Made by a program: the position numbers and the translations under genes
Notes under the pieces: generated by a model
Databases searched by the model: none
Seen by the model: only the letters and a program-made list of their open reading frames with translations
What the model was told of the DNA's origin: nothing
In this document: positions 1-64,000 of the stretch, piece after piece
How positions within the stretch are numbered: position 1 is the stretch's first letter
Layout: every line of letters starts with the position of its first letter
Assembly: GCA_029194665.1 (NCBI GenBank)
Contig: JARFXO010000004.1
Location: forward strand, 372,001-436,000
DNA from: Nitrospira sp.
Lineage (GTDB): Bacteria > Nitrospirota > Nitrospiria > Nitrospirales > Nitrospiraceae
DNA length: 64,000 nucleotides
Direction: 5' to 3'

Positions 1-449
1 TATGTGCGCCGCTGTTCCTCATTCCCGAACAATAGGATGGGCATGGCGATGCCGATCGATTGTGGCACGGCGACGGTCAAAGCCAGGATGTTGCTCCAAC
101 TGGCCATCAGCATAAGCGCCCGACCGTAGTTCGTGTAGGAGAAGCCGAGTCCTCCATATTGGGGTGGGATTTTCATGCCGAATGCGCCCAGTGCGAAGAG
201 CCCCTTCAATACAGAATCGGGGATCTTCGCGGTCCGTTCGATTTCATCGGGATCGACCTGCGTCGTGAGGAATGTCTCCAGTCGTGGGCGGAATTCCTCC
301 CAGACAGCCTGCTCTTCGGGTGACTCCTTCGGCATGACGAGGAGTGAAAAATCGGGCCTTCCGGCAAATAGCCCCGCCATGAAACTGTGGCCCGCAAGCG
401 ACTCTCGGGCTTCTTCGATCCGTTCGAACCCTTTGAACAGGGTGGCCAT
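1..449 (-). CDS. Acyl-CoA dehydrogenase, N-terminal part (runs off left edge)
   Basis: Only the first 149 codons are inside the window. The stretch LGAFGMKIPPQYGGLGFS (residues 87-104) and the following helix-rich segment ending near FGNEEQRRT match the N-terminal domain of the acyl-CoA dehydrogenase family, which oxidises acyl-CoA to 2-enoyl-CoA with FAD. The N-terminus SFMAGLFAG resembles GFLAGLFEG of the second acyl-CoA dehydrogenase at 1603-3546, so the two are probably paralogues in one beta-oxidation operon. Start chosen at ATG 449 because GAGGG lies about 7 bases upstream. It is the last gene of the minus-strand operon visible here. The catalytic Glu and C-terminal domain lie outside, so substrate range cannot be judged. 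Confidence 0.85.
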   Translation of the reverse strand, partial: MATLFKGFERIEEARESLAGHSFMAGLFAGRPDFSLLVMPKESPEEQAVWEEFRPRLETFLTTQVDPDEIERTAKIPDSVLKGLFALGAFGMKIPPQYGGLGFSYTNYGRALMLMASWSNILALTVAVPQSIGIAMPILLFGNEEQRRT

Positions 450-458
450 AATATTCCC

Positions 459-569
459 TCAGGTGGTCATCGGCTTCGCCTCGCGGAGCAACCGCTCTCG
501 CTCCTCGCGCGTGGTTCGGCGTATGGGTTCCACGACCTTGGTCTTGAATGGCTCGGAAGGAAATCTCAT
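459..569 (-). pseudogene. 36-codon ORF matching the start of tryptophanase (beta-eliminating lyase remnant)
   Basis: A short ORF whose residues 5-31 (SEPFKTKVVEPIRRTTRE and on to RERLLREA) follow the N-terminus of tryptophanase / tyrosine phenol-lyase (E. coli TnaA: PEPFRIRVIEPVKRTTRA). After codon 31 it diverges and stops five codons later, where the family continues for more than 400 residues. It overlaps the stop of the upstream regulator gene by ATGA and ends 9 bases before the next acyl-CoA dehydrogenase. I read it as the relic of a tnaA-like gene removed by an internal deletion that left the operon otherwise intact. A function as a small protein cannot be excluded. Confidence 0.6.
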
Positions 570-1528
570 CGGACGGATCTCTGGAATCGTGTCAGTTCCG
601 TCTGGAATGAATGGGGTCCTCCGTATTCAAACACATACCGGGTCATGTCGAAGAGCGGGGCCGGATCGAGATCCCGCAGCAAGTCCGGTTTCCACGTGAT
701 CTCCAATTGGTTGATCATCGTAATGGGTGTCGGCGGGCCGACCACGCCCAACTGCGCTTGGCCGTAGGATTGAGAGAAAATGAGAATCTCCCCGTCAAAC
801 ATGGCGGCATTGAGATCTCTCGCTGCACCCTGTCGCCTGTAATCCTCCTCAAAGCGCTGGAACGTGGGAGCGCGTTCCAGCTCTTCCCTGAACGCGTAGA
901 ATATCTTGATCCCGGCTCGCTGCTGATCCTCCATGACCTGTATGGCATCCGCTACATCCGGTTCCTGCCTCATTTGCTCTTGCGCCAACACCAACAGACG
1001 TCGAACGATGACGCCGCGTTTCACTGCCTCCTGGTTCGCCAAGAGATAATTCGGATAGAGGGCCTCGCCTTTCTGCCAGATATTCCAGCGTTCCATCAAC
1101 GCATCGATCGAACGTTCGGCGGTTTGGACCAGCCGGACCGCCTCGGCGTTGGCTTCCGCCCCTTTGTACGTCAGCGTTTGCGTTTCAAGCTGGCGGAGTT
1201 CTTGTCCGATGGCTGCCACCTTCCGTGGGATGTATTTCGGGCTTTTCGGGACATGAAGCATGACATCGACGGCCGTCTGCGCGAGGGTCCAGTATTCCTT
1301 GGCCTGCCGAGGAGCCTTGTCTTTCTGCGCCGCCAGCAAGAGCTCCACCGGATTCTTGTCGAGCAGTTTGGCGATTCTGATGCACACTTCCGGTTTGGGA
1401 ACTTTCAGCCCGCGTCGCATGAGGTTGGCTTCCGGCTGGGCGATTCCGAGTTTCTTTGCCAAGGCGTAATCGCTGCTCAATCCATACCGACCCTTGACCA
1501 ATTCAAAGTATCCTGCAATTTCCGTCAT
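566..1528 (-). CDS. Helix-turn-helix regulator with a PLD-like sensor domain (predicted)
   Basis: 320 residues from ATG 1528, which has GAGG six bases upstream; the longer frame from TTG 1606 has no such site. Residues about 5-55 form a Cro/C1-like helix-turn-helix (DYALAKKLGIAQPEANLMRRG, then a second helix with IAKLLDKNPVELLLAA). The rest has no motif I can name firmly, but ANQEAVKRGVIVRRLLVL and EDQQRAGIKIFYAFREEL resemble the PLD-like effector-sensing domains of some one-component regulators. It lies inside the beta-oxidation operon, between two acyl-CoA dehydrogenases, so it is a candidate regulator of this operon, perhaps sensing an acyl compound. The DNA site and ligand are unknown. 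Confidence 0.65.
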   Translation of the reverse strand: MTEIAGYFELVKGRYGLSSDYALAKKLGIAQPEANLMRRGLKVPKPEVCIRIAKLLDKNPVELLLAAQKDKAPRQAKEYWTLAQTAVDVMLHVPKSPKYIPRKVAAIGQELRQLETQTLTYKGAEANAEAVRLVQTAERSIDALMERWNIWQKGEALYPNYLLANQEAVKRGVIVRRLLVLAQEQMRQEPDVADAIQVMEDQQRAGIKIFYAFREELERAPTFQRFEEDYRRQGAARDLNAAMFDGEILIFSQSYGQAQLGVVGPPTPITMINQLEITWKPDLLRDLDPAPLFDMTRYVFEYGGPHSFQTELTRFQRSVR

Positions 1529-1602
1529 GCTGACCTCATCGGGAACTGCTCCCCCCGTCTGGGTGCGCTCGGGATGAAACGACTCACCCCTTCTTACGTC
1601 GC

Positions 1603-3546
1603 TCAATGCTTCATTGGAAAGTCCGCCAACTGTTCTTCCATCGTGGACGCGAGCCGGTCATCACGGCTATGTCCGTCCTGGTGCCAGGGAAGAATTCCCT
1701 CTTCCAGCCACTCAGCCTTGCCGGCAAGAATATCCTGCGCTAAGCGGAACACATGCGAGTCGTCCTGCCAGAGGGATTGCCTGAAAGAGAGTAAGGGCTT
1801 CGGATTGAACTCGTCTTCGATCTGTGAACCAAAGTGCTGCAAGAGCCTATCGGCCAACGGATGAGTCCGTATGGGCTGTTGCGCTACGTACCACAATAGC
1901 GATTCCACCGCAAAGAGTTGCATCCCGGCTTTGACCAGGTGTGTCGTCAAGAGTTGCTTACGCGCCAGGCTTTGACGATGACGGGCAGCGGCCCACAGCG
2001 ACTTCTGGGCGAGTTCGCGTGACTTCTTCGTAACAAACCGTTCCCATCTCGATGTTGGTGCTGTGGAAGCAAGCCATTCTCTAATCTGAGGGGCGCGGTT
2101 GAGGGAGCGGCTCGCGACTTTGGCGAAAAAAGGCAGGGCACGCACCATTTCGCCGATCTGGAAATCCAAGAAAGCCTTACCGTGAGATACATACTCAGCC
2201 AGTCCTTCCCGTCCGATCCAGAGAGTCAAAATACCGTTCGTTCCTTCCCAAATCACATTGATCAGCGCATCTCGGACCATGCGCTCAATCGGTGCCGGCA
2301 GGTCCCCATGAAGCCGGAGCGATTCCGACGTTTCGAACCCGCGCCCCCCGTAAATGCGGAAGAGGTCGAGCACTGAGTCGAGTAGCCATTCGGTGGCGAG
2401 AATTTTTGCAGCAGCCGACTCAAGCCGCACATCGATCTTGGCGTCGGCCCAGGCCCCTGTTATGGTAACTAACGCTTCTAGCGCCAAGACCCGCGTGGCC
2501 ATGCGCACAATCTTGGCCCCGATATCTGTATGTTCGCCGATCGGACGATCATATTGCACGCGTTGTTGCGCCCGGCTTCGTGCCAGCCACAAACATTGTT
2601 TTAGATTTCCCAAGCAGGCAGCGGGCAGGGTGAGCCGGCCTATCGTCAAGCTTTCCAGGGCCCGTCGTAATCCCTCTCCCTCCTCTCCCAAACGATCGGC
2701 TACTGGGACGAAGACATTGTCTAACCGGACTGTGCCGTTGTAGATGCCGCGCACACCCATATAATGGAGCCTGGCGCAGTGACATCCAGGTGTGCGGGTG
2801 TCGACGACGAAGGCGCCGAACCGCCGTTCCGGTTTGGGGCGAGTGACCTCCACGGGGTCGTTTACGATTTGAGCAATCACCACCAGGAGCGACGCTAAAA
2901 ACTCATTATCCTGGCGAGGCGCGTTGGTCGTGTACAATTTTTCTCCGGTGAGTCGATAGCCTTCCAAGGTGCCCTGCTCTTGCATCGGGATAGCATAGGT
3001 TTGGAGATCCCAAATATCGCAGCCGGCTCCCCTTTCCGTGAGCGCAAAGCCTGAAATGTCGCCACGAGCGAGGCGCGGCAAGAATCGTTGTTGCTGCTCG
3101 CGGTTCCCGATGAGCTTGACCGGTTCCGCGACTCCGATCGAGTTATGCGCCGAAATCAACACCGTGGTCGCTGGGTCATGGCTTCCGAGGAGGGTCGCCA
3201 CACGGTGATACTCCGATTGAGTGAAGCCGAGTCCTCCGTAGATTGTGGGTATTTTCAGTCCAAAGGCACCGATGTCCTTGAGCGCCGTGAGCACATCTTC
3301 GCCGACGTCCCCTTCTCGGTCGATGTCCTCTGCGTCAACTTTCTCGATCAGAAGGAGGCGAAGCTGTTCAAGGAACTCCTTCGCTCTGTCGCGGACCGGC
3401 GGGATCGCCTGCGTTCGGAGGAGTTCGCGGCGAACCACTCCCTCGAAGAGACCGGCCAGAAAACCTGAATAGGGAGTTCGATCCCGGGAGGCCTCCGCCA
3501 CGGCGAGCGAGCCTTGAAAGAAAGGGTGCTTTTTCACTGTCGTCAT
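1603..3546 (-). CDS. Acyl-CoA dehydrogenase, long form (647 aa)
   Basis: Full-length FAD-dependent acyl-CoA dehydrogenase carrying out the first step of beta-oxidation. Seen: DIGAFGLKIPTIYGGLGF near residue 92, ALTERGAGCDIWDLQ in the middle domain, and INVIWEGTNGILTLWIGREG near residue 435 with the Glu at the usual catalytic-base position. It continues for about 200 residues beyond that motif, like the VLCAD/ACAD9 group, which carries an extra C-terminal helical domain, rather than the 380-residue short-chain enzymes. It starts six bases after the lipase stop, with AGGA just before the ATG, so the two are co-transcribed. Long-chain substrates are likely from the length class; this is inference. 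Confidence 0.88.
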   Translation of the reverse strand: MTTVKKHPFFQGSLAVAEASRDRTPYSGFLAGLFEGVVRRELLRTQAIPPVRDRAKEFLEQLRLLLIEKVDAEDIDREGDVGEDVLTALKDIGAFGLKIPTIYGGLGFTQSEYHRVATLLGSHDPATTVLISAHNSIGVAEPVKLIGNREQQQRFLPRLARGDISGFALTERGAGCDIWDLQTYAIPMQEQGTLEGYRLTGEKLYTTNAPRQDNEFLASLLVVIAQIVNDPVEVTRPKPERRFGAFVVDTRTPGCHCARLHYMGVRGIYNGTVRLDNVFVPVADRLGEEGEGLRRALESLTIGRLTLPAACLGNLKQCLWLARSRAQQRVQYDRPIGEHTDIGAKIVRMATRVLALEALVTITGAWADAKIDVRLESAAAKILATEWLLDSVLDLFRIYGGRGFETSESLRLHGDLPAPIERMVRDALINVIWEGTNGILTLWIGREGLAEYVSHGKAFLDFQIGEMVRALPFFAKVASRSLNRAPQIREWLASTAPTSRWERFVTKKSRELAQKSLWAAARHRQSLARKQLLTTHLVKAGMQLFAVESLLWYVAQQPIRTHPLADRLLQHFGSQIEDEFNPKPLLSFRQSLWQDDSHVFRLAQDILAGKAEWLEEGILPWHQDGHSRDDRLASTMEEQLADFPMKH

Positions 3547-3552
3547 CGCATC

Positions 3553-4776
3553 CTACTTGGCTTGGTACAGAGCGGTTCGAGCGGCGTCGAGACCAATCTT
3601 CACGCCTGTGACCGGTCGCTGTGGAGGAGAGGAGGCCGCCACGATCTGATCGAAGCGCGCCATGCGTGACGCAACACGAGGCTCAAAGCTGGTTTGTTCG
3701 ACAACGATCCCATGGCGTGCGAACTGTGCTTGAACGTTCTCGTATGCTTCGCGCACCAATGTCACGACAGACAGATATCCGTCTCGCAGGAGATGTACGC
3801 GGTCCCGATAGCTCAGAAAACTTCGCTCAAACAGCAGCGCATCGTTGGGACCAGGTGTGACCATCAGCAGTTCTTTATCCGGATAGTCTTGTCGGAACAT
3901 GGTCAGCGCTTGAGACACACGGGCATTGAGATTGATGCGGCCGGCCTGGTCCCCGATCGTCAAGAATCCCTTGTCCCGAAGGCGACAAATACGTGGAGCG
4001 TCACCCGATTCGCGCCATGCCGCACAGGGTGGCGGCATGCGACCCATCGGGTTGATCATGACCATGAGATCCACCTGCTTGGCAACGGCCAGGTCAAAGT
4101 ACGCAGGCCGACCGATTCCCGCGTCGATATAATCGCGGCCCTGGATGCGGACGGGGCAGAAATAGACCGGTGCAGCGGAGGAAGCGGTGACGGCCTGGGC
4201 GATGGAAATATCCCGTAGGCCTTCTTCGCCGAAGATGACGCATTCCCCGGTTTCCAGGTCGATAGCCGGGATATACAGGTCTTTGCGGAGGTCGGAAAAC
4301 CGCAACCCCAGTCCCTTGGTCATGAACGTTTTTTCGAGGTATCGGGCGAAGGGCTCCAATCGATAAATGCCGCTGGGTAGCGCATCTTGAGCCTCGTCCA
4401 AGAGGTCGATGAGCGTCATCTCCTGGTAGTTGCGGGCATAGAGCTTCAGCAATGGGATCAATTGTTTGGTCGCCCGCCAGATCGTTTTCACACCTTCCCC
4501 GATGGCCGGTCTGAAGATATCTCGGTGCTCAAAATAGTAGGGGCGTTTTCCGGACAGATTCGTATCGAGGATCTCTTCCGGCTTGACCCCTTGTGCAAGT
4601 AGGGCGGCGACAGCCGATCCGGCGCTCACGCCGACATACATGTCGAAATCATTGCTGGTGAACGACTCACCGAAAAAATCGTCCAGCCCGGTCAAGGCGC
4701 CGACTTCGAAGAGATAGCCCGTGAAGCCGCCACCCGTTAGGGCCAATCCCAATTTTGTCGATCGCCGAGTTAGCAT
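3553..4776 (-). CDS. Patatin-like phospholipase / acylhydrolase
   Basis: 407 residues with the patatin signature: the oxyanion glycine loop GGGFTGYLFEVGAL (near residue 17), the nucleophile elbow GVSAGS (near residue 50), and the dyad Asp in YIDAGIGRP (near residue 218). Patatins use a Ser-Asp dyad to release fatty acids from lipids. No signal peptide is visible, so it is probably cytoplasmic. Its place between enoyl-CoA hydratase and acyl-CoA dehydrogenase suggests it supplies fatty acids to the FadD ligase of the same operon, coupling membrane or storage lipid turnover to beta-oxidation. It could instead edit acyl groups on a specific lipid. Confidence 0.88.
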   Translation of the reverse strand: MLTRRSTKLGLALTGGGFTGYLFEVGALTGLDDFFGESFTSNDFDMYVGVSAGSAVAALLAQGVKPEEILDTNLSGKRPYYFEHRDIFRPAIGEGVKTIWRATKQLIPLLKLYARNYQEMTLIDLLDEAQDALPSGIYRLEPFARYLEKTFMTKGLGLRFSDLRKDLYIPAIDLETGECVIFGEEGLRDISIAQAVTASSAAPVYFCPVRIQGRDYIDAGIGRPAYFDLAVAKQVDLMVMINPMGRMPPPCAAWRESGDAPRICRLRDKGFLTIGDQAGRINLNARVSQALTMFRQDYPDKELLMVTPGPNDALLFERSFLSYRDRVHLLRDGYLSVVTLVREAYENVQAQFARHGIVVEQTSFEPRVASRMARFDQIVAASSPPQRPVTGVKIGLDAARTALYQAK

Positions 4777-4803
4777 AAAGCCTTCTCGCTGCTTCCTGAA
4801 GGC

Positions 4804-5592
4804 CTAACGGTTCTTGAACCGAGGCTGTCGTTTTTCCAAGAAAGCGGCTGTTCCTTCTTTCCGATCATCGGTATCGCAGAGTGTTCCGAAAAGCCGGGCT
4901 TCCAGATCCAAACCATCTGAAAGATTCACCTCACTCCCCTGACGAATCGCTTGGAGCGACGTTCGGAGCGCCACTTGGCTTTTCGCAGCCATCGTGCGCG
5001 CCAGTCCCAGCGCTTGTCGCAGGAGGTCATCGGCGGATACCACCTGAGACACCAAACCCAGACTCATGGCTTCTTGAGCTGAAACTGGCTCGCCTGTCAG
5101 GATCAATTCCATGGCCTTGGATTGGCCGATCAGCCGAGGAAGACGCTGAGTGCCGCCGAATCCCGGCATGATGCCCAGGTTGATTTCCGGCTGGCCAAGT
5201 CTGATGCCTTCTGCTGCAAGGCGGATGTGACAGCACATGGCCAATTCCAATCCTCCTCCCAAACAAGCCCCGTTGATCGCCGCAATGACCGGTTTTTTAA
5301 GAGCCTCTATCTTGTTCAAAATCATCTGCCCTCGACGAGCCATCGCTTCTCCCTCAACTGACGACGGAATGGAGGCCAGCACTCGAATATCAGCACCTGC
5401 GACAAAAAATCGGCCGGCGCCCGTGAACACCACAGCCTTCACGCCTTCGTCGTTCGCGAGCGAGTCGAACGTGGTGCTCAACTCCGTGAGGAGTTCAGGT
5501 GTGAGGGCGTTGACGGGCGGATGATTGAGGGTCACGAGCGCGACGCCTTCTTCAATTTTGCAACTGTGCATGGCACCTGTCAGGACAGTCAT
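4804..5592 (-). CDS. Enoyl-CoA hydratase
   Basis: 262-residue crotonase-fold protein. The oxyanion hole and both catalytic glutamates can be seen: ACLGGGLELAMCCH (first Glu) and GQPEINLGIMPGFGGTQRLP (second Glu), with FVAGADIRVL binding the CoA adenine. This is the arrangement of true 2-enoyl-CoA hydratases, adding water across the 2,3 double bond in the second beta-oxidation step. AGGAAGGA lies about nine bases before ATG 5592, supporting the start. It is flanked by hydroxyacyl-CoA dehydrogenase upstream and the lipase downstream, in one transcription unit. Confidence 0.92.
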   Translation of the reverse strand: MTVLTGAMHSCKIEEGVALVTLNHPPVNALTPELLTELSTTFDSLANDEGVKAVVFTGAGRFFVAGADIRVLASIPSSVEGEAMARRGQMILNKIEALKKPVIAAINGACLGGGLELAMCCHIRLAAEGIRLGQPEINLGIMPGFGGTQRLPRLIGQSKAMELILTGEPVSAQEAMSLGLVSQVVSADDLLRQALGLARTMAAKSQVALRTSLQAIRQGSEVNLSDGLDLEARLFGTLCDTDDRKEGTAAFLEKRQPRFKNR

Positions 5593-5638
5593 GATGCGTT
5601 TCCTTCCTCGTCCTATTCAGAGGCCGATCCGGCGACAT

Positions 5639-6862
5639 TCAGTATGTAAAGAAGCCTCGTCCAGCCATCTGTCCTGTGAATCCGGCATCCACCATTCGGC
5701 GCAACATCGGCGCAGGCCAAAAGCGTGGACCCAATGTCTCCGCAAAATCTTCAAGCTCATGTAGAGCCTGATCAATCCCCAGCTGATCCGCGAAATGCAA
5801 CGGACCTTCCTTGTCCTTTGGATAGCCGATTCCGGCCATCATCGCCAGGTCGATATCTGCTGCAGAGGCGACTCCTTCTTGGAGCGCGATAACTGCCTCA
5901 TTGGTCATGGCTAGGAGCAATCGTGATCGACTCCATCGCGCCGCAGCATGATCGGCATCAGGTCTGAATACTTGGAGAAGTCGTTCAAGTTCTTGATCTC
6001 GATCGCCTTCCTCTCCGCTGACATAGTTGTAAAAGCCATGACCCGATTTGACTCCTAGCCGACCCGCCTTCAGCATGGCTTCAAGCAGGGGAGCCGGCAT
6101 CATGCGTGGCCCATAGCTGCGGTACAGAATGCGAGCCACCTCGAAGGAGATATCGAGACCCACCGCATCCAGGAGGGCAAGTGGACCGACGGGCATGCCG
6201 AATGACACCATCTCCCGATCGATTTCTTGTACCGTGGTCGCTCCGTCCTGCAGCGCGCGAACGGCTTCGTTCACATAGGCCATCAGCAGGCGATTGACTA
6301 AGAATCCCGCACATTCCTTCACGACGATCGGCAGTTTCCCGATGCCTTCCACGAAGCTGGCAGCATCATCCACGGTTTGTGGAGAGGTGGCCAACCCTGG
6401 CACGACCTCTACGAGTCGCATGACATAGGCCGGATTGAAATAATGGAGACCGACCACCTTGTTCGGCCGCGTCGTAGCTGCGCCAAGAGCCGAGATGGAT
6501 AGTGCCGACGTGTTGCTGGCCAAGATCGTGCTGCGCTGGCAGATTTGGTCCAACTGCTGAAAGACCTGTGCCTTGAGTTTTAGGTCTTCCGACACTGCCT
6601 CGATCACCACATCGACGTCCTTGAGCCCGTCGAGACCGGAGGAGACGGTGACGAGCAACATCTTCTCCTCAAGTTGCTCAGCGCTCATTTTCCCCTTGTT
6701 GACCCGTGCCTGATAGATCGCTCGTACCGACTCGACGCCCCGTTTCGTCAAGGAATCATTCGTGTCGGCGAGTACGACCGGCAGTCCCGCATAGCTCACC
6801 ACTTCCGCGATCTGCGCTCCCATCGTCCCTGCGCCGACAACCCCGACTTTATAGACGTACAT
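5639..6862 (-). CDS. 3-hydroxyacyl-CoA dehydrogenase, two C-terminal domains
   Basis: 407 residues. An NAD-binding Rossmann fold begins at residue 5 (KVGVVGAGTMGAQIAE) and is followed by DVVIEAVSEDLKLKAQVF and [17 protein letters not shown], typical of this family. Two repeated C-terminal helical domains follow (GFLVNRLLMAYVNEAV near 190 and LLLAMTNEAVIALQEG near 315). Short-chain enzymes have about 285 residues and one such domain; doubling is known in other bacterial hydroxyacyl-CoA dehydrogenases. It oxidises 3-hydroxyacyl-CoA to 3-ketoacyl-CoA, step three of beta-oxidation. Gap of 77 bases to the thiolase upstream, same operon. Confidence 0.92.
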   Translation of the reverse strand: MYVYKVGVVGAGTMGAQIAEVVSYAGLPVVLADTNDSLTKRGVESVRAIYQARVNKGKMSAEQLEEKMLLVTVSSGLDGLKDVDVVIEAVSEDLKLKAQVFQQLDQICQRSTILASNTSALSISALGAATTRPNKVVGLHYFNPAYVMRLVEVVPGLATSPQTVDDAASFVEGIGKLPIVVKECAGFLVNRLLMAYVNEAVRALQDGATTVQEIDREMVSFGMPVGPLALLDAVGLDISFEVARILYRSYGPRMMPAPLLEAMLKAGRLGVKSGHGFYNYVSGEEGDRDQELERLLQVFRPDADHAAARWSRSRLLLAMTNEAVIALQEGVASAADIDLAMMAGIGYPKDKEGPLHFADQLGIDQALHELEDFAETLGPRFWPAPMLRRMVDAGFTGQMAGRGFFTY

Positions 6863-6939
6863 GTCGCACTCCTGTTCTCTGTCATCCCAACATCATGACG
6901 GATTCCATTCGTTCGGGTGATGCTTGACGCGTAGAAAGT

Positions 6940-8130
6940 TCATACTTGCTCCAACACCATTGCCGCCCCTTGTCCTCCACCCACGCACATCGTCACGGCC
7001 CCCAGCGCTGCCCCGCGTCGGCGCATTTCGTGCAGAAGCGTGATGACGAGACGAGTGCCGGTCATCCCGACCGGGTGACCCAAGGCGATTGCGCCGCCGT
7101 TGAGGTTGACGAGGTCTCGTTTAAGACCCAACAATCGCTCGACGACAAGGTACTGAGCGGCAAACGCTTCGTTCACCTCGATCAGTTCAAGATCGGCCAA
7201 ACCGAGGCCGGCTCGTTTGAGTGCCGCCGGGAGTGCCTCCACTGGCCCGATGCCCATGCGTGCCGGGTCCACGCCCACAAACGCATAGCTCTTCACACGG
7301 CCGAACGGATGCATGCCAAGTTCCTTGGCCCGTTCAGCCGACATGACGAGCGCAGCAGCACCTCCGTCGTTGAGCGGACAGCTGTTGCCCGCAGTGACGG
7401 TGCCTCCCTCCTTGAAAAGTGGAGGATAGAGGGTCAGTTGAGGTTCGGTCAGGCCGACATTCGGACCTTCATCCTGAGCTACCACCAACGGAGCAACCTC
7501 GCGCCCTGCAACCGACTTGGACAGGGTAACGGGCACGATCTCTTCTTTCAGACGACCTTCCCGTATGGCTTTGAATGCGCGTCGGTGGCTGTCGATCGCA
7601 AACTGGTCTTGCTCTACGCGACTGATACCAAACTCCTCAGCCAAGGTTTCCGCCGTCCGGCCCATGAGTTGGCCGCAGAATGGGTCCGTCAATCCTTCCC
7701 AAATACTGTCGACGAACTCGGCATGCCGCAGGCGTTTACCCCAGCGCATGTCTCGGGAGAGATAGGGCGCCCGGCTCATGCTCTCGACACCGCCCACGAT
7801 TTGCACATCGGCATCCTCACTTTGGAGATTTTGGTAGGCGTTCACAATGGGCTGAAGGCCTGAGGAGCAATTCCGTTGAACCGTATAGGCTGGAGTTCTG
7901 AGGGGGAGGCCGGCCTGGAGGGCGATGACACGGGCGATGTTGTAGGCATCGCTCGGCTGCCCGACACAACCGATGATCACTTCTTCGACCAGTTTTGGAT
8001 CCAGGCCGGTCCGTCCGAGGATTTCGCGCACCGTCAGTTCTCCGAGCTTTTGAGCCGGCACATCCTTCAATGCGCCTCCGAAGTTGCCGATCGGGGTTCG
8101 TACGCCGGCTACGATCACGAGGTCTTTCAT
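6940..8130 (-). CDS. Acetyl-CoA C-acyltransferase (thiolase)
   Basis: 396 residues. Nucleophile Cys in [10 protein letters not shown] (near residue 88); second active-site stretch VNEAFAAQY (near 320); [16 protein letters not shown] with the catalytic His (near 347); and the final Cys loop [14 protein letters not shown]. These are the full set for a degradative or condensing thiolase. It cleaves 3-ketoacyl-CoA to acetyl-CoA and a shortened acyl-CoA. The start overlaps the stop of the FadD-like gene by ATGA, giving translational coupling. Chain-length preference cannot be read from sequence alone. Confidence 0.93.
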
Positions 8131-9857
8131 GAGTCACCTACGCCCACTGCTTGATGTTGAACGGTTTCCACATCGTTCGCTCGGACCGCCTGATCGCGCA
8201 ACGTCCGCCGCAGCACCTTGCCGATGACCGTTCGCGGCAGATCCTGACGGAATTCCACGGTCGACGGGATCTTGTATCGCGCCAGCAGTCCGGCGCAGTG
8301 CGTGATCAATGTCCGTTCGGTGACGAACGATCCAGGTTTCGCCACGACGTAGGCCTTGATGGCCTCCCCGTACTCGTGGTCCGCAACCCCAACCACTGCG
8401 GCTTCATTCACCGCGGGGTGTTGACGCAAGACTTCTTCGACCTCCTGCGGATACACCGTTTCTCCCCGCGACTTAATGATGTCCTTCTTACGATCGACAA
8501 AATAGAAATACCCGCGATCATCCCGCCGGACGAGGTCGCCGGTGTGCAGCCATTCGTCTCGCAGTACGGCGCCGGTTTCGTCTGCCTTGTTCCAGTATCC
8601 CAGCATTACCTGCGGTCCTCGCACGATCAATTCACCTGTTTCGCCATCCGGCACATCCTCCAGTCCAGTGGCCGGGTCCACCACTCGCGCCTCGGTATCG
8701 GGAAAGGGGAGTCCCATCGAACCCGGCGGGTGTTCCCCATGTATCGGGTTACAGTGGGTCGCGGGACTGGCTTCCGTCAGCCCATAGCCCTCTGAGATTC
8801 TTGCTCCGGTGAGGTTTTCGAACCGCTTCTGCACATCGGCAGGAAGCGAACTGGCCCCGCTTAGACACACCCGCAATGAGCGTAAGTCATAGCGCTTCGC
8901 ATCCGGATGTTCAGTGATCATCGAATACATCATGGGTACGCCGGAAAACATGGTAATGCGATGGGTATGGATCGCCTTGATGACCTCATCTGGTTGGAAC
9001 CGAGGGAGAAGGACCACCGCACTTCCTGTCGCGATGGCCAGGTTCTGACAGGTGGTCTGACCGTAGGAGTGAAAAAATGGAATGGCACCCAGAAAGATTT
9101 CGTGACCCTCACGAAAGTTTGGAGACCAGTATCGGCCCTGAAGCGTATTCACGACCACATTACGGTGCGTGAGCATCGCGCCTTTGGCTGTTCCAGTCGT
9201 CCCACCGGTATATTGCAATTGCGCGAGATCGGTCGGGCGTACGAGAGGCAGACCGGCGGTACGATCCGCAGCGTTGACAGAGTTGGTGCGTAGGAGTTCG
9301 AGAAAACCATAGACAGGTGGAACTTTCTCGATGGGAACCCAACGTTTGGCTAACCGAGCCTTGATGGGATAGAGGAGTTTCTTGAAGAAGGGGAGATAGT
9401 CCAGAACGCTGGCCACGATGATCCGCTTCAGGAGTGTCGTCGCGTCCTGCACCGCTCGAACGCGAGGATAGAGTAGGTCGAGGACCACCATCGTCTCCGT
9501 TCCTGCATCGGCCAGTTGCGTCTGAATCTCTCGTTCAACGTAGAGCGGATTAGTCGGTACGACAACGGCGCCGGCTTTCAAGATTCCGTAATAGGCGACG
9601 ACCGTCTGGGGAATATTGGGAAGCATGAGAGCGACGCGATCGCCGGGACTGACGCCGAGTTGCCGCAGCGCGAGTGCAAATTGAGTCGTGAGGTCATCCA
9701 GTTTTCCATAAGAGATGCATGTGCCGTAAAACAGAAGAGCAGGGGAGTTTGCAAAACGATCCGATGAGTGTCTCAGGAGATCCGGAATAGTCCAGGCTGG
9801 ATAGGTGATGGTTGAGGGCACCCCGGGATCATATTGGCTGATCCAATTCTGTTTCAT
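8127..9857 (-). CDS. fadD: Long-chain fatty acid-CoA ligase
   Basis: 576 residues of the ANL superfamily. The P-loop-like AMP motif [18 protein letters not shown] lies near residue 215, [16 protein letters not shown] near 358, the hinge/ribose motif [15 protein letters not shown] and [30 protein letters not shown] near 440, and the C-terminal catalytic Lys region [15 protein letters not shown] near 553. It activates fatty acids to acyl-CoA via acyl-AMP. Position in a complete beta-oxidation operon favours medium or long fatty acids. Start ATG 9857 follows GGTAGGG. Confidence 0.9.
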
Positions 9858-9912
9858 AGGACCCTACCTCACTATCACACGCACACGCAAGTCAGTCATA
9901 TCGCTCACGGCG

Positions 9913-10650
9913 CTAGCTCGCGCGCCGCTGGGCTAACCTGGTCCAGGTGGTATCAGAGCTCGTCTTCCGTTGCTCCAACCCTGCCCAGAACGCCTCCAAA
10001 TAGCCAAGCACCGCATCGACGCCGAAACGAAAATCTTCTTCATCCTGTTTGGACATCTCGGTCTCATCCGTTCCTTGCATCGCCGTGACCGCCTGTTCCA
10101 TTGCTTTCTCGTGAGTGACCTCCAGTTGCCGGTGAAAGGTGAAATAGGTCAAATCCATGTGGGGATAGCGAGTTGCTTTCAGTTGTGTGAGGCCTGGGAT
10201 TAAATGATCCCACATTGTGATGGCCATGTTTTCAAGGCCGAATGAGGCGCCCAAGGCCCTCGCATGATTGCCGTCGCTGTACAGCTTTTCCATCCCGTCG
10301 ATATAGGCGCGGGTTGAGGGCAGCATCGGGCGAGTCATGGCGTCGTGAATGTCGATTCCGAGAGACCGCAAAAAGTCGCGATACAGCAGTTCGTGGCGGC
10401 GCCGAGCCTCTCCGTCCCCCAGTTCGGAGTACAACACTTTGGTCAGTTCGTCGGCGATCTGCTCGTCCTCGGTATTCACGAGCTGAGCCACTAAAACCTG
10501 CGGAAAAAACCTGGCGAAGTTGTAGAACTCCACCGCGAATTCTTTGAGTGCTTTGTCTGTGAGGTCGCCGGAACAAAAACTAGTGAGGTAGGAATTGTTG
10601 ATGGCTCCATGTTCAAGGACGAGTTGTCGCATTTCCTGGTAGAAAGTCAT
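9913..10650 (-). CDS. Heme-oxygenase-like diiron (HDO) family protein
   Basis: 245 residues from ATG 10650, which has GGAGGCGCC directly upstream; the TTG four codons earlier would overlap this site. Predicted all-helical. Candidate metal ligands follow the pattern of the heme-oxygenase-like diiron oxidase / CADD / iron-containing redox enzyme family: Glu and His in YSELGDGEARRRHELLYRDF, Glu in GLENMAITMWDH, and Glu/His in FHRQLEVTHEKAMEQ. Members include UndA (fatty acid to terminal alkene) and CADD (4-aminobenzoate synthesis). It is the first gene of the beta-oxidation operon, so a fatty acid or acyl-CoA derived substrate is plausible, but the reaction is unknown. Confidence 0.75.
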   Translation of the reverse strand: MTFYQEMRQLVLEHGAINNSYLTSFCSGDLTDKALKEFAVEFYNFARFFPQVLVAQLVNTEDEQIADELTKVLYSELGDGEARRRHELLYRDFLRSLGIDIHDAMTRPMLPSTRAYIDGMEKLYSDGNHARALGASFGLENMAITMWDHLIPGLTQLKATRYPHMDLTYFTFHRQLEVTHEKAMEQAVTAMQGTDETEMSKQDEEDFRFGVDAVLGYLEAFWAGLEQRKTSSDTTWTRLAQRRAS

Positions 10651-10693
10651 AGGCGCCTCCAACGTTCTTGTCTAACGAAGCTCGTCTATGTAG

Positions 10694-10722
10694 ATGATAA
10701 CGTTTTTATATTACAATCGCAA
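10694..10722 (-). promoter_or_regulatory. Candidate sigma-70 promoter for the beta-oxidation operon
   Basis: Reading leftwards: TTGCGA at 10722-10717, a 17-base spacer, then TATCAT at 10699-10694 (5 of 6 matches to the -10 consensus). The predicted start of transcription is near 10687, about 37 bases ahead of the ATG at 10650. The spacer is AT-rich, unlike the surrounding genes. Prediction by eye only. Confidence 0.4.
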
Positions 10723-10777
10723 CATGTAGATTATATAGAAACTGAGCATTCCTAGATCGAAATATACAAGATTCTCC

Positions 10778-10806
10778 TTGTAATGAGTTTAAAAAGATTG
10801 TATTGT
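10778..10806 (+). promoter_or_regulatory. Candidate promoter for the amino-acid catabolic block
   Basis: TTGTAA at 10778-10783, a 17-base spacer and TATTGT at 10801-10806. Both hexamers match the consensus at four positions. It would start transcription inside the palindrome at 10808-10821, about 100 bases before the first ATG at 10916. Prediction by eye only. Confidence 0.35.
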
Positions 10807-10807
10807 G

Positions 10808-10821
10808 CCATTGCGCAATGG
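10808..10821. promoter_or_regulatory. Perfect 14-bp palindrome, candidate operator
   Basis: CCATTGCGCAATGG is perfectly self-complementary and sits at the expected transcription start of the rightward promoter in the divergent intergenic region. Such a position suits a repressor of the TetR, FadR or MarR type. No obvious second copy was seen nearby. The binding protein is unknown. Confidence 0.4.
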
Positions 10822-10915
10822 TAATAAGTTATTATCCGAAAGCATTTGGAGAAGGCATTTGGATTTGGGATTGTTGAATTGGAATTGGGGATGGGGAAGG
10901 TAATGTGGAGGCGCC

Positions 10916-11509
10916 ATGGAGCAGACGACGGGGTTCGATCACGTCACGCTCTGCGTTGACAATCTCGAAGCCGCAGAATTTCTGTTCGCCAAGATCCTTG
11001 GTTTTGAGGTGATTTGGTCGGCGAAAGATGTCGGTAGCGATACATCGTCAATGGACACTGTCGTCGTGCAGCGCGGGGCTGCCAAGATCGCTCTCATGCA
11101 GGGTCGAGACAAGTCGGGGATGTCCCAAATCAACGAATTTATCGGAAAGTATGGACAGGGCGTGCAGCACGTTGCGCTCGCGGTCGACAACATCGAGGCC
11201 GTGTGTCGAGAATGGGAGGCGCATGGTGTGAAGTTCAGCGGGCCGGTCAAAGAGGGGAGAGACGGGTTTGGACCGCTCAAGCAACGCTTCACCTATCCTC
11301 TTTTCCCGAACAGCGGACTGTTCATCGAGTTGACTCAACGGCAGCAGGGCGAAGAAGCGGCGCGGACGTTTGTCAGAAGTACGGTGGAGTCACTCTACAA
11401 GGATATCGAACGAGACCAAACCTCCGGGGTCGAGAAGACGATCATTGATTACGATTCATCTTCGATGTCTGGGCAAGAGCGAAGGAAACAGCTGAAAAAG
11501 GCGTCATAA
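10916..11509 (+). CDS. Half-size 4-hydroxyphenylpyruvate dioxygenase-like VOC protein
   Basis: 197 residues, about half the usual HPPD length. The sequence matches the C-terminal catalytic half of HPPD: FDHVTLCV (His9), SQINEFIGKYGQGVQHVALAVDNI (His85) and GLFIELTQR (Glu138) give the 2-His-1-Glu iron site with the right spacing, and the tail YKDIERDQ resembles the HPPD C-terminus. The non-catalytic N-terminal half is absent. It starts the plus-strand catabolic block, 29 bases before homogentisate dioxygenase, so it probably makes homogentisate from 4-hydroxyphenylpyruvate. RBS GGAGGCGCC precedes the ATG, the same string as in the divergent gene. It could be another VOC dioxygenase acting on a related 2-oxo acid. 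Confidence 0.75.
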   Translation: MEQTTGFDHVTLCVDNLEAAEFLFAKILGFEVIWSAKDVGSDTSSMDTVVVQRGAAKIALMQGRDKSGMSQINEFIGKYGQGVQHVALAVDNIEAVCREWEAHGVKFSGPVKEGRDGFGPLKQRFTYPLFPNSGLFIELTQRQQGEEAARTFVRSTVESLYKDIERDQTSGVEKTIIDYDSSSMSGQERRKQLKKAS

Positions 11510-11538
11510 CCGGGCGATCCACTTGGTGGGAGCCGGCC

Positions 11539-12645
11539 ATGTATCTCACACGGAGAGGAAAGGTTCCCAATCAAGCCCATGTCGGCATTCCCGAAGGGCT
11601 TCATGAAGAGGAACATGGGCGAAACGGGTTTTTAGGGTCAGCTTCTCACCTCTATCGGAAGCATCCTCCAACGGCGTGGATCGCTATCGACGGAAAGCTG
11701 AAGCCGCGGGCCTTTGCTTGTTCGCAGCTTTCCGAGTCTCCATTATCCATCACCACTCAATCAGTGCCGATGATGCAAAGCCAGGATGCCGCTCTCCACC
11801 TTTCCTGGCGACGGGAGACGATGCCCTATTTTGTGCGCAATGCGGATGGGGATGAAGCTCATTTCGTGCATAAGGGCATAGGAAAATTTGAGAGCGACTA
11901 TGGGGTTCTGACCTACGAGCCGGGCGATTACGTCCTGATCCCCAAAGGGACCACCTATCGGACTCATGTCGATGCAGGGCCTTCCGTCTTTTTCATCATT
12001 GAAACACCTGCTCCTTTCATGGTTCCGGATCGAGGCGCTCTCGGACAACATGCGCTTTTCGATAAGGGTGTGCTTGTTGCTCCCGACTTAGAAACGGCGG
12101 AGCCGGTAGAAACAGCCGGTCAAGCATGGGAGGTTCGCATCAAGCGCCAAGGCGAGTGGACGAAGGTCGCCTATTCCTTCTATCCGATGGATGTGGTCGG
12201 GTGGAAAGGGGACCTCTGGGTCGCAAAGCTCAACGTGAGGGATATCAGGCCGGTGGTCAGTCCCCGCTATCATCTGCCGCCGAGCGTCCATCAGACGTTC
12301 CAGGCCGGCGGATGTCTCATTTCTACTTTTGTTCCGAGGCCTTTGGAAAGTGATCCAGAGGCCTTGCGCGTCCCCTTCTACCATCGAAATACCGACTACG
12401 ATGAAGTGCTCTTCTACCATGATGGTGAATTCTTCAGCCGCGCGGGGATTCAGGCAGGGATGCTCACGTTGCATCCTCAGGGTATTCACCATGGGCCGCA
12501 GCCACAGGCCGTCCAAGCCGGCAGAACGAAAACATACACGAGCGAAGTGGCGGTGATGGTGGAGTCCAAAGCTCCCTTCACGGTTCGACCGGAGATGGAA
12601 GCGGTGGAGCTGAAGGACTACGCACTGAGTTGGAGTCGTCGATGA
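11539..12645 (+). CDS. hmgA: Homogentisate 1,2-dioxygenase family protein
   Basis: 368 residues of the cupin-fold homogentisate dioxygenase family, which opens the ring of homogentisate to maleylacetoacetate with Fe(II). Seen: FVRNADGDEAHFVHKGIG and YEPGDYVLIPKGTTYRT in the N-terminal cupin, and in the C-terminal metal-site region NTDYDEVLFYHDGEF, followed by LTLHPQGIHHGPQP with the His-rich loop. Shorter than the animal enzyme (about 445 residues) but in the range of bacterial forms. It follows the HPPD-like gene and overlaps the fumarylacetoacetase-like gene by ATGA, which fixes its pathway. The maleylacetoacetate isomerase step is not encoded in this window. Confidence 0.9.
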   Translation: MYLTRRGKVPNQAHVGIPEGLHEEEHGRNGFLGSASHLYRKHPPTAWIAIDGKLKPRAFACSQLSESPLSITTQSVPMMQSQDAALHLSWRRETMPYFVRNADGDEAHFVHKGIGKFESDYGVLTYEPGDYVLIPKGTTYRTHVDAGPSVFFIIETPAPFMVPDRGALGQHALFDKGVLVAPDLETAEPVETAGQAWEVRIKRQGEWTKVAYSFYPMDVVGWKGDLWVAKLNVRDIRPVVSPRYHLPPSVHQTFQAGGCLISTFVPRPLESDPEALRVPFYHRNTDYDEVLFYHDGEFFSRAGIQAGMLTLHPQGIHHGPQPQAVQAGRTKTYTSEVAVMVESKAPFTVRPEMEAVELKDYALSWSRR

Positions 12646-13634
12646 AACTCGCCAGCTTCCGAGTCAGAACCTCTATCGGCACCTTTACGAGAGTAGGAGC
12701 GATACACCATCAACAGGTCGTGGACTTGAACATGGCCTATGCCCGTTGGTTGGCAGATCAACAGGAAGCGCAACCATGTCGCCTGGCCGATGCGCAGGTT
12801 CCATCGACGATGTTGGAGTTTCTCGAAGGAGGAGCTTCGACAATGGCGGCAGCATGCCGGGCAAAAGATTACGTAACCGCACTTCCCGCTTCGGTCAAGG
12901 GCCCGGGAGAGGGAATGATCGTGTATTCAGCCACCGATGTTCAACTCTCCGCTCCCCTTCCGAATCCGCCTTCGCTCCGCGATTTTATCGCGTTTGAGGA
13001 CCATATTGCCGCGACATCGAAGAAGCGGGGACAGCCGATCCCACCGGAGTGGTACAAAATGCCGGTCTACTACAAGGGAAACCATCGCACGATCATCGGG
13101 CCGGACGAGACTCTAGCGTGGCCGCTCGACACGACGAAGTTGGATTACGAGCTGGAACTCGCCTGTGTAGTCGGGCGCAAGGGCAGAGACATCCCTGAAC
13201 GGCAGGCGGAATACTACATCGCCGGTTACACGATCATGAACGATTTCAGCGCGCGCGACATTCAATTCCAAGAAATGGCCTGTCGGCTGGGGCCGGCCAA
13301 AGGCAAGGACTTCGCAACCGCGTTGGGTCCCTGTCTCGTGACTCCCGATGAGATTGCCGACCTCGGTGCCTTGACGATGATTGCCAGGGTGAACGGAGAA
13401 GAGTGGTCGCGGGGACGATTCGGGACCATCCACTGGTCCTTTCCCCAGATGATCGCGCATGTGTCGCGAGACGAAACCATCTATCCAGGCGATATCTTCG
13501 GTTCGGGAACGGTCGGAGGAGGATGTGGCTTGGAAATGGATCGCTACCTGAAGCCGGGTGACGTGGTGGAGCTGGAAATCCAGCCGATCGGCGTTCTCAG
13601 AACCCGTGTGGTGAGTCAAGCAGAAAGGGGGTGA
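12642..13634 (+). CDS. Fumarylacetoacetate hydrolase family protein
   Basis: 330 residues from ATG 12642, which overlaps the previous stop (ATGA) and has GGAG nine bases upstream. FAH-fold motifs: DFIAFEDHIAA near residue 110, TKLDYELELACVVGRKGRDI (metal-binding Glu residues) near 165, GYTIMNDFSARDIQFQEM near 195, and DIFGSGTVGGGCGLEMDRYLKPGD near 290. The family cleaves or decarboxylates beta-keto acids with Mg. By context it hydrolyses fumarylacetoacetate to fumarate and acetoacetate, the last tyrosine-degradation step. Related enzymes act on acylpyruvates, so substrate is inferred from position. Confidence 0.85.
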   Translation: MKLASFRVRTSIGTFTRVGAIHHQQVVDLNMAYARWLADQQEAQPCRLADAQVPSTMLEFLEGGASTMAAACRAKDYVTALPASVKGPGEGMIVYSATDVQLSAPLPNPPSLRDFIAFEDHIAATSKKRGQPIPPEWYKMPVYYKGNHRTIIGPDETLAWPLDTTKLDYELELACVVGRKGRDIPERQAEYYIAGYTIMNDFSARDIQFQEMACRLGPAKGKDFATALGPCLVTPDEIADLGALTMIARVNGEEWSRGRFGTIHWSFPQMIAHVSRDETIYPGDIFGSGTVGGGCGLEMDRYLKPGDVVELEIQPIGVLRTRVVSQAERG

Positions 13635-13636
13635 AA

Positions 13637-14389
13637 ATGCCGGTCGGCACGGCTGAGCAGGCACTCGCAGAGATGGCGGAACGGCATCGAACGCTCTATG
13701 CCGAGCCGATGATCGATGCAAAGCTGACAGGCCTTATTCGTGCCGGTTCTCACACCATTCTGACAAAGAAGGACATTCTGGAGATTCTCCGTACATCTCG
13801 ATCCGTCTACTTCGATACCCATGTGGAGGTTGTGTCAGGTCACCACACGGGTACATACCTCCGGTTCGAATCGATCGCGCGTTTTCCGGAATTGATCAAG
13901 CGGTTGGTCGTCGATATGGCGGCCTGGATAAATCTGACGTTTCAACACCATCCAATCACCGGTCTCGTGGCGACCAGCTCGACAGCGGAATTGCTTGCAC
14001 GAGGAATTGCAGATGTTTTTGATGACACGATGGAACCGCGTGTGGCACTGACACCGTACAGCTGCCAGACAGGACGAATCGGGACGGACATTGCGGTCGG
14101 TGCGATCAAAGCCGGCGAGCGTTTTGTGGCTCTCAACGATGTCACCACGCGCGGCAATTGTGTCAGCAAACTCGGCAAGGTCATCACGGACAATGGAGGT
14201 CTGTTGGCAGGGTTGATGGTCTTTGCCCGCCGCGACAGCGGCCAGTTCCCGCTGATGAACGAATTAATCGCACGGCATCCGTTCTACTACACGACGGATC
14301 TCGACATGCCGCAGTGGGAGCCGGCGCACTGTCCTCTATGCCGGGCACACAAACCTTTGCTGTCATGGAAAGATATGCCGGTTTTATAA
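13637..14389 (+). CDS. Phosphoribosyltransferase-like protein of unknown role
   Basis: 250 residues. ATG 13637 is preceded at good distance by AAGGGGGTGA, which overlaps the previous stop; the GTG at 13631 is too close to it. Residues about 155-195 (RFVALNDVTTRGNCVSKLGK, then GGLLAGLMVFARRDSG) resemble the PRPP-binding loop and following strand of orotate phosphoribosyltransferases, although the usual Asp-Asp pair is Asn-Asp here. The C-terminus holds a CPLC pair. It sits between tyrosine and branched-chain catabolic genes with close spacing, so it is co-transcribed. It may not be a nucleotide salvage enzyme; a regulatory role like that of PyrR is possible but unproven. Confidence 0.55.
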   Translation: MPVGTAEQALAEMAERHRTLYAEPMIDAKLTGLIRAGSHTILTKKDILEILRTSRSVYFDTHVEVVSGHHTGTYLRFESIARFPELIKRLVVDMAAWINLTFQHHPITGLVATSSTAELLARGIADVFDDTMEPRVALTPYSCQTGRIGTDIAVGAIKAGERFVALNDVTTRGNCVSKLGKVITDNGGLLAGLMVFARRDSGQFPLMNELIARHPFYYTTDLDMPQWEPAHCPLCRAHKPLLSWKDMPVL

Positions 14390-14410
14390 GTCAGCGATTC
14401 GGAGGTTGTC

Positions 14411-15409
14411 ATGGATGTTGCCGCCATCGCCAAAGAGATCAAGCGAGATGATATGCTCCAGATGTACCACTACCTCAGGCTCACCCGAGCGCTTGAGGAC
14501 AGGGTCACAGCACTCTACAGACAGGGACGTATCGTTGGAGGAGTCTATACCAGTCATGGAATGGAAGCGATCGCCGTCGGGTATGCTTCCGCCTTGGAAA
14601 GAGATGATGTCATCGCTCCCTACCATCGGGACATGGGGGCCTTCCTCATTCGAGGCTTCACGACCGGCGAGATTCTCGCCCAGTATCTTGGGAAGAGGAC
14701 CGGGCCGACCAAAGGGAAAGACGGGAATGTGCATATGGGAGATCTCAGGCGAGGAGTCTTCGGGTTTGTCAGTCATTTGGCGGACAACCTGCCGGTGGCA
14801 GCCGGTGCAGCTCTGGCATTCAAGATGAGAGGCGAATCTCGCGTAGTCTTTACGGGAACCGGTGATGGAGGATCCAGCAGGGGCGATTTTCACGAGGCGA
14901 TGAATTTTGCGGCGGTGCGGAAACTCCCCGTCGTCTTTTTCTGTACCAACAACCAATATGCGTACTCGACGCCGCTTCGTCTGCAGATGGCGATTCCGAA
15001 CGTCGTGGATCGATCCAAGGCCTATGGCATGCCCGGTGAGATTGTGGACGGTAACGACGTGGCGGCGGTCTATCTGGCGGCAAAACGGGCGATTGCAATC
15101 GCCCGCGAGGGGAAAGGGCCGACCTTTCTCGAGTTCAAGACGATGCGGATGCACGGCCATTCCGAACATGATCCGGCCAAATACGTGCCGCGTGAACTGT
15201 TGGAGGACTGGAAGCAGAAAGACCCGATCCTGAAAGCCGAGAGGCTGCTCAAAGAACTCGGCTATGGCGAGGAATCGTATTTCCAAAGAGTAGCCGAGCA
15301 AGTAAAGAGCGAAGTCGAGGCCGGTGTGGAATTTGCGGAACAGAGTCCTCTGCCGGAAGGACCGGAAATGTTGGAAGGCGTGTTCGCGGACGGAGCTGAC
15401 AGCTATTAG
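14411..15409 (+). CDS. 2-oxoacid dehydrogenase E1 alpha subunit (probably branched-chain)
   Basis: 332 residues. Thiamine-diphosphate motif GTGDGGSSRGDFHEAMNFAA and LPVVFFCTNNQYAYSTP (residues about 153-190); YHRDMGAFLIRGF and GKDGNVHMGDL earlier; the loop MRMHGHSEHDPAKYVP near 247 is the usual phosphorylation-loop region of E1 alpha. GGAGG lies seven bases before ATG 14411. With the adjacent E1 beta and E2 it forms the decarboxylating part of a dehydrogenase complex. The leucine and mutase genes downstream favour branched-chain 2-oxo acids over pyruvate or acetoin, but sequence alone does not settle this. No E3 gene is present. Confidence 0.85.
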   Translation: MDVAAIAKEIKRDDMLQMYHYLRLTRALEDRVTALYRQGRIVGGVYTSHGMEAIAVGYASALERDDVIAPYHRDMGAFLIRGFTTGEILAQYLGKRTGPTKGKDGNVHMGDLRRGVFGFVSHLADNLPVAAGAALAFKMRGESRVVFTGTGDGGSSRGDFHEAMNFAAVRKLPVVFFCTNNQYAYSTPLRLQMAIPNVVDRSKAYGMPGEIVDGNDVAAVYLAAKRAIAIAREGKGPTFLEFKTMRMHGHSEHDPAKYVPRELLEDWKQKDPILKAERLLKELGYGEESYFQRVAEQVKSEVEAGVEFAEQSPLPEGPEMLEGVFADGADSY

Positions 15410-15440
15410 TTGTTGGCTTTCGGTCCAGAAGGAGCCTCAT

Positions 15441-16436
15441 ATGGTGACCACGGCTCGAGCTACCGAGGAAGTCAGTTACTTGGAAGCGATTTCACAGGCC
15501 TTGGATGAGGAAATGGCCAGAGATGAGCGGGTGTTTTTGATGGGGGAAGATATCGGCACATACGGGGGTGCCTTCAAGATCACCGAAGGGTTTCTCCAAA
15601 AATACGGTGAGTGGCGCGTGTTGGATACTCCGCTTGCCGAGTCCGGTTTTGTCGGCGCGGCCATTGGTGCGGCCATGATGGGTCTGCGTCCGGTGGTGGA
15701 GATGCAGTTTGCGGACTTCATTTCCTGCGCTTTCGACCAGATCACCGAAGTCGCGGCCAAGAATCATTATCGATGGGGAGCAGCGGTGCCTATGGTTATC
15801 CGCGCACCGTTCGGCGGAGGCGTGCATGGTGGGCCGTTCCATTCTGAATGTCCGGAAGGCTGGTTCTTCCATTCACCAGGCCTCAAGCTGGTCGCCCCAT
15901 CCACACCATACGACGCCAAAGGCCTCCTCAAGGCGGCGATTCGCGACCCCAACCCGGTGATCTACTTCGAACACAAATTTCTCTACCGCCGCATCAAGTC
16001 TGCCTTGCCCAACGAAGACTTTGTTGTGCCGATCGGAAAGGCCGATGTAAAACGGGTCGGGAACGATATCTCGATCATCACGTACGGAGCAATGGTGCAC
16101 CTGGCGCTCGATGCCGCTCAGGCATTGACGGAGGAGGGGATTGACCTGGAAGTGGTCGACTTGCGCACATTGATCCCGCTCGACAAGGAAACGATCTATT
16201 CGTCCGTACGCAAGACCAGCAAAGTCATTCTTCTGCATGAGGACAACAAGACCGGTGGTATCGGAGCCGAAATCGCAGCACTGTTGGCTGAAGACTGTTT
16301 CGATTGCTTGGATGGGCCGATTGTGCGCATCGCGCCGCCGGACACGCCGGTGCCCTTCAGCCCGCCGTTGGAGGAGTTTTTCCTCCCGAAGACGAGCGAC
16401 ATCGTCTCAGCAGCGCGGAAGCTGGCGGCGTACTAA
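15441..16436 (+). CDS. 2-oxoacid dehydrogenase E1 beta subunit
   Basis: 331 residues from ATG 15441, with AGAAGGAG nine bases upstream; the longer open frame to the left overlaps E1 alpha and has no RBS. Seen: FLMGEDIGTYGGAFKITEGF, DTPLAESGFVGAAIGAAMMG, MQFADFISCAFDQITEVAAK and GGVHGGPFHSECPEGWFFHS (the conserved active-site His region), then VVDLRTLIPLDKETI in the C-terminal transketolase domain. Pairs with the preceding E1 alpha as an alpha2-beta2 E1 component that decarboxylates the 2-oxo acid and acylates the lipoyl group of E2. Confidence 0.9.
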   Translation: MVTTARATEEVSYLEAISQALDEEMARDERVFLMGEDIGTYGGAFKITEGFLQKYGEWRVLDTPLAESGFVGAAIGAAMMGLRPVVEMQFADFISCAFDQITEVAAKNHYRWGAAVPMVIRAPFGGGVHGGPFHSECPEGWFFHSPGLKLVAPSTPYDAKGLLKAAIRDPNPVIYFEHKFLYRRIKSALPNEDFVVPIGKADVKRVGNDISIITYGAMVHLALDAAQALTEEGIDLEVVDLRTLIPLDKETIYSSVRKTSKVILLHEDNKTGGIGAEIAALLAEDCFDCLDGPIVRIAPPDTPVPFSPPLEEFFLPKTSDIVSAARKLAAY

Positions 16437-16442
16437 AAAGAA

Positions 16443-16513
16443 CTGAGGACTGAGTTATGAGGCATGAGAACCAAAGCTCCTCGCATGTGCTGGATGCCCA
16501 TCTCAGTCCTGAG
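16443..16513. repeat. Intergenic imperfect inverted repeat between E1 beta and E2
   Basis: CTGAGGACTGAG at 16443-16454 pairs with CTCAGTCCTGAG at 16502-16513 (10 of 12 positions). Similar TGAGTTATGAG-like words fill the loop. It could slow or partly stop transcription before E2, or simply be a dispersed extragenic element like those at 60820 and 62625. No U-run follows, so it is not a classical terminator. Confidence 0.45.
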
Positions 16514-16530
16514 CGCTCATCACTCAACAC

Positions 16531-17679
16531 ATGAGCATGGCTACCGAGATCATCATGCCGCAGCTTGGAGAGAGCATCGCCGAGGGAACGGTCGTGAAGT
16601 GGCTCGTTCCAATCGGAGGGACGATTCAGAAGGACGAGTCCCTCTTGGAAGTTGAAACTGAAAAGGTGACATTGGAAATTCCCTCGCCCGCCACAGGCTT
16701 GTTGAATGAGGTCGTCGTGCATGAGGGTGAGACGGTTCCTGTCGGAACCTTGCTGGCCAGAATCGAGAATGCTCCGCCCTCGGAAGTGATCAATCGGGTC
16801 GGCGGGGTGGTCGTCCGTCCCATGGGACCGACTCCAGGGGGCGAACAACATCATTCCCCGGCGGTCCGGCAGCTGGCGAAGGAGCGCGGCATCGATCTTT
16901 CACAGGTGAAGGGGACCGGGGTCGGTGGTCGGGTAACCAAGAAGGATGTGCTCGACTGTATCGCTCAGACCAGTTCTCAGGTCAAAGTTGCCGTTGCGGG
17001 CGACGAAGTTTCCGTGGGCGAAGAACTTCTCCCCTTCACGCAGATGCGCAAGACCATCGCCGATCGGATGGTCAAGAGCAAACAGACGTCAGCCCATGTC
17101 GCCACCTTTTTCGAGGCGGATTTTTCGCGCATCGTCAAATTCAGGGAAGGTCGAGACCTCACCTATCTTCCGTTTGTGATCCGTTCCGCGACAAGGGCCA
17201 TTCGCGAGGTCCCAGTCGTGAATTCGTCATGGAGTGAGCAAGGCATCGTGGTGAAGAAGGACATTCACGTGGGGATCGCCACGGCGCTCGATGACGGGCT
17301 CTTGGTGCCGGTTGTTCGGTATGCCGATCGAAAAGGACTGACGCAGCTGGCGAAAGAAATCAGTGATCTCGCCGAACGGGCCAGGTCCAAAAAACTGAAT
17401 CCTGAGGAGGTTCAGGGCGGGACGTTCACGATCACGAGCCATGGGGGGTTCGGCAGCCTGTTCAGCACCCCGATCATCCATCAGCCGCAAATCGCGATTT
17501 TGGGCATCGGCGCCATTCAGAAACGTGCCGTCGTCATTGACGATGCGATTGCCATTCGACCGACGGGCTACCTCAGCCTGTCCTTTGACCATCGGGTCAT
17601 CGACGGTGCAACGGCGGATCAATTCATGGCAAGAGTGAAACACTATCTCGAACAGAGTCATTGGGAGCAGATCTTGTGA
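16531..17679 (+). CDS. 2-oxoacid dehydrogenase E2 (dihydrolipoamide acyltransferase)
   Basis: 382 residues with the standard order: lipoyl domain (residues 1-80; lipoyl Lys in LLEVETEKVTLEIPSP), a short linker, E3/E1-binding domain (about 108-145, HHSPAVRQLAKERGIDLSQV ... GGRVTKKDVLD) and the catalytic domain, with SLSFDHRVIDGATADQFM near 350 containing the HxxxDG active site. Only one lipoyl domain, as in branched-chain and 2-oxoglutarate E2. Start could also be ATG 16537. It completes E1-E2; E3 must be supplied from elsewhere in the genome. Confidence 0.9.
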   Translation: MSMATEIIMPQLGESIAEGTVVKWLVPIGGTIQKDESLLEVETEKVTLEIPSPATGLLNEVVVHEGETVPVGTLLARIENAPPSEVINRVGGVVVRPMGPTPGGEQHHSPAVRQLAKERGIDLSQVKGTGVGGRVTKKDVLDCIAQTSSQVKVAVAGDEVSVGEELLPFTQMRKTIADRMVKSKQTSAHVATFFEADFSRIVKFREGRDLTYLPFVIRSATRAIREVPVVNSSWSEQGIVVKKDIHVGIATALDDGLLVPVVRYADRKGLTQLAKEISDLAERARSKKLNPEEVQGGTFTITSHGGFGSLFSTPIIHQPQIAILGIGAIQKRAVVIDDAIAIRPTGYLSLSFDHRVIDGATADQFMARVKHYLEQSHWEQIL

Positions 17680-17784
17680 ACCGGACATCACGTGCAGGGA
17701 TCGTCAGCGCCCTGTTGAGGTCGATGGGGGGTAATGGCCGGTTCAACCGGTCGGGGTAACGAGCGAAGGTGGTGGTTTCTTACT

Positions 17785-18681
17785 ATGAAACTCGACGACA
17801 TCACGATGATCGGCATTGTAGGAGCCGGCCAGATGGGTCGCGGCATCAGCCAGGTCTGTGCCACCGCCGGCTACGAAGTCTTGCTCGTGGATGTCGCCGA
17901 GCCCCCGTTAGCAGAGGCCATTTCCAAGATGCGTGTCGGATTGGAACGTGCAGTTGCACGAGGCAGCCTCACAGACCGTCGAGTAGGGGAGGTGCTGGCA
18001 CTCATTCACCCATCGGTGAAGCTCGACCGCTTGCGGGACGTTCAGTTGGTCATCGAGGCGATTCCGGAAGATCTCACACTGAAGCGAGACCTCTTCGCCC
18101 AATTGAATCGAGTCTGCGTACCGCAGACAGTGTTCGCGACCAATACCTCATCCATTGCGATCACGAAGTTAGGAGCCGCCTCCGGCCGGCCGGACCGTGT
18201 TGTGGGTTTGCATTTTATGAATCCCGCACCGGTGATGAGACTCGTGGAAGTTGTTCGGGGACTGGGAACAACCGAACCAACGACGCAACTTGTGCTCGAC
18301 TTGGCCAAGCGCTTAGGGAAAACACCGGTCTTGGCCAAAGATGTACCGGGATCCATCGTGAACCGCATCCTGATTCCCATGATCAATGAGGCAATTTTTG
18401 CGCTGGAGGAAGGCGTTGCATCTGTCGAGGATATTGATCTGGCGATGACGCTGGGGGCCAATCATCCCGTGGGGCCGCTAGCGCTGGCGGACCGCATCGG
18501 GTTGGATACAGTGTTGGCCATCTGCGATGTCTTGTTTCATGATCTGGGCGATCAAAAATTTCGACCTTGCCCGTTGCTTCGCCGGTATGTTGAAGCAGGA
18601 TGGCTTGGGAGGAAGAGCGGCCGCGGGTTCTACGTCTATGAAGAGAGGAACGAACAGCAGGCAGCCATAAGCAGGTCATGA
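17785..18681 (+). CDS. 3-hydroxybutyryl-CoA dehydrogenase
   Basis: 298 residues, the length of a single-domain short-chain enzyme, unlike the double-domain one at 5639-6862. NAD site [17 protein letters not shown] near residue 10; [38 protein letters not shown]; and [18 protein letters not shown] in the C-terminal helical domain. Prefers short chains such as 3-hydroxybutyryl-CoA. Its place beside a mutase of the isobutyryl-CoA type fits oxidation of butyryl-CoA made from isobutyryl-CoA. ATG 17785 chosen because the Rossmann fold begins just after it; the RBS is weak. Confidence 0.88.
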
Positions 18682-18721
18682 TCTTGATCCCTGGTTCCTC
18701 GCCACGAACCGGAGTAGAGCG

Positions 18722-20317
18722 ATGCAAGAGCGTAAATCGAGATTCACCTCCCTCTCAGGATGCGACATCAACCGTCTGTATACCTATCACGATCTGAAGG
18801 ACTGGTCGCCCGAGGAGGAACTTGGAGCACCGGGCGAGTTTCCGTACACGCGAGGTGTGTATCCGACCATGTATCGCGGTCGGCTCTGGACAATGCGGCA
18901 ATTTGCTGGCTTCGGATCGGCGGAGGACACGAATCGTCGCTTCAAATATCTCCTCCAGCATGGGCAAACCGGCCTGAGCGTGGCGTTCGACATGCCGACG
19001 TTGATGGGAATCGACGCAGATGATCCTCGCGCTCACGGCGAGATCGGTCATTGCGGCGTCACGATCTCGTCGCTCGACGATATGGAGAGACTGTTCGACG
19101 GCATTCCGCTTGATCAAGTCACTACGTCGATGACGATCAACGGCCCGGCCGCCGTGATCTTTGCGATGTACCTCGCGGTCGCGGAGAAGCGCGGCATCGG
19201 TCTCGAGCGGCTGGACGGCACATTGCAGAACGATATTCTGAAAGAATACATCGCTCAGAAAGAGTGGCTCTTTCCGCCGGACCCTTCACTCCGCCTGATC
19301 ACCGACACCATGGCATACTGCGCCGACCATGTGCCCAAGTGGCATCCGGTCAGTATCAGCGGGTATCACATCCGGGAAGCCGGCTCGACTGCGGTGCAAG
19401 AACTGGCCTTTACCCTCTACGACGGCCTAACTTATGTGGACGCGGCGGTCAAAGCCGGTCTTCCGGTAGACCGGTTTGCTCCCCAGCTCTCGTTCTTTTT
19501 CAACGCCCACAACGACTTTTTTGAGGAAGTCGCCAAGTACCGTGCCGCCCGCCGACTGTGGGCTCGAGAAATGACGCGTCGGTATCGGCCCAGCGATCCC
19601 CGGTCGGCGCAGCTCCGGTGCCACGCGCAGACGGCCGGCTGTTCACTCACAGCGCAACAGCCCATGAACAACGTGGTCCGGACGACGATTCAGGCCCTCG
19701 CGGCCGTCATGGGCGGTACACAGTCCCTCCATACCAATTCGATGGACGAAACGCTCGCGCTGCCGACCGAAGACTCGGTGAAACTCGCGCTGCGCACCCA
19801 GCAAATCATCGCGCAGGAGAGCGAGGTCACCAATACTGTCGATCCTCTCGGCGGCTCCTATTATGTCGAGACTCTTACTAATCGACTCGAAGAGGCGGCG
19901 CTGGATTACTTTCGTCGGTTGGACGAGATGGGCGGCATGGTCAGGGCCATCGAGCGGGGCTTCCCTCAGCGTGAAATTCTCGATGCCGCGCAACGGTACC
20001 TACGTGAGGTGGAACGGAAGGAGCGAATCATCGTGGGGGTCAACGAGTACATGGAACCGGACGCACGCCAGATCTCGATCCTCAAGATCGGACAGGAAGT
20101 CGAGAATGAACAGGTGGCGCGTCTTTCGGATCTGCGGAAGTCTCGCGACTCGTTCAGAATGGTCGGCGCCGTCGAGGCACTGCAGGAAGCGGCCACGTGT
20201 GGGGAGAATGTGATGCCGTATCTCATCGAGGCGGTGAAGGCCAAGGCGACGTTAGGTGAAATTTGCCTGGCTTTGAAAGAAGTGTTGGGCATGTATCGTG
20301 ATCCGGTGGTGTTGTAG
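18722..20317 (+). CDS. icmA: B12 acyl-CoA mutase large subunit, isobutyryl-CoA mutase type
   Basis: 531-residue TIM-barrel catalytic subunit without a B12-binding domain. It matches methylmalonyl-CoA mutase family motifs: [38 protein letters not shown] and [14 protein letters not shown]. The residues that set substrate in this family are Phe61 and Gln179, where methylmalonyl-CoA mutase has Tyr89 and Arg207. The spacing to each other (118) and to the conserved His216 (37) is identical to that enzyme, so the alignment has no gaps. Phe and Gln are the isobutyryl-CoA mutase pair (Phe80, Gln198 in Streptomyces). Automatic annotation would likely call it methylmalonyl-CoA mutase. It works with the small subunit at 21173-21580 to interconvert isobutyryl- and butyryl-CoA. 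Confidence 0.8.
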
Positions 20318-20336
20318 AAGGACCTCGGCTGAAGCT

Positions 20337-21176
20337 ATGAAACTCGGAGCGTTTGACATATATCCCGTGAGCGATGGTCGGTTTCGACTGGATGGAGGAG
20401 CGATGTTTGGTGTCGTGCCGAAAGTCTTGTGGGAGAAATGTTGTCCCACCGATGAGTCGAATCGAATCTCACTCAGCCTAACAGCTCTCCTAATCAGAGC
20501 GAACGGCAAGAACATTCTGGTTGATACGGGGCTGGGGCCTAAGGAAGACGAGAAGTTTCACCGTCTGTTCGCCGTCGAGCGAACGCCGACGATCCTTGAA
20601 TCCTTGAAGAGACTAGGCCTAGGACCGGAGGACATCCATCTGGTGATCAACACGCATCTGCATTTCGACCATGCCGGCGGGAACACGGTGCAAGAGAACG
20701 GATCCGTTGTGCCCACCTTTCCCAACGCCAAATACTTCATTCAACTTGGTGAGTTTGAAGATGCGGCTCGCGCCAATGAACGGACCAAGGCCAGCTACCG
20801 CCGCGATAACTTTACACCGATCGCTCACGTGAACCAGTGGGAATTCTTGCACGGGGATACTGAATTACTGCCCGGTATCACCGCCATGGTGACCGCCGGC
20901 CATACGCGCTGTCATCAGAGCGTCAAGATCGAATCGGAAGGGCGGATTGCATTTTTTCTGGGAGACCTGATTCCGACCGTATCGCATCTGCCGCTTCCCT
21001 ACATCATGGGCTACGATCTCTTCCCCATCCAGACACTGGAGACGAAACGGTGGGTATTGGATCGGGCGTTTGAAGAGCAATGGCTGCTGCTCTTCGAGCA
21101 TGATCCACTGGTTCAGGCTGGGCATGTCAGGAAGGATCAGGAAGGCAAGTATTTTCTTCGGGAGGTGGCGATATGA
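20337..21176 (+). CDS. Metallo-beta-lactamase fold hydrolase
   Basis: 279 residues from ATG 20337. The zinc motif [12 protein letters not shown] (HxHxDH) lies near residue 108, the next His in [10 protein letters not shown] near 188, Asp in FFLGDLIPT near 210, and the last His in LFEHDPL near 254, so a dinuclear site is intact. The layout resembles lactonases and glyoxalase-II-like hydrolases (NILVDTGLG). It is inserted between the large and small mutase subunits and overlaps the latter by ATGA, so it belongs to the operon. Hydrolysis of a thioester or lactone intermediate is a guess; the substrate is unknown. Confidence 0.8.
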
Positions 21177-21580
21177 CAGTAGCGAGCCAGCCTCTTCGGA
21201 TTTTGATAGGCAAAGTTGGCCTCGACGGCCATGACCGGGGTGTAAAGCTCATCGCGCGAGCATTACGAGACGCTGGAATGGAGGTCATCTATACCGGGTT
21301 GCATCAGACGCCGGAGCAGATCGTTAATAGCGCGATCCAAGAGGATGTGGATGCGATCGGGTTGAGCATTCTTTCAGGAGCGCACAGGACGCTGTTCCGT
21401 CGCGTCCTCGAACTGCTCAAAGAACAGGATGCTGAGGACATCGCCTTGTTCGGCGGCGGCATCATCCCCGATGAGGATGTGCCCACGCTCACGGCGGCCG
21501 GCGTGAGGGCTCTGTTTAGGCCGGGAGCACCCATGGAGGAGATCGTGACGTTTGTGAAAGGGCTCAAACCACAGGGCTGA
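21173..21580 (+). CDS. icmB: B12-binding small subunit of the acyl-CoA mutase
   Basis: 135 residues, a free-standing cobalamin-binding domain. [16 protein letters not shown] carries the DxHxxG motif (Asp18, His20) whose His replaces dimethylbenzimidazole as lower ligand of B12; later motifs [13 protein letters not shown] and [11 protein letters not shown] contact the nucleotide tail. The size equals the small subunits of isobutyryl-CoA and 2-hydroxyisobutyryl-CoA mutases (about 136 residues), while methylmalonyl-CoA mutases usually carry this domain fused. Pairs with the subunit at 18722-20317 despite the hydrolase gene between them. Confidence 0.9.
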
Positions 21581-21586
21581 GGAACC

Positions 21587-23191
21587 ATGCGTACGTTGAC
21601 AACTTCAGTCGTTGCCACCTCCGGCGAATTCGCGTCGAATCGTGCGCACTATGAAGGGCTGGTGGCTGACCTTCAAAAGCACCTCGCGCTCGCTCGAGCC
21701 GGGGGATCTCCGGAGGCTATCGCGCTTCATCAACAACGAGGCAAACTGACCGCTCGTGAGCGGATTGCGAAGTTGCTCGATCCGGATGCGCCTTGGCTCG
21801 AACTCAGTCCCTTGGCGGCATCCGGGATGTACGACGACCAGGTCGCAGCTGCCGGTCTGATTACAGGAATCGGTTACGTGTCGGGACGGCCCTGTGTCAT
21901 CGCCGCCAACGATGCGACGGTCAAGGGCGGGACCTACTTCCCCATGACGATCAAGAAACATCTCAGGGCTCAAGAGATCGCCTTGGACAATCGGCTGCCC
22001 GCGATTTACCTGGTGGATTCCGGCGGTGTGTTCCTGCCGATGCAAGCCGATGTCTTCGCCGACAAGGAGCACTTCGGACGGCTCTTTTATAACCAGGCGC
22101 GCATGTCCGCTCTCGGAATTCCTCAAATTGCCGTCGTCATGGGGATGTGCACGGCAGGCGGTGCCTATGTGCCGGCCATGTGTGATGAAAACGTGATCGT
22201 CAAAGGGACCGGCACCATTTATCTGGCAGGACCCCCGCTGGTCAAAGCGGCAACCGGCGAGGAGGTCACCGCCGAAGACCTTGGCGGGGCAGATCTCCAT
22301 ACCAGGTTTTCTGGTGTGAGCGATCACCTCGCAGACGATGACCAAGAGGCGCTCGCGATCTGCCGGTCGATCGTCGAGACCTTGCCTCGACGGCCGGTCC
22401 TTCGCAGACCAGCTCCGATCGAAGAGCCGCATTACTCGGCTTCTGAATTGTACGGATTGATTCCGAACAATCCACGTCAGACTTTCGACGCCGGTGAAGT
22501 CATTGCCCGCTTGGTGGACGGCAGCTGCTTTCATGAGTTTAAGGCCCGTTACGGCAGGACGCTTCTCTGTGGCTTTGCCCGTTGGATGGGACATCAAGTC
22601 GGCATCGTCGCGAATAACGGCGTGTTGTTCTCCGAAGCTGCACTGAAAGGCACGCACTTTGTGCAACTCTGCGCCCAGCGACGACTACCGCTCGTATTTC
22701 TGCAAAACATTACCGGATTCATGGTTGGGAAGGAGTATGAGGCGCGCGGAATCATTAAGGACGGCGCCAAGCTGGTGCAAGCGGTGGCGACCGCCGAGGT
22801 TCCGAAGTTCACCATTATTATCGGCGCCTCTCATGGCGCTGGTAACTATGCCATGTGCGGGCGCGCCTACGATCCGCGCTTTCTCTTTCTCTGGCCCAAT
22901 GCCCGGACTTCAGTGATGGGGGCGCAACAGGCGGCCCAGGTACTCTTGACGGTGAAACAGCAGCAGCGAGCCCACGACAACGGGTCCCTGTCGGAAGACG
23001 AGCGGCGAAAGATCACGGATTCTATACGAGCCCAGTATGATCGGGAGTGCAGTCCCTATTTCAGCACCGCTCGTCTCTGGGATGATGGGATCATCGATCC
23101 AGTGGATACAAGGAAAATTCTCGGTCTGTGTCTGGACGTTGCGATGACGACGCCGGTCCGCCCGTCGCACTTCCCCGTTTTTCGCATGTGA
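21587..23191 (+). CDS. Acyl-CoA carboxylase carboxyltransferase subunit (methylcrotonyl-CoA type)
   Basis: 534 residues with two crotonase-like halves. The stretch [20 protein letters not shown] followed by [19 protein letters not shown] and [17 protein letters not shown] is the pattern of methylcrotonyl-CoA carboxylase beta subunits rather than propionyl-CoA carboxylase. The C-terminal half has [20 protein letters not shown] and [20 protein letters not shown]. It transfers CO2 from carboxybiotin to 3-methylcrotonyl-CoA in leucine breakdown. The biotin carboxylase/BCCP alpha subunit, normally next door, is not in this window. Neighbouring hydratase and HMG-CoA lyase support the leucine role; geranyl-CoA carboxylase is a close alternative. 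Confidence 0.87.
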
Positions 23192-23198
23192 GGCCCGG

Positions 23199-23999
23199 AT
23201 GAATCATCCTACGTCGATCCTCGTTGATTTGTACGAAGGCGGTGCAAGGGTGACCTTGAATCGACCCGATCGACGAAACGCGTTCGATGCCCGCATGGTG
23301 GCCGAGATCTGCGAGACCTTCGAAACATTGGGACAAGACCATTCGGTGCATGCAATCGTCCTAACCGGTAGTGGTCCGACGTTTTGTGCAGGTGCAGACC
23401 TCGCCTGGATGGGGACGGACCGAATCGTGTCCGCACCAGAAGCGCAGCAGGACGCCGATCGATTGCTCACCATGTTCCGGACCGTCGATGATTGCCCCTG
23501 TCCGGTGATCGGATGCATTCAGGGAGCTGCCTATGGCGGAGGAATCGGGTTACTTGCGGCGTGCGACATCACTGTGGCTGCTGCGACTGCGACCTTCGCG
23601 TTCAGCGAGGTTCGTCTGGGATTGGTCCCGGCCGTCATCGCCCCTTTCGTTCTTGCGAAGACCGGGGACTCGTTCGTGCGACGATTCTGTTTGACCGGCG
23701 AGTCGTTTTCCGCACGGACCGCTCAAGCAGCTGGGCTGATTCATGATGTGGTTGAGTCGGCTGCGCTTGACGCCCATGTCGCATCATTGGTTGAACAGAT
23801 CGCCCGTCTCGCTCCGCAGGCCGTACGGGACACGAAAGCGCTGTTTCACCGGCTTCACCATCTGTCCCATGAGGAGCGCTGGAAGACTTGTGTCGAAGGG
23901 AACGTTCGGGCTCGCCGCTCATCTGAAGCGCGGGAAGGGCTTCGCGCCTTTCGTGAACGGCGACCACCGGACTGGGTTGCATCAACAGGTGGAGAGTAA
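23199..23999 (+). CDS. Enoyl-CoA hydratase, probably methylglutaconyl-CoA hydratase
   Basis: 266-residue crotonase-fold protein. TFCAGADLAWMG carries the ADLxWM word typical of 3-methylglutaconyl-CoA hydratases. GAAYGGGIGLLAACD has Gly where ordinary hydratases have the first catalytic Glu, again as in that subgroup, and FSEVRLGLVPAVI keeps the second Glu. It starts seven bases after the carboxyltransferase stop and precedes HMG-CoA lyase, which is the enzyme order of the leucine pathway. It would make HMG-CoA from 3-methylglutaconyl-CoA. Confidence 0.85.
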   Translation: MNHPTSILVDLYEGGARVTLNRPDRRNAFDARMVAEICETFETLGQDHSVHAIVLTGSGPTFCAGADLAWMGTDRIVSAPEAQQDADRLLTMFRTVDDCPCPVIGCIQGAAYGGGIGLLAACDITVAAATATFAFSEVRLGLVPAVIAPFVLAKTGDSFVRRFCLTGESFSARTAQAAGLIHDVVESAALDAHVASLVEQIARLAPQAVRDTKALFHRLHHLSHEERWKTCVEGNVRARRSSEAREGLRAFRERRPPDWVASTGGE

Positions 24000-24022
24000 A
24001 AGGTGTTGCTGTGGAATGGCGC

Positions 24023-24970
24023 ATGATGGCCGACAGCAACGGACCAAAACAGAGTTCGTCTGTGATCCGGATCGTCGAGGTTGGTCCTCGAGACGGGTTG
24101 CAGAATGAATCAGAGGTCGTTCCCACGGCAATCAAGGTGGCGTTTGTAGATGCTCTGTCCAAGAGCGGTGTGACGGAGATCGAAGCGGGATCGTTTGTGT
24201 CGTCTCGTGCCATTCCGCAACTGGCGGATTCCGATGAGGTGTTCCGAAGGATTGAGCGGCGGCCCGGCGTCATCTACTCAGCGCTGGTGCCGAACGAACG
24301 AGGATTGGAACGGGCCAGGGCAGCGGGCATGAACAAGATCGCCGTCTTTACGGCGGCCTCCGACACGTTCACCCGGCAGAACATCAACTGTACAATTGAC
24401 GAGTCGATCGAGCGGTTCAGGCCGGTGGTGTACGGCGCGAAACGTGACGGCATGGTCGTCCGGGGGTACATCTCTACCGTGACCCATTGCCCCTTCGAGG
24501 GTGCCGTCCAGCCGTTGCAAGTTCTGGACGTGGTGCGGCAGTTGCTTGATCTTGGAGTCGACGAAGCCTCCCTCGGGGACACCGTTGGAAAAGCAGCTCC
24601 TCGCGACATCCGGAGGCTGCTGGATGAAATAGTGCCCCGCATTGACCGAAGTCGTCTGTCCCTTCACTTTCATGATACCTGCGGCATGGCTGTGGCCAAT
24701 GTCCTGACCGCATGGACCGAGTACGGCATTGAGGCGTTCGACACGGCTGCCGGAGGACTGGGAGGCTGTCCGTACGCTCCAGGAGCGTCGGGGAACGTTT
24801 CAACGGAAGACGTGGTCTATGCGCTAAGGGCATCCGGCGCTTCGCTTGCTGTGGATGAGCGGAAGGTCATTGCGGCGGCAAGCGAAATCGGTAAGGTTCT
24901 GAACCGCCGACTCTCGTCGCGCCTATCGCAGGTACAGACAGAACGAACTACGTATGAGGGTGCGGCATGA
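24023..24970 (+). CDS. Hydroxymethylglutaryl-CoA lyase
   Basis: 315 residues in the DRE-TIM metallolyase family. IRIVEVGPRDGLQNESEVV near residue 15 gives the catalytic Arg and Asp; GVTEIEAGSFVSSRAIPQL; LHFHDTCGMAVANVL gives the metal-binding HxH; and GLGGCPYAPGASGNVSTEDVVY holds the flexible active-site Cys loop. It cleaves HMG-CoA to acetoacetate and acetyl-CoA, ending leucine degradation. Start may be either of two adjacent ATGs (24023 or 24026). The stop overlaps the next gene by ATGA. Confidence 0.92.
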   Translation: MMADSNGPKQSSSVIRIVEVGPRDGLQNESEVVPTAIKVAFVDALSKSGVTEIEAGSFVSSRAIPQLADSDEVFRRIERRPGVIYSALVPNERGLERARAAGMNKIAVFTAASDTFTRQNINCTIDESIERFRPVVYGAKRDGMVVRGYISTVTHCPFEGAVQPLQVLDVVRQLLDLGVDEASLGDTVGKAAPRDIRRLLDEIVPRIDRSRLSLHFHDTCGMAVANVLTAWTEYGIEAFDTAAGGLGGCPYAPGASGNVSTEDVVYALRASGASLAVDERKVIAAASEIGKVLNRRLSSRLSQVQTERTTYEGAA

Positions 24971-25752
24971 GCCCTGCTGGACCGCACCTGTTCATGCGCG
25001 ACATCGAAGGCATGGCGACCTTAGCCGAACAGGTCAGACGCGGTAATATCCGTGCCGTTTCACGGCTGATCACCCTATTGGAGAACCATCGGGACAACAG
25101 ACAAGCGCTACATCTCCTCAACGGCACCTCGCGCGGGGCGACGGTCATTGGAGTTACGGGATATCCAGGAGCTGGGAAGAGCACAGTGGTCAACCGCTTA
25201 GTGAGCTGCTATCGACGGCAAGGTTTAAAGGTGGGAGTTTTGGCGGTCGATATCAGTAGCCCTATCACAGGCGGTGCCCTGTTGGGTGACCGCATCAGAA
25301 TGCAGGAACACGCGCTGGATCATGGGGTGTACATCAGAAGCATGGCCACTCGCGGACATCATGGAGGGCTTGCCCAAGCGACTGCCGATGCAGCGCTGGT
25401 ATTGGAAACAGCTGGATTTGAGGTGATTCTGATTGAGACTGTCGGGGTTGGCCAGAATGAAATCGACATCGTCGATCTCGCGCCCATCGTTGTGGCCGTG
25501 GTAGCGCCGGGCCTGGGCGACGAGGTTCAAGCGATGAAGGCTGGATTATTGGAAGTTGCACACATCGTCGTCGTCAACAAAGGAGACCTTCCCGGTGCGG
25601 ATAACACGTTACGAGATCTGCGGGAATGGTGCCCCAATGTGTTACGCACGGTCGCGACGACAGGCGAGGGGATTTCGGAGCTTGCTGCCGCAATCCTGGT
25701 GCATCGACCATCCAGCGATATGAGCTCCGTCGGTGAAGTCCGAAATCGCTGA
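24967..25752 (+). CDS. MeaB/ArgK-type G-protein chaperone of the B12 mutase
   Basis: 261 residues. Walker A GVTGYPGAGKSTVVNRL near residue 62, AVDISSPITGGALLGDRIRM (normally AVDPSSP), LIETVGVGQNEIDIVDLA (switch and Walker B) and VVNKGD for guanine recognition. Such GTPases load and protect adenosylcobalamin in acyl-CoA mutases, so it serves the split mutase of this operon. Usual MeaB proteins have about 310-340 residues; this one ends soon after the G domain and seems to lack part of the C-terminal dimerisation helices. Overlaps HMG-CoA lyase by ATGA. Confidence 0.88.
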   Translation: MSPAGPHLFMRDIEGMATLAEQVRRGNIRAVSRLITLLENHRDNRQALHLLNGTSRGATVIGVTGYPGAGKSTVVNRLVSCYRRQGLKVGVLAVDISSPITGGALLGDRIRMQEHALDHGVYIRSMATRGHHGGLAQATADAALVLETAGFEVILIETVGVGQNEIDIVDLAPIVVAVVAPGLGDEVQAMKAGLLEVAHIVVVNKGDLPGADNTLRDLREWCPNVLRTVATTGEGISELAAAILVHRPSSDMSSVGEVRNR

Positions 25753-25901
25753 CCAGGCTCATGTGACGTGTTGCGTGGGGGATGTATGCAGCATCAGTCT
25801 TGGAGAAGCGGCAGCCGAAATTGACTGAAACAGAAGCATGAGCTCGTGGAGAGTCGACCGTGAGGGGTAACGAGATGGCATAGTTCGTAAAGAGGCAGTC
25901 A

Positions 25902-27344
25902 ATGCTCGCGGATCGCTTCGCTCGATATGGCAGGTCTTTGCGCTACCGTGATTTGCCGGACGCTGTTGTGCACGAAGTCAAACGGCGCCTGCTCGACAGC
26001 CTTGGCTGCGCGCTTGGGGCGTGGAACGCACCGCCATGTCGGATCGCCCGCCTGATTGCCCAGGTCGCCAAGGTGCCTCAGGGGGCCACCCTGTGGGGCA
26101 CAAGTCACAAGACCCTACCCGATCTTGCGGCCTTCGCCAACGGCGGGCTGGTCCGGTATCTGGATTTCAACGATACCTATCTTTCGAAAGAGCCGGGGCA
26201 CCCTTCCGATAATATTCCAGCCATTCTTTCGGTCGGCGAGGCAATGCATGCGTCTGGTACACGTACCATCGAAGCCGTCGTGCTCGCCTATGAAATCCAT
26301 TGCCGTCTCTGTGACGCTTCGGCGCTACGTCCCCGCGGCTGGGACCATGTGACGTACGGCCCATTTTCTTCTGCCCTCGGTGCCGCCAAGCTCATGAAAC
26401 TTTCCAACAAACAGACGGTCCAGGCAATCAATCTGGCCGGCATTGCAAATGTGGCTCTTCGGCAGACGCGGGTCGGGGATCTGTCCATGTGGAAGGCCTG
26501 CGCCTTCTCGAATGCCGCCCGAAACGGTGTGTTCGCCGCCATGCTGGCGCAGGCTGGTATGACAGGACCGTCGCCTATCTTCGAAGGAGAAAAGGGCTTC
26601 ATGAAGCTGGTTTCAGGACCACTGGAGCTGGCGTCATTCACTGCAGAACGGGGACATTCCCAGATGGGGGTGGAGTCTAGCGGAAAGGGGTCTGTCTCCG
26701 CGAGCCAGTATCCTCAGTTCAAGATTCTCGATACCTATATCAAACATTACCCAGTCGAATATCACGCGCAGACTGCGGTCGAAGCAGCGTTGGCACTTCG
26801 CGATGAAGTGACGGAAGCAGAAGGAGTTCGTGCGATCGATCATGTAAAAGATGTTGAGATCGGTAGTTATGACGTGGCCATCGAAATTATCGGGCGTGAT
26901 CCTGAAAAATGGCAGCCGGCCACGAGGGAGACGGCTGACCACAGCTTCCCCTATTGCGTGGCAGCGGCATTGCTCCACGGTCCTGTGACGTTGCAGTCAT
27001 TCGATCCGAAACGATTGCGCGATCCGGCTGTGCGGAATTTGATGAAGCAGGTCCGTGTTGTGCAGCAGCCGGAATTCGTGGGACGGTATCCGAGGACCAT
27101 GCCGACCAGAATCACGGTCAAGACAGAAGCAGGGAAAACCTACATGAGTCAAGTCGATGTACCGGTAGGACATCCAAGCAATCCGATGTCGGATCGGGAT
27201 CTGGAAGCAAAGTTTCGCCGGTTGGCCGTCGGACGGTTGAATCGCTCTCGCATCGACCGGCTAATCGAATTCGTGTGGAACCTTGATCGGGTCAGAGACA
27301 TCAGTACGCTCATGCCGATGCTGAACGTGAAAGGCGGAGGTTGA
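25902..27344 (+). CDS. prpD: 2-methylcitrate dehydratase (MmgE/PrpD family)
   Basis: 480 residues, full length for the family. Seen: RRLLDSLGCALGAW near residue 28, LVRYLDFNDTYLSKEPGHPSDNIP near 82 (conserved FNDT and HPSDN), YEIHCRLCDA, WDHVTYGPFSSALGAAKLM and KHYPVEYHAQTAVEAAL near 282. It dehydrates 2-methylcitrate toward 2-methyl-cis-aconitate. It stops by overlap with the PrpB-PrpC frame, and AGAGG precedes ATG 25902. With the fused lyase and synthase it makes up the methylcitrate cycle for propionyl-CoA. Confidence 0.9.
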   Translation: MLADRFARYGRSLRYRDLPDAVVHEVKRRLLDSLGCALGAWNAPPCRIARLIAQVAKVPQGATLWGTSHKTLPDLAAFANGGLVRYLDFNDTYLSKEPGHPSDNIPAILSVGEAMHASGTRTIEAVVLAYEIHCRLCDASALRPRGWDHVTYGPFSSALGAAKLMKLSNKQTVQAINLAGIANVALRQTRVGDLSMWKACAFSNAARNGVFAAMLAQAGMTGPSPIFEGEKGFMKLVSGPLELASFTAERGHSQMGVESSGKGSVSASQYPQFKILDTYIKHYPVEYHAQTAVEAALALRDEVTEAEGVRAIDHVKDVEIGSYDVAIEIIGRDPEKWQPATRETADHSFPYCVAAALLHGPVTLQSFDPKRLRDPAVRNLMKQVRVVQQPEFVGRYPRTMPTRITVKTEAGKTYMSQVDVPVGHPSNPMSDRDLEAKFRRLAVGRLNRSRIDRLIEFVWNLDRVRDISTLMPMLNVKGGG

Positions 27345-27373
27345 GTGTAAGGTTTAGGAGAATCCCGACGACG

Positions 27374-29437
27374 ATGGTGGAGCGAAAGCGGTCGCCGAAG
27401 ACATCTCGCCTGCGCGAATTGTTGGCTACACGTACCCTCGCCATTCCCGGAGCGTTTAATGCGTTGGTCGCGATGCAAATCGAACGAGCCGGCTACGAGA
27501 TCGCGTATGTCTCAGGCGCTGCCATATCTGCTTGCCGTGGAATGCCGGACATCGGCCTGTTGACGCTGAGTGATATGGCGTCGGAGGCGGGAAGGATCGC
27601 CCGCTCGGTCTCGATTCCGACCATTGTCGATGCGGACACAGGATATGGCGGTACGCTATCCATCGCGGAGGCGGTGTGGGCTTTCGAGGAGAGTGAGCTC
27701 GCCGGCATGCAGATCGAAGATCAAGAAACGGCCAAGAAGTGCGGCCATCTTTCTGGGAAAAGTTTGGTGCCTGTAGAAGAAATGACAGCCAAAATCAAGG
27801 CGGCAGTCCATGCCAAACGAGATCCAGATTTCATGATTATTGCGCGCACTGATGCCCGCAGCGTGGAGGGACTTGAGGCGGCAGTTCAACGTGCCGCGGC
27901 TTACGCGGAAGCTGGGGCGGATGCGTTATTTCCCGAGGCTCTGGAATCGGCCGTAGAATTCCGAACGTTTGTTCGCGAATTGACGGAGAGAGGAATCACT
28001 GTTCCACTGATCGCCAATATGACGGAGTTCGGGAAAACGCCGCTATTGAGCGTTGCAGAATTTGAGAGGCTAGGGTATCGCGGCGTGCTCTTTCCTGTTA
28101 CGGGGTTACGAACGGCTTTGCAAGCGGTCGAGAGGCTATTGGCCGAGCTGAAGCTGTTTGGGTCTCAGAAGGACTGGCTCCATCGCATGATGACAAGACG
28201 AGAACTGTACAGTCTGCTCCGGTATACCGATGCCGGTGAGCATCGGGAAGGGGGACGTATGAGCATCGCAATGAAGGGGTCTCTCGTGGATGAGGTGAAA
28301 GGTCGTCCTGCTTATAGCCCCGGTCTTGAAGGCGTGATCGCCGGGGAATCGGCTCTCTGCCTTGTCGACGAAGGGGAAGCCGGTCTCCTCTATCGCGGTT
28401 ACCCGATCCGTGATTTAGCGGAGGATGGCACATTTGAGGAAGTCGCCTATTTGCTGCTGTTCGGTCATCTGCCGAATCGGCTGGAGTTAGCAGACTTCTC
28501 AGCGCAACTCATCCATCACGCTGTCCTTCCTCATTTCCTCGAAGTGTTCCTTGGTGCAGTGCCTTCCGGCTCACATCCGATGGATATGGTCCGAACGGGC
28601 GTTTCCCTGCTGGGCATGGTCGATCCGGACGCAGCCGACAACTCGCACGAGGCGAACGTTCGGAAATCGGTCCGGCTGTTGGCACAGATCCCACTGATGA
28701 TTGCGACCTCCTATCGGTTCGTGAGCGGCAAACCTCTGGTGCGACCGCAAGGGGATCTGACCTTTGCGGAGAATCTCTTGTACCTCCTCACTGACCGGCG
28801 GGGAAGCGATGAAGCGAAAGCCATGGCTCACGTTCTCGACGTCTCCCTCACACTGTACGCCGAACATGAATTCAATGCGTCCACGTTTGCCGCCCGGGTG
28901 ACTGCGTCGACAATGACGGATCTGCATTCGGCCGTTACTTCGGCGATCGGAACGCTCAAGGGACCGCTCCATGGCGGGGCCAACGAGGCGGTGGCCGAGA
29001 TGTTTCTCGGTATCGGCAGCCGTGAACAGGCGGAAGCATGGGTACGGGAGGCGCTCCGACAGAAACAGCGGATCATGGGTTTCGGTCACCGCGTGCTCAA
29101 GAAGGGAGACAGCCGTTCAGCCATCATTCAACGGCACGCTGAATCGTTGAGCTGGATCTGCGGAGACCGCCGATGGTACGAGATTGCGACCGCCGTCGAT
29201 CAGGTCATGGAACAGGAAAAAGGTCTCCGTCCCAACCTGGATTTCTACACCGCGGTCGCCTATCTTTTGATGGAGATCCCCCGCACGCTGTATACGCCGG
29301 TGTTCATCTGTTCCCGCATCACCGGATGGTGCGCCCATGTCATTGAACAACAGGATCGCAATCGGTTGATGAGGCCCCGGGCTCTCTATACGGGGCCGCC
29401 GAAGAGGGAATATGTCCCCCTTGATCGTCGTACCTGA
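27374..29437 (+). CDS. prpBC: Fused methylisocitrate lyase and 2-methylcitrate synthase
   Basis: One uninterrupted frame of 687 residues from ATG 27374 (the TTG at 27341 is a weaker choice). Residues about 10-285 are a PEP-mutase/isocitrate-lyase-fold lyase: VDADTGYGGTLSIAEAV, IEDQETAKKCGHLSGK with the catalytic Cys, and ending RRELYSLLRYTDAG as PrpB does. Residues 296-687 are a complete citrate-synthase-family enzyme with GPLHGGANEAV, GFGHRVLKKGDSR and RPNLDFYTAVAY carrying the His, His, Asp triad. The linker is only about ten residues. A GGGAAGGGGGACGT sequence ahead of ATG 28259 could also start a separate PrpC. Known relatives are usually two genes; a natural fusion or a sequencing indel must be told apart. 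Confidence 0.85.
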   Translation: MVERKRSPKTSRLRELLATRTLAIPGAFNALVAMQIERAGYEIAYVSGAAISACRGMPDIGLLTLSDMASEAGRIARSVSIPTIVDADTGYGGTLSIAEAVWAFEESELAGMQIEDQETAKKCGHLSGKSLVPVEEMTAKIKAAVHAKRDPDFMIIARTDARSVEGLEAAVQRAAAYAEAGADALFPEALESAVEFRTFVRELTERGITVPLIANMTEFGKTPLLSVAEFERLGYRGVLFPVTGLRTALQAVERLLAELKLFGSQKDWLHRMMTRRELYSLLRYTDAGEHREGGRMSIAMKGSLVDEVKGRPAYSPGLEGVIAGESALCLVDEGEAGLLYRGYPIRDLAEDGTFEEVAYLLLFGHLPNRLELADFSAQLIHHAVLPHFLEVFLGAVPSGSHPMDMVRTGVSLLGMVDPDAADNSHEANVRKSVRLLAQIPLMIATSYRFVSGKPLVRPQGDLTFAENLLYLLTDRRGSDEAKAMAHVLDVSLTLYAEHEFNASTFAARVTASTMTDLHSAVTSAIGTLKGPLHGGANEAVAEMFLGIGSREQAEAWVREALRQKQRIMGFGHRVLKKGDSRSAIIQRHAESLSWICGDRRWYEIATAVDQVMEQEKGLRPNLDFYTAVAYLLMEIPRTLYTPVFICSRITGWCAHVIEQQDRNRLMRPRALYTGPPKREYVPLDRRT

Positions 29438-29547
29438 GCGCATCACGCATGCACGGTTGATGAGGCTGGGTGCCCTCTACACGGGATCATCGAGGAGAGG
29501 ATATGTCTCCATTAATTAGCGTACCTGAGCACATCACGCGGGCGCGG
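29366..29547 (+). repeat. Imperfect 91-bp tandem duplication across the prpC end and ligase start
   Basis: Unit 1 is 29366-29456 and unit 2 is 29457-29547, aligned base for base without gaps. Unit 1 encodes the citrate synthase C-terminus (LMRPRALYTGPPKREYVPLD); unit 2 in its own frame still reads LMRLGALYTGSSRRGYVS. Conversely, unit 2 holds the real ligase start MSPLISVPEHITRAR, and unit 1 holds an out-of-frame shadow reading MSPLIVVPERITHAR. The junction of the two genes was therefore copied once, after which each copy kept one job. Confidence 0.85.
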
Positions 29548-31227
29548 AAGGGCGAAGGCCTGTGTCCTCTGCTCCCATGGAACTCGTTCGCGGACTTCTT
29601 CAAATCCCGCGTCTACGATTGCGCCCTGGTCAATCGGCCATGCTTGACCTATTGCGACGATGACAGGTCTGTTCGCTATACGTACAGCTACGCGGAATTC
29701 GGAACGGTAGTCCAACTGGCCGCGGCGTTCCTGCATGACCATGTGGGGGTACGACGGGGGGATCGGATGGCGACGATCCTCTTTAATCACGACGTCACTG
29801 TGGTGCTGTACTTTGCTGCGTGGGTCCTGGGGATCACGATTGTTCCGATCAACGTCGAAGAATCCATGGAAAAGAAACGTTACATCCTGCAACATTCCGA
29901 GGCATCGGCCGTCTGTTGCTGGCACTCCTATCTTGATGAGGTGAAAGACCTTCAGCGAGAGCTTCCGTCTTTGCGCCATGTGATTGCGGTGAATGACGAA
30001 GGCTTCGTGGAAGGACCGAAGCCTAGGACGGGTGCTATGGTGGGAGTCTCCTCCCACCTAGACACAGCATCCCACACTCCCAGACTCGATGACGAAGCAC
30101 TCATCGTTTACACATCCGGGACGACCGGTCCGCCCAAAGGTGTGATCCTTACCGTGGAGAATTTGCTCCTTGATGCTGACGCGATCACCGACTGGCATCG
30201 GTTCGGAGAGGGCGACCGCTTGATGTGCGTGCTCCCGATTCACCACGTGAACGGGATGGTCGTCACGCTGATCACCCCGTTTTACTGTAAAGGCGGTGCC
30301 GTCCTGAATCGCAAGTTCAAAAGCGCCACGTTCTGGCGAAGATTGCACGAGGAGGGCGTGACTTGCGTGAGCGTCGTGCCGACGATCCTGGAATTTCTCC
30401 TTGATGCGAACGAAGATCTAACGGCATACAAGCTGGAGGGTTTCAGTGGACTCATCTGCGGCGCGGGCCCCTTGCTCAAAGACACCGCGACAAGGTTCGA
30501 AGCCCGATTCGGGTTTCCGATTCGCCATGGTTACGGCTTGTCCGAAACCACCTGCTATTCCTGTTTTCTGCCGAATGACCTCTCGTGTGATGAGCATCGC
30601 CATTGGATCGGAGATTACGAGTTCCCCTCCATCGGAGTTCCGCTGCGACACAATCGGATGGCGATCGTGGACAGCGATGGGCACCAGCTGCCGGAGATGG
30701 CAAGGGGAGAAATTTGCATCCGCGGCGGGACCGTATGTGCCGGGTACTTCAAGCGGGACGACGCTAATGAGGCGGCGTTCCAATGGGGGTGGTTCCGCTC
30801 CGGAGACGAGGGGTTTTATGTCCGCGATCAGCTCGGTCGGCCGTTTTTCTTCATTTCAGGTCGGCTCAAGGAATTGATTATTCGAGGCGGTGTCAATATT
30901 GCTCCGCTCGAAATCGACGCGGTGTTGAGGACTCATCCTCTCGTCCGTTTCGCGATGGCCGTTCCCTTCGAGCATCGCTACTATGGGGAAGAGATTGCCG
31001 CCTATGTGGTGGCGCGAGACGATGTTTCGCCACCCACAGAGGCCGAATTACTCGCGCACTGCCGTCGGCGGCTTCCCTTCTCGAAATGTCCCAAGGTCGT
31101 CCAATTTGGACAGGCGGTACCCTATACCTCGACCGGCAAACCCAAGCGCTTGGAATTGAAAACCTCCCTTGCTTCCGCATTGGCGGTCTATCGTGACTAT
31201 CAATTCAAGGACGCAAAGGTGATATAG
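29503..31227 (+). CDS. Acyl-CoA synthetase / AMP-dependent ligase
   Basis: 574 residues from ATG 29503, with GAGGAGAGG five bases upstream. ANL motifs: IVYTSGTTGPPKGVILT near residue 205, GYGLSETTCYSCF near 345, GWFRSGDEGFYVRDQLGRPFF and SGRLKELIIRGGVNIAPLEI near 450, and the C-terminal Lys in YTSTGKPKRLELK. It activates a carboxylic acid to its CoA thioester. Following the methylcitrate genes it might be a propionate or other short/branched-acid ligase in place of prpE, but it lacks the length of PrpE (about 630 residues) and the acid cannot be inferred. Last gene of the plus-strand block. Confidence 0.85.
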   Translation: MSPLISVPEHITRARKGEGLCPLLPWNSFADFFKSRVYDCALVNRPCLTYCDDDRSVRYTYSYAEFGTVVQLAAAFLHDHVGVRRGDRMATILFNHDVTVVLYFAAWVLGITIVPINVEESMEKKRYILQHSEASAVCCWHSYLDEVKDLQRELPSLRHVIAVNDEGFVEGPKPRTGAMVGVSSHLDTASHTPRLDDEALIVYTSGTTGPPKGVILTVENLLLDADAITDWHRFGEGDRLMCVLPIHHVNGMVVTLITPFYCKGGAVLNRKFKSATFWRRLHEEGVTCVSVVPTILEFLLDANEDLTAYKLEGFSGLICGAGPLLKDTATRFEARFGFPIRHGYGLSETTCYSCFLPNDLSCDEHRHWIGDYEFPSIGVPLRHNRMAIVDSDGHQLPEMARGEICIRGGTVCAGYFKRDDANEAAFQWGWFRSGDEGFYVRDQLGRPFFFISGRLKELIIRGGVNIAPLEIDAVLRTHPLVRFAMAVPFEHRYYGEEIAAYVVARDDVSPPTEAELLAHCRRRLPFSKCPKVVQFGQAVPYTSTGKPKRLELKTSLASALAVYRDYQFKDAKVI

Positions 31228-31240
31228 CACGGAGAGGCGA

Positions 31241-31269
31241 ATCACCGGCGAATAGACGCAGCCGGTGGT
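31241..31269. terminator. Candidate bidirectional stem-loop between convergent genes
   Basis: ATCACCGGC pairs with GCCGGTGGT (eight of nine positions) around an 11-base loop. It lies 14 bases after the ligase stop and just beyond the end of the opposite-strand small gene. No strong U-run follows on either strand, so termination strength is uncertain. Confidence 0.4.
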
Positions 31270-31274
31270 GCTGA

Positions 31275-31460
31275 TCAAAAGAGTGGGGGTTGCGGGCCCC
31301 ATTGCAAGCCGGCGAGGTCAGGGTCTTCACCCTCTTGTGTCGGTCGATTGAGCTTGGCGGCCTTCCGCTGTGCACGGCGCTCTTCTTTGTCACGTTGTTT
31401 CTGCAGACGTGCTTTCTCGCGGTCCCGCTTTGCGGCTGTGGTTTTGCCTGTTCCTCCGAT
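31275..31460 (-). CDS. Small basic protein, possibly with an ATC start codon
   Basis: A frame of about 61 codons, highly charged (TTAAKRDREKARLQKQRD then KEERRAQRKAAK) with an acidic, proline-rich end (EGEDPDLAGLQWGPQPPLF). Composition looks like a real coding sequence and recalls small basic bacterial proteins that end in a GPQP-like motif. A near-perfect Shine-Dalgarno sequence (AAAGGAGG) sits where a start is expected, but the in-frame codons there are two ATC codons, and an in-frame TAG bars any start further up. Either ATC is used, or an ATG was mutated. Function unknown; nucleic-acid binding is suggested only by charge. Confidence 0.5.
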   Translation of the reverse strand: MGGTGKTTAAKRDREKARLQKQRDKEERRAQRKAAKLNRPTQEGEDPDLAGLQWGPQPPLF

Positions 31461-31541
31461 GATGTCCTCCTTTCGGGTGCGACGCGTCTATATAAGGCCT
31501 ACTACGAGGCGGCACCACGCTTGTCGGTAACCACCGACGCC

Positions 31542-31769
31542 TTAGGGTCCCGGTTTGGGGCGTCCGGCCTTTGCATGAGACCGGGAGAGCGTATCTGAGC
31601 TGAGGCCTTGTTTTGCTGCTGAGATGATCTGGCGACGAATATCGTCTATCGACATTGTCGACGACGTCCGTTCCGGGTCTTGTAGTCCGAGCAGATCCCA
31701 CCGGACCTTCGTCCTACGAATGGCCCGCTTTCGTCGGTGCGACGCTTTGGTTCCCCATGATGTCTTCAT
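31542..31769 (-). CDS. Small basic hypothetical protein (75 aa)
   Basis: 75 residues: a basic N-terminus (SHRRKRAIRRTKVRWDLLGL) followed by DPERTSSTMSIDDIRRQIISAAKQGLSSDTLSR and a GRPKPGP tail. AAGGTG lies ten bases before ATG 31769. No family recognised. It belongs to a string of small minus-strand genes between 31275 and 32202. The helix-friendly middle part could bind nucleic acid, but this is only an impression. Confidence 0.45.
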   Translation of the reverse strand: MKTSWGTKASHRRKRAIRRTKVRWDLLGLQDPERTSSTMSIDDIRRQIISAAKQGLSSDTLSRSHAKAGRPKPGP

Positions 31770-31830
31770 CGCATTTACACCTTCAAGGGTTGAACGTTAC
31801 GAAATGGACGGGAAGATGTCCGCCTTACAA

Positions 31831-32202
31831 TCATCGCGACTTGTCGAGAGACGGAGCCACTTTGTCCCCAGCAGTCACGAACCGATCTTCCGGAAAGACT
31901 GCCCGGAGCCGGTCGGTGACGGACCGACGGTACAGTTCCGGCTCGCGAGCGAGCAGAACCAACTTGTTGTTGTCGAGCAGAATATTGAGGTGATCCTCCG
32001 AGACGAGTAACCGCGTGCTATCCCCTACATTCACGCGATACAATGTTTTCCCGTCAGGATTACGCTCTGAGCCGGATACCATCTCCGTCAAGCCGTCAAT
32101 GACACCTTCATAGGCCTCCGAGCGATGACGCACTCTCGTGCCGTCTGGGATGCGGACCCAACGCTCAACGGGTGTCGGTCGATTCATCTTGGCGGTACTC
32201 AT
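31831..32202 (-). CDS. Hypothetical protein with a KOW/SH3-like beta domain
   Basis: 123 residues from ATG 32202, preceded nine bases up by GGAG; an ATG two codons earlier is too close to it. Residues about 20-60 (RIPDGTRVRHRSEAYEGVIDG ... GKTLYRVNVGDSTRLLVSED) look like a small beta-barrel that reads as a KOW or SH3-like fold, followed by a helical tail. No family named with certainty. It may bind nucleic acid or protein. Same strand and close spacing as the two small genes downstream. Confidence 0.6.
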   Translation of the reverse strand: MSTAKMNRPTPVERWVRIPDGTRVRHRSEAYEGVIDGLTEMVSGSERNPDGKTLYRVNVGDSTRLLVSEDHLNILLDNNKLVLLAREPELYRRSVTDRLRAVFPEDRFVTAGDKVAPSLDKSR

Positions 32203-32208
32203 GGACAT

Positions 32209-32668
32209 TCACTCCGCGTGTGGTCGCTCATCTGTTTGTCTCCTTGACTCTATGTCACAGGGCTGCCGGATACGGTGCACATGCAGCCTGCACCAGCCTC
32301 CCTTGCCCGAAGTAGCGGTCGAGGGACACCGCTGAGTCGATCTCGGAGTCTCCGTCGGCTACACGGATGGCGGAGGCACAAAGGTCGCTGCTCGACGAAC
32401 TCACCGCAGACTGATCAATACAATCGCGCACGAGAGAAACGGTGAGGGAAAAGCGCGAGGATCAGAATTCGTGTGGCTCAGTGTACCATATGGGAATGTG
32501 GATTGCGAACGAAGAAAGCCCCACTGCGGCAAGCTGGCGTTTCGGCTAACAACATCGTTCATAGGCAGCCGGAGCCGTGGGAGGACGGCTCCGGCTGGCA
32601 TTCCCGTCCTTACGGTAGACACTCACCTCATCACGCCACTCAGCTGGACCTCTGCTATCGATCGATCA
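32209..32668. other. Intergenic stretch without a convincing gene
   Basis: About 460 bases. Several short frames exist on both strands, but none has a good ribosome-binding site or family resemblance. I see no repeat or RNA gene. Confidence 0.5.
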
Positions 32669-32803
32669 TCAGAAGTGGAAACCGAAACCGCCGGACAGGA
32701 CTGCAAAGACAACGATCCCGAGAAAAAACGCCGCATACACGTACGTCCATGTTGGCTCAGACTTGAGCTCGTCTTTTACATCCTTCATGTGTATATGCTG
32801 CAT
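32669..32803 (-). CDS. Small single-span membrane protein (44 aa)
   Basis: 44 codons from ATG 32803, with an ideal AAGGAGGTGA eight bases upstream. A charged N-terminus (MKDVKDELKSEPTW) is followed by one hydrophobic segment, TYVYAAFFLGIVVFAVLSGG, residues about 20-39, and a short FGFHF tail. The strong RBS and clean membrane segment make it likely real although it is too short for routine gene calling. Function unknown. A stress-related or accessory membrane peptide is possible. Confidence 0.65.
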   Translation of the reverse strand: MQHIHMKDVKDELKSEPTWTYVYAAFFLGIVVFAVLSGGFGFHF

Positions 32804-32972
32804 CGCGCTTCACCTCCTTGCTTCGAACGTTCGGTTTTCCGGATCAGGATGTCTGGACCGCCCTCTGTATTTAGTCAGATATTATGAAGTGAGCCGCTCC
32901 TTCGCCATCGCTCAGAGGATGGAATTTTCACCTACATCGTTAGAGTGAGAACATACGTGTGAGCAGGCAGGT

Positions 32973-33659
32973 TTAGTGAGTGCGAAGATAGGTAATGACG
33001 GCCTCGACACGTCCCTCGACGGAGAGCTTCTGATAGATGTGATGAAGATGCGTCTTTACTGTATCGACCGACAGGCACAACTGGTCAGCAATTTCCTTGT
33101 TGCTCCGACCGGCAGACGCGCAAGCCAAGATCTCTTGTTCACGGTCAGTCAGACTGGAAAGCAGAATGTTATTGTCCTCATAAGTGTGCCGCACCGCGCC
33201 GGGAACGGTGCGGGCGAGGTGTTCGAGCATGGTTGGTGACAAGACGTGTTCTCCACGAGCGGTTGTTCTGATTATACGAAGGAAGGCCGTACAATCGGTG
33301 TCTTTCAGGATGTAGCCGAAGGCCCCAGCCTGCATGGCTGCGACAATCCTGTTATCCTCATCGTACCGGGCCAGCAGCAGCACTCGCGTGTTGGGAAGGT
33401 GCTTGCGAACGAGTTTCGTGACCGATTCCACATCGAGATCAGGCATATCCACGTCTAACAGGACGATGTCGGGTTTGTGTTCTAGCGCCTGGCGATGGGC
33501 CTCGCGCCCATCCGTTGCTTCCACCACTGCGGCGATATCTCGCTCCCGTTCCAAGAGTACCCGCAGGCTTTGTCTGAACAGGCGTTGGGCTTCGACAATG
33601 AGCAGTCGGATGGACTTGGGTTGTATTTTGTGATCGGTACGATGGGCTGCGCTTCTCAT
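32973..33659 (-). CDS. NarL/LuxR-family response regulator with an altered receiver
   Basis: 228 residues from ATG 33659, which overlaps the stop of the small upstream gene (ATGA). Receiver domain residues about 15-130: phospho-acceptor Asp in DIVLLDVDMPDL and the conserved Lys in GYILKDTDC are present. The usual acidic pair reads Glu-Ala (LLIVEAQRLF), and the switch Thr/Ser is Ala (VLLLARYDE), so phosphorylation may be weak or absent. A LuxR-type helix-turn-helix closes the protein: LTDREQEILACASAGRSNKE and VDTVKTHLHHIYQKL. No histidine kinase gene is next to it. Targets unknown. Confidence 0.88.
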   Translation of the reverse strand: MRSAAHRTDHKIQPKSIRLLIVEAQRLFRQSLRVLLERERDIAAVVEATDGREAHRQALEHKPDIVLLDVDMPDLDVESVTKLVRKHLPNTRVLLLARYDEDNRIVAAMQAGAFGYILKDTDCTAFLRIIRTTARGEHVLSPTMLEHLARTVPGAVRHTYEDNNILLSSLTDREQEILACASAGRSNKEIADQLCLSVDTVKTHLHHIYQKLSVEGRVEAVITYLRTH

Positions 33660-33787
33660 GTTCGTGATCCCACCGGGATCGCTTGATAGGTTCCGTTGGC
33701 GGCGCAAAACAACAGGAGTTCCCTAAAGTGAATCGCACAGATCTCGACGCCTAGGATGATATCGACGGTGTTATAGCGGTACGACAT
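33656..33787 (-). CDS. Small hydrophobic protein coupled to the response regulator (43 aa)
   Basis: 43 codons from ATG 33787, with GGGAGG seven to twelve bases upstream. Its TGA overlaps the response regulator start as ATGA, which argues that it is translated. Sequence MSYRYNTVDIILGVEICAIH then FRELLLFCAANGTY, with a moderately hydrophobic segment at residues 9-30 that could be a membrane span or an amphipathic helix. No family known to me. The coupling suggests it may only set translation of the regulator, or act with it. Confidence 0.55.
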   Translation of the reverse strand: MSYRYNTVDIILGVEICAIHFRELLLFCAANGTYQAIPVGSRT

Positions 33788-34117
33788 ACCTGCCTCCCTA
33801 CTACATCGGGCAATCGCATGTGTGGCCGCAAGTCACAGCGAAAGAAGTTCGCCGGGCTCGCGAGCCCGATGACATCCTTCCAAGACAACTCAGTGAGATA
33901 ATTGTTCAGAGACACAAGAGAGCAGGGGCCACAGTTGCCATGCACAGTCGGTCGGTGCGGTATTCTCACGACGAACATGACCACCACCCCCTGGAAAATG
34001 AGGCGGTATCGACAATTCAATCTACGCCTCACAGATATGACGATCAAGGGGGCACTCGTGGTGTCCAAGAATCAGGAAATAGTTGGCCGGAACATGCTGA
34101 GGCGCTAGCATAGGCCC
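33788..34117. other. Intergenic region before the nuclease gene
   Basis: About 330 bases. A 43-codon frame beginning at ATG 33979 with no RBS is open here, but I do not support it as a gene. Nothing else stands out. Confidence 0.4.
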
Positions 34118-34612
34118 ATGTTCCGAACAGTCCTGCTTGTGTCAACAATAGCGTCTACATGGTTGATGGCCTGGCCGACGGTGGCGGCAACCGACGTTGT
34201 CGCACGGGTTCTCATCGTTCACGAGGGAGATCATCTGACAATCCACCATCAAGGCCGAAGGGACATGATTTATCTTCGGGATGTGGATTGTCCTGAGTTG
34301 AAACAACCCTATGGGAAACAGGCGAAGCATGCGACGGCTGCCTACATCGCTAACCGGGAAGTGATCGTGCGAGACTTGAAGCGCGATCGACAGGGCCGGA
34401 TGATCGCCGACATTCTCCTGCCGGATGGGCGACAGATCGCCCATGAATTGATCAAAGAGGGGCTTGCCTGGGTGCAGCCGGGAGGGGCCGACGATCAGGC
34501 TCTGAAAAATATGGAAGAACTGGCTAGAGCCGGGGGGATGGGTCTGTGGGCTGAGCCCAATCCTGTCCCTCCCTGGAAGTGGAGATCCACCAAGCCTGCT
34601 CGCCACAACTAA
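34118..34612 (+). CDS. Exported thermonuclease-like protein (SNase fold)
   Basis: 164 residues. N-terminal signal peptide (VLLVSTIASTWLMAWPTVAA, cleavage about residue 24) followed by an SNase OB-fold domain. The active-site residues of staphylococcal nuclease have counterparts: Arg in IYLRDVDCPE, the Glu of DCPELKQPYG, and Arg in DRQGRMIADI. QIAHELIKEGLAWV and MGLWAEPNPVPPW are typical of the family C-terminus. It is expected to cut DNA or RNA outside the cytoplasm, or to serve another role in secreted SNase-like proteins. It stands alone; no RBS is obvious. Confidence 0.85.
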   Translation: MFRTVLLVSTIASTWLMAWPTVAATDVVARVLIVHEGDHLTIHHQGRRDMIYLRDVDCPELKQPYGKQAKHATAAYIANREVIVRDLKRDRQGRMIADILLPDGRQIAHELIKEGLAWVQPGGADDQALKNMEELARAGGMGLWAEPNPVPPWKWRSTKPARHN

Positions 34613-35099
34613 ATAAAGGGCTCTGCTGCTCATGCAATTTAGTTAAGTAGACGAACAATATTGAAAGATTCTAAGAATCGTTTCCTTGGATGGAGGGATT
34701 GGCGTGAGAATTCACATCCACATCTTCTGTGGATAACCCTGTGAACAAGTCTCTTGATCAGAGAAGGACGGTGCGAATGTCGCGCGTATTCATCGCCTCG
34801 CCTATTTTTTAGGCATCCGCCTCATAGAATCAGACCCACAAGTAATTGTGGTTACAGAATGTCTTCCTCCCTTTCTTGCATATTCCTAGGACGAGTACGT
34901 AACACGACCAATTAGCCCCTACTGGTGCCCTTGTCATTCCCTCCATTCGGATCGTTATCCACAGGGCCAAAACTTTTCTGTGGATGACCGTTCCTGCTCC
35001 AGGAGCGTGGTTTCGTATCTGTCAAGGGGTTCGAACAAGAAAAAACAGCTCCATCGAATGGCGAAAGAGAGTTAGTACCGGTTTCCCAATGTCAGAGCC
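34613..35099. other. Gene-free region with DnaA-box-like sites
   Basis: No credible ORF on either strand. It contains two perfect 9-mers of the DnaA-box consensus, TGTGGATAA at 34728-34736 and TTATCCACA at 34955-34963, plus near matches ACATCCACA at 34714-34722 and TGTGGATGA at 34979-34987. The second perfect and last near match face each other 15 bases apart. No dnaA, dnaN, gidA or repA gene is nearby. It could be a DnaA-titration or regulatory site or a chance cluster; an origin is not shown. Confidence 0.45.
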
Positions 35100-35556
35100 A
35101 AATGGTCGGCTCCCGCCCTGCTGGTTGGTGTAGCCCTGAATCAACACGCCATAGTCCTCATGCTGCTTCAGCATGATGGCCTATGTAACGAGTGGGCCTT
35201 CCCTTCGTCGGTCAGGCCCTTCCGGTCGACTTCGAAATAAATATCGGCATGGATAATGTCCTGGGTAGAGACAACCGGAGTTGTGACCTGGGTGGGGTGG
35301 ATGGTTGAAGTTTCGACTTGGCTTGTGACAGCGGTGTTTTGAGCAGATTCGGGACATTGGCGTTCTCTATCCTGCTCATGACAGGAGTAACCTCACCTTG
35401 GTCGCCGGGCTGACTATAAAGCCATGCTGCGGCGAGTAATCCTCCGAGGAAGAGGACGACTCCGGCTAGAACCATGACCTCTTTCGCATCTCTCTCCGGC
35501 ACCTTGATCGTGGGGGCGATATTCCCTGACGACAACTGTGATGCACCCTGTGGCAT
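35100..35556 (-). pseudogene. Broken membrane-anchored OmpA-like gene
   Basis: Begins as an intact frame of about 70 codons: cytoplasmic N-terminus, one membrane span (VMVLAGVVLFLGGLLAAAW, residues 28-46) and the start of a linker. After a frame change near 35350 the coding sense continues in another frame: VVSTQDIIHADIYFEVDRKG and LTDEGKA, the first strand and helix of an OmpA-like peptidoglycan-binding domain. A further shift near 35180 leads to IMLKQHEDYGVLIQGYTNQQ, the next OmpA strand, after which similarity ends. Two frame changes and a missing C-terminus mean it is decayed. The formal 114-codon ORF ends at 35212 in the wrong frame. Confidence 0.75.
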
Positions 35557-36062
35557 GGCGAAATCCTCCTTCTTTCGTAAAAAGTGAAAGGTGAAACGTG
35601 AAACTCAGCACTCACCACTTGCTTGGGCTTGTTGAGATCCACATCCTTTCGGTTGTTGGTTCGTTGTGCCGGCGAAGGATTGCGTGAGCAACGGGAATGC
35701 CAAAGACGAAAAGTTGGAAAGTTGAGAAAGTTGTGGGGAAAGTTCGGGGGGTAAGTAATTGGGCAAGACTGGAGAAAGATGCGGGGAAGTTGAGACCATC
35801 ACGCCATGCGAGGATCGCCCCGCAAAGAAGTAAGGCAGGCAAATGTCTGTAGCCCGCTGGTGGGTTGTGAGCTTATGCATGGACTCGTGTTCTGCCGGTT
35901 CGTTTATGATCCAGTGACGAATGACCTCCCCCGTTGCAACTCGTTGAAACGGAAACGGTTGTGGCGTATTGTCACGGAACCATAGTGGCTTCGCGTACGA
36001 CAGAGATTAGTGGATCCCGGTCTTATGCGTATCGGTCTAGGCCATTGCTAACCGGTGTGAAT
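35557..36062. other. Intergenic region before the Abi-alpha gene
   Basis: About 500 bases. It contains purine-rich GTTGGAAAGTTGAGAAAG-type runs and the words GTGAAAGGTGAAACGTGAAA near 35585, which resemble the arms of the extragenic inverted repeats elsewhere in this window. No gene supported. Confidence 0.4.
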
Positions 36063-36746
36063 ATGAGCGACGAATCCAAAGCCGTTGAAGAAGTAGCCAA
36101 GACAACTGGCAAGGCCATTGACGCAGGGCGACAACTTGGAGGTTTTCTATCCAAGTATGTCGGCGGCTCGATTGAACAGGCGATGGGCATTGTCGAAGAC
36201 AAGCTGAAATATTTGCGTTGGGAGCGTCAAGTCCGATTAGTTGAGCGTGCTAATCAGTTCCTAGCCAAGAAGGGGCTATCAAATCCGAGTCGGAAAGTTC
36301 CACTGCAGATAGCCATCCCTTTAGTTCAAGGCGGCTCTCTCGAAGAGGATAACGAGCTGCAGGACAGATGGGCGACTCTTTTGGTTAATGCAGCTGATGC
36401 CTCTTCAAATGTTGAGGTTCGACGAGCGTTTATCAGTATTTTGGAGGACATGACTCCTTTGGACGCCTTGCTACTTGAAAGGATCTATTCATCAACTGAA
36501 ATTCTGGACGTTAATGCAGAAATATGGACGACATACTTACCCGATCGCATCACGCTGGAAAAGCCCAATCAGGAGAATCTACGGCCTCCAAATCACGTGG
36601 AAATATCCCTCAGCAACTTGGCGAGGTTAGGGCTCATTGCTACTGCAATGGCATGGGGAGGATTTGCCATGTTTAGCTGTGTGTACCGAACTGTTCTTGG
36701 CCGTGAGTTCCTGAAGGCCATTTCAATTGGCAAAGATAGCTCTTAA
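36063..36746 (+). CDS. Abi-alpha (DUF4393) family protein
   Basis: 227 residues from ATG 36063; the open frame extends 43 codons further up without a recognised sequence. The helical N-terminus (AVEEVAKTTGKAIDAGRQLG, GGFLSKYVGGSIEQAMGIVED) and the central PLQIAIPLVQGGSLEEDNEL / QDRWATLLVNAADASS match DUF4393, named Abi-alpha after members linked to abortive phage infection. C-terminal part VEISLSNLARLGLI fits the usual winged-helix-like end. It is in an accessory stretch together with an unknown gene and an insertion sequence, which is typical of defence loci. Activity is not demonstrated by sequence. Confidence 0.75.
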   Translation: MSDESKAVEEVAKTTGKAIDAGRQLGGFLSKYVGGSIEQAMGIVEDKLKYLRWERQVRLVERANQFLAKKGLSNPSRKVPLQIAIPLVQGGSLEEDNELQDRWATLLVNAADASSNVEVRRAFISILEDMTPLDALLLERIYSSTEILDVNAEIWTTYLPDRITLEKPNQENLRPPNHVEISLSNLARLGLIATAMAWGGFAMFSCVYRTVLGREFLKAISIGKDSS

Positions 36747-36865
36747 CCCGACAATAAACCGGACCGTAGGAAAACCCGCGCAAGCCGGTTATTCTAGGTT
36801 ATAGGAATTTTGGGGGTTACACCTCGATTTTATTCGGATTGGCTTATAACTGTTAGACGAGGTCA

Positions 36866-37318
36866 GTGGTAAACGTAAACGTGCTGGAATCTAAGGTGCC
36901 ACAGAAAGCCAATCTCAGACTTGCGCTTCATGACAACGGGAAATACCAGCTGATTCTTGCCGCGAATGTAGAAGGCTTCGACATCTATGTCTGCCCGCAT
37001 GGAACAAAGAACAAACTTCGTAGCAGCTGGCACGAGTCAGGGAAGGTACATATTCACACGCCGGTTGGGCGCAAGATCGGCGACGCTCAGATAAGGCCAG
37101 AAAATTTCACTGGCAAGGTCAACCTTTATCAGGGCGGGTACAGTGGTTCTGATTGGTCTTATCGACCAAAACAAGACTCTGAAACTAGGCGCACCCTATT
37201 GATTGAAAAGCCGCGACCTGGGCGTCCGTTGAACTGTGCAATCTGGGCAGTTGAGCGAGGCAGAAGCGATTTGGTGAAAGAGGTGCTAAGTGAATACGAT
37301 GGTTCGCGGGGATTATAG
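36866..37318 (+). CDS. Hypothetical protein ending at the IS630 insertion point
   Basis: 150 residues from GTG 36866 (GAGGTCA just upstream). Beta-rich N-terminal two thirds (LRLALHDNGKYQLILAANVE, FDIYVCPHGTK, KVHIHTPVGRKIGDAQI) and a helical end with WAVERGRSDLVKEVLSEY. No family recognised. Its stop TAG at 37316-37318 is formed by the duplicated TA target and the first base of the insertion sequence. Rejoining the flanks gives TAA at the same codon, so the protein seems not to be shortened. It may act with the upstream Abi-alpha gene, 119 bases away; that is inference. Confidence 0.55.
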   Translation: MVNVNVLESKVPQKANLRLALHDNGKYQLILAANVEGFDIYVCPHGTKNKLRSSWHESGKVHIHTPVGRKIGDAQIRPENFTGKVNLYQGGYSGSDWSYRPKQDSETRRTLLIEKPRPGRPLNCAIWAVERGRSDLVKEVLSEYDGSRGL

Positions 37319-38213
37319 CTAAGCCCATAGTTATGAATAGGCCTTCACGATCTGATCGAGGGTAGCGGTTTCATGGTATTCCCTGCGTTTCTTGAGGGCA
37401 GCGAAGTCCTGTTCGATCGGGTTAAAGTCGGGAGAGTACGGCGGCAGGAACAGCAGCGTGGCGCCGGTGGCCTCGATGAGCGCCGCCGTCTCCGACGATG
37501 TGTGAAAGGCCGCGTTGTCCATGATCACGAGGTGCTGGGCATTGAGACGCGGGCACAGCCTCGTCTTGAGCCAGGTGTTGAAGACCACCGTATCGCACGT
37601 CCCCTCAAACAGCAGTGGTTCTTCGAATCGCCCATCCATACGGGCCGCAATCAGCGAGGTCCGTGGCCGGCGCTGCCCGGAGACCAGGCCGTCCACGCGG
37701 TGACCCTTCGGTGCGTACCCATACCGCCGCGCCGTCGACGACGCAAACCCGCATTCATCGATATGGACGGGTCGTTTGCCACGGCGAAAGAACCGCTCGC
37801 GCAGGCGCAGGAATTGTTTCCGTTGCTGCGGATCGCGCTCCTGGTACCCGATCCTTTTTTTTATGGGTCAACGCCAGTTTGTGGAGTGCGTTCCAGATGC
37901 AATGCCGGGACACCTGGAAATGCCGTGCTCGCTCCGCTTGTGTCCGATCGGGATGGACTTCCACATGACGACGCAAGGCGTCCCAATCCAGTTTGTGGGG
38001 TCGTTGTGGGCCGGGACGCTTGTATGCTAGGCCGCCGGGCTTGAGCCAGCGGTAGACGCTGGCCTCGCCCACCTTGAATCGCCGAGCCGCCTCGGCCTTG
38101 CTGCCACCACTCCGGACAAAATCCACGACCCGTTGGCGCAAATCTGATGAGCATCTCATGCCCCATGATCGCAAAGTCCACCGTCAATGTCCATCAGTAA
38201 TTGAGGGCTTGGC
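37318..38213 (-). mobile_element. IS630-family insertion sequence with TA target duplication
   Basis: An element of 896 bases. Its ends are imperfect inverted repeats: from the left GCTAAGCCCATAGTTATGAA, from the right (complement) GCCAAGCCCTCAATTACTGA. TA dinucleotides lie directly outside both (37316-37317 and 38214-38215), the target duplication of the IS630/Tc1 group. It encodes one transposase in two frames on the minus strand. Both flanks also share a TTATAGC context. The element interrupts an accessory region exactly at the stop codon of the preceding gene. Confidence 0.88.
37331..38159 (-). CDS. IS630 transposase in two overlapping frames
   Basis: The first frame (ATG 38159) gives a paired helix-turn-helix domain: DLRQRVVDFVRSGGSKAEAA and RRFKVGEASVYRWL. 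It runs into eight A residues (37862-37855, minus strand). The DDE catalytic domain continues in the +1 frame: RPVHIDECGFAS (first Asp), HLVIMDNAAFHTSS (second Asp) and PYSPDFNPIEQDFAALKK (Glu). All three acidic residues are present. Fusion needs a +1 ribosomal shift or loss of one A by polymerase slippage on the A8 run; frameshifting at A-runs is known in this family. If neither occurs, the copy is dead by a one-base insertion. Confidence 0.85.
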
Positions 38214-38468
38214 TATAACCCTTGTGGCACATCTCATTGCGGACTGGACACAACCAAGTCTGTTAGCTGTGGTGAGTAAATTGTCCGATATCGCATGGGC
38301 TTCCTTAAATGCTGCAGTAAAAAATCCATAGCACATCGCTGTGGTCAGGATTATCATGGGAGCTAGGGACAGGCATGACTATTGACTTATTTGTAGATGG
38401 GGACGAGCAAAGATTTGAAGAGGCGGACCCCGTTTCTTCTAATCAGCCCGTCATGCGGTATTGCTGAA

Positions 38469-38609
38469 TCAGTTTGATTCGATGATCTGAATCACGGCTG
38501 CTCGGACTCTGACGTCTCGCGGAGTCTCACTTTTCCGTACCTGTACCTGCCCGGTCACTCGCGCGCGGTCCCCATCCTTCTCCAATGCCTCAGCTGTGAC
38601 GGCTGGGAT
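38469..38609 (-). pseudogene. OB-fold-like gene fragment, copy 1
   Basis: A 46-codon open stretch with no start: IPAVTAEALEKDGDRARVTG then QVQVRKSETPRDVRVRAAVI and a QIIESN end. It is clearly homologous to the C-terminus of the fragment at 41122-41391. Only the last part of the gene remains. DNA similarity between the copies continues past the stop to about 38430, so a larger segment was duplicated. The remaining bases between 38214 and 38656 hold no gene I can support; a 36-codon open tail next to the IS right end (HLIADWTQPSLLAVV) may be another remnant. Confidence 0.6.
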
Positions 38610-38655
38610 TCATAGGGTTGACAAGTGATACCTCTGAGGGTAACACTCGATTACG

Positions 38656-38847
38656 ATGAAGGTTCGCGGGGGTGGGTATGTCTTTATCACCTTGAAGGGC
38701 GATCATTCTCCCCGCCATGTACATTGCTATCGAGACGGCGTACTCGTTGTGAAATGGGATTTGGAGAACATACAGCCGATGATCGGGAAGACGTCGAGAC
38801 GAGTGCGCGCATTGATTAAAGAATTGGACGACGAGGGGATGCTATGA
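38656..38847 (+). CDS. DUF4160 family protein
   Basis: 63 residues: GGGYVFITLKGDHSPRHVHC, then YRDGVLVVKWDLENIQPMIG. The PxHVHxYxDG core followed by a WDLE-like strand is the DUF4160 pattern, found in small two-gene units with DUF2442 or helix-turn-helix partners that look like toxin-antitoxin modules. The stop overlaps the start of the helix-turn-helix gene (ATGA), so the two are translationally coupled. The activity of DUF4160 is not known to me. Confidence 0.8.
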   Translation: MKVRGGGYVFITLKGDHSPRHVHCYRDGVLVVKWDLENIQPMIGKTSRRVRALIKELDDEGML

Positions 38848-39326
38848 AGATTCGATCGGTGATGTGTAATAACCGCAAAAAGGTATTTCAAGTGAAGGCC
38901 TCAAAAGGCACGCTGCTGTTTCCCTATTCGAAGGTCGAGGTTCGTCCGAGCAGCAGCGATCCGGTCGTCAGTGTCTTTGTCGATAAGGAGTTGGGAGGAG
39001 AGGGGTTCACCTATGTCTTGGCATCCGGGAAGGAAGGTACGGTTCATAGCGAGCAGGTGTTGGAATACAATCAAGCCCCATCCTTCTTGAGAGATGCGGT
39101 GCTGTACAAGTTGACGATTGAAGCGCAGAAGCGGATCGAAAGCAGTCCGCTCTCAAAACGGGAAATTATCAGGCGGTTGCGCACATCGGGGACGCAGTTG
39201 TACCGCTTGCTTGATCAAACCAACTACCGTAAGTCAGTCGATCAGCTTCTCTCGCTGCTCCATGTTCTGGACTGTGATGTCGATCTGCTTGTCAGGAGCA
39301 GGAGCTCGTCCGGAAAGGCAGCCTAG
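38844..39326 (+). CDS. Two-domain protein with C-terminal XRE-like helix-turn-helix
   Basis: 160 residues. The N-terminal half is beta-rich (VFQVKASKGTLLFPYSKVEV, FVDKELGGEGFTYVLASGKE) and resembles the DUF2442-like partner of DUF4160 proteins. The C-terminal half is a helix-turn-helix: SPLSKREIIRRLRTSGTQLY and LLDQTNYRKSVDQLLSLLHV. Paired with DUF4160 by an ATGA overlap. It is likely the DNA-binding autoregulator or antitoxin side of the pair, by analogy with such modules. Direct evidence for a toxin is absent. Confidence 0.75.
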   Translation: MKIRSVMCNNRKKVFQVKASKGTLLFPYSKVEVRPSSSDPVVSVFVDKELGGEGFTYVLASGKEGTVHSEQVLEYNQAPSFLRDAVLYKLTIEAQKRIESSPLSKREIIRRLRTSGTQLYRLLDQTNYRKSVDQLLSLLHVLDCDVDLLVRSRSSSGKAA

Positions 39327-39391
39327 CTGGGCACTCCGAGAAGCCGGTTTGTTGGTCGCATTAGATCTGCAGCATAACCTGAGAGAAGGTG

Positions 39392-39814
39392 TTATGACAG
39401 GGGTGCCTCTGACGACGCGCCCACGAAGTAGAGGTGTTTCTCTCCGGTGAGATGCTGCGGCTGGACGATGTAGTCGCCTGTCATCGAGGGAATCCAGATG
39501 GACTTTGCCACCTTCATATTCCCTCCCGTCAGCGCCCAAGTGAGGCCGCCCACGATGCCTCCGCCGATCGCATAGGCCATTTTCGCCGCACCATAGGGAA
39601 TGGTGAGAGCCCAGCAGGATGCTTGGAGCCCGGCTGTCTTGGGGCTGGACAAATTCGACGAGTTGGACGAGCCCGATGGCGGTGGACTCATCTCGGAGAT
39701 GTCTTCACCATGAGCCAGTACAGATTCCTCTGTGACGACCAGTAGTGTGCAGAGGGTAGCTCCCACAAGGAGCACCAGCCTGGCCTGCACCCATGGAAAG
39801 CGATTCGTGTTCAT
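39392..39814 (-). CDS. Exported hypothetical protein with glycine-rich membrane segment
   Basis: 140 residues from ATG 39814 (GGAG at seven bases). N-terminal signal-type segment LVLLVGATLCTLLVVTEESV followed by a Ser/Pro-rich linker (SPPPSGSSNSSNLSSPK), then AAKMAYAIGGGIVGGLTWAL, which could be a second membrane span or a beta-barrel-like insert, and GNMKVAKSIWIPSMTGDYIV near the end. No characterised family recognised. The linker and conserved-looking tail suggest an envelope protein. Confidence 0.65.
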   Translation of the reverse strand: MNTNRFPWVQARLVLLVGATLCTLLVVTEESVLAHGEDISEMSPPPSGSSNSSNLSSPKTAGLQASCWALTIPYGAAKMAYAIGGGIVGGLTWALTGGNMKVAKSIWIPSMTGDYIVQPQHLTGEKHLYFVGASSEAPLS

Positions 39815-40043
39815 GTCTATTCTCCAGTGGTCAGACTTGTCCAACAAACGAAACCACCACGAGTGCTCGTCTACGGCGGGCTAGATGGTTCTTTAATTAT
39901 TCAAACAGTTACCCTCAATGCCTCGCACGTCGCAAGGACCGTAGAGGAGATCGATGAGAAATTTCCTTTCAGCGTGACCGTTTCTGTGGAGACTTGTAGA
40001 TGACACAGAATAAAAACCCACCCTATGGAACCGGAAGTTTGGT

Positions 40044-40346
40044 TTATGGTTCGTCTTTAGAGGACTCCTCGCTCTGTTTGAGCCAGAGTTCAAGAAGTCT
40101 TGTCTCGCGTTCAGACTGGGAAATGTGTTCCAGCGCGAACGCGCCCGTCAAGCGATCTTCATAAAAAGCCCTTTGCTTCGCGTAGGTTTTTTTAAAGGCT
40201 TCCGTCTTAAGAACTTTCCAATCGGCATCGGATATGCCGGCATGGGAACGCAAGAGGTTGATCTCGATGGCTTGGAAAGCAAAGACTTTGGCCAACACCT
40301 TAATGACGGTTGCATTTGTCATAAACCTTGGAACTTTGTCAGCCAT
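40044..40346 (-). CDS. Hypothetical protein (100 aa)
   Basis: 100 residues from ATG 40346, mostly helical and charged: MADKVPRFMTNATVIKVLAK, AFQAIEINLLRSHAGISDAD, then RAFYEDRLTGAFALEHISQS. The frame is open further up and overlaps the ferredoxin end, but no RBS supports an earlier start, and none is clear here either. It lies 90 bases after the ferredoxin on the same strand. No function inferred. Confidence 0.45.
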   Translation of the reverse strand: MADKVPRFMTNATVIKVLAKVFAFQAIEINLLRSHAGISDADWKVLKTEAFKKTYAKQRAFYEDRLTGAFALEHISQSERETRLLELWLKQSEESSKDEP

Positions 40347-40435
40347 GAGGAATCGTTTCGGTAAGCCCGAGGCACACAGGACTCTAGCGGCGGCGTTATC
40401 AGCGTCGCAGAGTCGGAACCTCGAAGTGAAAAGGA

Positions 40436-40783
40436 TCAGTTCCGCACGCCGCTCCACACTTTTGCCGGATCGATCGGCTTGTCAGGATTGAGTGTCTTCG
40501 CTTTTTCCAGCAGGACATCGGTCCCCTCCGGATAAGCTGGGTCAGAAATACAACAATTATCGACCGGACAGACTGCCGCACATTGGGGTTCGTCAAAATG
40601 GCCGACACACTCGGTACACCGATCATGAGTGATCACGTAAATATTATCCCCCACTCCCTGGCCGTCGCCCACATGATTGCCCTTCCCCTCAGCATCGCTG
40701 CGAGTTTCGAAGATGGCCTCGTTCGGACATTCCGGCAGGCAAGCGCCACAGTTGATACATTCGTCGGTAATCAGCAGTGCCAT
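40436..40783 (-). CDS. 2[4Fe-4S] ferredoxin, YfhL type
   Basis: 115 residues from ATG 40783, with GGAGG eight bases upstream. First cluster site CINCGACLPECP (residues 9-20); the second is CTECVGHFDEPQCAAVCPVD, with an eight-residue insertion between its second and third Cys, as in the YfhL/Allochromatium-type ferredoxins. About 30 extra residues lie between the two sites, and a C-terminal tail extends beyond. Low-potential electron carrier; its partner is not evident from the neighbours. Confidence 0.9.
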   Translation of the reverse strand: MALLITDECINCGACLPECPNEAIFETRSDAEGKGNHVGDGQGVGDNIYVITHDRCTECVGHFDEPQCAAVCPVDNCCISDPAYPEGTDVLLEKAKTLNPDKPIDPAKVWSGVRN

Positions 40784-41121
40784 GATTCGAGCCTCCTTAT
40801 ATTCTAAGATTGAACAGGGCGCCGTACGTCCTCTTTATCCTATTTCCCGCAAGGTCCCCTCAAGAGATCTCATCGTGGAAGTGTACTCATGACCATATCA
40901 CTGAAAGCGCAATGAATATGGCAGCCAAGCTGTCTGATTCGGGTTTTCACTAGATCAATAGGATACGCATGTTGCACCTTCATACGCGCTCCTGTCAATG
41001 CGGTGGTTCGAAAGGAGAATTTTTGGGGGAAGAGAAGTGGGGGCTTGCCTCGTAATAGGAGTCTGAGTTCAGGGGTGGGCCCCGTTGATTCGGCTCAGGC
41101 TGTCATGCGGGCACCGCTGAA

Positions 41122-41391
41122 TCAGTGTGATTCAAAGATCTGAATCACGGTTGCCTGCACTCTTACGTTGCGCGGAACCTCACGCTTCAGCACGTGTGCG
41201 ACGCAGGTTACGCGCCCCCGATCCCCATCCTTCGGAAACGCCTCAACCACACTCGACTTACGGCTTCCCATGACTTTCACGGGCAACGAGCCCGTCTCAT
41301 CCTCCAGTACGAAGCGTAGGTGGAGTATGAGGTTCGGTCTGGTTCTGTATAGCTCAACGAGATAGAATAGGTGCCAAGGGCTGACCGCTAC
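41122..41391 (-). pseudogene. OB-fold-like gene fragment, copy 2
   Basis: An 89-codon open stretch bounded by stops with no start codon at its head. NLILHLRFVLEDETGSLPVK and VMGSRKSSVVEAFPKDGDRG resemble an OB-fold nucleic-acid-binding domain (fvLeDetGs-x-v-w-like strand), and the end VPRNVRVQATVIQIFESH matches copy 1 at 38469-38609. The 5' part is missing. The rest of 40784-41545 contains no other gene I can support. Confidence 0.55.
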
Positions 41392-41545
41392 CTATCGAAT
41401 TCCCTGGAGCGCGCTACCGCGTTACCCCTCTGAGGCAACAGCAGTAAGACAGCTTTCTCGACGGCGAGAAACGAATGAATGAAGCGCGGGGATGACCCCT
41501 TAAATATTCTTCCGGTTCGGTTGATGGCGCACAGGGTGAAAACCC

Positions 41546-42694
41546 ATGAACTCGTACGATGTCTCCATCGTCGGCGCCGGTGTCGTCGGATGTGCGATTG
41601 CCAGGGAATTATTGTGTCGGTGCCGGGCCGCCCCGATCCGTATCCTCGTCCTCGAACAGCACGAGCGCCCCGGCGAAGAAACCAGCGGGCGCAATAGCGG
41701 CGTCCTTCACAGCGGGATCCATGAACCTCCCTTTTCTCTGAAAGAGCGGCTCGCCGGCGAAGGTTGCCGGTTGGCGACGGCATATGCTCTGGAACATGAC
41801 GTTCCGTTACTCAGGGCCGGCATGATCATCGCTGTGTCAATGGAGGACGTCCGTCGAGGCCTCTGGCGCGACATCTCTATGTTGCGGCGATTGTGGTTCA
41901 ACGCCTGGAGGACGAAAACGACGGTGAGGTTCATGGCGCCCTCCGCCTTACGAGCTTGGGAACCGTACCTTCACGCCTGCTGTGGCATCGCCATTCCGAG
42001 CGTCTCCGTCATCGATTCTCAAGCCTTCGTGCAATCGCTCAAGACCGAGTCAGAAGCGGGCGGCGCAGAATTTGCCTTCAACAATCGGGTCACCGGCGTC
42101 GAGGAGGCAGCTGGCTCGTATCTCATATCCACCGACCGCCAACAGATCCAGACCACCTGCCTCATCAATGCGGCGGGACTCTATGCCGACGAGATTGCGG
42201 CACTGGGCATGTCCTACAAGAAATATGTCATCAGCCCCCTGAGGGGTGAGTATTACGAACTGGTCACTCCCGAGAAGCAAAGCCTGATCGGGCGTCCGGT
42301 GTATCCTGCGTTACCACCTCAAGCGACCGGGAAGGGAATTCATTTTAGTCCCCGTCCAAACGGACGGGTGTATCTCGGGCCGAACGAAATGCCCATCACC
42401 GACAAAGCGGATTACAGCTCGCGCAAGACGCCGCCTGGTTTGTTCGTTGAAATCTTGCAGAAATTCCTTCCCTCGCTAGACGAACGCGATCTTCGTTGGG
42501 CCTATTCCGGAATCAGGCCGCGTGTCGTGACGAATAGCCGTGCCAAGAGCGACTTCATCATCTCGGTCGATCGTGAAGATCCCCCGTTGATTAATCTGAT
42601 CGGCATTGAATCACCGGGGCTCTCTGCCGCCTTGGCGCTCGCACGACATGTTTGCGATCTGCCGTCCCTTCGGAGCCGGTTTCCGTCCGCCTAA
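41546..42694 (+). CDS. FAD-dependent oxidoreductase, L-2-hydroxyglutarate dehydrogenase type
   Basis: 382 residues of the DAO family. FAD Rossmann motif YDVSIVGAGVVGCAIAREL at residue 4; GEETSGRNSGVLHSGIHEPP with the His/Ser stretch near the flavin; GLYADEIAAL; GIHFSPRPNGRVYLGPNE; and RDLRWAYSGIRPRV near 313, a strong match to LhgO/L2HGDH-like enzymes. Such enzymes repair L-2-hydroxyglutarate to 2-oxoglutarate, feeding electrons to quinone, but glycerol-3-phosphate dehydrogenase-like relatives share the fold. Transcribed alone, with AGGGTGA before the ATG. Confidence 0.85.
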   Translation: MNSYDVSIVGAGVVGCAIARELLCRCRAAPIRILVLEQHERPGEETSGRNSGVLHSGIHEPPFSLKERLAGEGCRLATAYALEHDVPLLRAGMIIAVSMEDVRRGLWRDISMLRRLWFNAWRTKTTVRFMAPSALRAWEPYLHACCGIAIPSVSVIDSQAFVQSLKTESEAGGAEFAFNNRVTGVEEAAGSYLISTDRQQIQTTCLINAAGLYADEIAALGMSYKKYVISPLRGEYYELVTPEKQSLIGRPVYPALPPQATGKGIHFSPRPNGRVYLGPNEMPITDKADYSSRKTPPGLFVEILQKFLPSLDERDLRWAYSGIRPRVVTNSRAKSDFIISVDREDPPLINLIGIESPGLSAALALARHVCDLPSLRSRFPSA

Positions 42695-42795
42695 TTCTCC
42701 TCCCGGCTTCATGACACCTACGAGCTGGGCGTGGAGTTAAGAGGTCGGGTACCTTTGTCTCCGTCATCATCGCTTCCGTAACTGTCAACGAAAGG

Positions 42796-44601
42796 TCACC
42801 GTTTGACAGGGGAATCCTGGGGTTTCTTACCTGCTTGCGCTTTTCCGTCGCCCACAGTGCCACCCGGTTCCGGCCACTGAGTAATCACGATTTCCATTCG
42901 CCGGTTCCTACTCCGACCATTTTCAGTATCATTCGTCGCGATAGGCTTGCTATCTGCGTACCCCACTGCTTTGATTCGGTCGGCCCCTAGCCCGCCGCTG
43001 ACCAGTACCTGAACGGCATGGTCGGCCCTGGTCCGAGAGAGTTCGGCATTATCCCGAAAGCCTTTCCGAGGGTCGTTCCGGAGCGGCTGGTTATCGGTGT
43101 GCCCGGCTACCTCTATGTTCTGGTAACGGAATCCATGCAAGACGACGCCGATCCGCTCAAGCAGCGAGGCGCCTCCGATGGTGACCGTCGCGTCACCTGG
43201 GGGGAATAACTCACCGGCTGCCAATGCGAGGGTCAATCTATTTCCCCGCTGCTTCAAGGCAGCACTGCCCTTCCTGAGTTCGGGCTGTAATAGGTTCGCA
43301 AGGCTTTCGCTTACTTTGCCGAGCTCGCTATTCGATAGGAATGCTTCCCCATCATCTGCGACCTCAGAGTCTGGTCCGAGCAGGTTGGTCAAGGAGAGAT
43401 TGTGATCGATAGGTAGCAGCGCAAGCGAGGGAGGTTCTTCTTGAGCGGAAGGTGGCGTGGTTTGTTTGGACGAATTGAGCTCAAGCTCCGCCAGCAATTG
43501 CTTTGTGCGCACAAGTTCCGCGTCTTTTGCCGTGAGTTGAGGGTTGAGATCCGCCAGCTTTTGCGAGGCTTGTTTGAGGTCCTCCTTGACCTGTGCCAGT
43601 TCTTGGTCTTTCTTCGCCGTCTGCTGTTCCGCTTCGGCGGTGCGGCGCTTGGCCTGGGCCAGTTCCAGTTCTTTTCCCGCTATCTGCTGTTCCGCGTCGG
43701 TGACACGACGTTTGACCTGCGTCAGCTCTTGCTCTTTCCCCACCGTCTGTTGTTCGGCTTCGGTGACACGGCGCTTGGCCTGCGTCAAATCCTGCTCTTT
43801 TCCCGCCATCTGCTGGTCCACTTCAGCGGCGCGGCGTTTGGTCTGGGCCAGTTCATGCTCTTTCTCTGCCATCTGCAGTTCGGTTTCAGTGACACGGCGC
43901 TTAGCCTGAGCCAGTTCTAGTTCTTTCCCGACTATCTGCTGTTCCGCGTCGGTGACACGGCGCTTGGCCTGTGCCAGTTCCTGCTCTTTTCCCGCCATCT
44001 GTTGTTCAACTTCGGTGACACGGTGTTTCGCCTGCGCCAGCTCTTGCTCTTTCCTCGCCGGCTGTTGTTCGGTCTCAGCGCCTCGGGCCTTCGCCTGCGC
44101 CGGTTCTTGTTCTTTCTTCGCCATCTGTTGTTCAACTTCGGCGACACGGCGCTTGGCCTGCGCCAGTTCTTGCTCTTTCTTCGCCATCTGTTGTTCAACT
44201 TCGGCGACACGGCGCTTGGCCTGCGCCAGTTCTTGCCCTTTTCCCGCCGATGCCAACTGTTGCTCGAGTTCGGCAATACGGCGCTTGGCCTTGTTGAACT
44301 CCTCAGTCTGGGACGCAAGATCATCTCGAAGCTGCTTGGAAGTCTCGTGGCCGCTGGTTATCAGGGCTGCGAGCTCATTATCCTTGGCATGCAGCTGGAG
44401 AACGAGCTCACCGATCCGTTGCTTGAGTTGTCGCTCGAGCTCATCGATTTTGTGCTTGGCCTGCTGGAGTTGATTCCTCGCCACACTCAATTCGTCTTGC
44501 GATGACTGGCCGTCTGAATCTTCAACAGCCATGGAAACCGGGATGTTTCCGCATAGCATGACGATGGAGACAAGAGCAAAGGCGGATAACCTGATGATCA
44601 T
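42796..44601 (-). CDS. OmpA-family protein with long heptad-repeat coiled coil
   Basis: 601 residues: signal peptide or anchor (SAFALVSIVMLCGNIPVSMA), then about 330 residues of coiled coil, a Ser/Thr/Pro linker, and a C-terminal OmpA-like peptidoglycan-binding domain (about 455-575: YQNIEVAGHTDNQPL, NAELSRTRADHAVQVLV, IKAVGYADSKPIATND, GRSRNRRMEIVI). The peptidoglycan-contacting Asp and Arg residues are in place. Architecture is that of a periplasmic spacer anchored to the wall, like MotB/OmpA-type or TolR/Pal-like proteins, but without the MotB plug. The coil (residues 121-351) is made of 21-residue units; see the repeat entry. Confidence 0.85.
   Translation of the reverse strand: MIIRLSAFALVSIVMLCGNIPVSMAVEDSDGQSSQDELSVARNQLQQAKHKIDELERQLKQRIGELVLQLHAKDNELAALITSGHETSKQLRDDLASQTEEFNKAKRRIAELEQQLASAGKGQELAQAKRRVAEVEQQMAKKEQELAQAKRRVAEVEQQMAKKEQEPAQAKARGAETEQQPARKEQELAQAKHRVTEVEQQMAGKEQELAQAKRRVTDAEQQIVGKELELAQAKRRVTETELQMAEKEHELAQTKRRAAEVDQQMAGKEQDLTQAKRRVTEAEQQTVGKEQELTQVKRRVTDAEQQIAGKELELAQAKRRTAEAEQQTAKKDQELAQVKEDLKQASQKLADLNPQLTAKDAELVRTKQLLAELELNSSKQTTPPSAQEEPPSLALLPIDHNLSLTNLLGPDSEVADDGEAFLSNSELGKVSESLANLLQPELRKGSAALKQRGNRLTLALAAGELFPPGDATVTIGGASLLERIGVVLHGFRYQNIEVAGHTDNQPLRNDPRKGFRDNAELSRTRADHAVQVLVSGGLGADRIKAVGYADSKPIATNDTENGRSRNRRMEIVITQWPEPGGTVGDGKAQAGKKPQDSPVKR
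43549..44241 (-). repeat. 63-bp tandem coding repeat, about 11 units
   Basis: Each 63-base unit encodes 21 residues, consensus KEQELAQAKRRVAEVEQQMA plus one (K, R, G or E), that is three exact heptads. Units 1 and 2 are almost identical at DNA level, middle units differ more, and the last decays to KDQELAQVKEDLKQASQKLA. Such an array can lengthen or shorten by slippage while the coiled coil stays in register. Confidence 0.9.
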
Positions 44602-45109
44602 GTTTCACCCACAAATCGATAAGGTGCGGTGACCACAAATGGATTCCCCGCCAATGGGCCTCACTTCACTCATGTGCGCATGAAATCCGCTCAGGAGGCT
44701 TAGGCGGAAGCACCTGAATCCAAGCCTAAACCGATGTTGGCGCGTTCCCCTCTTTATGAAGGAAAAGAAAAAGCGGGAAAGAGATCGTATCGCCTTCGCG
44801 ATTCACTTTGCAACGGGGTGTATGGGGTCATGACACGCAAGACTGCGGGCGGCGAGAGGAATCTGGAACAGCCATCGAAATGAACAATCTGGAATCCAAA
44901 TGGTGTAAAAAGCCTTCACCGCACCGATGCACCGTATTTTCTCTGGCAATTTGACAACGTATTCGCGAACGGATCTGCGAGGCAGAGACCGAATCCCATC
45001 ACAGGTTGATGCTCTGATATAGGTTCCAGCTTCCCGCCTTGAATCTGATCGTCCGTCTCGCTAGACTTCGTTCCGCTCGAGGCGTTCTGCTTTTTCGGAG
45101 GTTACCCAG
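44602..45109. other. Divergent intergenic region
   Basis: About 500 bases between the divergent OmpA-family and Sel1-repeat genes. No ORF of note. It should hold the promoters of both genes, but I see no box pair convincing enough to list. Confidence 0.4.
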
Positions 45110-46135
45110 ATGACGGTTCGCCCTCTTCCTCACGCATTCATTGTCTTCGCAGCATTGGTCTCAGCAGGGATGAGCCCTTCGGAGGCAGCCGACCAACCGC
45201 AACAAGTGAGAGCAGCGTGCGAGAAAGGCACTGCAACAGCATGCAACTCCCTCGGGTTGTTGTCTCTGAAAGGGGAGGGGGTGAAGCAAGATGACACTCG
45301 AGCTGCAGCCCTTTTCAGGAAAGCCTGTGACGGCGGGGATGCGGGTGGTTGCTCCAATCTTGGCGTGATGTATGCCGAGGGGATCGGGGTTCCACAGGAC
45401 GACGTTCAAGCCGCTGCCTTCTCTCGGAAAGCCTGTGACGGTGGGAATATGAAGGGCTGCTTCAATCTTGGCGTGATGTATGCTGAGGGGACCGGGGTTC
45501 AACAGGACGACCTTGAGGCCATCGACTTCTATAGGCAAGCCTGTGATGGGGGGCATATGAAGGGTTGCTACAACCTTGGCGTGATCTATGCTGAGGGGAT
45601 CGGAGTCCCACAGGACGACGCTCAAGCCGTTGCTTTCTCTCGGAAAGCCTGTGACGGTGGGAATGCGAGGGGCTGCTACAACCTTGGCGTGATGTATGCC
45701 GAAGGGGCTGGGGTCCCTCAGGATGACGTTCAAGCAACTGATTTCTATAGGAAGGCCTGTGACGGCGGGAATCCGAGGGGCTGCTACAACCTTGGCGTGA
45801 TGTACACTGAGGTCCAGCAGGACAACTTTCAAGCCGCCGACTTCTATCGAAAAGCCTGTGACGGTGGAAATGCGAGGGGTTGCTCCAATCTCGGTCTGAT
45901 GTATGCTCAGGGGACCGGGATCAAGCAGGACGACATTCGAGCCATCCACCTCTACAGAAAGGCCTGTGACGCTGGGGATGCGAAGGGCTGTATCCATCTC
46001 GGCATGGTCTATCAAGTTGGAAGGGGCATCAAATCGGACGATACTGAAGCACTGAAGTATTACGGGAAAGCCTGCGATCTCAGGGAGCCAAAAGGCTGCT
46101 CTCATTACGCAAAGTTGAAGACGGGTAGACGGTGA
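45110..46135 (+). CDS. Secreted Sel1/Hcp-like repeat protein with paired cysteines
   Basis: 341 residues: signal peptide (FIVFAALVSAGMSPSEA, cleavage near 26) and about eight Sel1-like units of 36 residues, consensus GVMYAEGIGVPQDDVQAAAF then SRKACDGGNMKGCFNL. Each unit carries two Cys eight residues apart (ACDGGNMKGC), as in the Helicobacter cysteine-rich proteins where they form a disulfide across each helix pair. One unit (near 45815) lacks four residues in the loop (YTEVQQDN). RBS GGAGG seven bases upstream. Probably a periplasmic or secreted protein-interaction scaffold; the beta-lactamase activity claimed for some Hcp proteins should not be assumed. Confidence 0.88.
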   Translation: MTVRPLPHAFIVFAALVSAGMSPSEAADQPQQVRAACEKGTATACNSLGLLSLKGEGVKQDDTRAAALFRKACDGGDAGGCSNLGVMYAEGIGVPQDDVQAAAFSRKACDGGNMKGCFNLGVMYAEGTGVQQDDLEAIDFYRQACDGGHMKGCYNLGVIYAEGIGVPQDDAQAVAFSRKACDGGNARGCYNLGVMYAEGAGVPQDDVQATDFYRKACDGGNPRGCYNLGVMYTEVQQDNFQAADFYRKACDGGNARGCSNLGLMYAQGTGIKQDDIRAIHLYRKACDAGDAKGCIHLGMVYQVGRGIKSDDTEALKYYGKACDLREPKGCSHYAKLKTGRR

Positions 46136-46644
46136 GCTGGTCTGTGCTCAAGACCATCATGAGTTCATAAAGCAGAACAGAGGCAGAGAAAAACAGAGGG
46201 TCAGCGGCAGTAAAAAAGAGCGCTAAATTCCTATCAAGCCATCCGAATTTCTTCCCACCGGCCCTGTTCGATTGCGTCAATCAGAGCCTAGCGCTTTTTA
46301 ACAGAGCTTCTTGGCCACACGTGAGGAGGGTTACTCCTTTGTCCCCGTTGAGGCCCTGTTCCTCCATCCTGCTTATTGACCATGAGCGGCACTTGCGGTT
46401 GTCCGCTCGAGCACGACGAGGAACTGAACCGCTCAGCAGCCTCTCGTGCTGACTACTCCCCCGGAGAAGAGTAGGCAAGCGTGGCCAGGTCCCTTTCCAG
46501 TCTGGACAACGCCGGAAGGAAGAGAGCCGTTCTCAATAAGGGCCGACTGACCTACTCTGGTTCGGTACGGTATGGTGTAGCAATTGAAGGAGGCTGCCGC
46601 CTTTCTGTTTCGACACAGGGCACATGACGGCAGAGAGAGGACAC
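46136..46644. other. Intergenic region, no gene supported
   Basis: About 500 bases after the Sel1-repeat gene. Short frames on both strands lack RBS or family resemblance. No repeat or RNA gene recognised. Confidence 0.4.
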
Positions 46645-47295
46645 ATGGATAATGACGCAGCCTACGGGGTGTGGTGGCTCGTCCTCATTAATTCCCTGTT
46701 CTTTATTCTTTTTGCGCTGAGCTTCACGCGTCCTCGGACCGGACGTGATTGGCGATCCCTTGGAGTCTTCTCCGCGTTTATCGTGGCCCTATTTGCGGAG
46801 ATGTATGGGTTCCCCCTGAGCTTGTATCTGCTTTCGGGGTGGCTGGCGAACCACTATCCGGAGGTCGATCCGTTTGCTCACGACACCGGCCATTTCTGGC
46901 ATGTCTTGCTCGGCATCCCTGGCCCCGCGCACTCTGATCCAGTGCATATTCTCAGCGAGGTGCTGGTTTTCATAGGGCTGATCCTGCTGGCGGTGTCCTG
47001 GCGCGTCTTGTATCGGGCGCAGCGCGAGCAGACCCTGGCCACAAGTGGAGCCTATGCCTTGGTCAGGCATCCGCAGTATGCCGCCTTCATCATCATTATG
47101 CTGGGTTTTCTTCTCCAGTGGCCGACCTTTCCGACGCTGGTCATGTTCCCTGTGCTCGTGGGGATGTATGTCCTGCTTGCGCACGAAGAGGAAGCAGAGG
47201 CTCGTGCGCAATTTGGCGAGGCCTATGAGCAGTATGCGGCAGTGACCCCGGCCTTTGTTCCTTCATGGAAGCGGGTACGAGGACCCGAAAGCTGA
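46645..47295 (+). CDS. Isoprenylcysteine carboxyl methyltransferase-like membrane protein
   Basis: 216 residues from ATG 46645 (GAGAGGA upstream; an ATG seven codons earlier lacks a site). Four or five membrane segments: WWLVLINSLFFILFALSF, SLGVFSAFIVALFAEMYGF, a third at HILSEVLVFIGLILLAVSW, and IIIMLGFLLQWPTFPTLVMF. The signature of the ICMT/PEMT-like family is clear: TSGAYALVRHPQYAAFI and the C-terminal EEEAEARAQFGEAYEQYAA. These methyltransferases use SAM at the membrane; bacterial members mostly have unknown substrates (quinone-like or lipid acceptors). No operon partner. Confidence 0.82.
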   Translation: MDNDAAYGVWWLVLINSLFFILFALSFTRPRTGRDWRSLGVFSAFIVALFAEMYGFPLSLYLLSGWLANHYPEVDPFAHDTGHFWHVLLGIPGPAHSDPVHILSEVLVFIGLILLAVSWRVLYRAQREQTLATSGAYALVRHPQYAAFIIIMLGFLLQWPTFPTLVMFPVLVGMYVLLAHEEEAEARAQFGEAYEQYAAVTPAFVPSWKRVRGPES

Positions 47296-47412
47296 ACGTA
47301 GGAAAGCCTGGTCCATGGATGGGGCAAGAATCATGAGCGGAAGGGCAGGATGGGTGCTGTATAACCCGCCTGGGTGTTATGGTACCGTGCCTACCTCCAT
47401 GGAGGAATTACA

Positions 47413-47700
47413 ATGATATTCAGACGGCCGGAGCTCGAAAAAGATAATCCGATCGCTCCTGAACCGTATATAGGTCCGCGCCGACGGCTGGCGCTGGCTC
47501 GAGTCTCAGCATCGAGGGAATTTACGGAAGAGCATGATTTGAAAAAGATGTTGCAGGATTTAACGCTGGCGGCATCCCGTTATGTGGACAGTTTGCAGAA
47601 AAAGAAGAAAACAGAGAAGAAGCTGAAGATACTGCAGCATGCGATTGCACAAGCCGAGAGAGTGCTCGACGAACCGGAGGGTAAGTCCGTTTGCTTCTGA
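47413..47700 (+). CDS. Small charged hypothetical protein (95 aa)
   Basis: 95 residues from ATG 47413, with GGAGGAATTACA directly ahead. N-terminal IFRRPELEKDNPIAPEPYIG, then a helical, Lys-rich region (LKKMLQDLTLAASRYVDSLQ, KKKKTEKKLKILQHAI). No family recognised. It stands between two unrelated plus-strand genes. Confidence 0.6.
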   Translation: MIFRRPELEKDNPIAPEPYIGPRRRLALARVSASREFTEEHDLKKMLQDLTLAASRYVDSLQKKKKTEKKLKILQHAIAQAERVLDEPEGKSVCF

Positions 47701-47959
47701 AACCTCGTACGGTCACGCGGTGATCCAGCTGCCCCGCCTTGAATCATTTCCGATACAGTCTGTTATCCTTATAGATACAGAACCATCGTTGTAGCACTCT
47801 CCCAACCTCCGTTCTATTTCGTAAGACCTTAATATAGAAGCAGATACTTCTCCAGTCCCTCTGGTGCAAAGTTTGCTGATACCACAAGTGGAACGTCTTT
47901 CTTGTACTGAAGACGAGTCAGCGGCGGAGTAAATCCGGGGAGAAGACGGGGAGGATCGC

Positions 47960-49570
47960 ATGTCAGGGAAAAATATCGTGTTGTGTTCAGATGGAACAGG
48001 CAACACCGCCATCAAAGCGCGGGGGACCAACGTCTTCAAACTGTACGAAGCGGTTGATATCCAGGGTCATAAGTACGACCAGACCTTGAGGCCGCAAGTG
48101 GCATTTTATGATGACGGAGTCGGCACGTCGCGGCTGGCTCCGGTCAAGTTGATCGGCGGCGCCTTCGGCTATGGGTTTCGCAGGAACGTCAAAGAACTCT
48201 ACATGGAATTGATTCATGTCTACGAGCCGGGCGACCACATCTTCCTCTTTGGGTTCAGTCGGGGAGCCTATACGGTCAGGGCTCTCTCGGGGCTCATCCA
48301 GTACTGCGGCATTTTGGATGTGGGGAAAGTCAGCCATGCGGCACTCAAGCATTGCGTGAACAAATGCTGGACGGCGTTTCGGCGCGAGGCGTTCCAGAGG
48401 GTGACGGAAAGCGAGCGGCGGAAGAATCAGCCGTCGCCCGACAAGGTCAAGCAAGACCGAGCGCGACGTGAAGCGTGCGGCGCGATCATCCACGATGAAC
48501 ATGCGCCAGATGGGGCTGTGACCATAGATTTTGTGGGAGTCTGGGATACGGTCGGCGCAGTCGGGATGCCGTTTGAGGAGCTACGCGATCTGTTCAACTG
48601 GATCTATCCCATGCGGTTTTCTGAATTGACTCCCAGCAGCCGCATCATCCGTGCCTGCCACGCCTTATCGATCGACGACGATCGTCGGACTTTTCACCCG
48701 GAATTGTGGAATGAAAAGGACATACCTGCTGCTCAGGTTGATCAGGTATGGTTCGCGGGTGTGCACTCCAACGTGGGAGGCGGCTACGTGAAGCACGGCA
48801 TGTCTCTGGTGGCTTTGGATTGGATGATGGCCGAGGCTGAGCTCTGCGGGCTACGTTTTATCAAGGCGGACCGCGAGTACGTCCACACACACCAAGACGT
48901 GCATGACGAGCTCTATGATGCCCGTGCTGGCTTAGGCGCGTACTATCGCTGGGAGCCGCGTGACATCGTGAAACTCTGTCGCGATCACCATATGGGTTTG
49001 CCGAAGATCCATGTCAGTTTGTTTGAACGGATTGCCAACGGCACGGGGTGCTATGCTCCCATCAATCTTCCCGTTCAGTGTGAGGTGGTCTGTACAAATG
49101 AGGAACAGTCGTGGCCTTCGGACCGGATTCTGTGGACGATTGAGCGTGAGATTGGGCGTGGTGAAGAGACAGGCATGAAGCCGGCAGGGAATGAGTCTCT
49201 GCTGGAACGCATGACCGGAACCATCAAGAGCGGAAAGATGTCCTACTACTGCTTCGTGGCGGCCTCGATCCCTGCCGTCGGTTGGTGGTATGCCTTGCCG
49301 CCCTTTCCACAGGCTGCGGAGACCGTAGCTCAATGGTGTCCCTATCCCAATCTCGTGATCGGCGGCATCTACGCCTGCCTTGGTGGGCTGGTCTGGTGGT
49401 GGTCCGATCGGGTCGACCGACGGATGGACGTTGTGGCCCAGAAGCATTGGCAACCGCGTCGTGAAGCGCTACGGAACATCTTCACGGAGGCTCGAACGCG
49501 ACGGGAATTGGAGCAAGCCGAGGGGGGAACATCGACAGAACGAGAGCCAGGTAGTTTCGCATTGAGGTAG
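47960..49570 (+). CDS. DUF2235 alpha/beta-hydrolase with C-terminal membrane segments
   Basis: 536 residues. The N-terminal 370 residues follow DUF2235: KNIVLCSDGTGNTAIKARGT, VAFYDDGVGTSRLAPVKL, IFLFGFSRGAYTVRALSGLI with the GxSxGA nucleophile elbow, VDFVGVWDTVGAVGMP-like FVGVWDTVGA, and WFAGVHSNVGGGYVKHG with the catalytic His region. DUF2235 includes T6SS phospholipase effectors (Tle-type) and uncharacterised cytoplasmic hydrolases. Here two hydrophobic segments near 425-445 and 462-478 (SYYCFVAASIPAVGWWYAL, IGGIYACLGGLVWWWSD) suggest membrane attachment. No T6SS genes are near, so a housekeeping lipid or ester hydrolase is likelier than an effector. Confidence 0.85.
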   Translation: MSGKNIVLCSDGTGNTAIKARGTNVFKLYEAVDIQGHKYDQTLRPQVAFYDDGVGTSRLAPVKLIGGAFGYGFRRNVKELYMELIHVYEPGDHIFLFGFSRGAYTVRALSGLIQYCGILDVGKVSHAALKHCVNKCWTAFRREAFQRVTESERRKNQPSPDKVKQDRARREACGAIIHDEHAPDGAVTIDFVGVWDTVGAVGMPFEELRDLFNWIYPMRFSELTPSSRIIRACHALSIDDDRRTFHPELWNEKDIPAAQVDQVWFAGVHSNVGGGYVKHGMSLVALDWMMAEAELCGLRFIKADREYVHTHQDVHDELYDARAGLGAYYRWEPRDIVKLCRDHHMGLPKIHVSLFERIANGTGCYAPINLPVQCEVVCTNEEQSWPSDRILWTIEREIGRGEETGMKPAGNESLLERMTGTIKSGKMSYYCFVAASIPAVGWWYALPPFPQAAETVAQWCPYPNLVIGGIYACLGGLVWWWSDRVDRRMDVVAQKHWQPRREALRNIFTEARTRRELEQAEGGTSTEREPGSFALR

Positions 49571-50160
49571 GATGATGGGTCTCTGTGCATCATTCCTCGG
49601 GTGTCACAGAATAAAACTCGGATAACAAGCCCTCGCCAATCGGGTTGGGAATGGGCAATAGGTGGGCAAGAGGACAAGAGGAGAAATAGATCTGCAATCG
49701 AGTGAGGAGCGGGGTTCAACAACGACCGCCATCTGTGATTACTCCTTTTCCAAGCCGATGATTCGCTTCCGTCCGCTTGATATCCATTTCGATACACCTT
49801 TTTATCTGCTGAGGATGCGGCTGTGTAGATCTATCGGGCAGGCGGCTTAAAATTACGGAGTGAGACTTTGGACTTGCATCGTGGTACCCGAAGCGCGTAG
49901 CATGCCCTCTTCGCAGTAGTAGGATTCATAGTTGACGATGTCGGGTGCTATCTAATGCGGTCTTCCCTTTTCTCTTTGATGTGGGTCGGTCTTTGTCCGC
50001 GGGGTCCTACCTAGAGTGTCGGACGTTTGTCCTCTCTTGCAAAAAATGCGCGTGTGGATGCAAGGAACCTATTGGTCCAGGTTATTTTCTTCTCTGACTA
50101 AGCAAGCCCATCCGAATGGCTGGACAAGGTTCACCCTTTAATCAAGTTAGGAGACACATC
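49571..50160. other. Intergenic region before the surface-modification trio
   Basis: About 590 bases. No ORF with RBS, no repeat. It should include the promoter of the three-gene operon beginning at 50161; no clear -35/-10 pair is proposed. Confidence 0.4.
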
Positions 50161-50385
50161 ATGCTGAAATGGTCGACAGTTGGAGCGTCTGGTAGCCTGT
50201 TCATTCTTCTCAGCAGCATCTTCGTCTCTGATGCTCATGCGTACATTGATCCCGGAAGCGGGAGTGCCTTACTCCAGCTCATTCTCGGAGGTATCGCCGG
50301 AATCGGGGTTGTTGCCAAGTTGTACTGGGATCGAGTCAAAACCAAGTATCACTCCTGGTTCGGTCGAAAGAACGAATCGTCATGA
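50161..50385 (+). CDS. Small exported/membrane protein with IDPGSGS motif
   Basis: 74 residues from ATG 50161 (TAGGAGA eight bases upstream). N-terminal signal-like segment SGSLFILLSSIFVSDAHAYI with a likely cleavage after AHA, then YIDPGSGSALLQLILGGIAG, a second hydrophobic segment, and a basic end (KLYWDRVKTKYHSWFGRK). Small proteins with the AYIDPGxGS motif are commonly encoded next to surface-polysaccharide or sulfatase genes. Its stop overlaps the methyltransferase start (ATGA). Role unknown; perhaps a partner of the membrane hydrolase in this operon. Confidence 0.75.
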   Translation: MLKWSTVGASGSLFILLSSIFVSDAHAYIDPGSGSALLQLILGGIAGIGVVAKLYWDRVKTKYHSWFGRKNESS

Positions 50386-51845
50386 ATAAGTCGACGATGG
50401 CCGACACTCGACCTACCAGGGTAGGTGGGTCTTTTAGAGATCCTAGTGGGTACGTCTATCGCCATGGTGACCGCATTTTTCGTACCGTAACCAATGCGGG
50501 GAAAGAGCAATTCGACTTCGTTCACCAGTCCGGACTCTTCAAGTTGCTCATGCGAGAGGGACATCTCTTGCCTTTCGAGCTCATTGAGCGGCCTCTTTTG
50601 TCGGATGGAGATGACGAATCAATATCCTATGTGCTTGAGGTGCCGAAACTCACGTTTATATCGTTTCCTTACGAATGGCCGTTTCCAGCTCTCAAGGCCG
50701 CGGCCCTGTTGCATCTAGATATTCAGCTGACTGCTCTTGACCACGGCGTGACACTGTCTGATGCCTCTGCATACAATATCCAGTTCATTGGCGCCACTCC
50801 TACATTTATTGACCATCTCTCATTTCGGAGGTACGAACAGGGCGAGATGTGGGCGGGGCATCGGCAGTTTTGCGAGCAGTTTCTGAGTCCGCTCTTGTTG
50901 CGGTCGCTGTTCGGCATTTTCCACAACGCCTGGTATCGTGGGAGTCTGGAAGGGATTCCGGTCGTTGAATTGAGCCGGTTACTAACCTGGCGGCACTACC
51001 TCAAGAAGAATTTGTTAACGCATATTGTTTTCCAGTCCTGGCTGCAACGATCGACTGAGTCCACTTTACAGGGGCAGGGTCTCGACAAAAATGCCGTGAG
51101 AGAGGGGGGCCTCCCCCGGCAAGCGTATCGCAAGCTGCTCACCGGCCTGCGCGATTGGATCAGAAGCATTGAGCCTCTTCAAACAAGCAAATCGACTTGG
51201 CAGGACTATGCCAAGGATAACTCGTATCAGGCCGCCGAATCGGGTGAGAAAGTGGCCTTCGTGCGCGACTTTGCTGCGCAGCATCGCCCTCGGCAGTTGT
51301 GGGATTTTGGTTGTAATGCTGGAGTCTTTGCCAAGGCGGCCCTAGAAGGCGGCGCCGAGTACGTGGTCGGGTTCGATTTCGATCAAGGTGCACTCGACGG
51401 TTGCTACGCCGAGGCACGTAAAGATCAGCTTCCTATCCAATCAATTGTGATGGACATGGCCAATGTAAGCCCAGACCAAGGGTGGCTGGGAATCGAACGA
51501 GAAGGGCTTGGTGCCCGTCGATCCGCGGATGCCCTAGTGGCTCTCGCGGTAGTGCATCACCTGGCTATTTCACGGAACATTCCTTTTGGGGAGCTCTTGG
51601 ATTGGCTAGTGGACCTTGCTCCTTGTGGGATCATCGAATTTGTCCCAAAGACAGATCCTATGGTGAAGAAACTCCTGGCGCTTCGGGCGGATATCTTTGA
51701 AGCCTACACGTGGGGATTTTTCACGGATCGCATCGGCCAAAAAGCACGGATCGACCGTGTTCTACAAGTCGGGCAACACGGCCGCACCCTCGTGAGTTAC
51801 ATCCGGCACGGATATGAGGGAATCCGCCGAGAGCATCCCCTGTGA
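50382..51845 (+). CDS. Two-domain SAM-dependent methyltransferase (NoeA-like)
   Basis: 487 residues. The N-terminal 270 residues (GSFRDPSGYVYRHGDRIFRT, PYEWPFPALKAAALLHLDIQ, GVTLSDASAYNIQFIGATPT) resemble a kinase-fold-like domain seen in NoeA-like proteins; the DASAYNIQF stretch recalls a catalytic loop. The C-terminal Rossmann methyltransferase begins near residue 300: RQLWDFGCNAGVFAKAALEG (SAM glycine loop), YVVGFDFDQGALDG, and DALVALAVVHHLAISRNIPF. Between overlapping neighbours it is probably a glycan or lipid methyltransferase for a surface polymer. Substrate unknown. Confidence 0.8.
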   Translation: MNKSTMADTRPTRVGGSFRDPSGYVYRHGDRIFRTVTNAGKEQFDFVHQSGLFKLLMREGHLLPFELIERPLLSDGDDESISYVLEVPKLTFISFPYEWPFPALKAAALLHLDIQLTALDHGVTLSDASAYNIQFIGATPTFIDHLSFRRYEQGEMWAGHRQFCEQFLSPLLLRSLFGIFHNAWYRGSLEGIPVVELSRLLTWRHYLKKNLLTHIVFQSWLQRSTESTLQGQGLDKNAVREGGLPRQAYRKLLTGLRDWIRSIEPLQTSKSTWQDYAKDNSYQAAESGEKVAFVRDFAAQHRPRQLWDFGCNAGVFAKAALEGGAEYVVGFDFDQGALDGCYAEARKDQLPIQSIVMDMANVSPDQGWLGIEREGLGARRSADALVALAVVHHLAISRNIPFGELLDWLVDLAPCGIIEFVPKTDPMVKKLLALRADIFEAYTWGFFTDRIGQKARIDRVLQVGQHGRTLVSYIRHGYEGIRREHPL

Positions 51846-53542
51846 ATCCGGAGCAGTCCTCGGAGACGTTCTGGCTCGACCACAGAGTATTCCTCGCGAT
51901 TACCTTCCCGTTCCTCACGTTGCTCAGTCCCTTTGCGGTCTACTTGACGAAACGGGACTATCCCCTGATGAGTCCCGAAATCTTGCTCATCCTTGCGGGC
52001 ATGTTGTGTGTGTCGGGGGTGATTGGGTTGTTCCGCTGTGCCGGCGGAAGACTCGTATACGCAATGAGTGTGAGCGGCCTTCTCGCTGTTGCTGCCGACT
52101 ATCAATTTGAGTGGGTTGCACAGAGTCGCACCATTACGCTTCTTGTTATTTTTGGAATACTCGTGGTTCTGATGCGACGTTTCGAAAAGACCATGACCTT
52201 GGCAGTAACGGCGTTTCTCTGTGTGTTTGTGATTTCGACCTTCCTGCGCAATGGATTCGGGGACGCGTCCGATCCTGTCTTGGCTGCGCCACGCATGGAT
52301 GCGACGACAGATGGTCCACCCCGGCTCATCCATCTCATCCTGGACGAACATCTTGGTGTCGAGGGAATCCCCGACGATACCGACTATGCCAGGGAGCTGA
52401 AGCGCAAGATCAAACAATTCTATCAACGTTACGGTTTTGAGCTGTACGGTGGAGCATACAGTCATTACCTCGACACGGAAGACTCAATCCCGAATCTGGT
52501 GAATTTCTCAGCGCAAAGCGTCAACATGGTATTTCTTACGGGTGAGCGCCCTCCATACGCCTTGCAGCAGAACCGCTATTTTCAATTGCTGAAAAGTATG
52601 GGGTATCGGATCCATGTTATACACGGGGACTATGTAGATTTTTGTTCGAGCCCAGATGCGCAGCCGCACTCCTGCGCTAAATTTGGATGGTTTACCTTGA
52701 GTAATGTGGCGAAGCTGGACATCCCCTTACTTACGAAGACGACGACGGTGCTGGCTAGCTTCGTGGCCAGTTACACTCGATATCAAGCTATACTGGATCT
52801 CTATGAACAGCGGGCACGTCCGCTCTTGCTTTCGCGAGGGGTGGTCGGTCCGGCCATTGATCGTGAATCTCTCTGGACAAAGCGACGCCTTCACCCATTT
52901 TCGGTGAATGCGCTGGTGGCGATGGACGCGGTATCCGACAAGATTCAGCAACTGACGCCGGGGCACATGTTGTTTGTGCATCTCATGCTTCCGCATTTCC
53001 CCTACGTGTATCGGGAGGATTGTTCGCCGCGGGCGATTCCGGAATCAATGGATGACCTGGAGGGCGTTCCTCTGGAGTTGCGCACTTCCGAAGACAGAAG
53101 GATTCGTTACGACCAATATTTGAGGCAGATGGGGTGCCTCTATGTCAGGTTGGATGAATTGTTCCAGATGATGCAATCGTCCGGAATATTTGATGATTCA
53201 ATCGTTATGGTTCATGGGGATCACGGTGGACGCTTGGGCCTCCGACAACCGATAGCGAAGGAGCAAAGCCAACTGACGCCGATCGATTATAGAGATGGGC
53301 TATCCACGCTGTTTGCCGTCAAGATCCCTGGGGAGCCGGGCGGCTATGATCCTTCATTGCATGCCATCGACGAACTCCTGGTTGAGACTCTCGGCAGAGC
53401 CTTCGGCAACGTTCCTCCACTCTCAGTTCCACGGCCAGAGCCGTTTGCTTATCTAAGGGACAAGTATCGAGGAGAACAGTTGCTCCTGGACATGCCATGG
53501 GATCCGTTGAACGCACTTGATAGGCCTACCGCTGTTCAATAG
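51842..53542 (+). CDS. Membrane-anchored sulfatase / phosphoglycerol-transferase-like hydrolase
   Basis: 566 residues, GTG start overlapping the previous stop. Five predicted membrane spans in residues 15-140 (FLAITFPFLTLLSPFAVYLT, EILLILAGMLCVSGVIGLF and others), then an alkaline-phosphatase-fold domain outside: RLIHLILDEHLGVEG with the first metal Asp near 165, and DDSIVMVHGDHGGRLGLRQP with metal-binding Asp and His near 460. Layout is that of LtaS/OpgB-type enzymes that transfer or remove phospho-groups on surface polymers. The usual sulfatase CxPxR motif is not present, so a phosphotransferase is likelier than a sulfatase. Works presumably with the two coupled genes before it. Confidence 0.8.
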   Translation: MNPEQSSETFWLDHRVFLAITFPFLTLLSPFAVYLTKRDYPLMSPEILLILAGMLCVSGVIGLFRCAGGRLVYAMSVSGLLAVAADYQFEWVAQSRTITLLVIFGILVVLMRRFEKTMTLAVTAFLCVFVISTFLRNGFGDASDPVLAAPRMDATTDGPPRLIHLILDEHLGVEGIPDDTDYARELKRKIKQFYQRYGFELYGGAYSHYLDTEDSIPNLVNFSAQSVNMVFLTGERPPYALQQNRYFQLLKSMGYRIHVIHGDYVDFCSSPDAQPHSCAKFGWFTLSNVAKLDIPLLTKTTTVLASFVASYTRYQAILDLYEQRARPLLLSRGVVGPAIDRESLWTKRRLHPFSVNALVAMDAVSDKIQQLTPGHMLFVHLMLPHFPYVYREDCSPRAIPESMDDLEGVPLELRTSEDRRIRYDQYLRQMGCLYVRLDELFQMMQSSGIFDDSIVMVHGDHGGRLGLRQPIAKEQSQLTPIDYRDGLSTLFAVKIPGEPGGYDPSLHAIDELLVETLGRAFGNVPPLSVPRPEPFAYLRDKYRGEQLLLDMPWDPLNALDRPTAVQ

Positions 53543-53571
53543 CAGAGACTTCACTCCTGAAACCACGTGAA

Positions 53572-53825
53572 GAGGTCTTTGAAATCGGCTGCTCCAATGG
53601 CCGTATCACCGAATATCTGTCCGCAAAAGCCGGTTGTTCAACTTTGGGGTGATTACTCGGACGCTGCTATCACCCAGGCTCAACACCTTACCCGATCTGA
53701 AGGACAAGCTGACCATTCAATGTGTGGATTTGCTTGCCGTCGAGAATCCCGGCGAAAGGTGCGACACCATCGTCGCGGTGGATTGCATTTATTTCATGGG
53801 CCACTATCTTCATAAGGTGTGGTGA
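53572..53825 (+). pseudogene. Remnant of a SAM-dependent methyltransferase
   Basis: Coding sense is spread over frames: EVFEIGCSNGRITEYLSAKA (SAM glycine loop), then GDYSDAAITQAQHLTR in a second frame, then DKLTIQCVDLLAVENPGERC and DTIVAVDCIYFMGHYLHKVW ending at a stop. Together these follow motifs I, II and IV of a class I methyltransferase, with at least two frame changes and no start or C-terminal half. It lies just after the surface-glycan trio, so it may once have belonged to that module. Confidence 0.65.
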
Positions 53826-53908
53826 GATAGAAACTCGGGAGCCCGATCTTCTGGCGGGTTGATTCAACTGGTCTGATCTATCCCAGAGAACCAATAGTCC
53901 ATCGCAGC

Positions 53909-54316
53909 ATGCTTCAGAATCCATTAGGCGTTTTGCTGCTCCTCGTCTCGATCACAGGCTGTGGGGCAATGAACATGGCGCCGTGCAGCGCCGCTGGGCA
54001 GCTTGCAGTGCAGGAATTGTTGTATTTCGGTACGGCAACGCCGTCCGGTCATGTCACGCCGGAGGCTTGGACGCAATTTCTTGGCGAGATAGTCACTCCA
54101 CGTTTCCCCGAAGGACTCTCGACCTGGCGGGCCTCCGGCCAGTGGCGATCGGCCGCCGGTGAGATCATTCGCGAGCCCTCGTATGTCCTGAGTCTTGTTC
54201 ATCCGAATGATCCCGCGTCGAACAAGGCCCTTCAGGATATTATCGTGACTTACAAGACGCGTTTCCAGCAAGAAGCCGTGCTCCGAGTCACGTCTCATAC
54301 ATGCATGTCTCTCTAG
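53909..54316 (+). CDS. DUF3574-type lipoprotein
   Basis: 135 residues. Signal peptide with lipobox (LLLVSITGCG, lipid-modified Cys near 18). The mature part LLYFGTATPSGHVTPEAWTQ, FLGEIVTPRFPEGLSTWRAS and GQWRSAAGEIIREPSYVLSL is the DUF3574 pattern found in short secreted or periplasmic proteins of unknown function. Stands alone. No RBS of note before ATG 53909. Confidence 0.75.
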   Translation: MLQNPLGVLLLLVSITGCGAMNMAPCSAAGQLAVQELLYFGTATPSGHVTPEAWTQFLGEIVTPRFPEGLSTWRASGQWRSAAGEIIREPSYVLSLVHPNDPASNKALQDIIVTYKTRFQQEAVLRVTSHTCMSL

Positions 54317-54435
54317 CCCTTGTCCGTCGGCTTTCCAGAAGCTTTCCAACTATTCCTTGTCTGCAAGTCTGTTGCTGATAGAGTTCTGTCGTGGGCAACG
54401 GGTCGTATTCTTTCGCCAATCCTTTGAGGAGTACT

Positions 54436-55272
54436 ATGCGATGCCGATGTCAGAAACCAGTCTCTGCCGAGAGCTTCATGCCTCTGCGGCTGTTTGTATT
54501 TCTGATCGTACTCCCATTGTCATTCTTGCCGATTGATGGTGTCAGAGCTGATACGACGGTTCGTGTTGTCGAGACTTGGCCGCCCGGTGATCACGTCACG
54601 TTGGGGAAGAACCAGAATTTCTATCTCAGGCTGGTGTATGAGACGGACAAGCCTGTCCATATCTGGGCTAGGCCGTACTTCAACGGCAAGCCGGCCAATG
54701 TCGGCAGCAACCCTTCGCAGACATATTCAGGCAAGGGAGAGACATATGGCTGGTTCTTTTTTCATGCGCCCGGGGACATGGTGGATGAAGTCAGGATTAC
54801 TGCGGGCGACGGTAGGGTCTCCAATACGCCCGTTGTCGTTGTGTGGCGCGGCTATGTCGTGGGAGGCAGCGAGGTGCCGGATGCACAGACTCAGCCGGCC
54901 TGGATTGCCGAGATGAACGCACGTGTCAAAGCATCCGAGGCCGAAGCCCATCGAGCCAGGAGGCAGGAGCCTGTCAGCGCCTCCGATCAAGCCCTCATGA
55001 CCGGATTCCTCCTGGCCGTGCTCGCAACCGGGCTCCTAGGGTTTGGCTTGCCGGCCTGGGGAGTATGGCGATGGCACGGGGCCTGGAGAATCGCGGCGGC
55101 TGTTCCGGGCGCGATGATGGTGTTCGTCGTTATGCGAATCGTGGTCGACGGTCTCCGCGATCCCACTTCACACAACCTGTTTCCTTTCGAGATTCTCATG
55201 ACAGGATCGATCAGCGTCGGGATGATGGCGATGTTGTATCTTGCACACAAGCTAGTCAGCAAGAAGCGCTGA
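54436..55272 (+). CDS. Membrane protein with exported beta domain
   Basis: 278 residues from ATG 54436 (GAGGAG upstream). A signal-type segment (FVFLIVLPLSFLPIDGVRA) is followed by a beta-rich exported domain with a carbohydrate- or immunoglobulin-like look (RVVETWPPGDHVTLGKNQNF, KPVHIWARPYFNGKPANVGS, YGWFFFHAPGDMVDEVRITA). Then come three hydrophobic segments near the C-terminus (MTGFLLAVLATGLLGFGLPA, AAAVPGAMMVFVVMRIVVDG, EILMTGSISVGMMAMLYLAH). No named family. The start could be the ATG 14 codons later (MPLRLF). Confidence 0.7.
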   Translation: MRCRCQKPVSAESFMPLRLFVFLIVLPLSFLPIDGVRADTTVRVVETWPPGDHVTLGKNQNFYLRLVYETDKPVHIWARPYFNGKPANVGSNPSQTYSGKGETYGWFFFHAPGDMVDEVRITAGDGRVSNTPVVVVWRGYVVGGSEVPDAQTQPAWIAEMNARVKASEAEAHRARRQEPVSASDQALMTGFLLAVLATGLLGFGLPAWGVWRWHGAWRIAAAVPGAMMVFVVMRIVVDGLRDPTSHNLFPFEILMTGSISVGMMAMLYLAHKLVSKKR

Positions 55273-55399
55273 GTCCGTGGAGGCCAGGACTTCGCAACCG
55301 GGCGTTCCTGTGTAACATTGTATCTCAGTTCCGACCCGCATGGTCTGCTTCTCGGGGGGAATTGTCGATCCTGCTGGAAGCATCGCTGCAACGGTGTTT

Positions 55400-55822
55400 C
55401 TACTTGCGAAGAAGGTCTGTAAGGCGGTTGATAGCTTTTTGAAGGGTCGCTCCCGTCAGAAGATGGGGCTCATGCGGTACCCTCCAGACCGGTTCCAGGG
55501 GAGCTGGATCGCTCGAGAGCCGGGGAATGATATGCCAATGAATATGGGGAAGTTGGTTGCCAAGGAGTTCATAGTTGATCTTTTTGACCTGGTAGACTTC
55601 GGCTAACGTCTTGGCTACCCGATTGACTTCCTCGATCAGCTGAGAACGTTCGGTGGGGGCAAGTTGGAATAACTCGGTGGCGTGGCGCTGGAAGACCACG
55701 ACGGTCCAGCCGGGGAAGAATTGGTCATCATGGAGGTAGACCTTCGACAATCCGATGTCTGCGATGAAATGGTCCTGTCTTGGCCATATTCCGAGACAAG
55801 CTTTGCATGTCGGGTCGGTCAT
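55400..55822 (-). CDS. HIT-family nucleotide hydrolase or transferase
   Basis: 140 residues. The histidine triad LPHIHWHIIPR (HxHxH) lies near residue 92, with CKACLGIW at the N-terminus resembling zinc-binding HIT proteins (only two of the usual four ligands are obvious) and GWTVVVFQRHATELFQLAP in the fold core. ATG 55822 overlaps the stop of the upstream gene (ATGA); an in-frame ATG seven codons earlier (55843) with GAAGAAGA ahead is an alternative. HIT enzymes cleave dinucleotide polyphosphates or AMP-linked substrates. Confidence 0.85.
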   Translation of the reverse strand: MTDPTCKACLGIWPRQDHFIADIGLSKVYLHDDQFFPGWTVVVFQRHATELFQLAPTERSQLIEEVNRVAKTLAEVYQVKKINYELLGNQLPHIHWHIIPRLSSDPAPLEPVWRVPHEPHLLTGATLQKAINRLTDLLRK

Positions 55823-56496
55823 GGCTGATTCGCATTGCGCCATTCTTCTTCAGTCAAGACGCCTTTTTTGATCAGTAGTTGAATCAGCTTATCGACGGCC
55901 TTCTGATTGGCTGCCACTGGAGCCTCGGGAGCAAGTGTCGGTGTAGATTTTCGCTTTGCTTCGGGAGGGGGCCGCTTCTGTCCAAGAACCTTGAACGATG
56001 GGGTAAAGACCGCCACATAATCCCGATTCCTGATCCGGACCACGGCGGGAAGACTGTCGGTTTGTGGTACGAGGTCCGGGGAAGCTCCAGTCGGAACGTG
56101 GAAGTATGGCTTCCCATCGGCTGTTTGGCCATCTTGGTCCAGCACGTCGAATCGTTTCAGGAAGGACTCTCCCGTGAGCCCCTCTCGGTCCTCCCCGGCC
56201 AAGTTGGTAATCCTGTCCAGCACGATGATCAGTGAGTCGCTGATGATGCTATCCGGTGACAGGTTTCTGACAGTCACGTCGTAGCGATATTCGCTGGTGA
56301 AGTTGTCGCGACCCTTCAATGTCACGATGGCCTGTACTCGTCCGGTCAGATCGGTCAATTGGTCCAATGATCCGGCGAAGCCGCACACCGGTTCCATGGC
56401 AATGACCGAAGCTGCGACGAGACAACAGGTTTGTAACCAGTACACCATTTCCATGTACTTACGTGCGCGCCAATAGGTAAGCATAGCAAAGTCCAT
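55819..56496 (-). CDS. Exported hypothetical protein
   Basis: About 225 residues if ATG 56496 is used; ATG 56454 is another choice and no RBS decides. A hydrophobic signal segment (WLQTCCLVAASVIAMEPVCG) leads into a beta-rich domain: GRVQAIVTLKGRDNFTSEYR, DVTVRNLSPDSIISDSLIIV, VVRIRNRDYVAVFTPSFKVL, then a Pro/Ala linker and a C-terminal helix AVDKLIQLLIKKGVLTEEEW. That last helix resembles short SHOCT-like oligomerisation tails. Co-transcribed with the HIT gene. Divergent from the HD-domain gene. Confidence 0.65.
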   Translation of the reverse strand: MDFAMLTYWRARKYMEMVYWLQTCCLVAASVIAMEPVCGFAGSLDQLTDLTGRVQAIVTLKGRDNFTSEYRYDVTVRNLSPDSIISDSLIIVLDRITNLAGEDREGLTGESFLKRFDVLDQDGQTADGKPYFHVPTGASPDLVPQTDSLPAVVRIRNRDYVAVFTPSFKVLGQKRPPPEAKRKSTPTLAPEAPVAANQKAVDKLIQLLIKKGVLTEEEWRNANQP

Positions 56497-56599
56497 GATA
56501 TTGGGCGAGCCGATTTCCCACGACTCGCCTTGACACGTCATTTCGACCGACGATATTCTCGCCTCGGCTCGCTTGATCAATAAGCTCTCGCTACGAACT

Positions 56600-57481
56600 A
56601 TGGCTCTATCCGATTCCCGTCGACGGGAAACTCTGGAAGTCTCCCGTTCTCTCGCGAAAGCCCTCATGAAACTCTACGATTATCCGGACCCCCATCGAGC
56701 AGGGCGAACAATCCGCGGCTATGATCGGCCACATGCCATGCGAACGGCGAAGATGTGTGTCACCGTCGCCGATCGATTAGGCCATCCGCGCAACCGGATA
56801 CGGCTCTATCACATTGCCTGCCTTTTGCATGACTTGGGTCGCGCCGGCCTCGATCGGCAACTCTTTGGAACGATTTGGTCTTGGGCCAAGCAGCGGGACA
56901 TTCCGACGAGACCTCGTGAATGGCGGGCGATTCACCCGGAGACGACGTATGGCCGGGAGACGGAAGCCTTCGTTTCCTTGTATCGCCAGGATCTGATCGC
57001 CTCCGGCGTACCCATGGACACGTGGGCCGTCGAGCAGATCGAAATGCGGCTGGGCTATGCTCGACGCCTTGCCAGACGATTGCGTGCGGTGAAGCCGGAG
57101 CTGAAGACACTTGGTATCGAGTGGCAGCCTTGGATGCAGCAGGTGATGCTGTATTACTACTATCCAGAGCAGCTGGCTAAGGCAAAGGCATGGGTGCGGC
57201 AATTGTCGGAGGTCCTCGTTGCCTGCGAACAGTTTGAGGCCTACAGTAATCAGCGCCGGGGACGCGATTATTATGCTCGGAACAAAGAGAGCTTGCCGGA
57301 GGCTTTTGCCTATCTCGACAAGCTGGGGCAAGAAGGCATTTTGAGCGGACAAGTCTTGAGCGCCGTACGATTGCTGACGGCTGAAGGCGCGTTCGATGCT
57401 GTCCTGGAAAAAGCGCGAGGCAAGCCACTGACGCGGAGCAACCGCCGTTACCTTCGCAGCCTTGCGGATTGGAGAGGATGA
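56600..57481 (+). CDS. HD-domain protein (HD-GYP-like)
   Basis: 293 residues from ATG 56600 (TTG 56573 is less likely). HD metal-binding residues: RPHAMRTAKMCVTVADRLG (first His), ACLLHDLGRAGLDRQLFG (HD pair) and AIHPETTYGRETEAFV, where HPE resembles the His of HD-GYP phosphodiesterases; the GYP triplet itself is not seen. The C-terminal half is helical and unlike known domains. Likely a nucleotide phosphohydrolase or phosphodiesterase. The stop overlaps the YjbQ start, the first of a chain of plus-strand genes leading to the proteasome cluster. Confidence 0.75.
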   Translation: MALSDSRRRETLEVSRSLAKALMKLYDYPDPHRAGRTIRGYDRPHAMRTAKMCVTVADRLGHPRNRIRLYHIACLLHDLGRAGLDRQLFGTIWSWAKQRDIPTRPREWRAIHPETTYGRETEAFVSLYRQDLIASGVPMDTWAVEQIEMRLGYARRLARRLRAVKPELKTLGIEWQPWMQQVMLYYYYPEQLAKAKAWVRQLSEVLVACEQFEAYSNQRRGRDYYARNKESLPEAFAYLDKLGQEGILSGQVLSAVRLLTAEGAFDAVLEKARGKPLTRSNRRYLRSLADWRG

Positions 57482-57903
57482 TGGCGGTCCACACTGTTTC
57501 GCTGACGATCCGTATGGAAGGCGGCACGCAGGTCGATAACATCACGAAATCCGTTGCCGATGCGTTGGCTGGTTCCCATCTTACAGCCGGAATTGCGACG
57601 GTCTTCGTCAAGCACACCACCGCCTCCGTCTTGATCATTGAGGACGAACCAGGGATTCGCGCAGACACGAAAGCGTTTTGGGACCGGCTCATTCCTCCTG
57701 ACCCCCGCTGGCGACACAATACGGTCAATCCCGGCGAAGACAACGGCCACAGCCATCTTCGAGGGCAACTTCAAGGGCCTTCCATCACCGTTCCATTTGC
57801 AGCCGGCAGACTGCTGCTCGGCACCTGGCAACAAATCGTGGTGGTGGATTTCGATACCCGCCCCAGAACCCGAGAACTTGTCGTGCAGGTTCTTGGTGAA
57901 TAG
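57481..57903 (+). CDS. YjbQ / UPF0047 family protein
   Basis: 140 residues. The family pattern is clear: VFVKHTTASVLIIEDEPGIR near residue 40, EDNGHSHLRGQLQGPSITVP near 86 and GTWQQIVVVDFDTRPRTREL near 115. YjbQ proteins have thiamine-phosphate-synthase-like activity in vitro, but their cellular role is unclear. Two ATGs are adjacent (57478, 57481); the latter has better spacing to GGAG. The C-terminus overlaps the start of the HtrA-like gene. Confidence 0.88.
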   Translation: MAVHTVSLTIRMEGGTQVDNITKSVADALAGSHLTAGIATVFVKHTTASVLIIEDEPGIRADTKAFWDRLIPPDPRWRHNTVNPGEDNGHSHLRGQLQGPSITVPFAAGRLLLGTWQQIVVVDFDTRPRTRELVVQVLGE

Positions 57904-59014
57904 CCACGCCAAATTCATGACGCTCCTCCTGGTGACATCGATGCTTGCCTCACCGATCAATGCGGCGGAATGGGGCAAGCCGCTTGGTGCCGTCTATGAC
58001 GGGCCTGAAGGGAAGCCACGCCCGGTGACGCCCTCTCCGGTTGAACTAAGCGCCGATGAACGATCAACGATCGCGGTGTTTGAACGGGCGACCAAATCCG
58101 TCGTGTTCATTGCCAACACAGCAATACAACAAGATGTCTGGTCGCTCAACGTCATGGAAGTGCCTCAAGGGTCAGGGTCCGGTTTTGTGTGGAGCAAGCA
58201 AGGCCACATCGTCACCAACTTTCATGTTATCTATGGTGCCGACGCGATCAAGGTTACGTTGGCCGATCGGAGTGAACACCAGGCGAAGCTGGTCGGGGCC
58301 GATCCCGATCACGATCTGGCCGTACTCCAAATTCAGGTGCTGGATGGTTATCTGGAGCCGTTGGCGATCGGTGCTTCGCATGACTTGCGGGTGGGGCAGA
58401 AGGTACTTGCGATCGGGAATCCATTCGGGCTCGATCATACCTTGACGACCGGAGTCGTGAGTGCGTTGGGACGAACCATCAAATCCCTGTCGAATCGGAC
58501 GATTGAAGGTGTAATCCAGACCGATGCGGCGATCAATCCTGGTAATTCGGGCGGTCCTCTTCTCGATGGGGTTGGGCGATTGATCGGCGTCAATACGCAA
58601 ATCATGAGTCCGAGCGGAGCCTATGCCGGGATTGGTTTCGCCGTTCCCGTCGACATGGTGAATCGGATCGTTCCGGAACTCATCAAGCACGGCAAGCTCA
58701 TCCGCCCGGGGTTGGGTGTCTCACTCGTGCCGGACGCAATGGCGAAGCGATGGGGGATCAACGGAGTCATCATCGGCAAAGTAACACGCGGCGGTGCGGC
58801 CGATCGCGCTGGGCTCAAGGGGGCTCGTGAAACCAGGATCGGGCGGATCCGACTCGGCGACGTTATCGTCTCGGTCGCTGGAAAGACGGTGACTACCATT
58901 GATGACCTGATGGACGTGATGGAAGCGCACAAAGTCGGTGAAGAAGTGAGCGTGGAAATTGTGCGGGAAAATCGGCGTGAAAAAGTGTCGGTGACTCTTC
59001 AGGCGGTCAATTAG
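57896..59014 (+). CDS. HtrA/DegP-like serine protease with one PDZ domain
   Basis: 372 residues from GTG 57896, which gives a normal signal peptide (MTLLLVTSMLASPINAA, cleavage near 23); ATG 57917 would start inside it. Catalytic triad: His in IVTNFHVIYGADAIKV, Asp in ADPDHDLAVLQI, Ser in DAAINPGNSGGPLLDGVG. One PDZ domain occupies residues about 280-365 (GVIIGKVTRGGAADRAGLKG, LGDVIVSVAGKTVTTIDDLM). Periplasmic quality-control protease of the DegS/DegQ type. It precedes the proteasome ATPase by 65 bases, so exported and cytoplasmic proteolysis are encoded side by side. Confidence 0.92.
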   Translation: MNSHAKFMTLLLVTSMLASPINAAEWGKPLGAVYDGPEGKPRPVTPSPVELSADERSTIAVFERATKSVVFIANTAIQQDVWSLNVMEVPQGSGSGFVWSKQGHIVTNFHVIYGADAIKVTLADRSEHQAKLVGADPDHDLAVLQIQVLDGYLEPLAIGASHDLRVGQKVLAIGNPFGLDHTLTTGVVSALGRTIKSLSNRTIEGVIQTDAAINPGNSGGPLLDGVGRLIGVNTQIMSPSGAYAGIGFAVPVDMVNRIVPELIKHGKLIRPGLGVSLVPDAMAKRWGINGVIIGKVTRGGAADRAGLKGARETRIGRIRLGDVIVSVAGKTVTTIDDLMDVMEAHKVGEEVSVEIVRENRREKVSVTLQAVN

Positions 59015-59079
59015 TGTGAAGGCATTGCAGGACACCTCTGTGTTAGGATCATGTGGTCAAGCGTCGTGAGGGACCAGGT

Positions 59080-60816
59080 ATGAGTGATCGCAGACCTCCT
59101 GATCAAGATCATTTCAAGGATCGGAGAGATGAGCCATCGCAGAAGACCGGCACCGATCCGCTCGAATTGATTGAGCAATGTTTGGCCGCATTTCCGGAGG
59201 GGGATGTTCGACAGAAACTGCTATATAAGTTGCGTCATGCGGTGACGCTGTCTCAAGCCGCCCATCAACAACGTGAGCTGGAATTCAAGAAAGTGAGCGA
59301 GGTCGTCGCCAAACTGACGGCACCGGCCAATCGTATCGGCACCTTACTTGATGTTCCAGATGAAGGACTCGCCCGCATCGTCGTCGGTGGGGCCGAGTAT
59401 TATGCCAACGTGGACCCCCGGGTCCCCGGTACGGATCTTAAAATCGGAACGCAGGTTCTAGTCAACGAAGCCTACGCCGTGATCAGGACGCTCGGGTACG
59501 ATCGTACCGGCCCTATCTTGAAATTGGCCGAGGCCATGCCCGACGGACGATTGCGGTTTGAGCAGGAGATGGGCCGGCAATCGTTGATCTTGCAGAGGTC
59601 GACCGATCTCGTCCCTGCGGAGCTCAAGGCAGGCGATGAAATTCGCATTGATCCCAGCCATCGTGTGGCGATCGAAAAAATGCAGGATCGCAAAGCAAGC
59701 CGCCATCTTCTCGACGAAACCCCGAAAGTCACTTGGGATCAGATCGGCGGGCAGGACGAGGCGATCGCCGGCATCCGAAAGGCGATCGAGTATCCGCTGT
59801 TGCATGCGGAGACGTTCGAACGGTTCAAATTTTCCCAGCCGAAGGGCTTTCTGCTCTATGGCCCGCCTGGATGTGGGAAGACGCTCATCGGACAAGCGGC
59901 AGCCGGTAGCTTGGCCAAACTGGTCAGTGAATCAAAGCAGGAACAGACATCTGATACAGCTAAGCGCTCGCCGGTGATAAGCGGAGCATTTCTGCATGTG
60001 AAAGGGCCTGAAATCCTCAACATGTGGCTTGGAGAATCCGAGCGGATGGTTCGGGATCTCTTCGAACAGGCCCGGGCGAGGCGCAAGGACGGCGCCTTGC
60101 CGTTTATCTTCATCGACGAGGCGGAGTCGATTTTGGGGACAAGACGCGCCATGCGCTCCTTCAATATCTCGAATACGCTCGTGCCGATGTTTTGCAGCGA
60201 AATGGATGGGATCGAATCGCTACGTGACGTCGTCATTATTTTAGCCTCCAACCGCCCTGATTTGATCGATCCGGCGGTACTGCGCCCAGGCCGGATCGAT
60301 CGGAAAATCAAAGTGAGTCGGCCGAACAAGGACGCTGCAGCCGAGATTCTGAAGGTCTATTTGACTGTGGATCTGCCGCTGGACTCAGTGCTGGTGAAAG
60401 AGCGAGGCGGTGAGCAGGTGCAGGCAGTGGCCTCGCTCGTCGAAGACATCATCGAGTCGATCTTCCATCGAACGGAGGATAATCGGCTGCTGTCGATCCG
60501 GCTCAGGAGCGGGCAAAACAAGGTGTTGTATCGCGGTGATTTGGTGAGCGGAGCTATCTTGGCCTCGATCGTGCAGCGTGCCAAGGAAAAGGCGATCGAT
60601 CGTACCGTTCAGTCGGGGCAGCAGTCAGGACTGCAGGCCAAAGACCTCTTGGATTCCGTCTCAGAGGAATTTCGAGAGGGTGACATGTTGCCGCCTGACG
60701 ATGCTGCGGAGGAGTGGCTGAAGCTGCTGGATCATCACCCGGAACAGGTGATTGGAATTTCCTCGTTCCGGCGGGGGCGTCAGACGGAAGAACGACCCGT
60801 GAATCAGATCATCTAA
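59080..60816 (+). CDS. arc: Proteasome-activating AAA ATPase (ARC/Mpa)
   Basis: 578 residues from ATG 59080. Order: N-terminal coiled coil (about 35-75, AVTLSQAAHQQRELEFKKVS), two OB-like interdomains (about 80-205, RIVVGGAEYYANVDPRVPG, ELKAGDEIRIDPSHRVAIEK), then an AAA domain with Walker A GFLLYGPPGCGKTLIGQAAA, Walker B ALPFIFIDEAES, and Arg finger region PAVLRPGRIDRKIKV. It recognises pupylated proteins through the coiled coil and feeds them to the 20S core. The C-terminus is VNQII: the HbYX-type end (QYL in Mycobacterium Mpa) that docks the ring is missing its Tyr. Followed by dop, UBact and prcBA on the same strand. Confidence 0.93.
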   Translation: MSDRRPPDQDHFKDRRDEPSQKTGTDPLELIEQCLAAFPEGDVRQKLLYKLRHAVTLSQAAHQQRELEFKKVSEVVAKLTAPANRIGTLLDVPDEGLARIVVGGAEYYANVDPRVPGTDLKIGTQVLVNEAYAVIRTLGYDRTGPILKLAEAMPDGRLRFEQEMGRQSLILQRSTDLVPAELKAGDEIRIDPSHRVAIEKMQDRKASRHLLDETPKVTWDQIGGQDEAIAGIRKAIEYPLLHAETFERFKFSQPKGFLLYGPPGCGKTLIGQAAAGSLAKLVSESKQEQTSDTAKRSPVISGAFLHVKGPEILNMWLGESERMVRDLFEQARARRKDGALPFIFIDEAESILGTRRAMRSFNISNTLVPMFCSEMDGIESLRDVVIILASNRPDLIDPAVLRPGRIDRKIKVSRPNKDAAAEILKVYLTVDLPLDSVLVKERGGEQVQAVASLVEDIIESIFHRTEDNRLLSIRLRSGQNKVLYRGDLVSGAILASIVQRAKEKAIDRTVQSGQQSGLQAKDLLDSVSEEFREGDMLPPDDAAEEWLKLLDHHPEQVIGISSFRRGRQTEERPVNQII

Positions 60817-60819
60817 AGG

Positions 60820-60878
60820 CGTGAAATGTGGGATGTAAAGGTGAAAGGTTGAGGGCCAGGATGGTGCCTGTTTCACGC
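60820..60878. repeat. Imperfect inverted repeat between arc and dop
   Basis: GCGTGAAA at 60820-60827 is the exact complement of TTTCACGC at 60871-60878; inside, GATGTAAAGGTGAAAG faces CGTTACCGTTCACATC with mismatches. It fills most of the arc-dop gap, shares its GTGAAA words with 35585 and 62625, and may be a dispersed extragenic palindrome or an attenuating hairpin. Confidence 0.55.
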
Positions 60879-60902
60879 GTTACCGTTCACATCTAACGGA
60901 CC

Positions 60903-62429
60903 ATGCGGCTTTTTGGCATCGAAACCGAGTATGGGATTACGAGGGATGACGTACCAGAGATAGATCCGGTCGTGGAATCGATGGAATTGGTGCGGGCCTA
61001 TCTGGAAGCTTCCTTTGAACGCCGGTGGGATTATGCCGGCGAAGATCCCCACGAAGATGCTCGTGGCTTTCGCGTCCCCGGTCTCCAGCAAGATAAGGAA
61101 GAAGATGAGTTTGCGAAGGTGGATGCCCATCGCCCCTTTTCATTCTATGAAATGAAGAGCGATCTCGTGTTGCCGAACGGCGCGCGATTCTACAACGACC
61201 ATACGCATCCCGAGTATTCGACTCCTGAGTGCCGGACCCTGAGAGATCTGCTGGCTCAGGATCGTGTGGGGGAACGTATTGTGCTGTGCGCCGCCCAACG
61301 CCGTAATCGAGCGCTCGGAGGCGATCACGTCCGACTGTATAAGAACAACACGGATTTCCATGGCCACAGTTACGGATGTCACGACAACTATCTTGTCTCG
61401 CGAGCTGTTCCCTTTCCGGCTCTCGTTGCCGGCTTGGTGCCGTTCTTGGTAAGTCGGCAATTGATCGCCGGTGCGGGAAAGGTGGGGACTGAAGCACAGG
61501 AGTCTCGTTATGTTCCAGGACAGTATCAGCTCTCGCAGCGCGCCGACTTTATGGAAGCGGAGTTGGGCGTCGATACGATGCATGACCGACCGATTCTCAA
61601 CACCAGAGATGAACCCCACGCTGATCGCAAGAAATATCGCCGACTCCATCTCATTATCGGCGATGCCAACATGTGCGAGTATGCGACAGCGTTGAAGGTG
61701 GGCACGACCAGACTGGTGCTCGACCTCATCGAGCGAGGGGCTATGCCGAACATCGAGCTGGATCAGCCGGTGGCAGCCGTGAAACAGTTGTCGCGTGATC
61801 CGGACCTGAAAGCTGAGGTTCGTCTCAAAAACGGACGGAGGCTTTCAGCTTTAGAGCTTCAAGAGTATTACTGTGAGGCGGCAGGTCGCGAGTTGGCCGG
61901 ATCCGATGAGGAATCGGATTGGCTGTTGAGGGAATGGGGTGAAACTTTACGTTTGTTGGCGCAAGACCGCTCGCAGTTGGTGGGGAAGCTGGACTGGGTC
62001 ACAAAACAGTGGTTGCTCGAAACCTTCATGCAGGAGGAACGTATCGGCTGGGACGATCCCTGGTTGGCCAGCCTGGACTTGGAGTATCACAATGTCGATC
62101 CCGAGCAGGGGCTTTACCTGGGGTTGGAGGCAGAGGGGAAAGTTTGGCGGATGACGACAGACGAGGCAATTGACGAGGCGTTTCAGAACGGTCCGAGCGA
62201 TACTCGTGCCGGGCTGCGTGGACTCTGCGTGCAGAAATTTTCGGATCAGATTAAGTCGATGCAGTGGGAGCGGATCCAGTTTGCGGGCGGGCTTGGCACC
62301 CCTAATTTGGACATGGGGGACCTTTTTAATCCGCGGGAAGTCAGACGGTGTATGGACATCTTCCAACATGCCCATTCACCGGCTGATGCGCTGGCAACCT
62401 GGAGCCGCAGAAAGGATATGGAGACATGA
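60903..62429 (+). CDS. dop: Dop: depupylase/deamidase-type ligase
   Basis: 508 residues of the Pup ligase/depupylase family. RLFGIETEYGITRDD at the N-terminus carries the ATP/Mg-binding Glu pair. NGARFYNDHTHPEYSTPECR near residue 98 has the ND(H)xHPEYSTPE form of Dop rather than the PafA form. LVGKLDWVTKQWLLE and FQNGPSDTRAGLRG follow further on. Actinobacterial Dop deamidates Pup-GGQ and removes Pup from proteins. Since the modifier here already ends in Glu, only depupylation would be needed. No PafA ligase is inside the window; it may lie beyond the right edge. Confidence 0.9.
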   Translation: MRLFGIETEYGITRDDVPEIDPVVESMELVRAYLEASFERRWDYAGEDPHEDARGFRVPGLQQDKEEDEFAKVDAHRPFSFYEMKSDLVLPNGARFYNDHTHPEYSTPECRTLRDLLAQDRVGERIVLCAAQRRNRALGGDHVRLYKNNTDFHGHSYGCHDNYLVSRAVPFPALVAGLVPFLVSRQLIAGAGKVGTEAQESRYVPGQYQLSQRADFMEAELGVDTMHDRPILNTRDEPHADRKKYRRLHLIIGDANMCEYATALKVGTTRLVLDLIERGAMPNIELDQPVAAVKQLSRDPDLKAEVRLKNGRRLSALELQEYYCEAAGRELAGSDEESDWLLREWGETLRLLAQDRSQLVGKLDWVTKQWLLETFMQEERIGWDDPWLASLDLEYHNVDPEQGLYLGLEAEGKVWRMTTDEAIDEAFQNGPSDTRAGLRGLCVQKFSDQIKSMQWERIQFAGGLGTPNLDMGDLFNPREVRRCMDIFQHAHSPADALATWSRRKDMET

Positions 62430-62617
62430 AACACAGCATGATGCCGGAACGGCGCGAGGGGCCGGTGGATCCCATGCCGAAATCTCCCAGCCCGGAAGAG
62501 GGAAGTGGGCCACGCCGCCCGGACACGGGATCGCCGGACAAGGATATTCTGATGAAGCGGATGCGGAAAGTTGATCCCAAACAGGCGGAGCGGTATCGGC
62601 AGAGGACAGGGGAGTAA
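62426..62617 (+). CDS. ubact: UBact / Pup-like protein modifier
   Basis: 63 residues, ATG overlapping the dop stop (ATGA), with GGAG just upstream. Extremely rich in Pro, Glu, Arg and Lys (MPERREGPVDPMPKSPSPEE, GSGPRRPDTGSPDKDILMKR) with a short helix-prone region (RMRKVDPKQAERYRQ) before the end RTGE. It ends in Gly-Glu, ready for isopeptide bonding to Lys without deamidation. Length, disorder and position between dop and the core particle match the UBact group of Pup homologues. The pairing helix should bind the ARC coiled coil. Confidence 0.9.
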   Translation: MKHSMMPERREGPVDPMPKSPSPEEGSGPRRPDTGSPDKDILMKRMRKVDPKQAERYRQRTGE

Positions 62618-62624
62618 CGTTAAT

Positions 62625-62696
62625 CGTGAATCCTGAAATGTTGTAAAGACGGAACTCAATTTCCTGCGTTTGACGAATTTCGAGTAACGAATCACG
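62625..62696. repeat. Imperfect inverted repeat between UBact and prcB
   Basis: CGTGAATCCTGAAAT at 62625-62639 faces ATTTCGAGTAACGAATCACG ending at 62696; the outer CGTGA/TCACG and the inner GAAAT/ATTTC pairs are exact. It resembles the element at 60820 in spacing and words. It could form a hairpin that changes mRNA ratio between the modifier and the core subunits. Confidence 0.45.
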
Positions 62697-62705
62697 GTGA
62701 AAAGC

Positions 62706-63479
62706 ATGGGGATGCAGGGCGATTTCTATCAGCTCTTGAAAGAACAAGGATACGTGTTCGGATCGTCGGGACAGGCCGGCACAAAGCAGGAATTGACGAC
62801 CGCCACAACCATCCTTGCCTTTAAGTATCGCGAAGGCGTTCTGGTCGCTGGAGATCGTCGCGCGACCGCCGGAAATATGGTGATGTACGACCGCACGGAC
62901 AAGGTATTGGAGATCGACCAACATAGTGTTATGGCGATCGCCGGAGTGCCGGCGACCGCCTATGAAATGGCGCGCATCCTCGAACATTCTTTCAAGTATT
63001 ATCGGCGGACACAGCTCCAAGAGCTCAGCTTTGAGGGAAAGCTCCGGGCTCTCTCCAAATTGTTGAAGGAGAATGTCGCGGCAGCCTTAGCGGGGACCGG
63101 AGCCGTGGCCCCGATCTTTGCCGGTTACGATGCCGGGCAAGAGGCAGCGAAAATCTACTTTTACGATATTCTCGGCGCGGAGTTTGAGGGAGTGGAATTT
63201 GCGGTATCGGGGTCCGGTTCATCGACCATCCGAGGGATTCTTCATTACTTGAATACATGGGGCGATCAGCCGCTGAGTGCGATGTCGGAAGAGCAAGCAA
63301 CCGTTCAGGCGTTGCGACTGTTGACGAGTGCGGCAGAATTCGACAGCGCGACCGGCGGAGTCAACCGCGAAGCCGGTCTCTATCCGGTCATTAAGTTCAT
63401 CACCGCCGGCGATGTCAGAGTGATGCCGGATCTTCAGCTCCGATCGCTGTTTGAATCAAGGGTTGCTCGAAGCGTGTAA
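62706..63479 (+). CDS. prcB: 20S proteasome beta subunit
   Basis: 257 residues from ATG 62706 (GGTGA six bases up; GTG 62697 is possible). A 33-residue propeptide ends at QELTTA, and mature TTILAFKYREGVLVAGDRRA starts with the nucleophile Thr. Counting this as Thr1, Asp17 (AGDRR) and Lys33 (RTDKVLE) fall exactly in place, so the protease is predicted active after self-cleavage. GTGAVAPIFAGYDAGQE and FAVSGSGSSTIRGIL are typical of the bacterial beta subunit. Forms the 28-mer with the alpha subunit encoded next. Confidence 0.95.
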   Translation: MGMQGDFYQLLKEQGYVFGSSGQAGTKQELTTATTILAFKYREGVLVAGDRRATAGNMVMYDRTDKVLEIDQHSVMAIAGVPATAYEMARILEHSFKYYRRTQLQELSFEGKLRALSKLLKENVAAALAGTGAVAPIFAGYDAGQEAAKIYFYDILGAEFEGVEFAVSGSGSSTIRGILHYLNTWGDQPLSAMSEEQATVQALRLLTSAAEFDSATGGVNREAGLYPVIKFITAGDVRVMPDLQLRSLFESRVARSV

Positions 63480-63491
63480 GGGGCATTAGTT

Positions 63492-64000
63492 ATGTATGAA
63501 GAGCCATATCGATGGGTGGAAGCAGTCGGAAATCGCCGGCAATATCTCGACAATCAGCTTAAGGAGGGGACACCCGTCGTCGGGGTCGCGTACGAGCGCG
63601 GCATTCTGCTCATGACAATGAGCAAAGGCACCTCCAAGTTATATGAGATTTACGATCGTTTAGCCCTCGGAGGTATGGGACACCCCGCCGACCTGGAGAA
63701 GCTGCGTTTCAATCTGCTGGAAATGGCTCATGTCGAAGGATTCAATCGCTCCGCTGCCGATGTGACCGGGAGCCGCCTGGTGAAGTACGGCATCGCGCCG
63801 GTCATCAAACAAGCGTTCGAAGAGGTGTTCAAAGCCCCCTTCATCGTGAAAATCCTGCTGGCAGAATTGAGCCGGAAAGCCGGGAGAGACGGTTTCTTGA
63901 CGATCAACTACGACGGGACATTTGAGGAAAAGAGCCGGTATGCGGTGCTCGCCGCAACGTCAGTGATAGAGCAGAGGATGATCGGATATGTCCGACAACA
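63492..64000 (+). CDS. prcA: 20S proteasome alpha subunit (runs off right edge)
   Basis: 169 codons are visible. YEEPYRWVEAVGNRRQYLDN at the start is the gating N-terminus; then GTPVVGVAYERGILLMTMSK, KLYEIYDRLALGGMGHPADL and FNLLEMAHVEGFNRSAADVT follow the bacterial alpha subunit. No catalytic Thr, as expected for the outer ring. AAGGGG lies ten bases before ATG 63492. The C-terminal part lies outside the window. Confidence 0.93.
   Translation, partial: MYEEPYRWVEAVGNRRQYLDNQLKEGTPVVGVAYERGILLMTMSKGTSKLYEIYDRLALGGMGHPADLEKLRFNLLEMAHVEGFNRSAADVTGSRLVKYGIAPVIKQAFEEVFKAPFIVKILLAELSRKAGRDGFLTINYDGTFEEKSRYAVLAATSVIEQRMIGYVRQ

Follow-up and report, generated by a model that had tools for sequence, protein, structure and literature searches.

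A split B12-dependent mutase in a Nitrospira branched-chain amino acid operon is probably an isobutyryl-CoA mutase acting in valine oxidation

The isobutyryl-CoA mutase (ICM) of Streptomyces, IcmA/IcmB, has a separate small B12 subunit, and the ICM reaction is reversible. Phe and Gln in the active site mark isobutyryl-CoA as the substrate; the rule that sets this pair against Tyr and Arg reportedly comes from Jost and colleagues in 2015, and the Arg is the residue that we take to be number 207 of methylmalonyl-CoA mutase (MCM). Nitrospira belong to the most widespread nitrite oxidisers. In the accessible text of three papers on them, MCM is named among the three B12-dependent enzymes that account for the B12 need of N. 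marina (genome paper), is listed by name as mcmA1A2 in culture NS4 (genome paper), and, as mutA, is used to mark B12 dependence in the genomes of a soil comammox study. Tyr/Arg is cited as the mark of MCM in the accessible part of PMC7238569. In the open-access literature searched, we found no report that joins Nitrospira to isobutyryl-CoA mutase, nor one on Nitrospira with both methylcitrate and valine.

We analysed a window, the whole 64,000-nucleotide stretch of a Nitrospira sp. contig, in which a split mutase is encoded within an operon of branched-chain amino acid genes. We propose, with a probability of roughly 0.8 and on grounds of sequence, that 18722-20317 and 21173-21580 encode an isobutyryl-CoA mutase in a route from valine to butyryl-CoA and on to beta-oxidation. 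The proposal rests on computation: residues, tree placement, gene order and its conservation, and the absence of a rival route over curated cut-offs. The enzyme kind is already known; the setting is new. The features concerned are as follows.

1603..9857, minus strand: fatty-acid beta-oxidation cluster (NCBIfam, Pfam), with acyl-CoA dehydrogenase, patatin-like, enoyl-CoA hydratase, 3-hydroxyacyl-CoA dehydrogenase, thiolase and acyl-CoA ligase genes
14411..15409, plus strand: 2-oxoacid dehydrogenase E1 alpha, probably branched-chain by context (PF00676, 2.7e-76)
15435..16436, plus strand: 2-oxoacid dehydrogenase E1 beta (NF006667, 361 bits, cut-off 321)
16531..17679, plus strand: 2-oxoacid dehydrogenase E2 (E2 acyltransferase matches in NCBIfam, all below cut-off, and in PDB)
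17785..18681, plus strand: 3-hydroxybutyryl-CoA dehydrogenase, HBDH (NF004474, 387 bits, cut-off 408; NF005715, 378 bits, cut-off 420; each slightly below)
18722..20317, plus strand: acyl-CoA mutase large subunit, F61/A88/Q179/H216 (TIGR00641, 760 bits; alignments; trees)
20337..21176, plus strand: metallo-beta-lactamase-fold hydrolase, YtnP-like (PF00753; YtnP model 217 bits, cut-off 425)
21173..21580, plus strand: mutase small (B12-binding) subunit (DGHDRG, fitting DxHxxG; TIGR00640, 153 bits, cut-off 57)
21587..23191, plus strand: acyl-CoA carboxyltransferase, methylcrotonyl-CoA carboxylase (MCC) beta type (PDB matches)
23199..23999, plus strand: member of the enoyl-CoA hydratase family, from its context probably a methylglutaconyl-CoA hydratase (crotonase models of NCBIfam, every listed one below cut-off)
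24011..24970, plus strand: hydroxymethylglutaryl-CoA (HMG-CoA) lyase (NF004283, 401 bits, cut-off 246)
24967..25752, plus strand: MeaB-type GTPase chaperone, C-terminally short (TIGR00750, 267 bits, cut-off 241; tail comparison)
25902..27344, plus strand: 2-methylcitrate dehydratase, PrpD-like (NF042438, 211 bits, cut-off 950)
27341..29437, plus strand: PrpB-PrpC in a single ORF, methylisocitrate lyase plus 2-methylcitrate synthase (TIGR02317, 358 bits, cut-off 354; TIGR01800, 459 bits, cut-off 421)

In the proposed route, the 2-oxoacid dehydrogenase whose genes open the operon would convert the valine keto acid to isobutyryl-CoA. The two-subunit, AdoCbl-dependent mutase, serviced by the MeaB-type GTPase, would then move the thioester group to the neighbouring carbon by a radical 1,2-shift of the kind established for ICM, giving n-butyryl-CoA. 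Oxidation to crotonyl-CoA, hydration, the adjacent HBDH and a thiolase would yield two acetyl-CoA. Leucine would pass through the MCC-type and HMG-CoA lyase genes of the operon, and propionyl-CoA from isoleucine through the methylcitrate genes. The branched-chain specificity of the dehydrogenase is suggested by its context; PDB matches of E1 alpha and E2 were rejected as a guide to its type, E1 alpha scoring 199 bits against a 2-oxo acid dehydrogenase (1um9), 165 against pyruvate and 153 against branched-chain dehydrogenases. For the carboxyltransferase, PDB entries of the MCC/AccD1 kind scored 585-720 bits and the first classical propionyl-CoA carboxylase beta 275, the top match, 9tps (720 bits), being titled propionyl-CoA carboxylase beta.

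The large subunit (531 aa) carries Phe61, Ala88, Gln179 and His216 at the four sites compared, in pairwise alignments with 4r3u, a 2-hydroxyisobutyryl-CoA mutase (HCM), human MCM and M. tuberculosis MutB, and in a MAFFT alignment. The corresponding residues are Tyr, Ala, Arg and His in MCM, and Ile, Asp, Gln and His in HCM. The replacement of Tyr89 and Arg207 claimed in the sequence-only reading is thus borne out, as is its claim that spacing follows the reference enzyme: Phe61 and His216 lie 155 residues apart, like the positions of the Y89F and H244A MCM mutants named in PDB titles, and Gln179 and His216 lie 37 apart by count. Its third residue point, Ala in place of the HCM Asp, also holds, Asp being present in L037 and L169, the rows that we take to be HCM, and in L035 and L036. 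The separate B12 subunit with DxHxxG is as in ICM, and three separate ORFs stand where fused IcmF unites its B12, GTPase and mutase domains in a single polypeptide; the IcmF model gives the large subunit 387 of 1500 bits. Fold comparison was rejected as a discriminator among ICM, HCM and MCM: superposed on 4r3u_B, the predicted model gives Z 52.0 (1.6 A, 525 residues), and superposed on the closest MCM chains about 51, so that neither HCM nor MCM is favoured.

The same four residues recur in 17 of 17 Streptomyces-IcmA-like proteins, in agreement with the Phe/Gln rule for ICM, and in all 80 genome contig loci that were kept (the best 80 of 594, across many phyla), where Phe and Ala were partly forced by the search patterns and Gln was unforced. 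The Phe/Gln form occurs across many bacterial and archaeal groups, often in genomes that also encode a Tyr/Arg copy: Tyr/Ala/Arg/His was found in 40 of 40 additional copies, fetched from the 60 that remained of 109 matches after the 49 best (one per genome) were set aside, and coming from 39 of the Phe/Gln-bearing genomes. Residue rule and gene context can therefore be used to sort generically named entries. Percent identity was rejected as a classifier and would by itself mislead, because most split Tyr/Arg mutases share 54-61% identity with the window large subunit, as against 52-54% for IcmA-like proteins and 48-49% for HCM.

Grouping with true MCM in a tree was what the sequence-only reading had named as counting against it. 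Trees were built without the specificity columns from a hand-picked set of 69 rows, or 75 once five IcmA-like rows and also L248 had been added, out of 161 aligned, the window included; the MutA-type beta chains L041_1, L043_1 and L210_1 were dropped, as was L042, presumably ethylmalonyl-CoA-mutase-like. The reference rows are assumed to be IcmA. The window protein groups with HCM and with the proteins that resemble Streptomyces IcmA; a tree that unites it with the Tyr/Arg mutases is rejected by the AU test (p=0.003, three full searches, tested among those three trees). A first AU test on a quick tree had given an uninformative p=0.456, because a tree better by 40.7 log units had escaped the free search. 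Support for the clade of 45 rows is moderate (bootstrap 92, SH-aLRT 91), with the bootstrap unsettled, and two Bathyarchaeal rows from one genome, L054 (Phe/Gln) and L172 (Tyr/Arg), are imperfectly sorted.

Gene neighbourhoods were counted for 127 of 160 rows, those with at least 8 kb of total flank. HBDH lies beside the mutase in 19 of 19 Nitrospirota loci and thiolase in 18; the operon thiolase is absent from the window and from its relative L124, and another window thiolase lies at 6943-8130. Outside Nitrospirota, thiolase and HBDH each adjoin 7/57 Phe/Gln mutases, compared with 1/46 for Tyr/Arg (Fisher 0.07). An acyl-CoA dehydrogenase is adjacent in 2/19, 19/57 and 3/46 loci (Nitrospirota Phe/Gln, other Phe/Gln and Tyr/Arg respectively). 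The only ordinary-length acyl-CoA dehydrogenase of the genome scores 352 bits as butyryl-CoA, 351 as glutaryl-CoA and 346 as short-chain dehydrogenase, versus 313 as isovaleryl-CoA dehydrogenase.

The same neighbourhoods bear on the best-surviving alternative, which we nevertheless consider improbable: that the mutase isomerises isovaleryl-CoA formed from leucine, or supplies pivalyl-CoA to the leucine genes. The MCC-beta, hydratase and HMG-CoA lyase genes lie downstream of the mutase genes; MCC-beta and HMG-CoA lyase adjoin 13/19 Nitrospirota Phe/Gln mutases and 0/46 Tyr/Arg ones (other Phe/Gln: 8/57 and 6/57); and several Acidobacteriota loci (L055, L057, L071, L078, L082) have MCC-beta without thiolase or HBDH. 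Fused IcmF uses both substrate pairs, according to the accessible text of PMC10481361. However, five Nitrospirota loci (L048, L133, L136, L137, L138) keep thiolase, HBDH and mutase with no leucine genes at the locus, every one of the 19 that has leucine genes also has HBDH, and leucine breakdown needs no mutase. Phe61 is also constant in the 80 loci, partly owing to the search pattern.

An MCM with unusual active-site residues is less probable still. It would fit the name used in the Nitrospira papers, as far as their accessible text goes, and the 56-58% identity to split Tyr/Arg mutases such as Ilyobacter L168, which lies beside epimerase and decarboxylase genes. Against it stand the replaced Tyr and Arg, the rejected tree and the neighbours: epimerase adjoins 0/19 Nitrospirota and 2/57 other Phe/Gln mutases but 21/46 Tyr/Arg ones, and PccB/MmdA carboxyltransferase 0/19, 5/57 and 19/46 respectively, matches nearest the glyoxalase-like gene at 10916-11509 (2/19 loci) not being scored as epimerase. 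The window mutase is the single one of its family in its genome, and propionyl-CoA is served by the methylcitrate route. No methylmalonyl-CoA epimerase passed its cut-off in this genome, the best match below it (51 of 115 bits) being that same glyoxalase-like gene. Of the three carboxyltransferase matches in the genome, one is the operon MCC-beta type and two are short and probably AccA/AccD-like. In favour of the mutase route for valine, neither methylmalonate-semialdehyde dehydrogenase (MMSDH) nor 3-hydroxyisobutyrate dehydrogenase (HIBADH) was over cut-off in this genome, the models passing in only 5 and 1 of 14 control genomes respectively; ECH_2 matches were the two ordinary crotonases of the window.

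The sequence-only reading had expected a routine pipeline to mislabel the protein, which proved half right: the NCBI equivalog model for MCM (NF006944) scores 638 bits against a cut-off of 876, its 721 positions including the B12 domain and so penalising a split protein, whereas the protein does pass a generic model named 'methylmalonyl-CoA mutase N-terminal domain'. NCBIfam was rejected as a guide to substrate, as its models name none.

We think it about as improbable as an unusual MCM that the enzyme works in reverse, from butyryl-CoA to isobutyryl-CoA, for branched starter units or valine carbon. The reversibility of ICM speaks for it. The accessible text of PMC7238569 likewise mentions butyryl-CoA to isobutyryl-CoA. 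Against it, the operon consists of catabolic genes, those for the 2-oxoacid dehydrogenase, the MCC-type enzyme, HMG-CoA lyase and the methylcitrate steps. Least probable of all is an HCM making (S)-3-hydroxybutyryl-CoA for the adjacent dehydrogenase, as hinted by an HBDH annotated in Methylibium some 4 kb away from its HCM-type gene and by 4r3u being the closest solved structure (552 bits), since the presumed HCM rows have Ile and Asp where the window has Phe and Ala, and branch with haloarchaeal Phe/Gln and Val/Asp proteins, away from Nitrospira.

We therefore return to isobutyryl-CoA mutase. The free B12 subunit, MeaB, HBDH, PrpD-like and PrpB-PrpC genes are all in the operon, as first described, and this context, together with rival routes not found over cut-off, supports at the sequence level the predicted passage of valine through isobutyryl-CoA and butyryl-CoA to beta-oxidation, in which the thiolase and dehydrogenase genes would be used. 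We infer substrate and direction from the same evidence.

Two further observations concern the operon. The metallo-hydrolase gene, absent from the sequence-only reading, sits between the mutase subunit genes here and in 18/19 Nitrospirota loci. The MeaB encoded in the operon is without its C-terminal dimerisation region in all 17 Nitrospirota loci examined (52 ORFs compared, from loci whose MeaB ORF includes the stop codon) and keeps the switch III Asp/Gln/Lys. GTPase control by MeaB is thought to act through switch III residues that reach across the dimer; the short form would therefore need a different dimer or another gate for B12 loading, with which the intersubunit hydrolase perhaps helps. 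That Nitrospirales degrade valine through an isobutyryl-CoA mutase loaded by such a short MeaB is a tentative suggestion, which we regard as rather doubtful. If the main reading is true, metabolic models of Nitrospira lose the methylmalonyl-CoA step and gain valine-to-butyryl-CoA oxidation, and amino-acid use is tied to B12 supply.

Compared with known systems, the Nitrospira mutase shares its four residues and its tree group with Streptomyces IcmA/IcmB, from which it differs in sequence (52-54% identity) and in its setting, an operon for branched-chain amino acids that also encodes MeaB and has a metallo-hydrolase gene between those of the subunits. The HCM of Methylibium and Xanthobacter (4r3u) is alike in its Gln at the Arg207 site, split subunits and nearby MeaB, and is the nearest PDB structure, but has Ile and Asp in place of Phe and Ala and only 48-49% identity. 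Split MCM (Ilyobacter, other Nitrospirota) resembles it in subunits, MeaB and identity (56-58%), but has Tyr/Arg and often epimerase or carboxyltransferase neighbours. Fused IcmF has the same predicted reaction and the same fold (Z about 43), at about 39% identity, in one chain where Nitrospira has three separate genes.

The mutase is encoded by two genes, in a genome of 4.8 Mb:

18722-20317, plus strand: acyl-CoA mutase large subunit, 531 residues
20337-21176: metallo-beta-lactamase-fold gene between both mutase subunits
21173-21580: free B12-binding subunit of the mutase

When the large subunit was aligned with HMMER to solved structures and with MAFFT, Phe61, Ala88, Gln179 and His216 fell, as the sequence-only reading had rightly observed, on the Tyr, Ala, Arg and His of methylmalonyl-CoA mutase (MCM); their counterparts in 2-hydroxyisobutyryl-CoA mutase (HCM) are Ile, Asp, Gln and His. 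The 155 residues from Phe61 to His216 equal the spacing of Tyr89 and His244 (numbering from PDB titles). Phe and Gln at both sites mark isobutyryl-CoA mutase (ICM), and the two-site specificity rule reportedly originates with Jost and colleagues in 2015. Tyr and Arg mark MCM by the rule as cited in an excerpt of PMC7238569. The hydrolase gene is YtnP-like. Of the 19 Nitrospirota loci, 18 have it next to the mutase genes, and it sits between the subunit genes in those showing both; it also adjoins one Cloacimonadota mutase (L075).

A scan of genome_contigs confirmed at least 594 stretches, and the best 80, which were kept, all carry F/A/Q/H (sites 61/88/179/216); Phe and Ala are constant there partly by construction, because one of the two search patterns includes Phe and the other Ala, and Gln is in neither. 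The closest matches listed among these 80 come from a Nitrospirae MAG (85%), Nitrospira sp. UBC2 (80%) and Nitrospira defluvii NOB1 (79%), and on this basis the window's genome is assigned to the Nitrospira group, phylum Nitrospirota. A phylum search gave mutase matches at E <=1e-50 in 87 of 395 genomes; its best 30 loci, own genome included, are F/A/Q/H, and four checked loci at 56-58% identity (L139, L140, L141, L143) are Y/A/R/H. L141 is the sole match at this threshold in G060, a genome of the window's own family. Over 161 aligned rows we counted 99 F/A/Q/H, 54 Y/A/R/H, two I/D/Q/H, two V/D/Q/H and four others. The Val/Asp/Gln set belongs to Sinorhizobium/Shinella plasmid mutases (L035, 4001-5593; L036, 6001-7593), which branch as sisters of HCM and differ from it in their residue set.

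Further mutase copies in the same genomes served as a control. At least two matches were present in 43 of 49 searched genomes that hold Phe/Gln loci (109 matches in total); in the window's own genome the Phe/Gln mutase is the only copy. Of 60 further copies, 40 were fetched, from 39 genomes, and every one is Y/A/R/H. The Phe/Gln form is therefore kept beside the normal Tyr/Arg form, rather than being simply a drifting MCM.

The sequence-only reading had proposed a large-subunit phylogeny as a check, and the window protein did not group with Tyr/Arg mutases. The trees were built without six columns around the specificity sites. In both a quick tree (69 rows) and a careful one (75 rows) the protein falls among Phe/Gln, HCM and Val/Asp rows. 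The careful-tree group of 45 rows holds 36 Phe/Gln, five IcmA-like, two HCM and two Val/Asp rows, with bootstrap/SH-aLRT support of 92/91, below the starred level and with the bootstrap not settled. The IcmA-like rows come from large Actinomycetota genomes and, having been retrieved with a Streptomyces IcmA sequence as query, are presumably IcmA. A clean split is spoiled by two Bathyarchaeal rows of one genome: in the quick tree L172 (Tyr/Arg) is placed with Phe/Gln rows, and in the careful tree L054 (Phe/Gln) is unresolved among Tyr/Arg rows. The best of three full-search trees held all Phe/Gln, HCM and Val/Asp rows together, the free-search tree being 7.6 log units below it; the tree holding Nitrospira with Tyr/Arg rows was 74.8 log units below the best and was rejected (AU p=0.003).

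The neighbours of the Phe/Gln and Tyr/Arg mutases also differ.

Table. Genes within 8 kb of the mutase: Tyr/Arg loci (n=46); Phe/Gln loci outside Nitrospirota (n=57), with Fisher P values that are a guide only, because loci share descent; Nitrospirota Phe/Gln loci (n=19)
Methylmalonyl-CoA epimerase: 21/46; 2/57 (3e-7); 0/19 (matches nearest to the window's glyoxalase-like gene, 2/19, counted apart)
PccB/MmdA: 19/46; 5/57 (1e-4); 0/19
Acyl-CoA dehydrogenase: 3/46; 19/57 (0.0013); 2/19
Thiolase: 1/46; 7/57 (0.07); 18/19
3-Hydroxybutyryl-CoA dehydrogenase (HBDH): 1/46; 7/57 (0.07); 19/19
Methylcrotonyl-CoA carboxylase beta (MCCb): 0/46; 8/57 (0.008); 13/19
Hydroxymethylglutaryl-CoA lyase (HMGL): 0/46; 6/57 (0.03); 13/19

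Twelve of the 19 Nitrospirota loci have all of E1a-E1b-E2 (2-oxoacid dehydrogenase)-thiolase-HBDH-mutase large-hydrolase-mutase small-MCCb-hydratase-HMGL-MeaB, in that order. Most relatives carry the thiolase between E2 and HBDH, but the window (gap 17680-17784) and L124, a 94% relative, lack it. Five loci (L048, L133, L136, L137, L138) keep thiolase, HBDH and mutase and have no leucine genes at this site, which sets the mutase apart from leucine breakdown; several Acidobacteriota loci have the opposite pattern, MCCb without thiolase or HBDH. Upstream, at 10916-14389, lie glyoxalase-like, homogentisate-dioxygenase-like and fumarylacetoacetate-hydrolase-like genes and a fourth (13631-14389) with no match in a Pfam search; this order is kept in 14 of 20 Nitrospirota Phe/Gln loci.

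We then considered rival routes, bearing in mind that a gene with no match above a curated cut-off is not thereby proved absent. The own genome has nothing over cut-off for methylmalonate-semialdehyde dehydrogenase (242 of 448.5 bits; the model passes in 5/14 control genomes), methylmalonyl-CoA epimerase (51 of 115; 8/14), whose best sub-cut-off match is the glyoxalase-like gene at 10916-11509, or 3-hydroxyisobutyrate dehydrogenase (152 of 291.6), the last a weak test because its model passes in only 1/14 controls. A genome search for ECH_2, presumably the family of 3-hydroxyisobutyryl-CoA hydrolase, returned only two ordinary crotonases, both within the window. The operon carboxyltransferase is of methylcrotonyl type, yet its top PDB match is titled propionyl-CoA carboxylase; the remaining two matches in the genome are short and, we infer, AccA/AccD-like. 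Methylcitrate genes are present, in keeping with the propionyl-CoA route proposed earlier; methylisocitrate lyase and 2-methylcitrate synthase form a single 698-residue ORF (27341-29437), and are two separate matches in some relatives. There are three acyl-CoA dehydrogenase matches: two are long, and the third, with 384 residues, comes closest to butyryl/glutaryl/short-chain enzymes. The window also holds:

1603-9857, minus strand: beta-oxidation cluster

Valine carbon would thus have one evident route, via the mutase, because genes of rival routes are not found over cut-off and methylcitrate and beta-oxidation genes are present.

The operon MeaB (24967-25752), the mutase's presumed GTPase chaperone, extends 0-25 residues past the last aligned residue in all 17 Nitrospirota Phe/Gln loci where a MeaB ORF was found (the window is one of them), compared with 53-89 residues in 35/35 other MeaB ORFs, five of them beside Nitrospirota Tyr/Arg mutases. 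An excerpt of PMC9974510 assigns the C-terminal extension to dimerisation and describes how residues of switch III work across the dimer. Judged by its sequence, the operon MeaB of these 17 loci is predicted to lack the dimerisation region; the window protein retains the switch III Asp, Gln and Lys. Because the 17 loci are close relatives, this may be one single loss.

Taken on residues, trees, neighbours and genome context, the earlier proposal of an ICM that leads valine through isobutyryl-CoA to butyryl-CoA and beta-oxidation is the best interpretation available. Nitrospira and ICM were not found together in the open-access literature searched. In the excerpts consulted, N. marina is said to encode a B12-dependent MCM, among others (PMC8115632), mcmA1A2 is recorded for a Nitrospira culture (PMC12542776), and mutA serves as a B12-dependence marker across the genomes of a soil study (PMC11865330). 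The enzyme is of a known kind, since putative ICM genes are already credited to a butyrate-degrading Syntrophomonas (PMC6687939, in excerpt); what is new is its setting, in a group whose papers speak of MCM.

Follow-up and report, generated by a model that had tools for sequence, protein, structure and literature searches.

Gene organization of the locus

The window analysed here is a 64,000-nucleotide stretch of DNA from Nitrospira sp. (GCA_029194665.1 JARFXO010000004.1:372001-436000), the source genome having a size of 4.8 Mb. Three overlapping genes lie on its plus strand, at the positions given by an earlier sequence-only reading: a gene for a small membrane protein of 74 aa (50161..50385), a second gene coding for 487 aa (50382..51845) and a third coding for 566 aa (51842..53542). 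The small gene is preceded by a Shine-Dalgarno-like AGGAG (50149..50153) approximately 8 nt 5' of its ATG, its stop-codon overlaps the start of gene 2 (ATGA), and gene 2 in turn overlaps the start of gene 3 (GTGA). Directly downstream and outside the module, the same strand carries a decayed methyltransferase (53566..53815), already recognized as a remnant in that reading; its pieces are spread over three frames, and an intact 274-aa relative is present in a congener (locus L138).

Comparison by tblastn against plasmids matched gene 2 to 65 plasmid records, nearly all of Sinorhizobium or Rhizobium, and the hits were annotated as NoeA wherever an annotation existed. Identity to Sinorhizobium NoeA was ∼46% over 97% of the length, so that the homology is full-length and covers both domains of the protein, and the phylogenetic tree supported the assignment; the closest named relative, 86% identical, is found in a Nitrospira MAG. 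Gene 3 showed ∼25% identity to NoeB over 75% of the length (E 1e-25 to 3e-29), follows the noeA homologue directly, as NoeB does, and shares with it the residues T212, H380, H385 and D460. The statement that no function had been described for the trio thus did not hold, as genes 2 and 3 are NoeA and NoeB homologues and the pairing of a kinase-methyltransferase with an alkaline-phosphatase-fold protein was published in 2022 (PMC9758233).

According to papers that cite Ardourel et al. (1995), noeA and noeB are host-range nodulation genes of Sinorhizobium meliloti and belong to its nod-box n5 operon nodL-noeA-noeB (PMC9758233, PMC4053727, PMC9048898). The window's own genome is not that of a rhizobium. 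The window resembles this operon in the order of the NoeA and NoeB homologues and in a small gene that directly precedes noeA and overlaps it, but the module has no adjoining nodL, NoeB is only ∼25% identical, and the small gene is unnamed in S. meliloti too. A nod-box consensus gave no match in S. meliloti 1021, an uninformative result. The literature found on noeA and noeB assigns no chemistry to them, a modification of the Nod factor being hypothesized only. A second precedent is provided by Lani_1193-1195 of Legionella anisa, which like the window contain a kinase-methyltransferase and alkaline-phosphatase-fold pair: in the 2022 survey the NoeA homologue Lani_1194 is described as a kinase-methyltransferase, the adjoining Lani_1195 as an alkaline-phosphatase-fold NoeB homologue, and Lani_1193 as present in 65% of neighbourhoods (PMC9758233). 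Lani_1193 may correspond to the small protein. Compared with these 65%, our DNA-level search found the small protein in 96%, and the alkaline-phosphatase-fold partner adjacent in 75% and within the locus in 83%. The kinase-methyltransferase assignment of the NoeA family was thus already known, and what is new here is the small gene beside noeA, the modelled kinase fold with its invariant catalytic residues, the WbdD match of the methyltransferase domain and the invariant Thr at the putative nucleophile position of gene 3.

A small membrane protein gene upstream of noeA

The small protein of the window consists of a signal-like helix with a predicted cleavage site (DAHA^Y), one transmembrane helix and a basic C-terminal tail, and its YIDPGSGS motif is encoded at positions 50242-50265. 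In S. meliloti, a 71-aa ORF with this layout (MPIIMSVVGFLILSIVPAHA^YLDPGTGSMLVQGLIGALAIGG...) separates nodL from noeA and overlaps the noeA start; in annotated rhizobial plasmid records it is termed a 'hypothetical protein'. Homologues were also found on the PLSDB plasmids that carry noeA.

The sample comprised 80 noeA loci, one per species, from ∼18 phyla including Nitrospirota, Pseudomonadota, Acidobacteriota, Planctomycetota, Chloroflexota, Armatimonadota, Patescibacteria, Zixibacteria, WOR-3, Myxococcota and Bacteroidota, 78 of these loci having room for the small gene. A profile search placed it directly upstream of noeA, in the same orientation, in 74 of these 78, and next to noeA in divergent orientation in one more (L079), giving 75/78; it was absent from the remaining testable loci L054, L080 and L088. 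The profile gave no further matches elsewhere in the ∼876 kb of locus DNA. When 28 members were compared with Pfam and NCBIfam, only scattered weak single-member matches and no covering model were obtained, and a literature search for the DPGTGS motif yielded no relevant paper. The small protein is an overlooked further member of the NoeA-NoeB module, present even within the rhizobial nod operon.

The three families were also surveyed among 59 relatives of the source organism. NoeA, the small protein and the NoeB-like gene occurred close together in the same 11 genomes and none of the three in the other 48, as expected of the single module that had been proposed; the chance of such identical sets is 1/C(59,11) = 3.6e-12 under the assumption of independent genomes, which these are not. 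In the NoeA tree the 11 genomes belong to at least four distinct lineages of the order, NoeA having partners of the same kinds in each, which indicates that the set arrived more than once. Across 245 genomes of the phylum Nitrospirota, 16 of the 17 with a clear NoeA also carry the small protein. That the three genes merely share an operon without a common function is highly improbable given the identical distribution, the 75/78 adjacency across ∼18 phyla and the repeated acquisition together with partners, even though the partners vary and the NoeB-like gene may stand downstream, upstream or be missing altogether; the co-occurrence data contradict this explanation. Of the 80 loci, 48 have an alkaline-phosphatase-fold gene directly downstream of noeA, 12 have it directly upstream and 6 at another place in the locus, while 13 show none. 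A phage origin was rejected, no match to NoeA being present in phage records or PHROGs.

Alignment of 73 small proteins placed the strongest conservation immediately after the predicted cleavage site. Tyr 1, Asp 3 and Gln 12 were found in 73/73 and Ser 8 in 71/73, where Tyr and Asp belonged to the pattern used for the alignment and Gln was not required; Tyr 1 is mostly preceded by A-x-A, and the hydrophobic helix and basic tail follow the conserved stretch. Such a peak would suit a protein that is not an anchor at all but a substrate modified by NoeA (and NoeB), or alternatively a released signal that is cut after the signal peptide and exposes a fixed N-terminus starting with Tyr on the outside. 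The order of motif, membrane helix and basic tail resembles that of sorting signals, there is no cargo, and the surroundings of the module differ from locus to locus and include no recurring glycan cluster, all of which would again suit such a role. The Ser/Thr positions are, however, not fully conserved (DPSAGG, DAASAS), NoeA is predicted to be cytoplasmic whereas the motif is predicted to be outside, the WbdD-like features described below point to a phospho-sugar, and one homologue (L144) is the N-terminus of an enzyme. Taken together, we regard a substrate or signal role as unlikely.

Further indications came from small genes that stand without NoeA. Eight of the 245 Nitrospirota genomes contained a match to the small protein and no clear NoeA, two of them being weak YVGPGLG variants near sulfotransferase-type genes. 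In L140, L141 and L143 the small gene directly precedes a sulfatase-type or phosphodiesterase-type alkaline-phosphatase-fold gene, in L142 and L143 it lies near a carbamoyltransferase, and in L139 near glycosyltransferases and an alkaline-phosphatase-fold gene. In L144 the homologue makes up the N-terminal end of a 437-aa protein resembling CDP-glycerol glycerophosphotransferase; no second full-length fusion of this kind was found among the phylum's 245 genomes or on plasmids. Here the enzyme follows the membrane helix, on its basic C-terminal flank, which by the positive-inside rule is cytoplasmic. Based on this range of partners, namely NoeA, alkaline-phosphatase-fold enzymes, a nearby carbamoyltransferase and one glycerophosphotransferase-like fusion, the small protein could tentatively be seen as a general, swappable membrane subunit of surface-decorating enzymes.

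Predicted catalytic features of the NoeA and NoeB homologues

The N-terminal domain of gene 2 (approximately residues 1-270, 50382..51191), earlier suspected to be kinase-like, was modelled with AlphaFold2 (residues 1-292, 83 sequences) at a mean pLDDT of 89; six rows from plasmid records were left out of structure prediction. The model folds as a two-lobe kinase with a catalytic D-x4-N and a DFG-type Asp, and its top PDB matches in Foldseek were protein kinases (Z ∼10 over 200 residues). R34, E98, D127, N132 and D144 were invariant in 80/80 NoeA sequences, D127-x4-N132 being encoded at 50760-50777. The β-3 lysine of kinases is absent and its place is taken in all 80 by the invariant R34; Lani_1194 likewise has an Arg at this position (PMC9758233). 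A profile of the kinase domain found no match whatsoever among the PDB sequences.

The remainder of the protein is a class I SAM methyltransferase domain (approximately residues 284-487, 51231..51842). The best PDB match of the NoeA profile was WbdD (E 7e-4, over 125 profile positions), as it was for the methyltransferase domain of the window itself (E 0.003). WbdD phosphorylates the terminal mannose of the O9a O-antigen and subsequently methylates that phosphate; its residues H132 and H133 are grouped around the methyl, and the exchange of either for Ala (H132A, H133A) abolishes methylation but not phosphorylation (PMC3482155). These two residues align (4uw0) with H392-H393 of gene 2 (51555-51560), a pair invariant in 80/80 NoeA. 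Like WbdD of E. coli O9a, NoeA thus combines a kinase and a class I methyltransferase in one protein, with a His-His pair at what in WbdD is the phosphate-methylating site, and this match is the strongest clue in the sequence to the chemistry of NoeA, suggesting phosphate first and methyl second. In contrast to NoeA, WbdD has the order methyltransferase-kinase-coiled-coil, and it carries its own C-terminal coiled coil where the NoeA module has a separate membrane peptide; similarity between the kinase domains is undetectable at the sequence level. Membership of NoeA in the WbdD family was dismissed on account of the reversed order and the missing kinase similarity, and only the notion that it works like WbdD was retained. 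In a context resembling that of WbdD, the gene of a distant NoeA of the same phylum (L147) directly follows one for a Wzt-type ABC transporter with a Wzt_C domain and has acetyltransferase and glycosyltransferase genes close by; this NoeA retains both the kinase residues and the His-His pair and is not accompanied by the small protein.

Gene 3 was modelled (pLDDT 80) with five membrane-sized helices (residues 7-138, 51860..52255), of which hydropathy gave four clear peaks, and an alkaline-phosphatase fold (residues 158-530, 52313..53431) that matched sulfatases, LtaS and others with Z ∼20-22, MCR-1 and PbgA also appearing among the Foldseek matches. T212 (codon 52475-52477) was conserved in 55/55 sequences, H380 in 55/55, H385 in 54/55 and D460 in 52/52, and D168 was near-invariant. 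T212 was assigned as the putative nucleophile by its position at the start of helix 212-220. No C/S-x-P/A-x-R (the CxPxR/SxPxR sulfatase signature) was found in gene 3, in agreement with the five-span, alkaline-phosphatase-fold enzyme without sulfatase motif that had been described, and a formylglycine sulfatase was discounted on the missing CxPxR and the invariant Thr. The model fits a Thr-nucleophile phosphotransferase or phosphodiesterase that faces the outside. LTA synthase and the EptA-MCR enzymes similarly combine membrane helices with an alkaline-phosphatase fold, a Thr at the nucleophile position and the HxxxPHxP and DHG motifs, but sequence identity is low, and the profile match to LtaS is confined to the DHG end; with the curated NCBIfam LtaS equivalog model gene 3 scored 18 bits, far below the cutoff of 970. 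The parallel with LtaS and EptA/MCR favours a transferase over a hydrolase, so that of the 'membrane hydrolase' previously proposed the membrane enzyme stands, while hydrolysis is less likely than phosphotransfer given the invariant Thr.

EptA and LtaS use phospholipid donors. A five-helix, Thr-nucleophile NoeB of this kind could accordingly belong to a pathway in which NoeA makes, in the inner leaflet, a phospho- or methylphospho-lipid donor whose headgroup NoeB passes on to acceptors outside. In keeping with such a pathway the module stands alone, and its occurrence on contigs classified as Chloroflexota and Patescibacteria makes LPS or Nod factor unlikely as the general acceptor. Conversely, some loci contain the small protein and NoeA without an adjacent NoeB, and we know of no lipid kinase that has such a fold together with a methyltransferase. 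We consider a lipid donor rather unlikely, if somewhat less so than a modified small protein.

A possible role in surface decoration

Homology, predicted folds, gene linkage and the conservation of catalytic residues form the basis for reading the whole as a NoeA-type surface-decoration module acting on a membrane-bound glycan or glycolipid, a reading that we hold to be quite possible although somewhat short of probable. NoeA would sit on the inside of the cytoplasmic membrane, where its kinase domain would phosphorylate a hydroxyl of the glycan or glycolipid and its methyltransferase domain would convert the phosphate to methyl-phosphate, as WbdD does on the O9a O-antigen of E. coli; methyl-phosphate is probably the product. 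The small protein is, with slightly less assurance, the likely membrane partner of NoeA, with both ends inside and the Y[IL]DPG[ST]GS stretch outside, and would replace the C-terminal coiled-coil part of WbdD; this role is supported by the L144 fusion, which places an enzyme C-terminal of the transmembrane helix. NoeB, on the outside of this membrane and with a Thr nucleophile like that of LTA synthase or EptA/MCR, would act on a phospho-group of the exported product, either transferring or removing it, and it is only tentatively that we let it act on the same product as NoeA. Concerning the compact surface-polymer module envisaged in the sequence-only reading, a role in decorating some surface molecule is likely, but this need not be a polymer, as a glycolipid or lipid could be the substrate.

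Several observations count against surface decoration of this type. The match to WbdD is weak (E ∼1e-3) and restricted to the methyltransferase, with the domain order reversed, and the catalytic Lys of the kinase is replaced by Arg. Conservation in the small protein peaks in the motif predicted to be outside, for which a plain cytoplasmic anchor would have no use, and NoeA of L147 and the 13 loci mentioned above do without the small protein and the alkaline-phosphatase-fold gene, respectively. There is also no conserved neighbourhood of glycan genes: a recurring glycan cluster was sought around the module and not found, and as the second neighbours looked like ordinary genes without a recurring pathway, the module appears to be self-contained.

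Some of the contigs that carry the module are assigned to Chloroflexota and Patescibacteria, assignments that may be imperfect for MAGs, and this speaks against both Nod factor and LPS as the general substrate. The rhizobial NoeA branch is shallow in the tree and nested among non-nod homologues, and the spread over ∼18 phyla indicates that an older, general module was the source of the nodulation genes. For the chemistry of NoeA, the His-His match to WbdD yields a definite, measurable prediction, a methyl-phosphate of +93.98 Da. Within the rhizobial operon, the small gene before noeA deserves to be counted as a fourth member, and existing results with noeA mutants may need rereading with this gene in mind. 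If the small protein is indeed a swappable subunit, it would represent an unrecognized class of adaptors hidden even in the textbook nodL-noeA-noeB operon.

Genes flanking the module

Upstream of the module, positions 47960-49570 of the window encode a T6SS Tle1-like/DUF2235-type hydrolase (PF09994, E 3e-71), and the 80 noeA loci compared across phyla (one per species) also include a PF09994-matching gene as a second neighbour. An integral membrane methyltransferase, ICMT/PEMT-like, is encoded at 46624-47295. As read from the translations, 45110-46135, with many near-identical repeats, probably specifies a Sel1-like repeat protein, and 42796-44601 on the minus strand appears to combine a long repeat region of AQAKRRVAEVEQQ type with an OmpA-like C-terminus.

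On the 3' side of the trio, 53566-53815 carries a decayed class I SAM methyltransferase remnant scattered over three broken frames; an intact 274-aa relative is found in a congener lacking the trio (L138:1134-1958).

Relatives of NoeA and of the small peptide

At L147:1010-3767, a Wzt-type ABC transporter gene (Wzt_C domain) is overlapped by a distant NoeA-like gene, which occupies a WbdD-like position and lacks the small peptide. In another related genome, a single ORF (L144:5673-6983), followed by a methyltransferase gene, encodes a membrane segment bearing YLDPGSGS fused with a CDP-glycerol glycerophosphotransferase-like domain. Two weak small-peptide relatives carry YVGPGLG in place of YLDPGTGS, one adjoining a sulfotransferase (L145:2294-2506) and the other near an arylsulfotransferase gene (L146:860-1081, minus strand), and possibly indicate a broader family of such small peptides.
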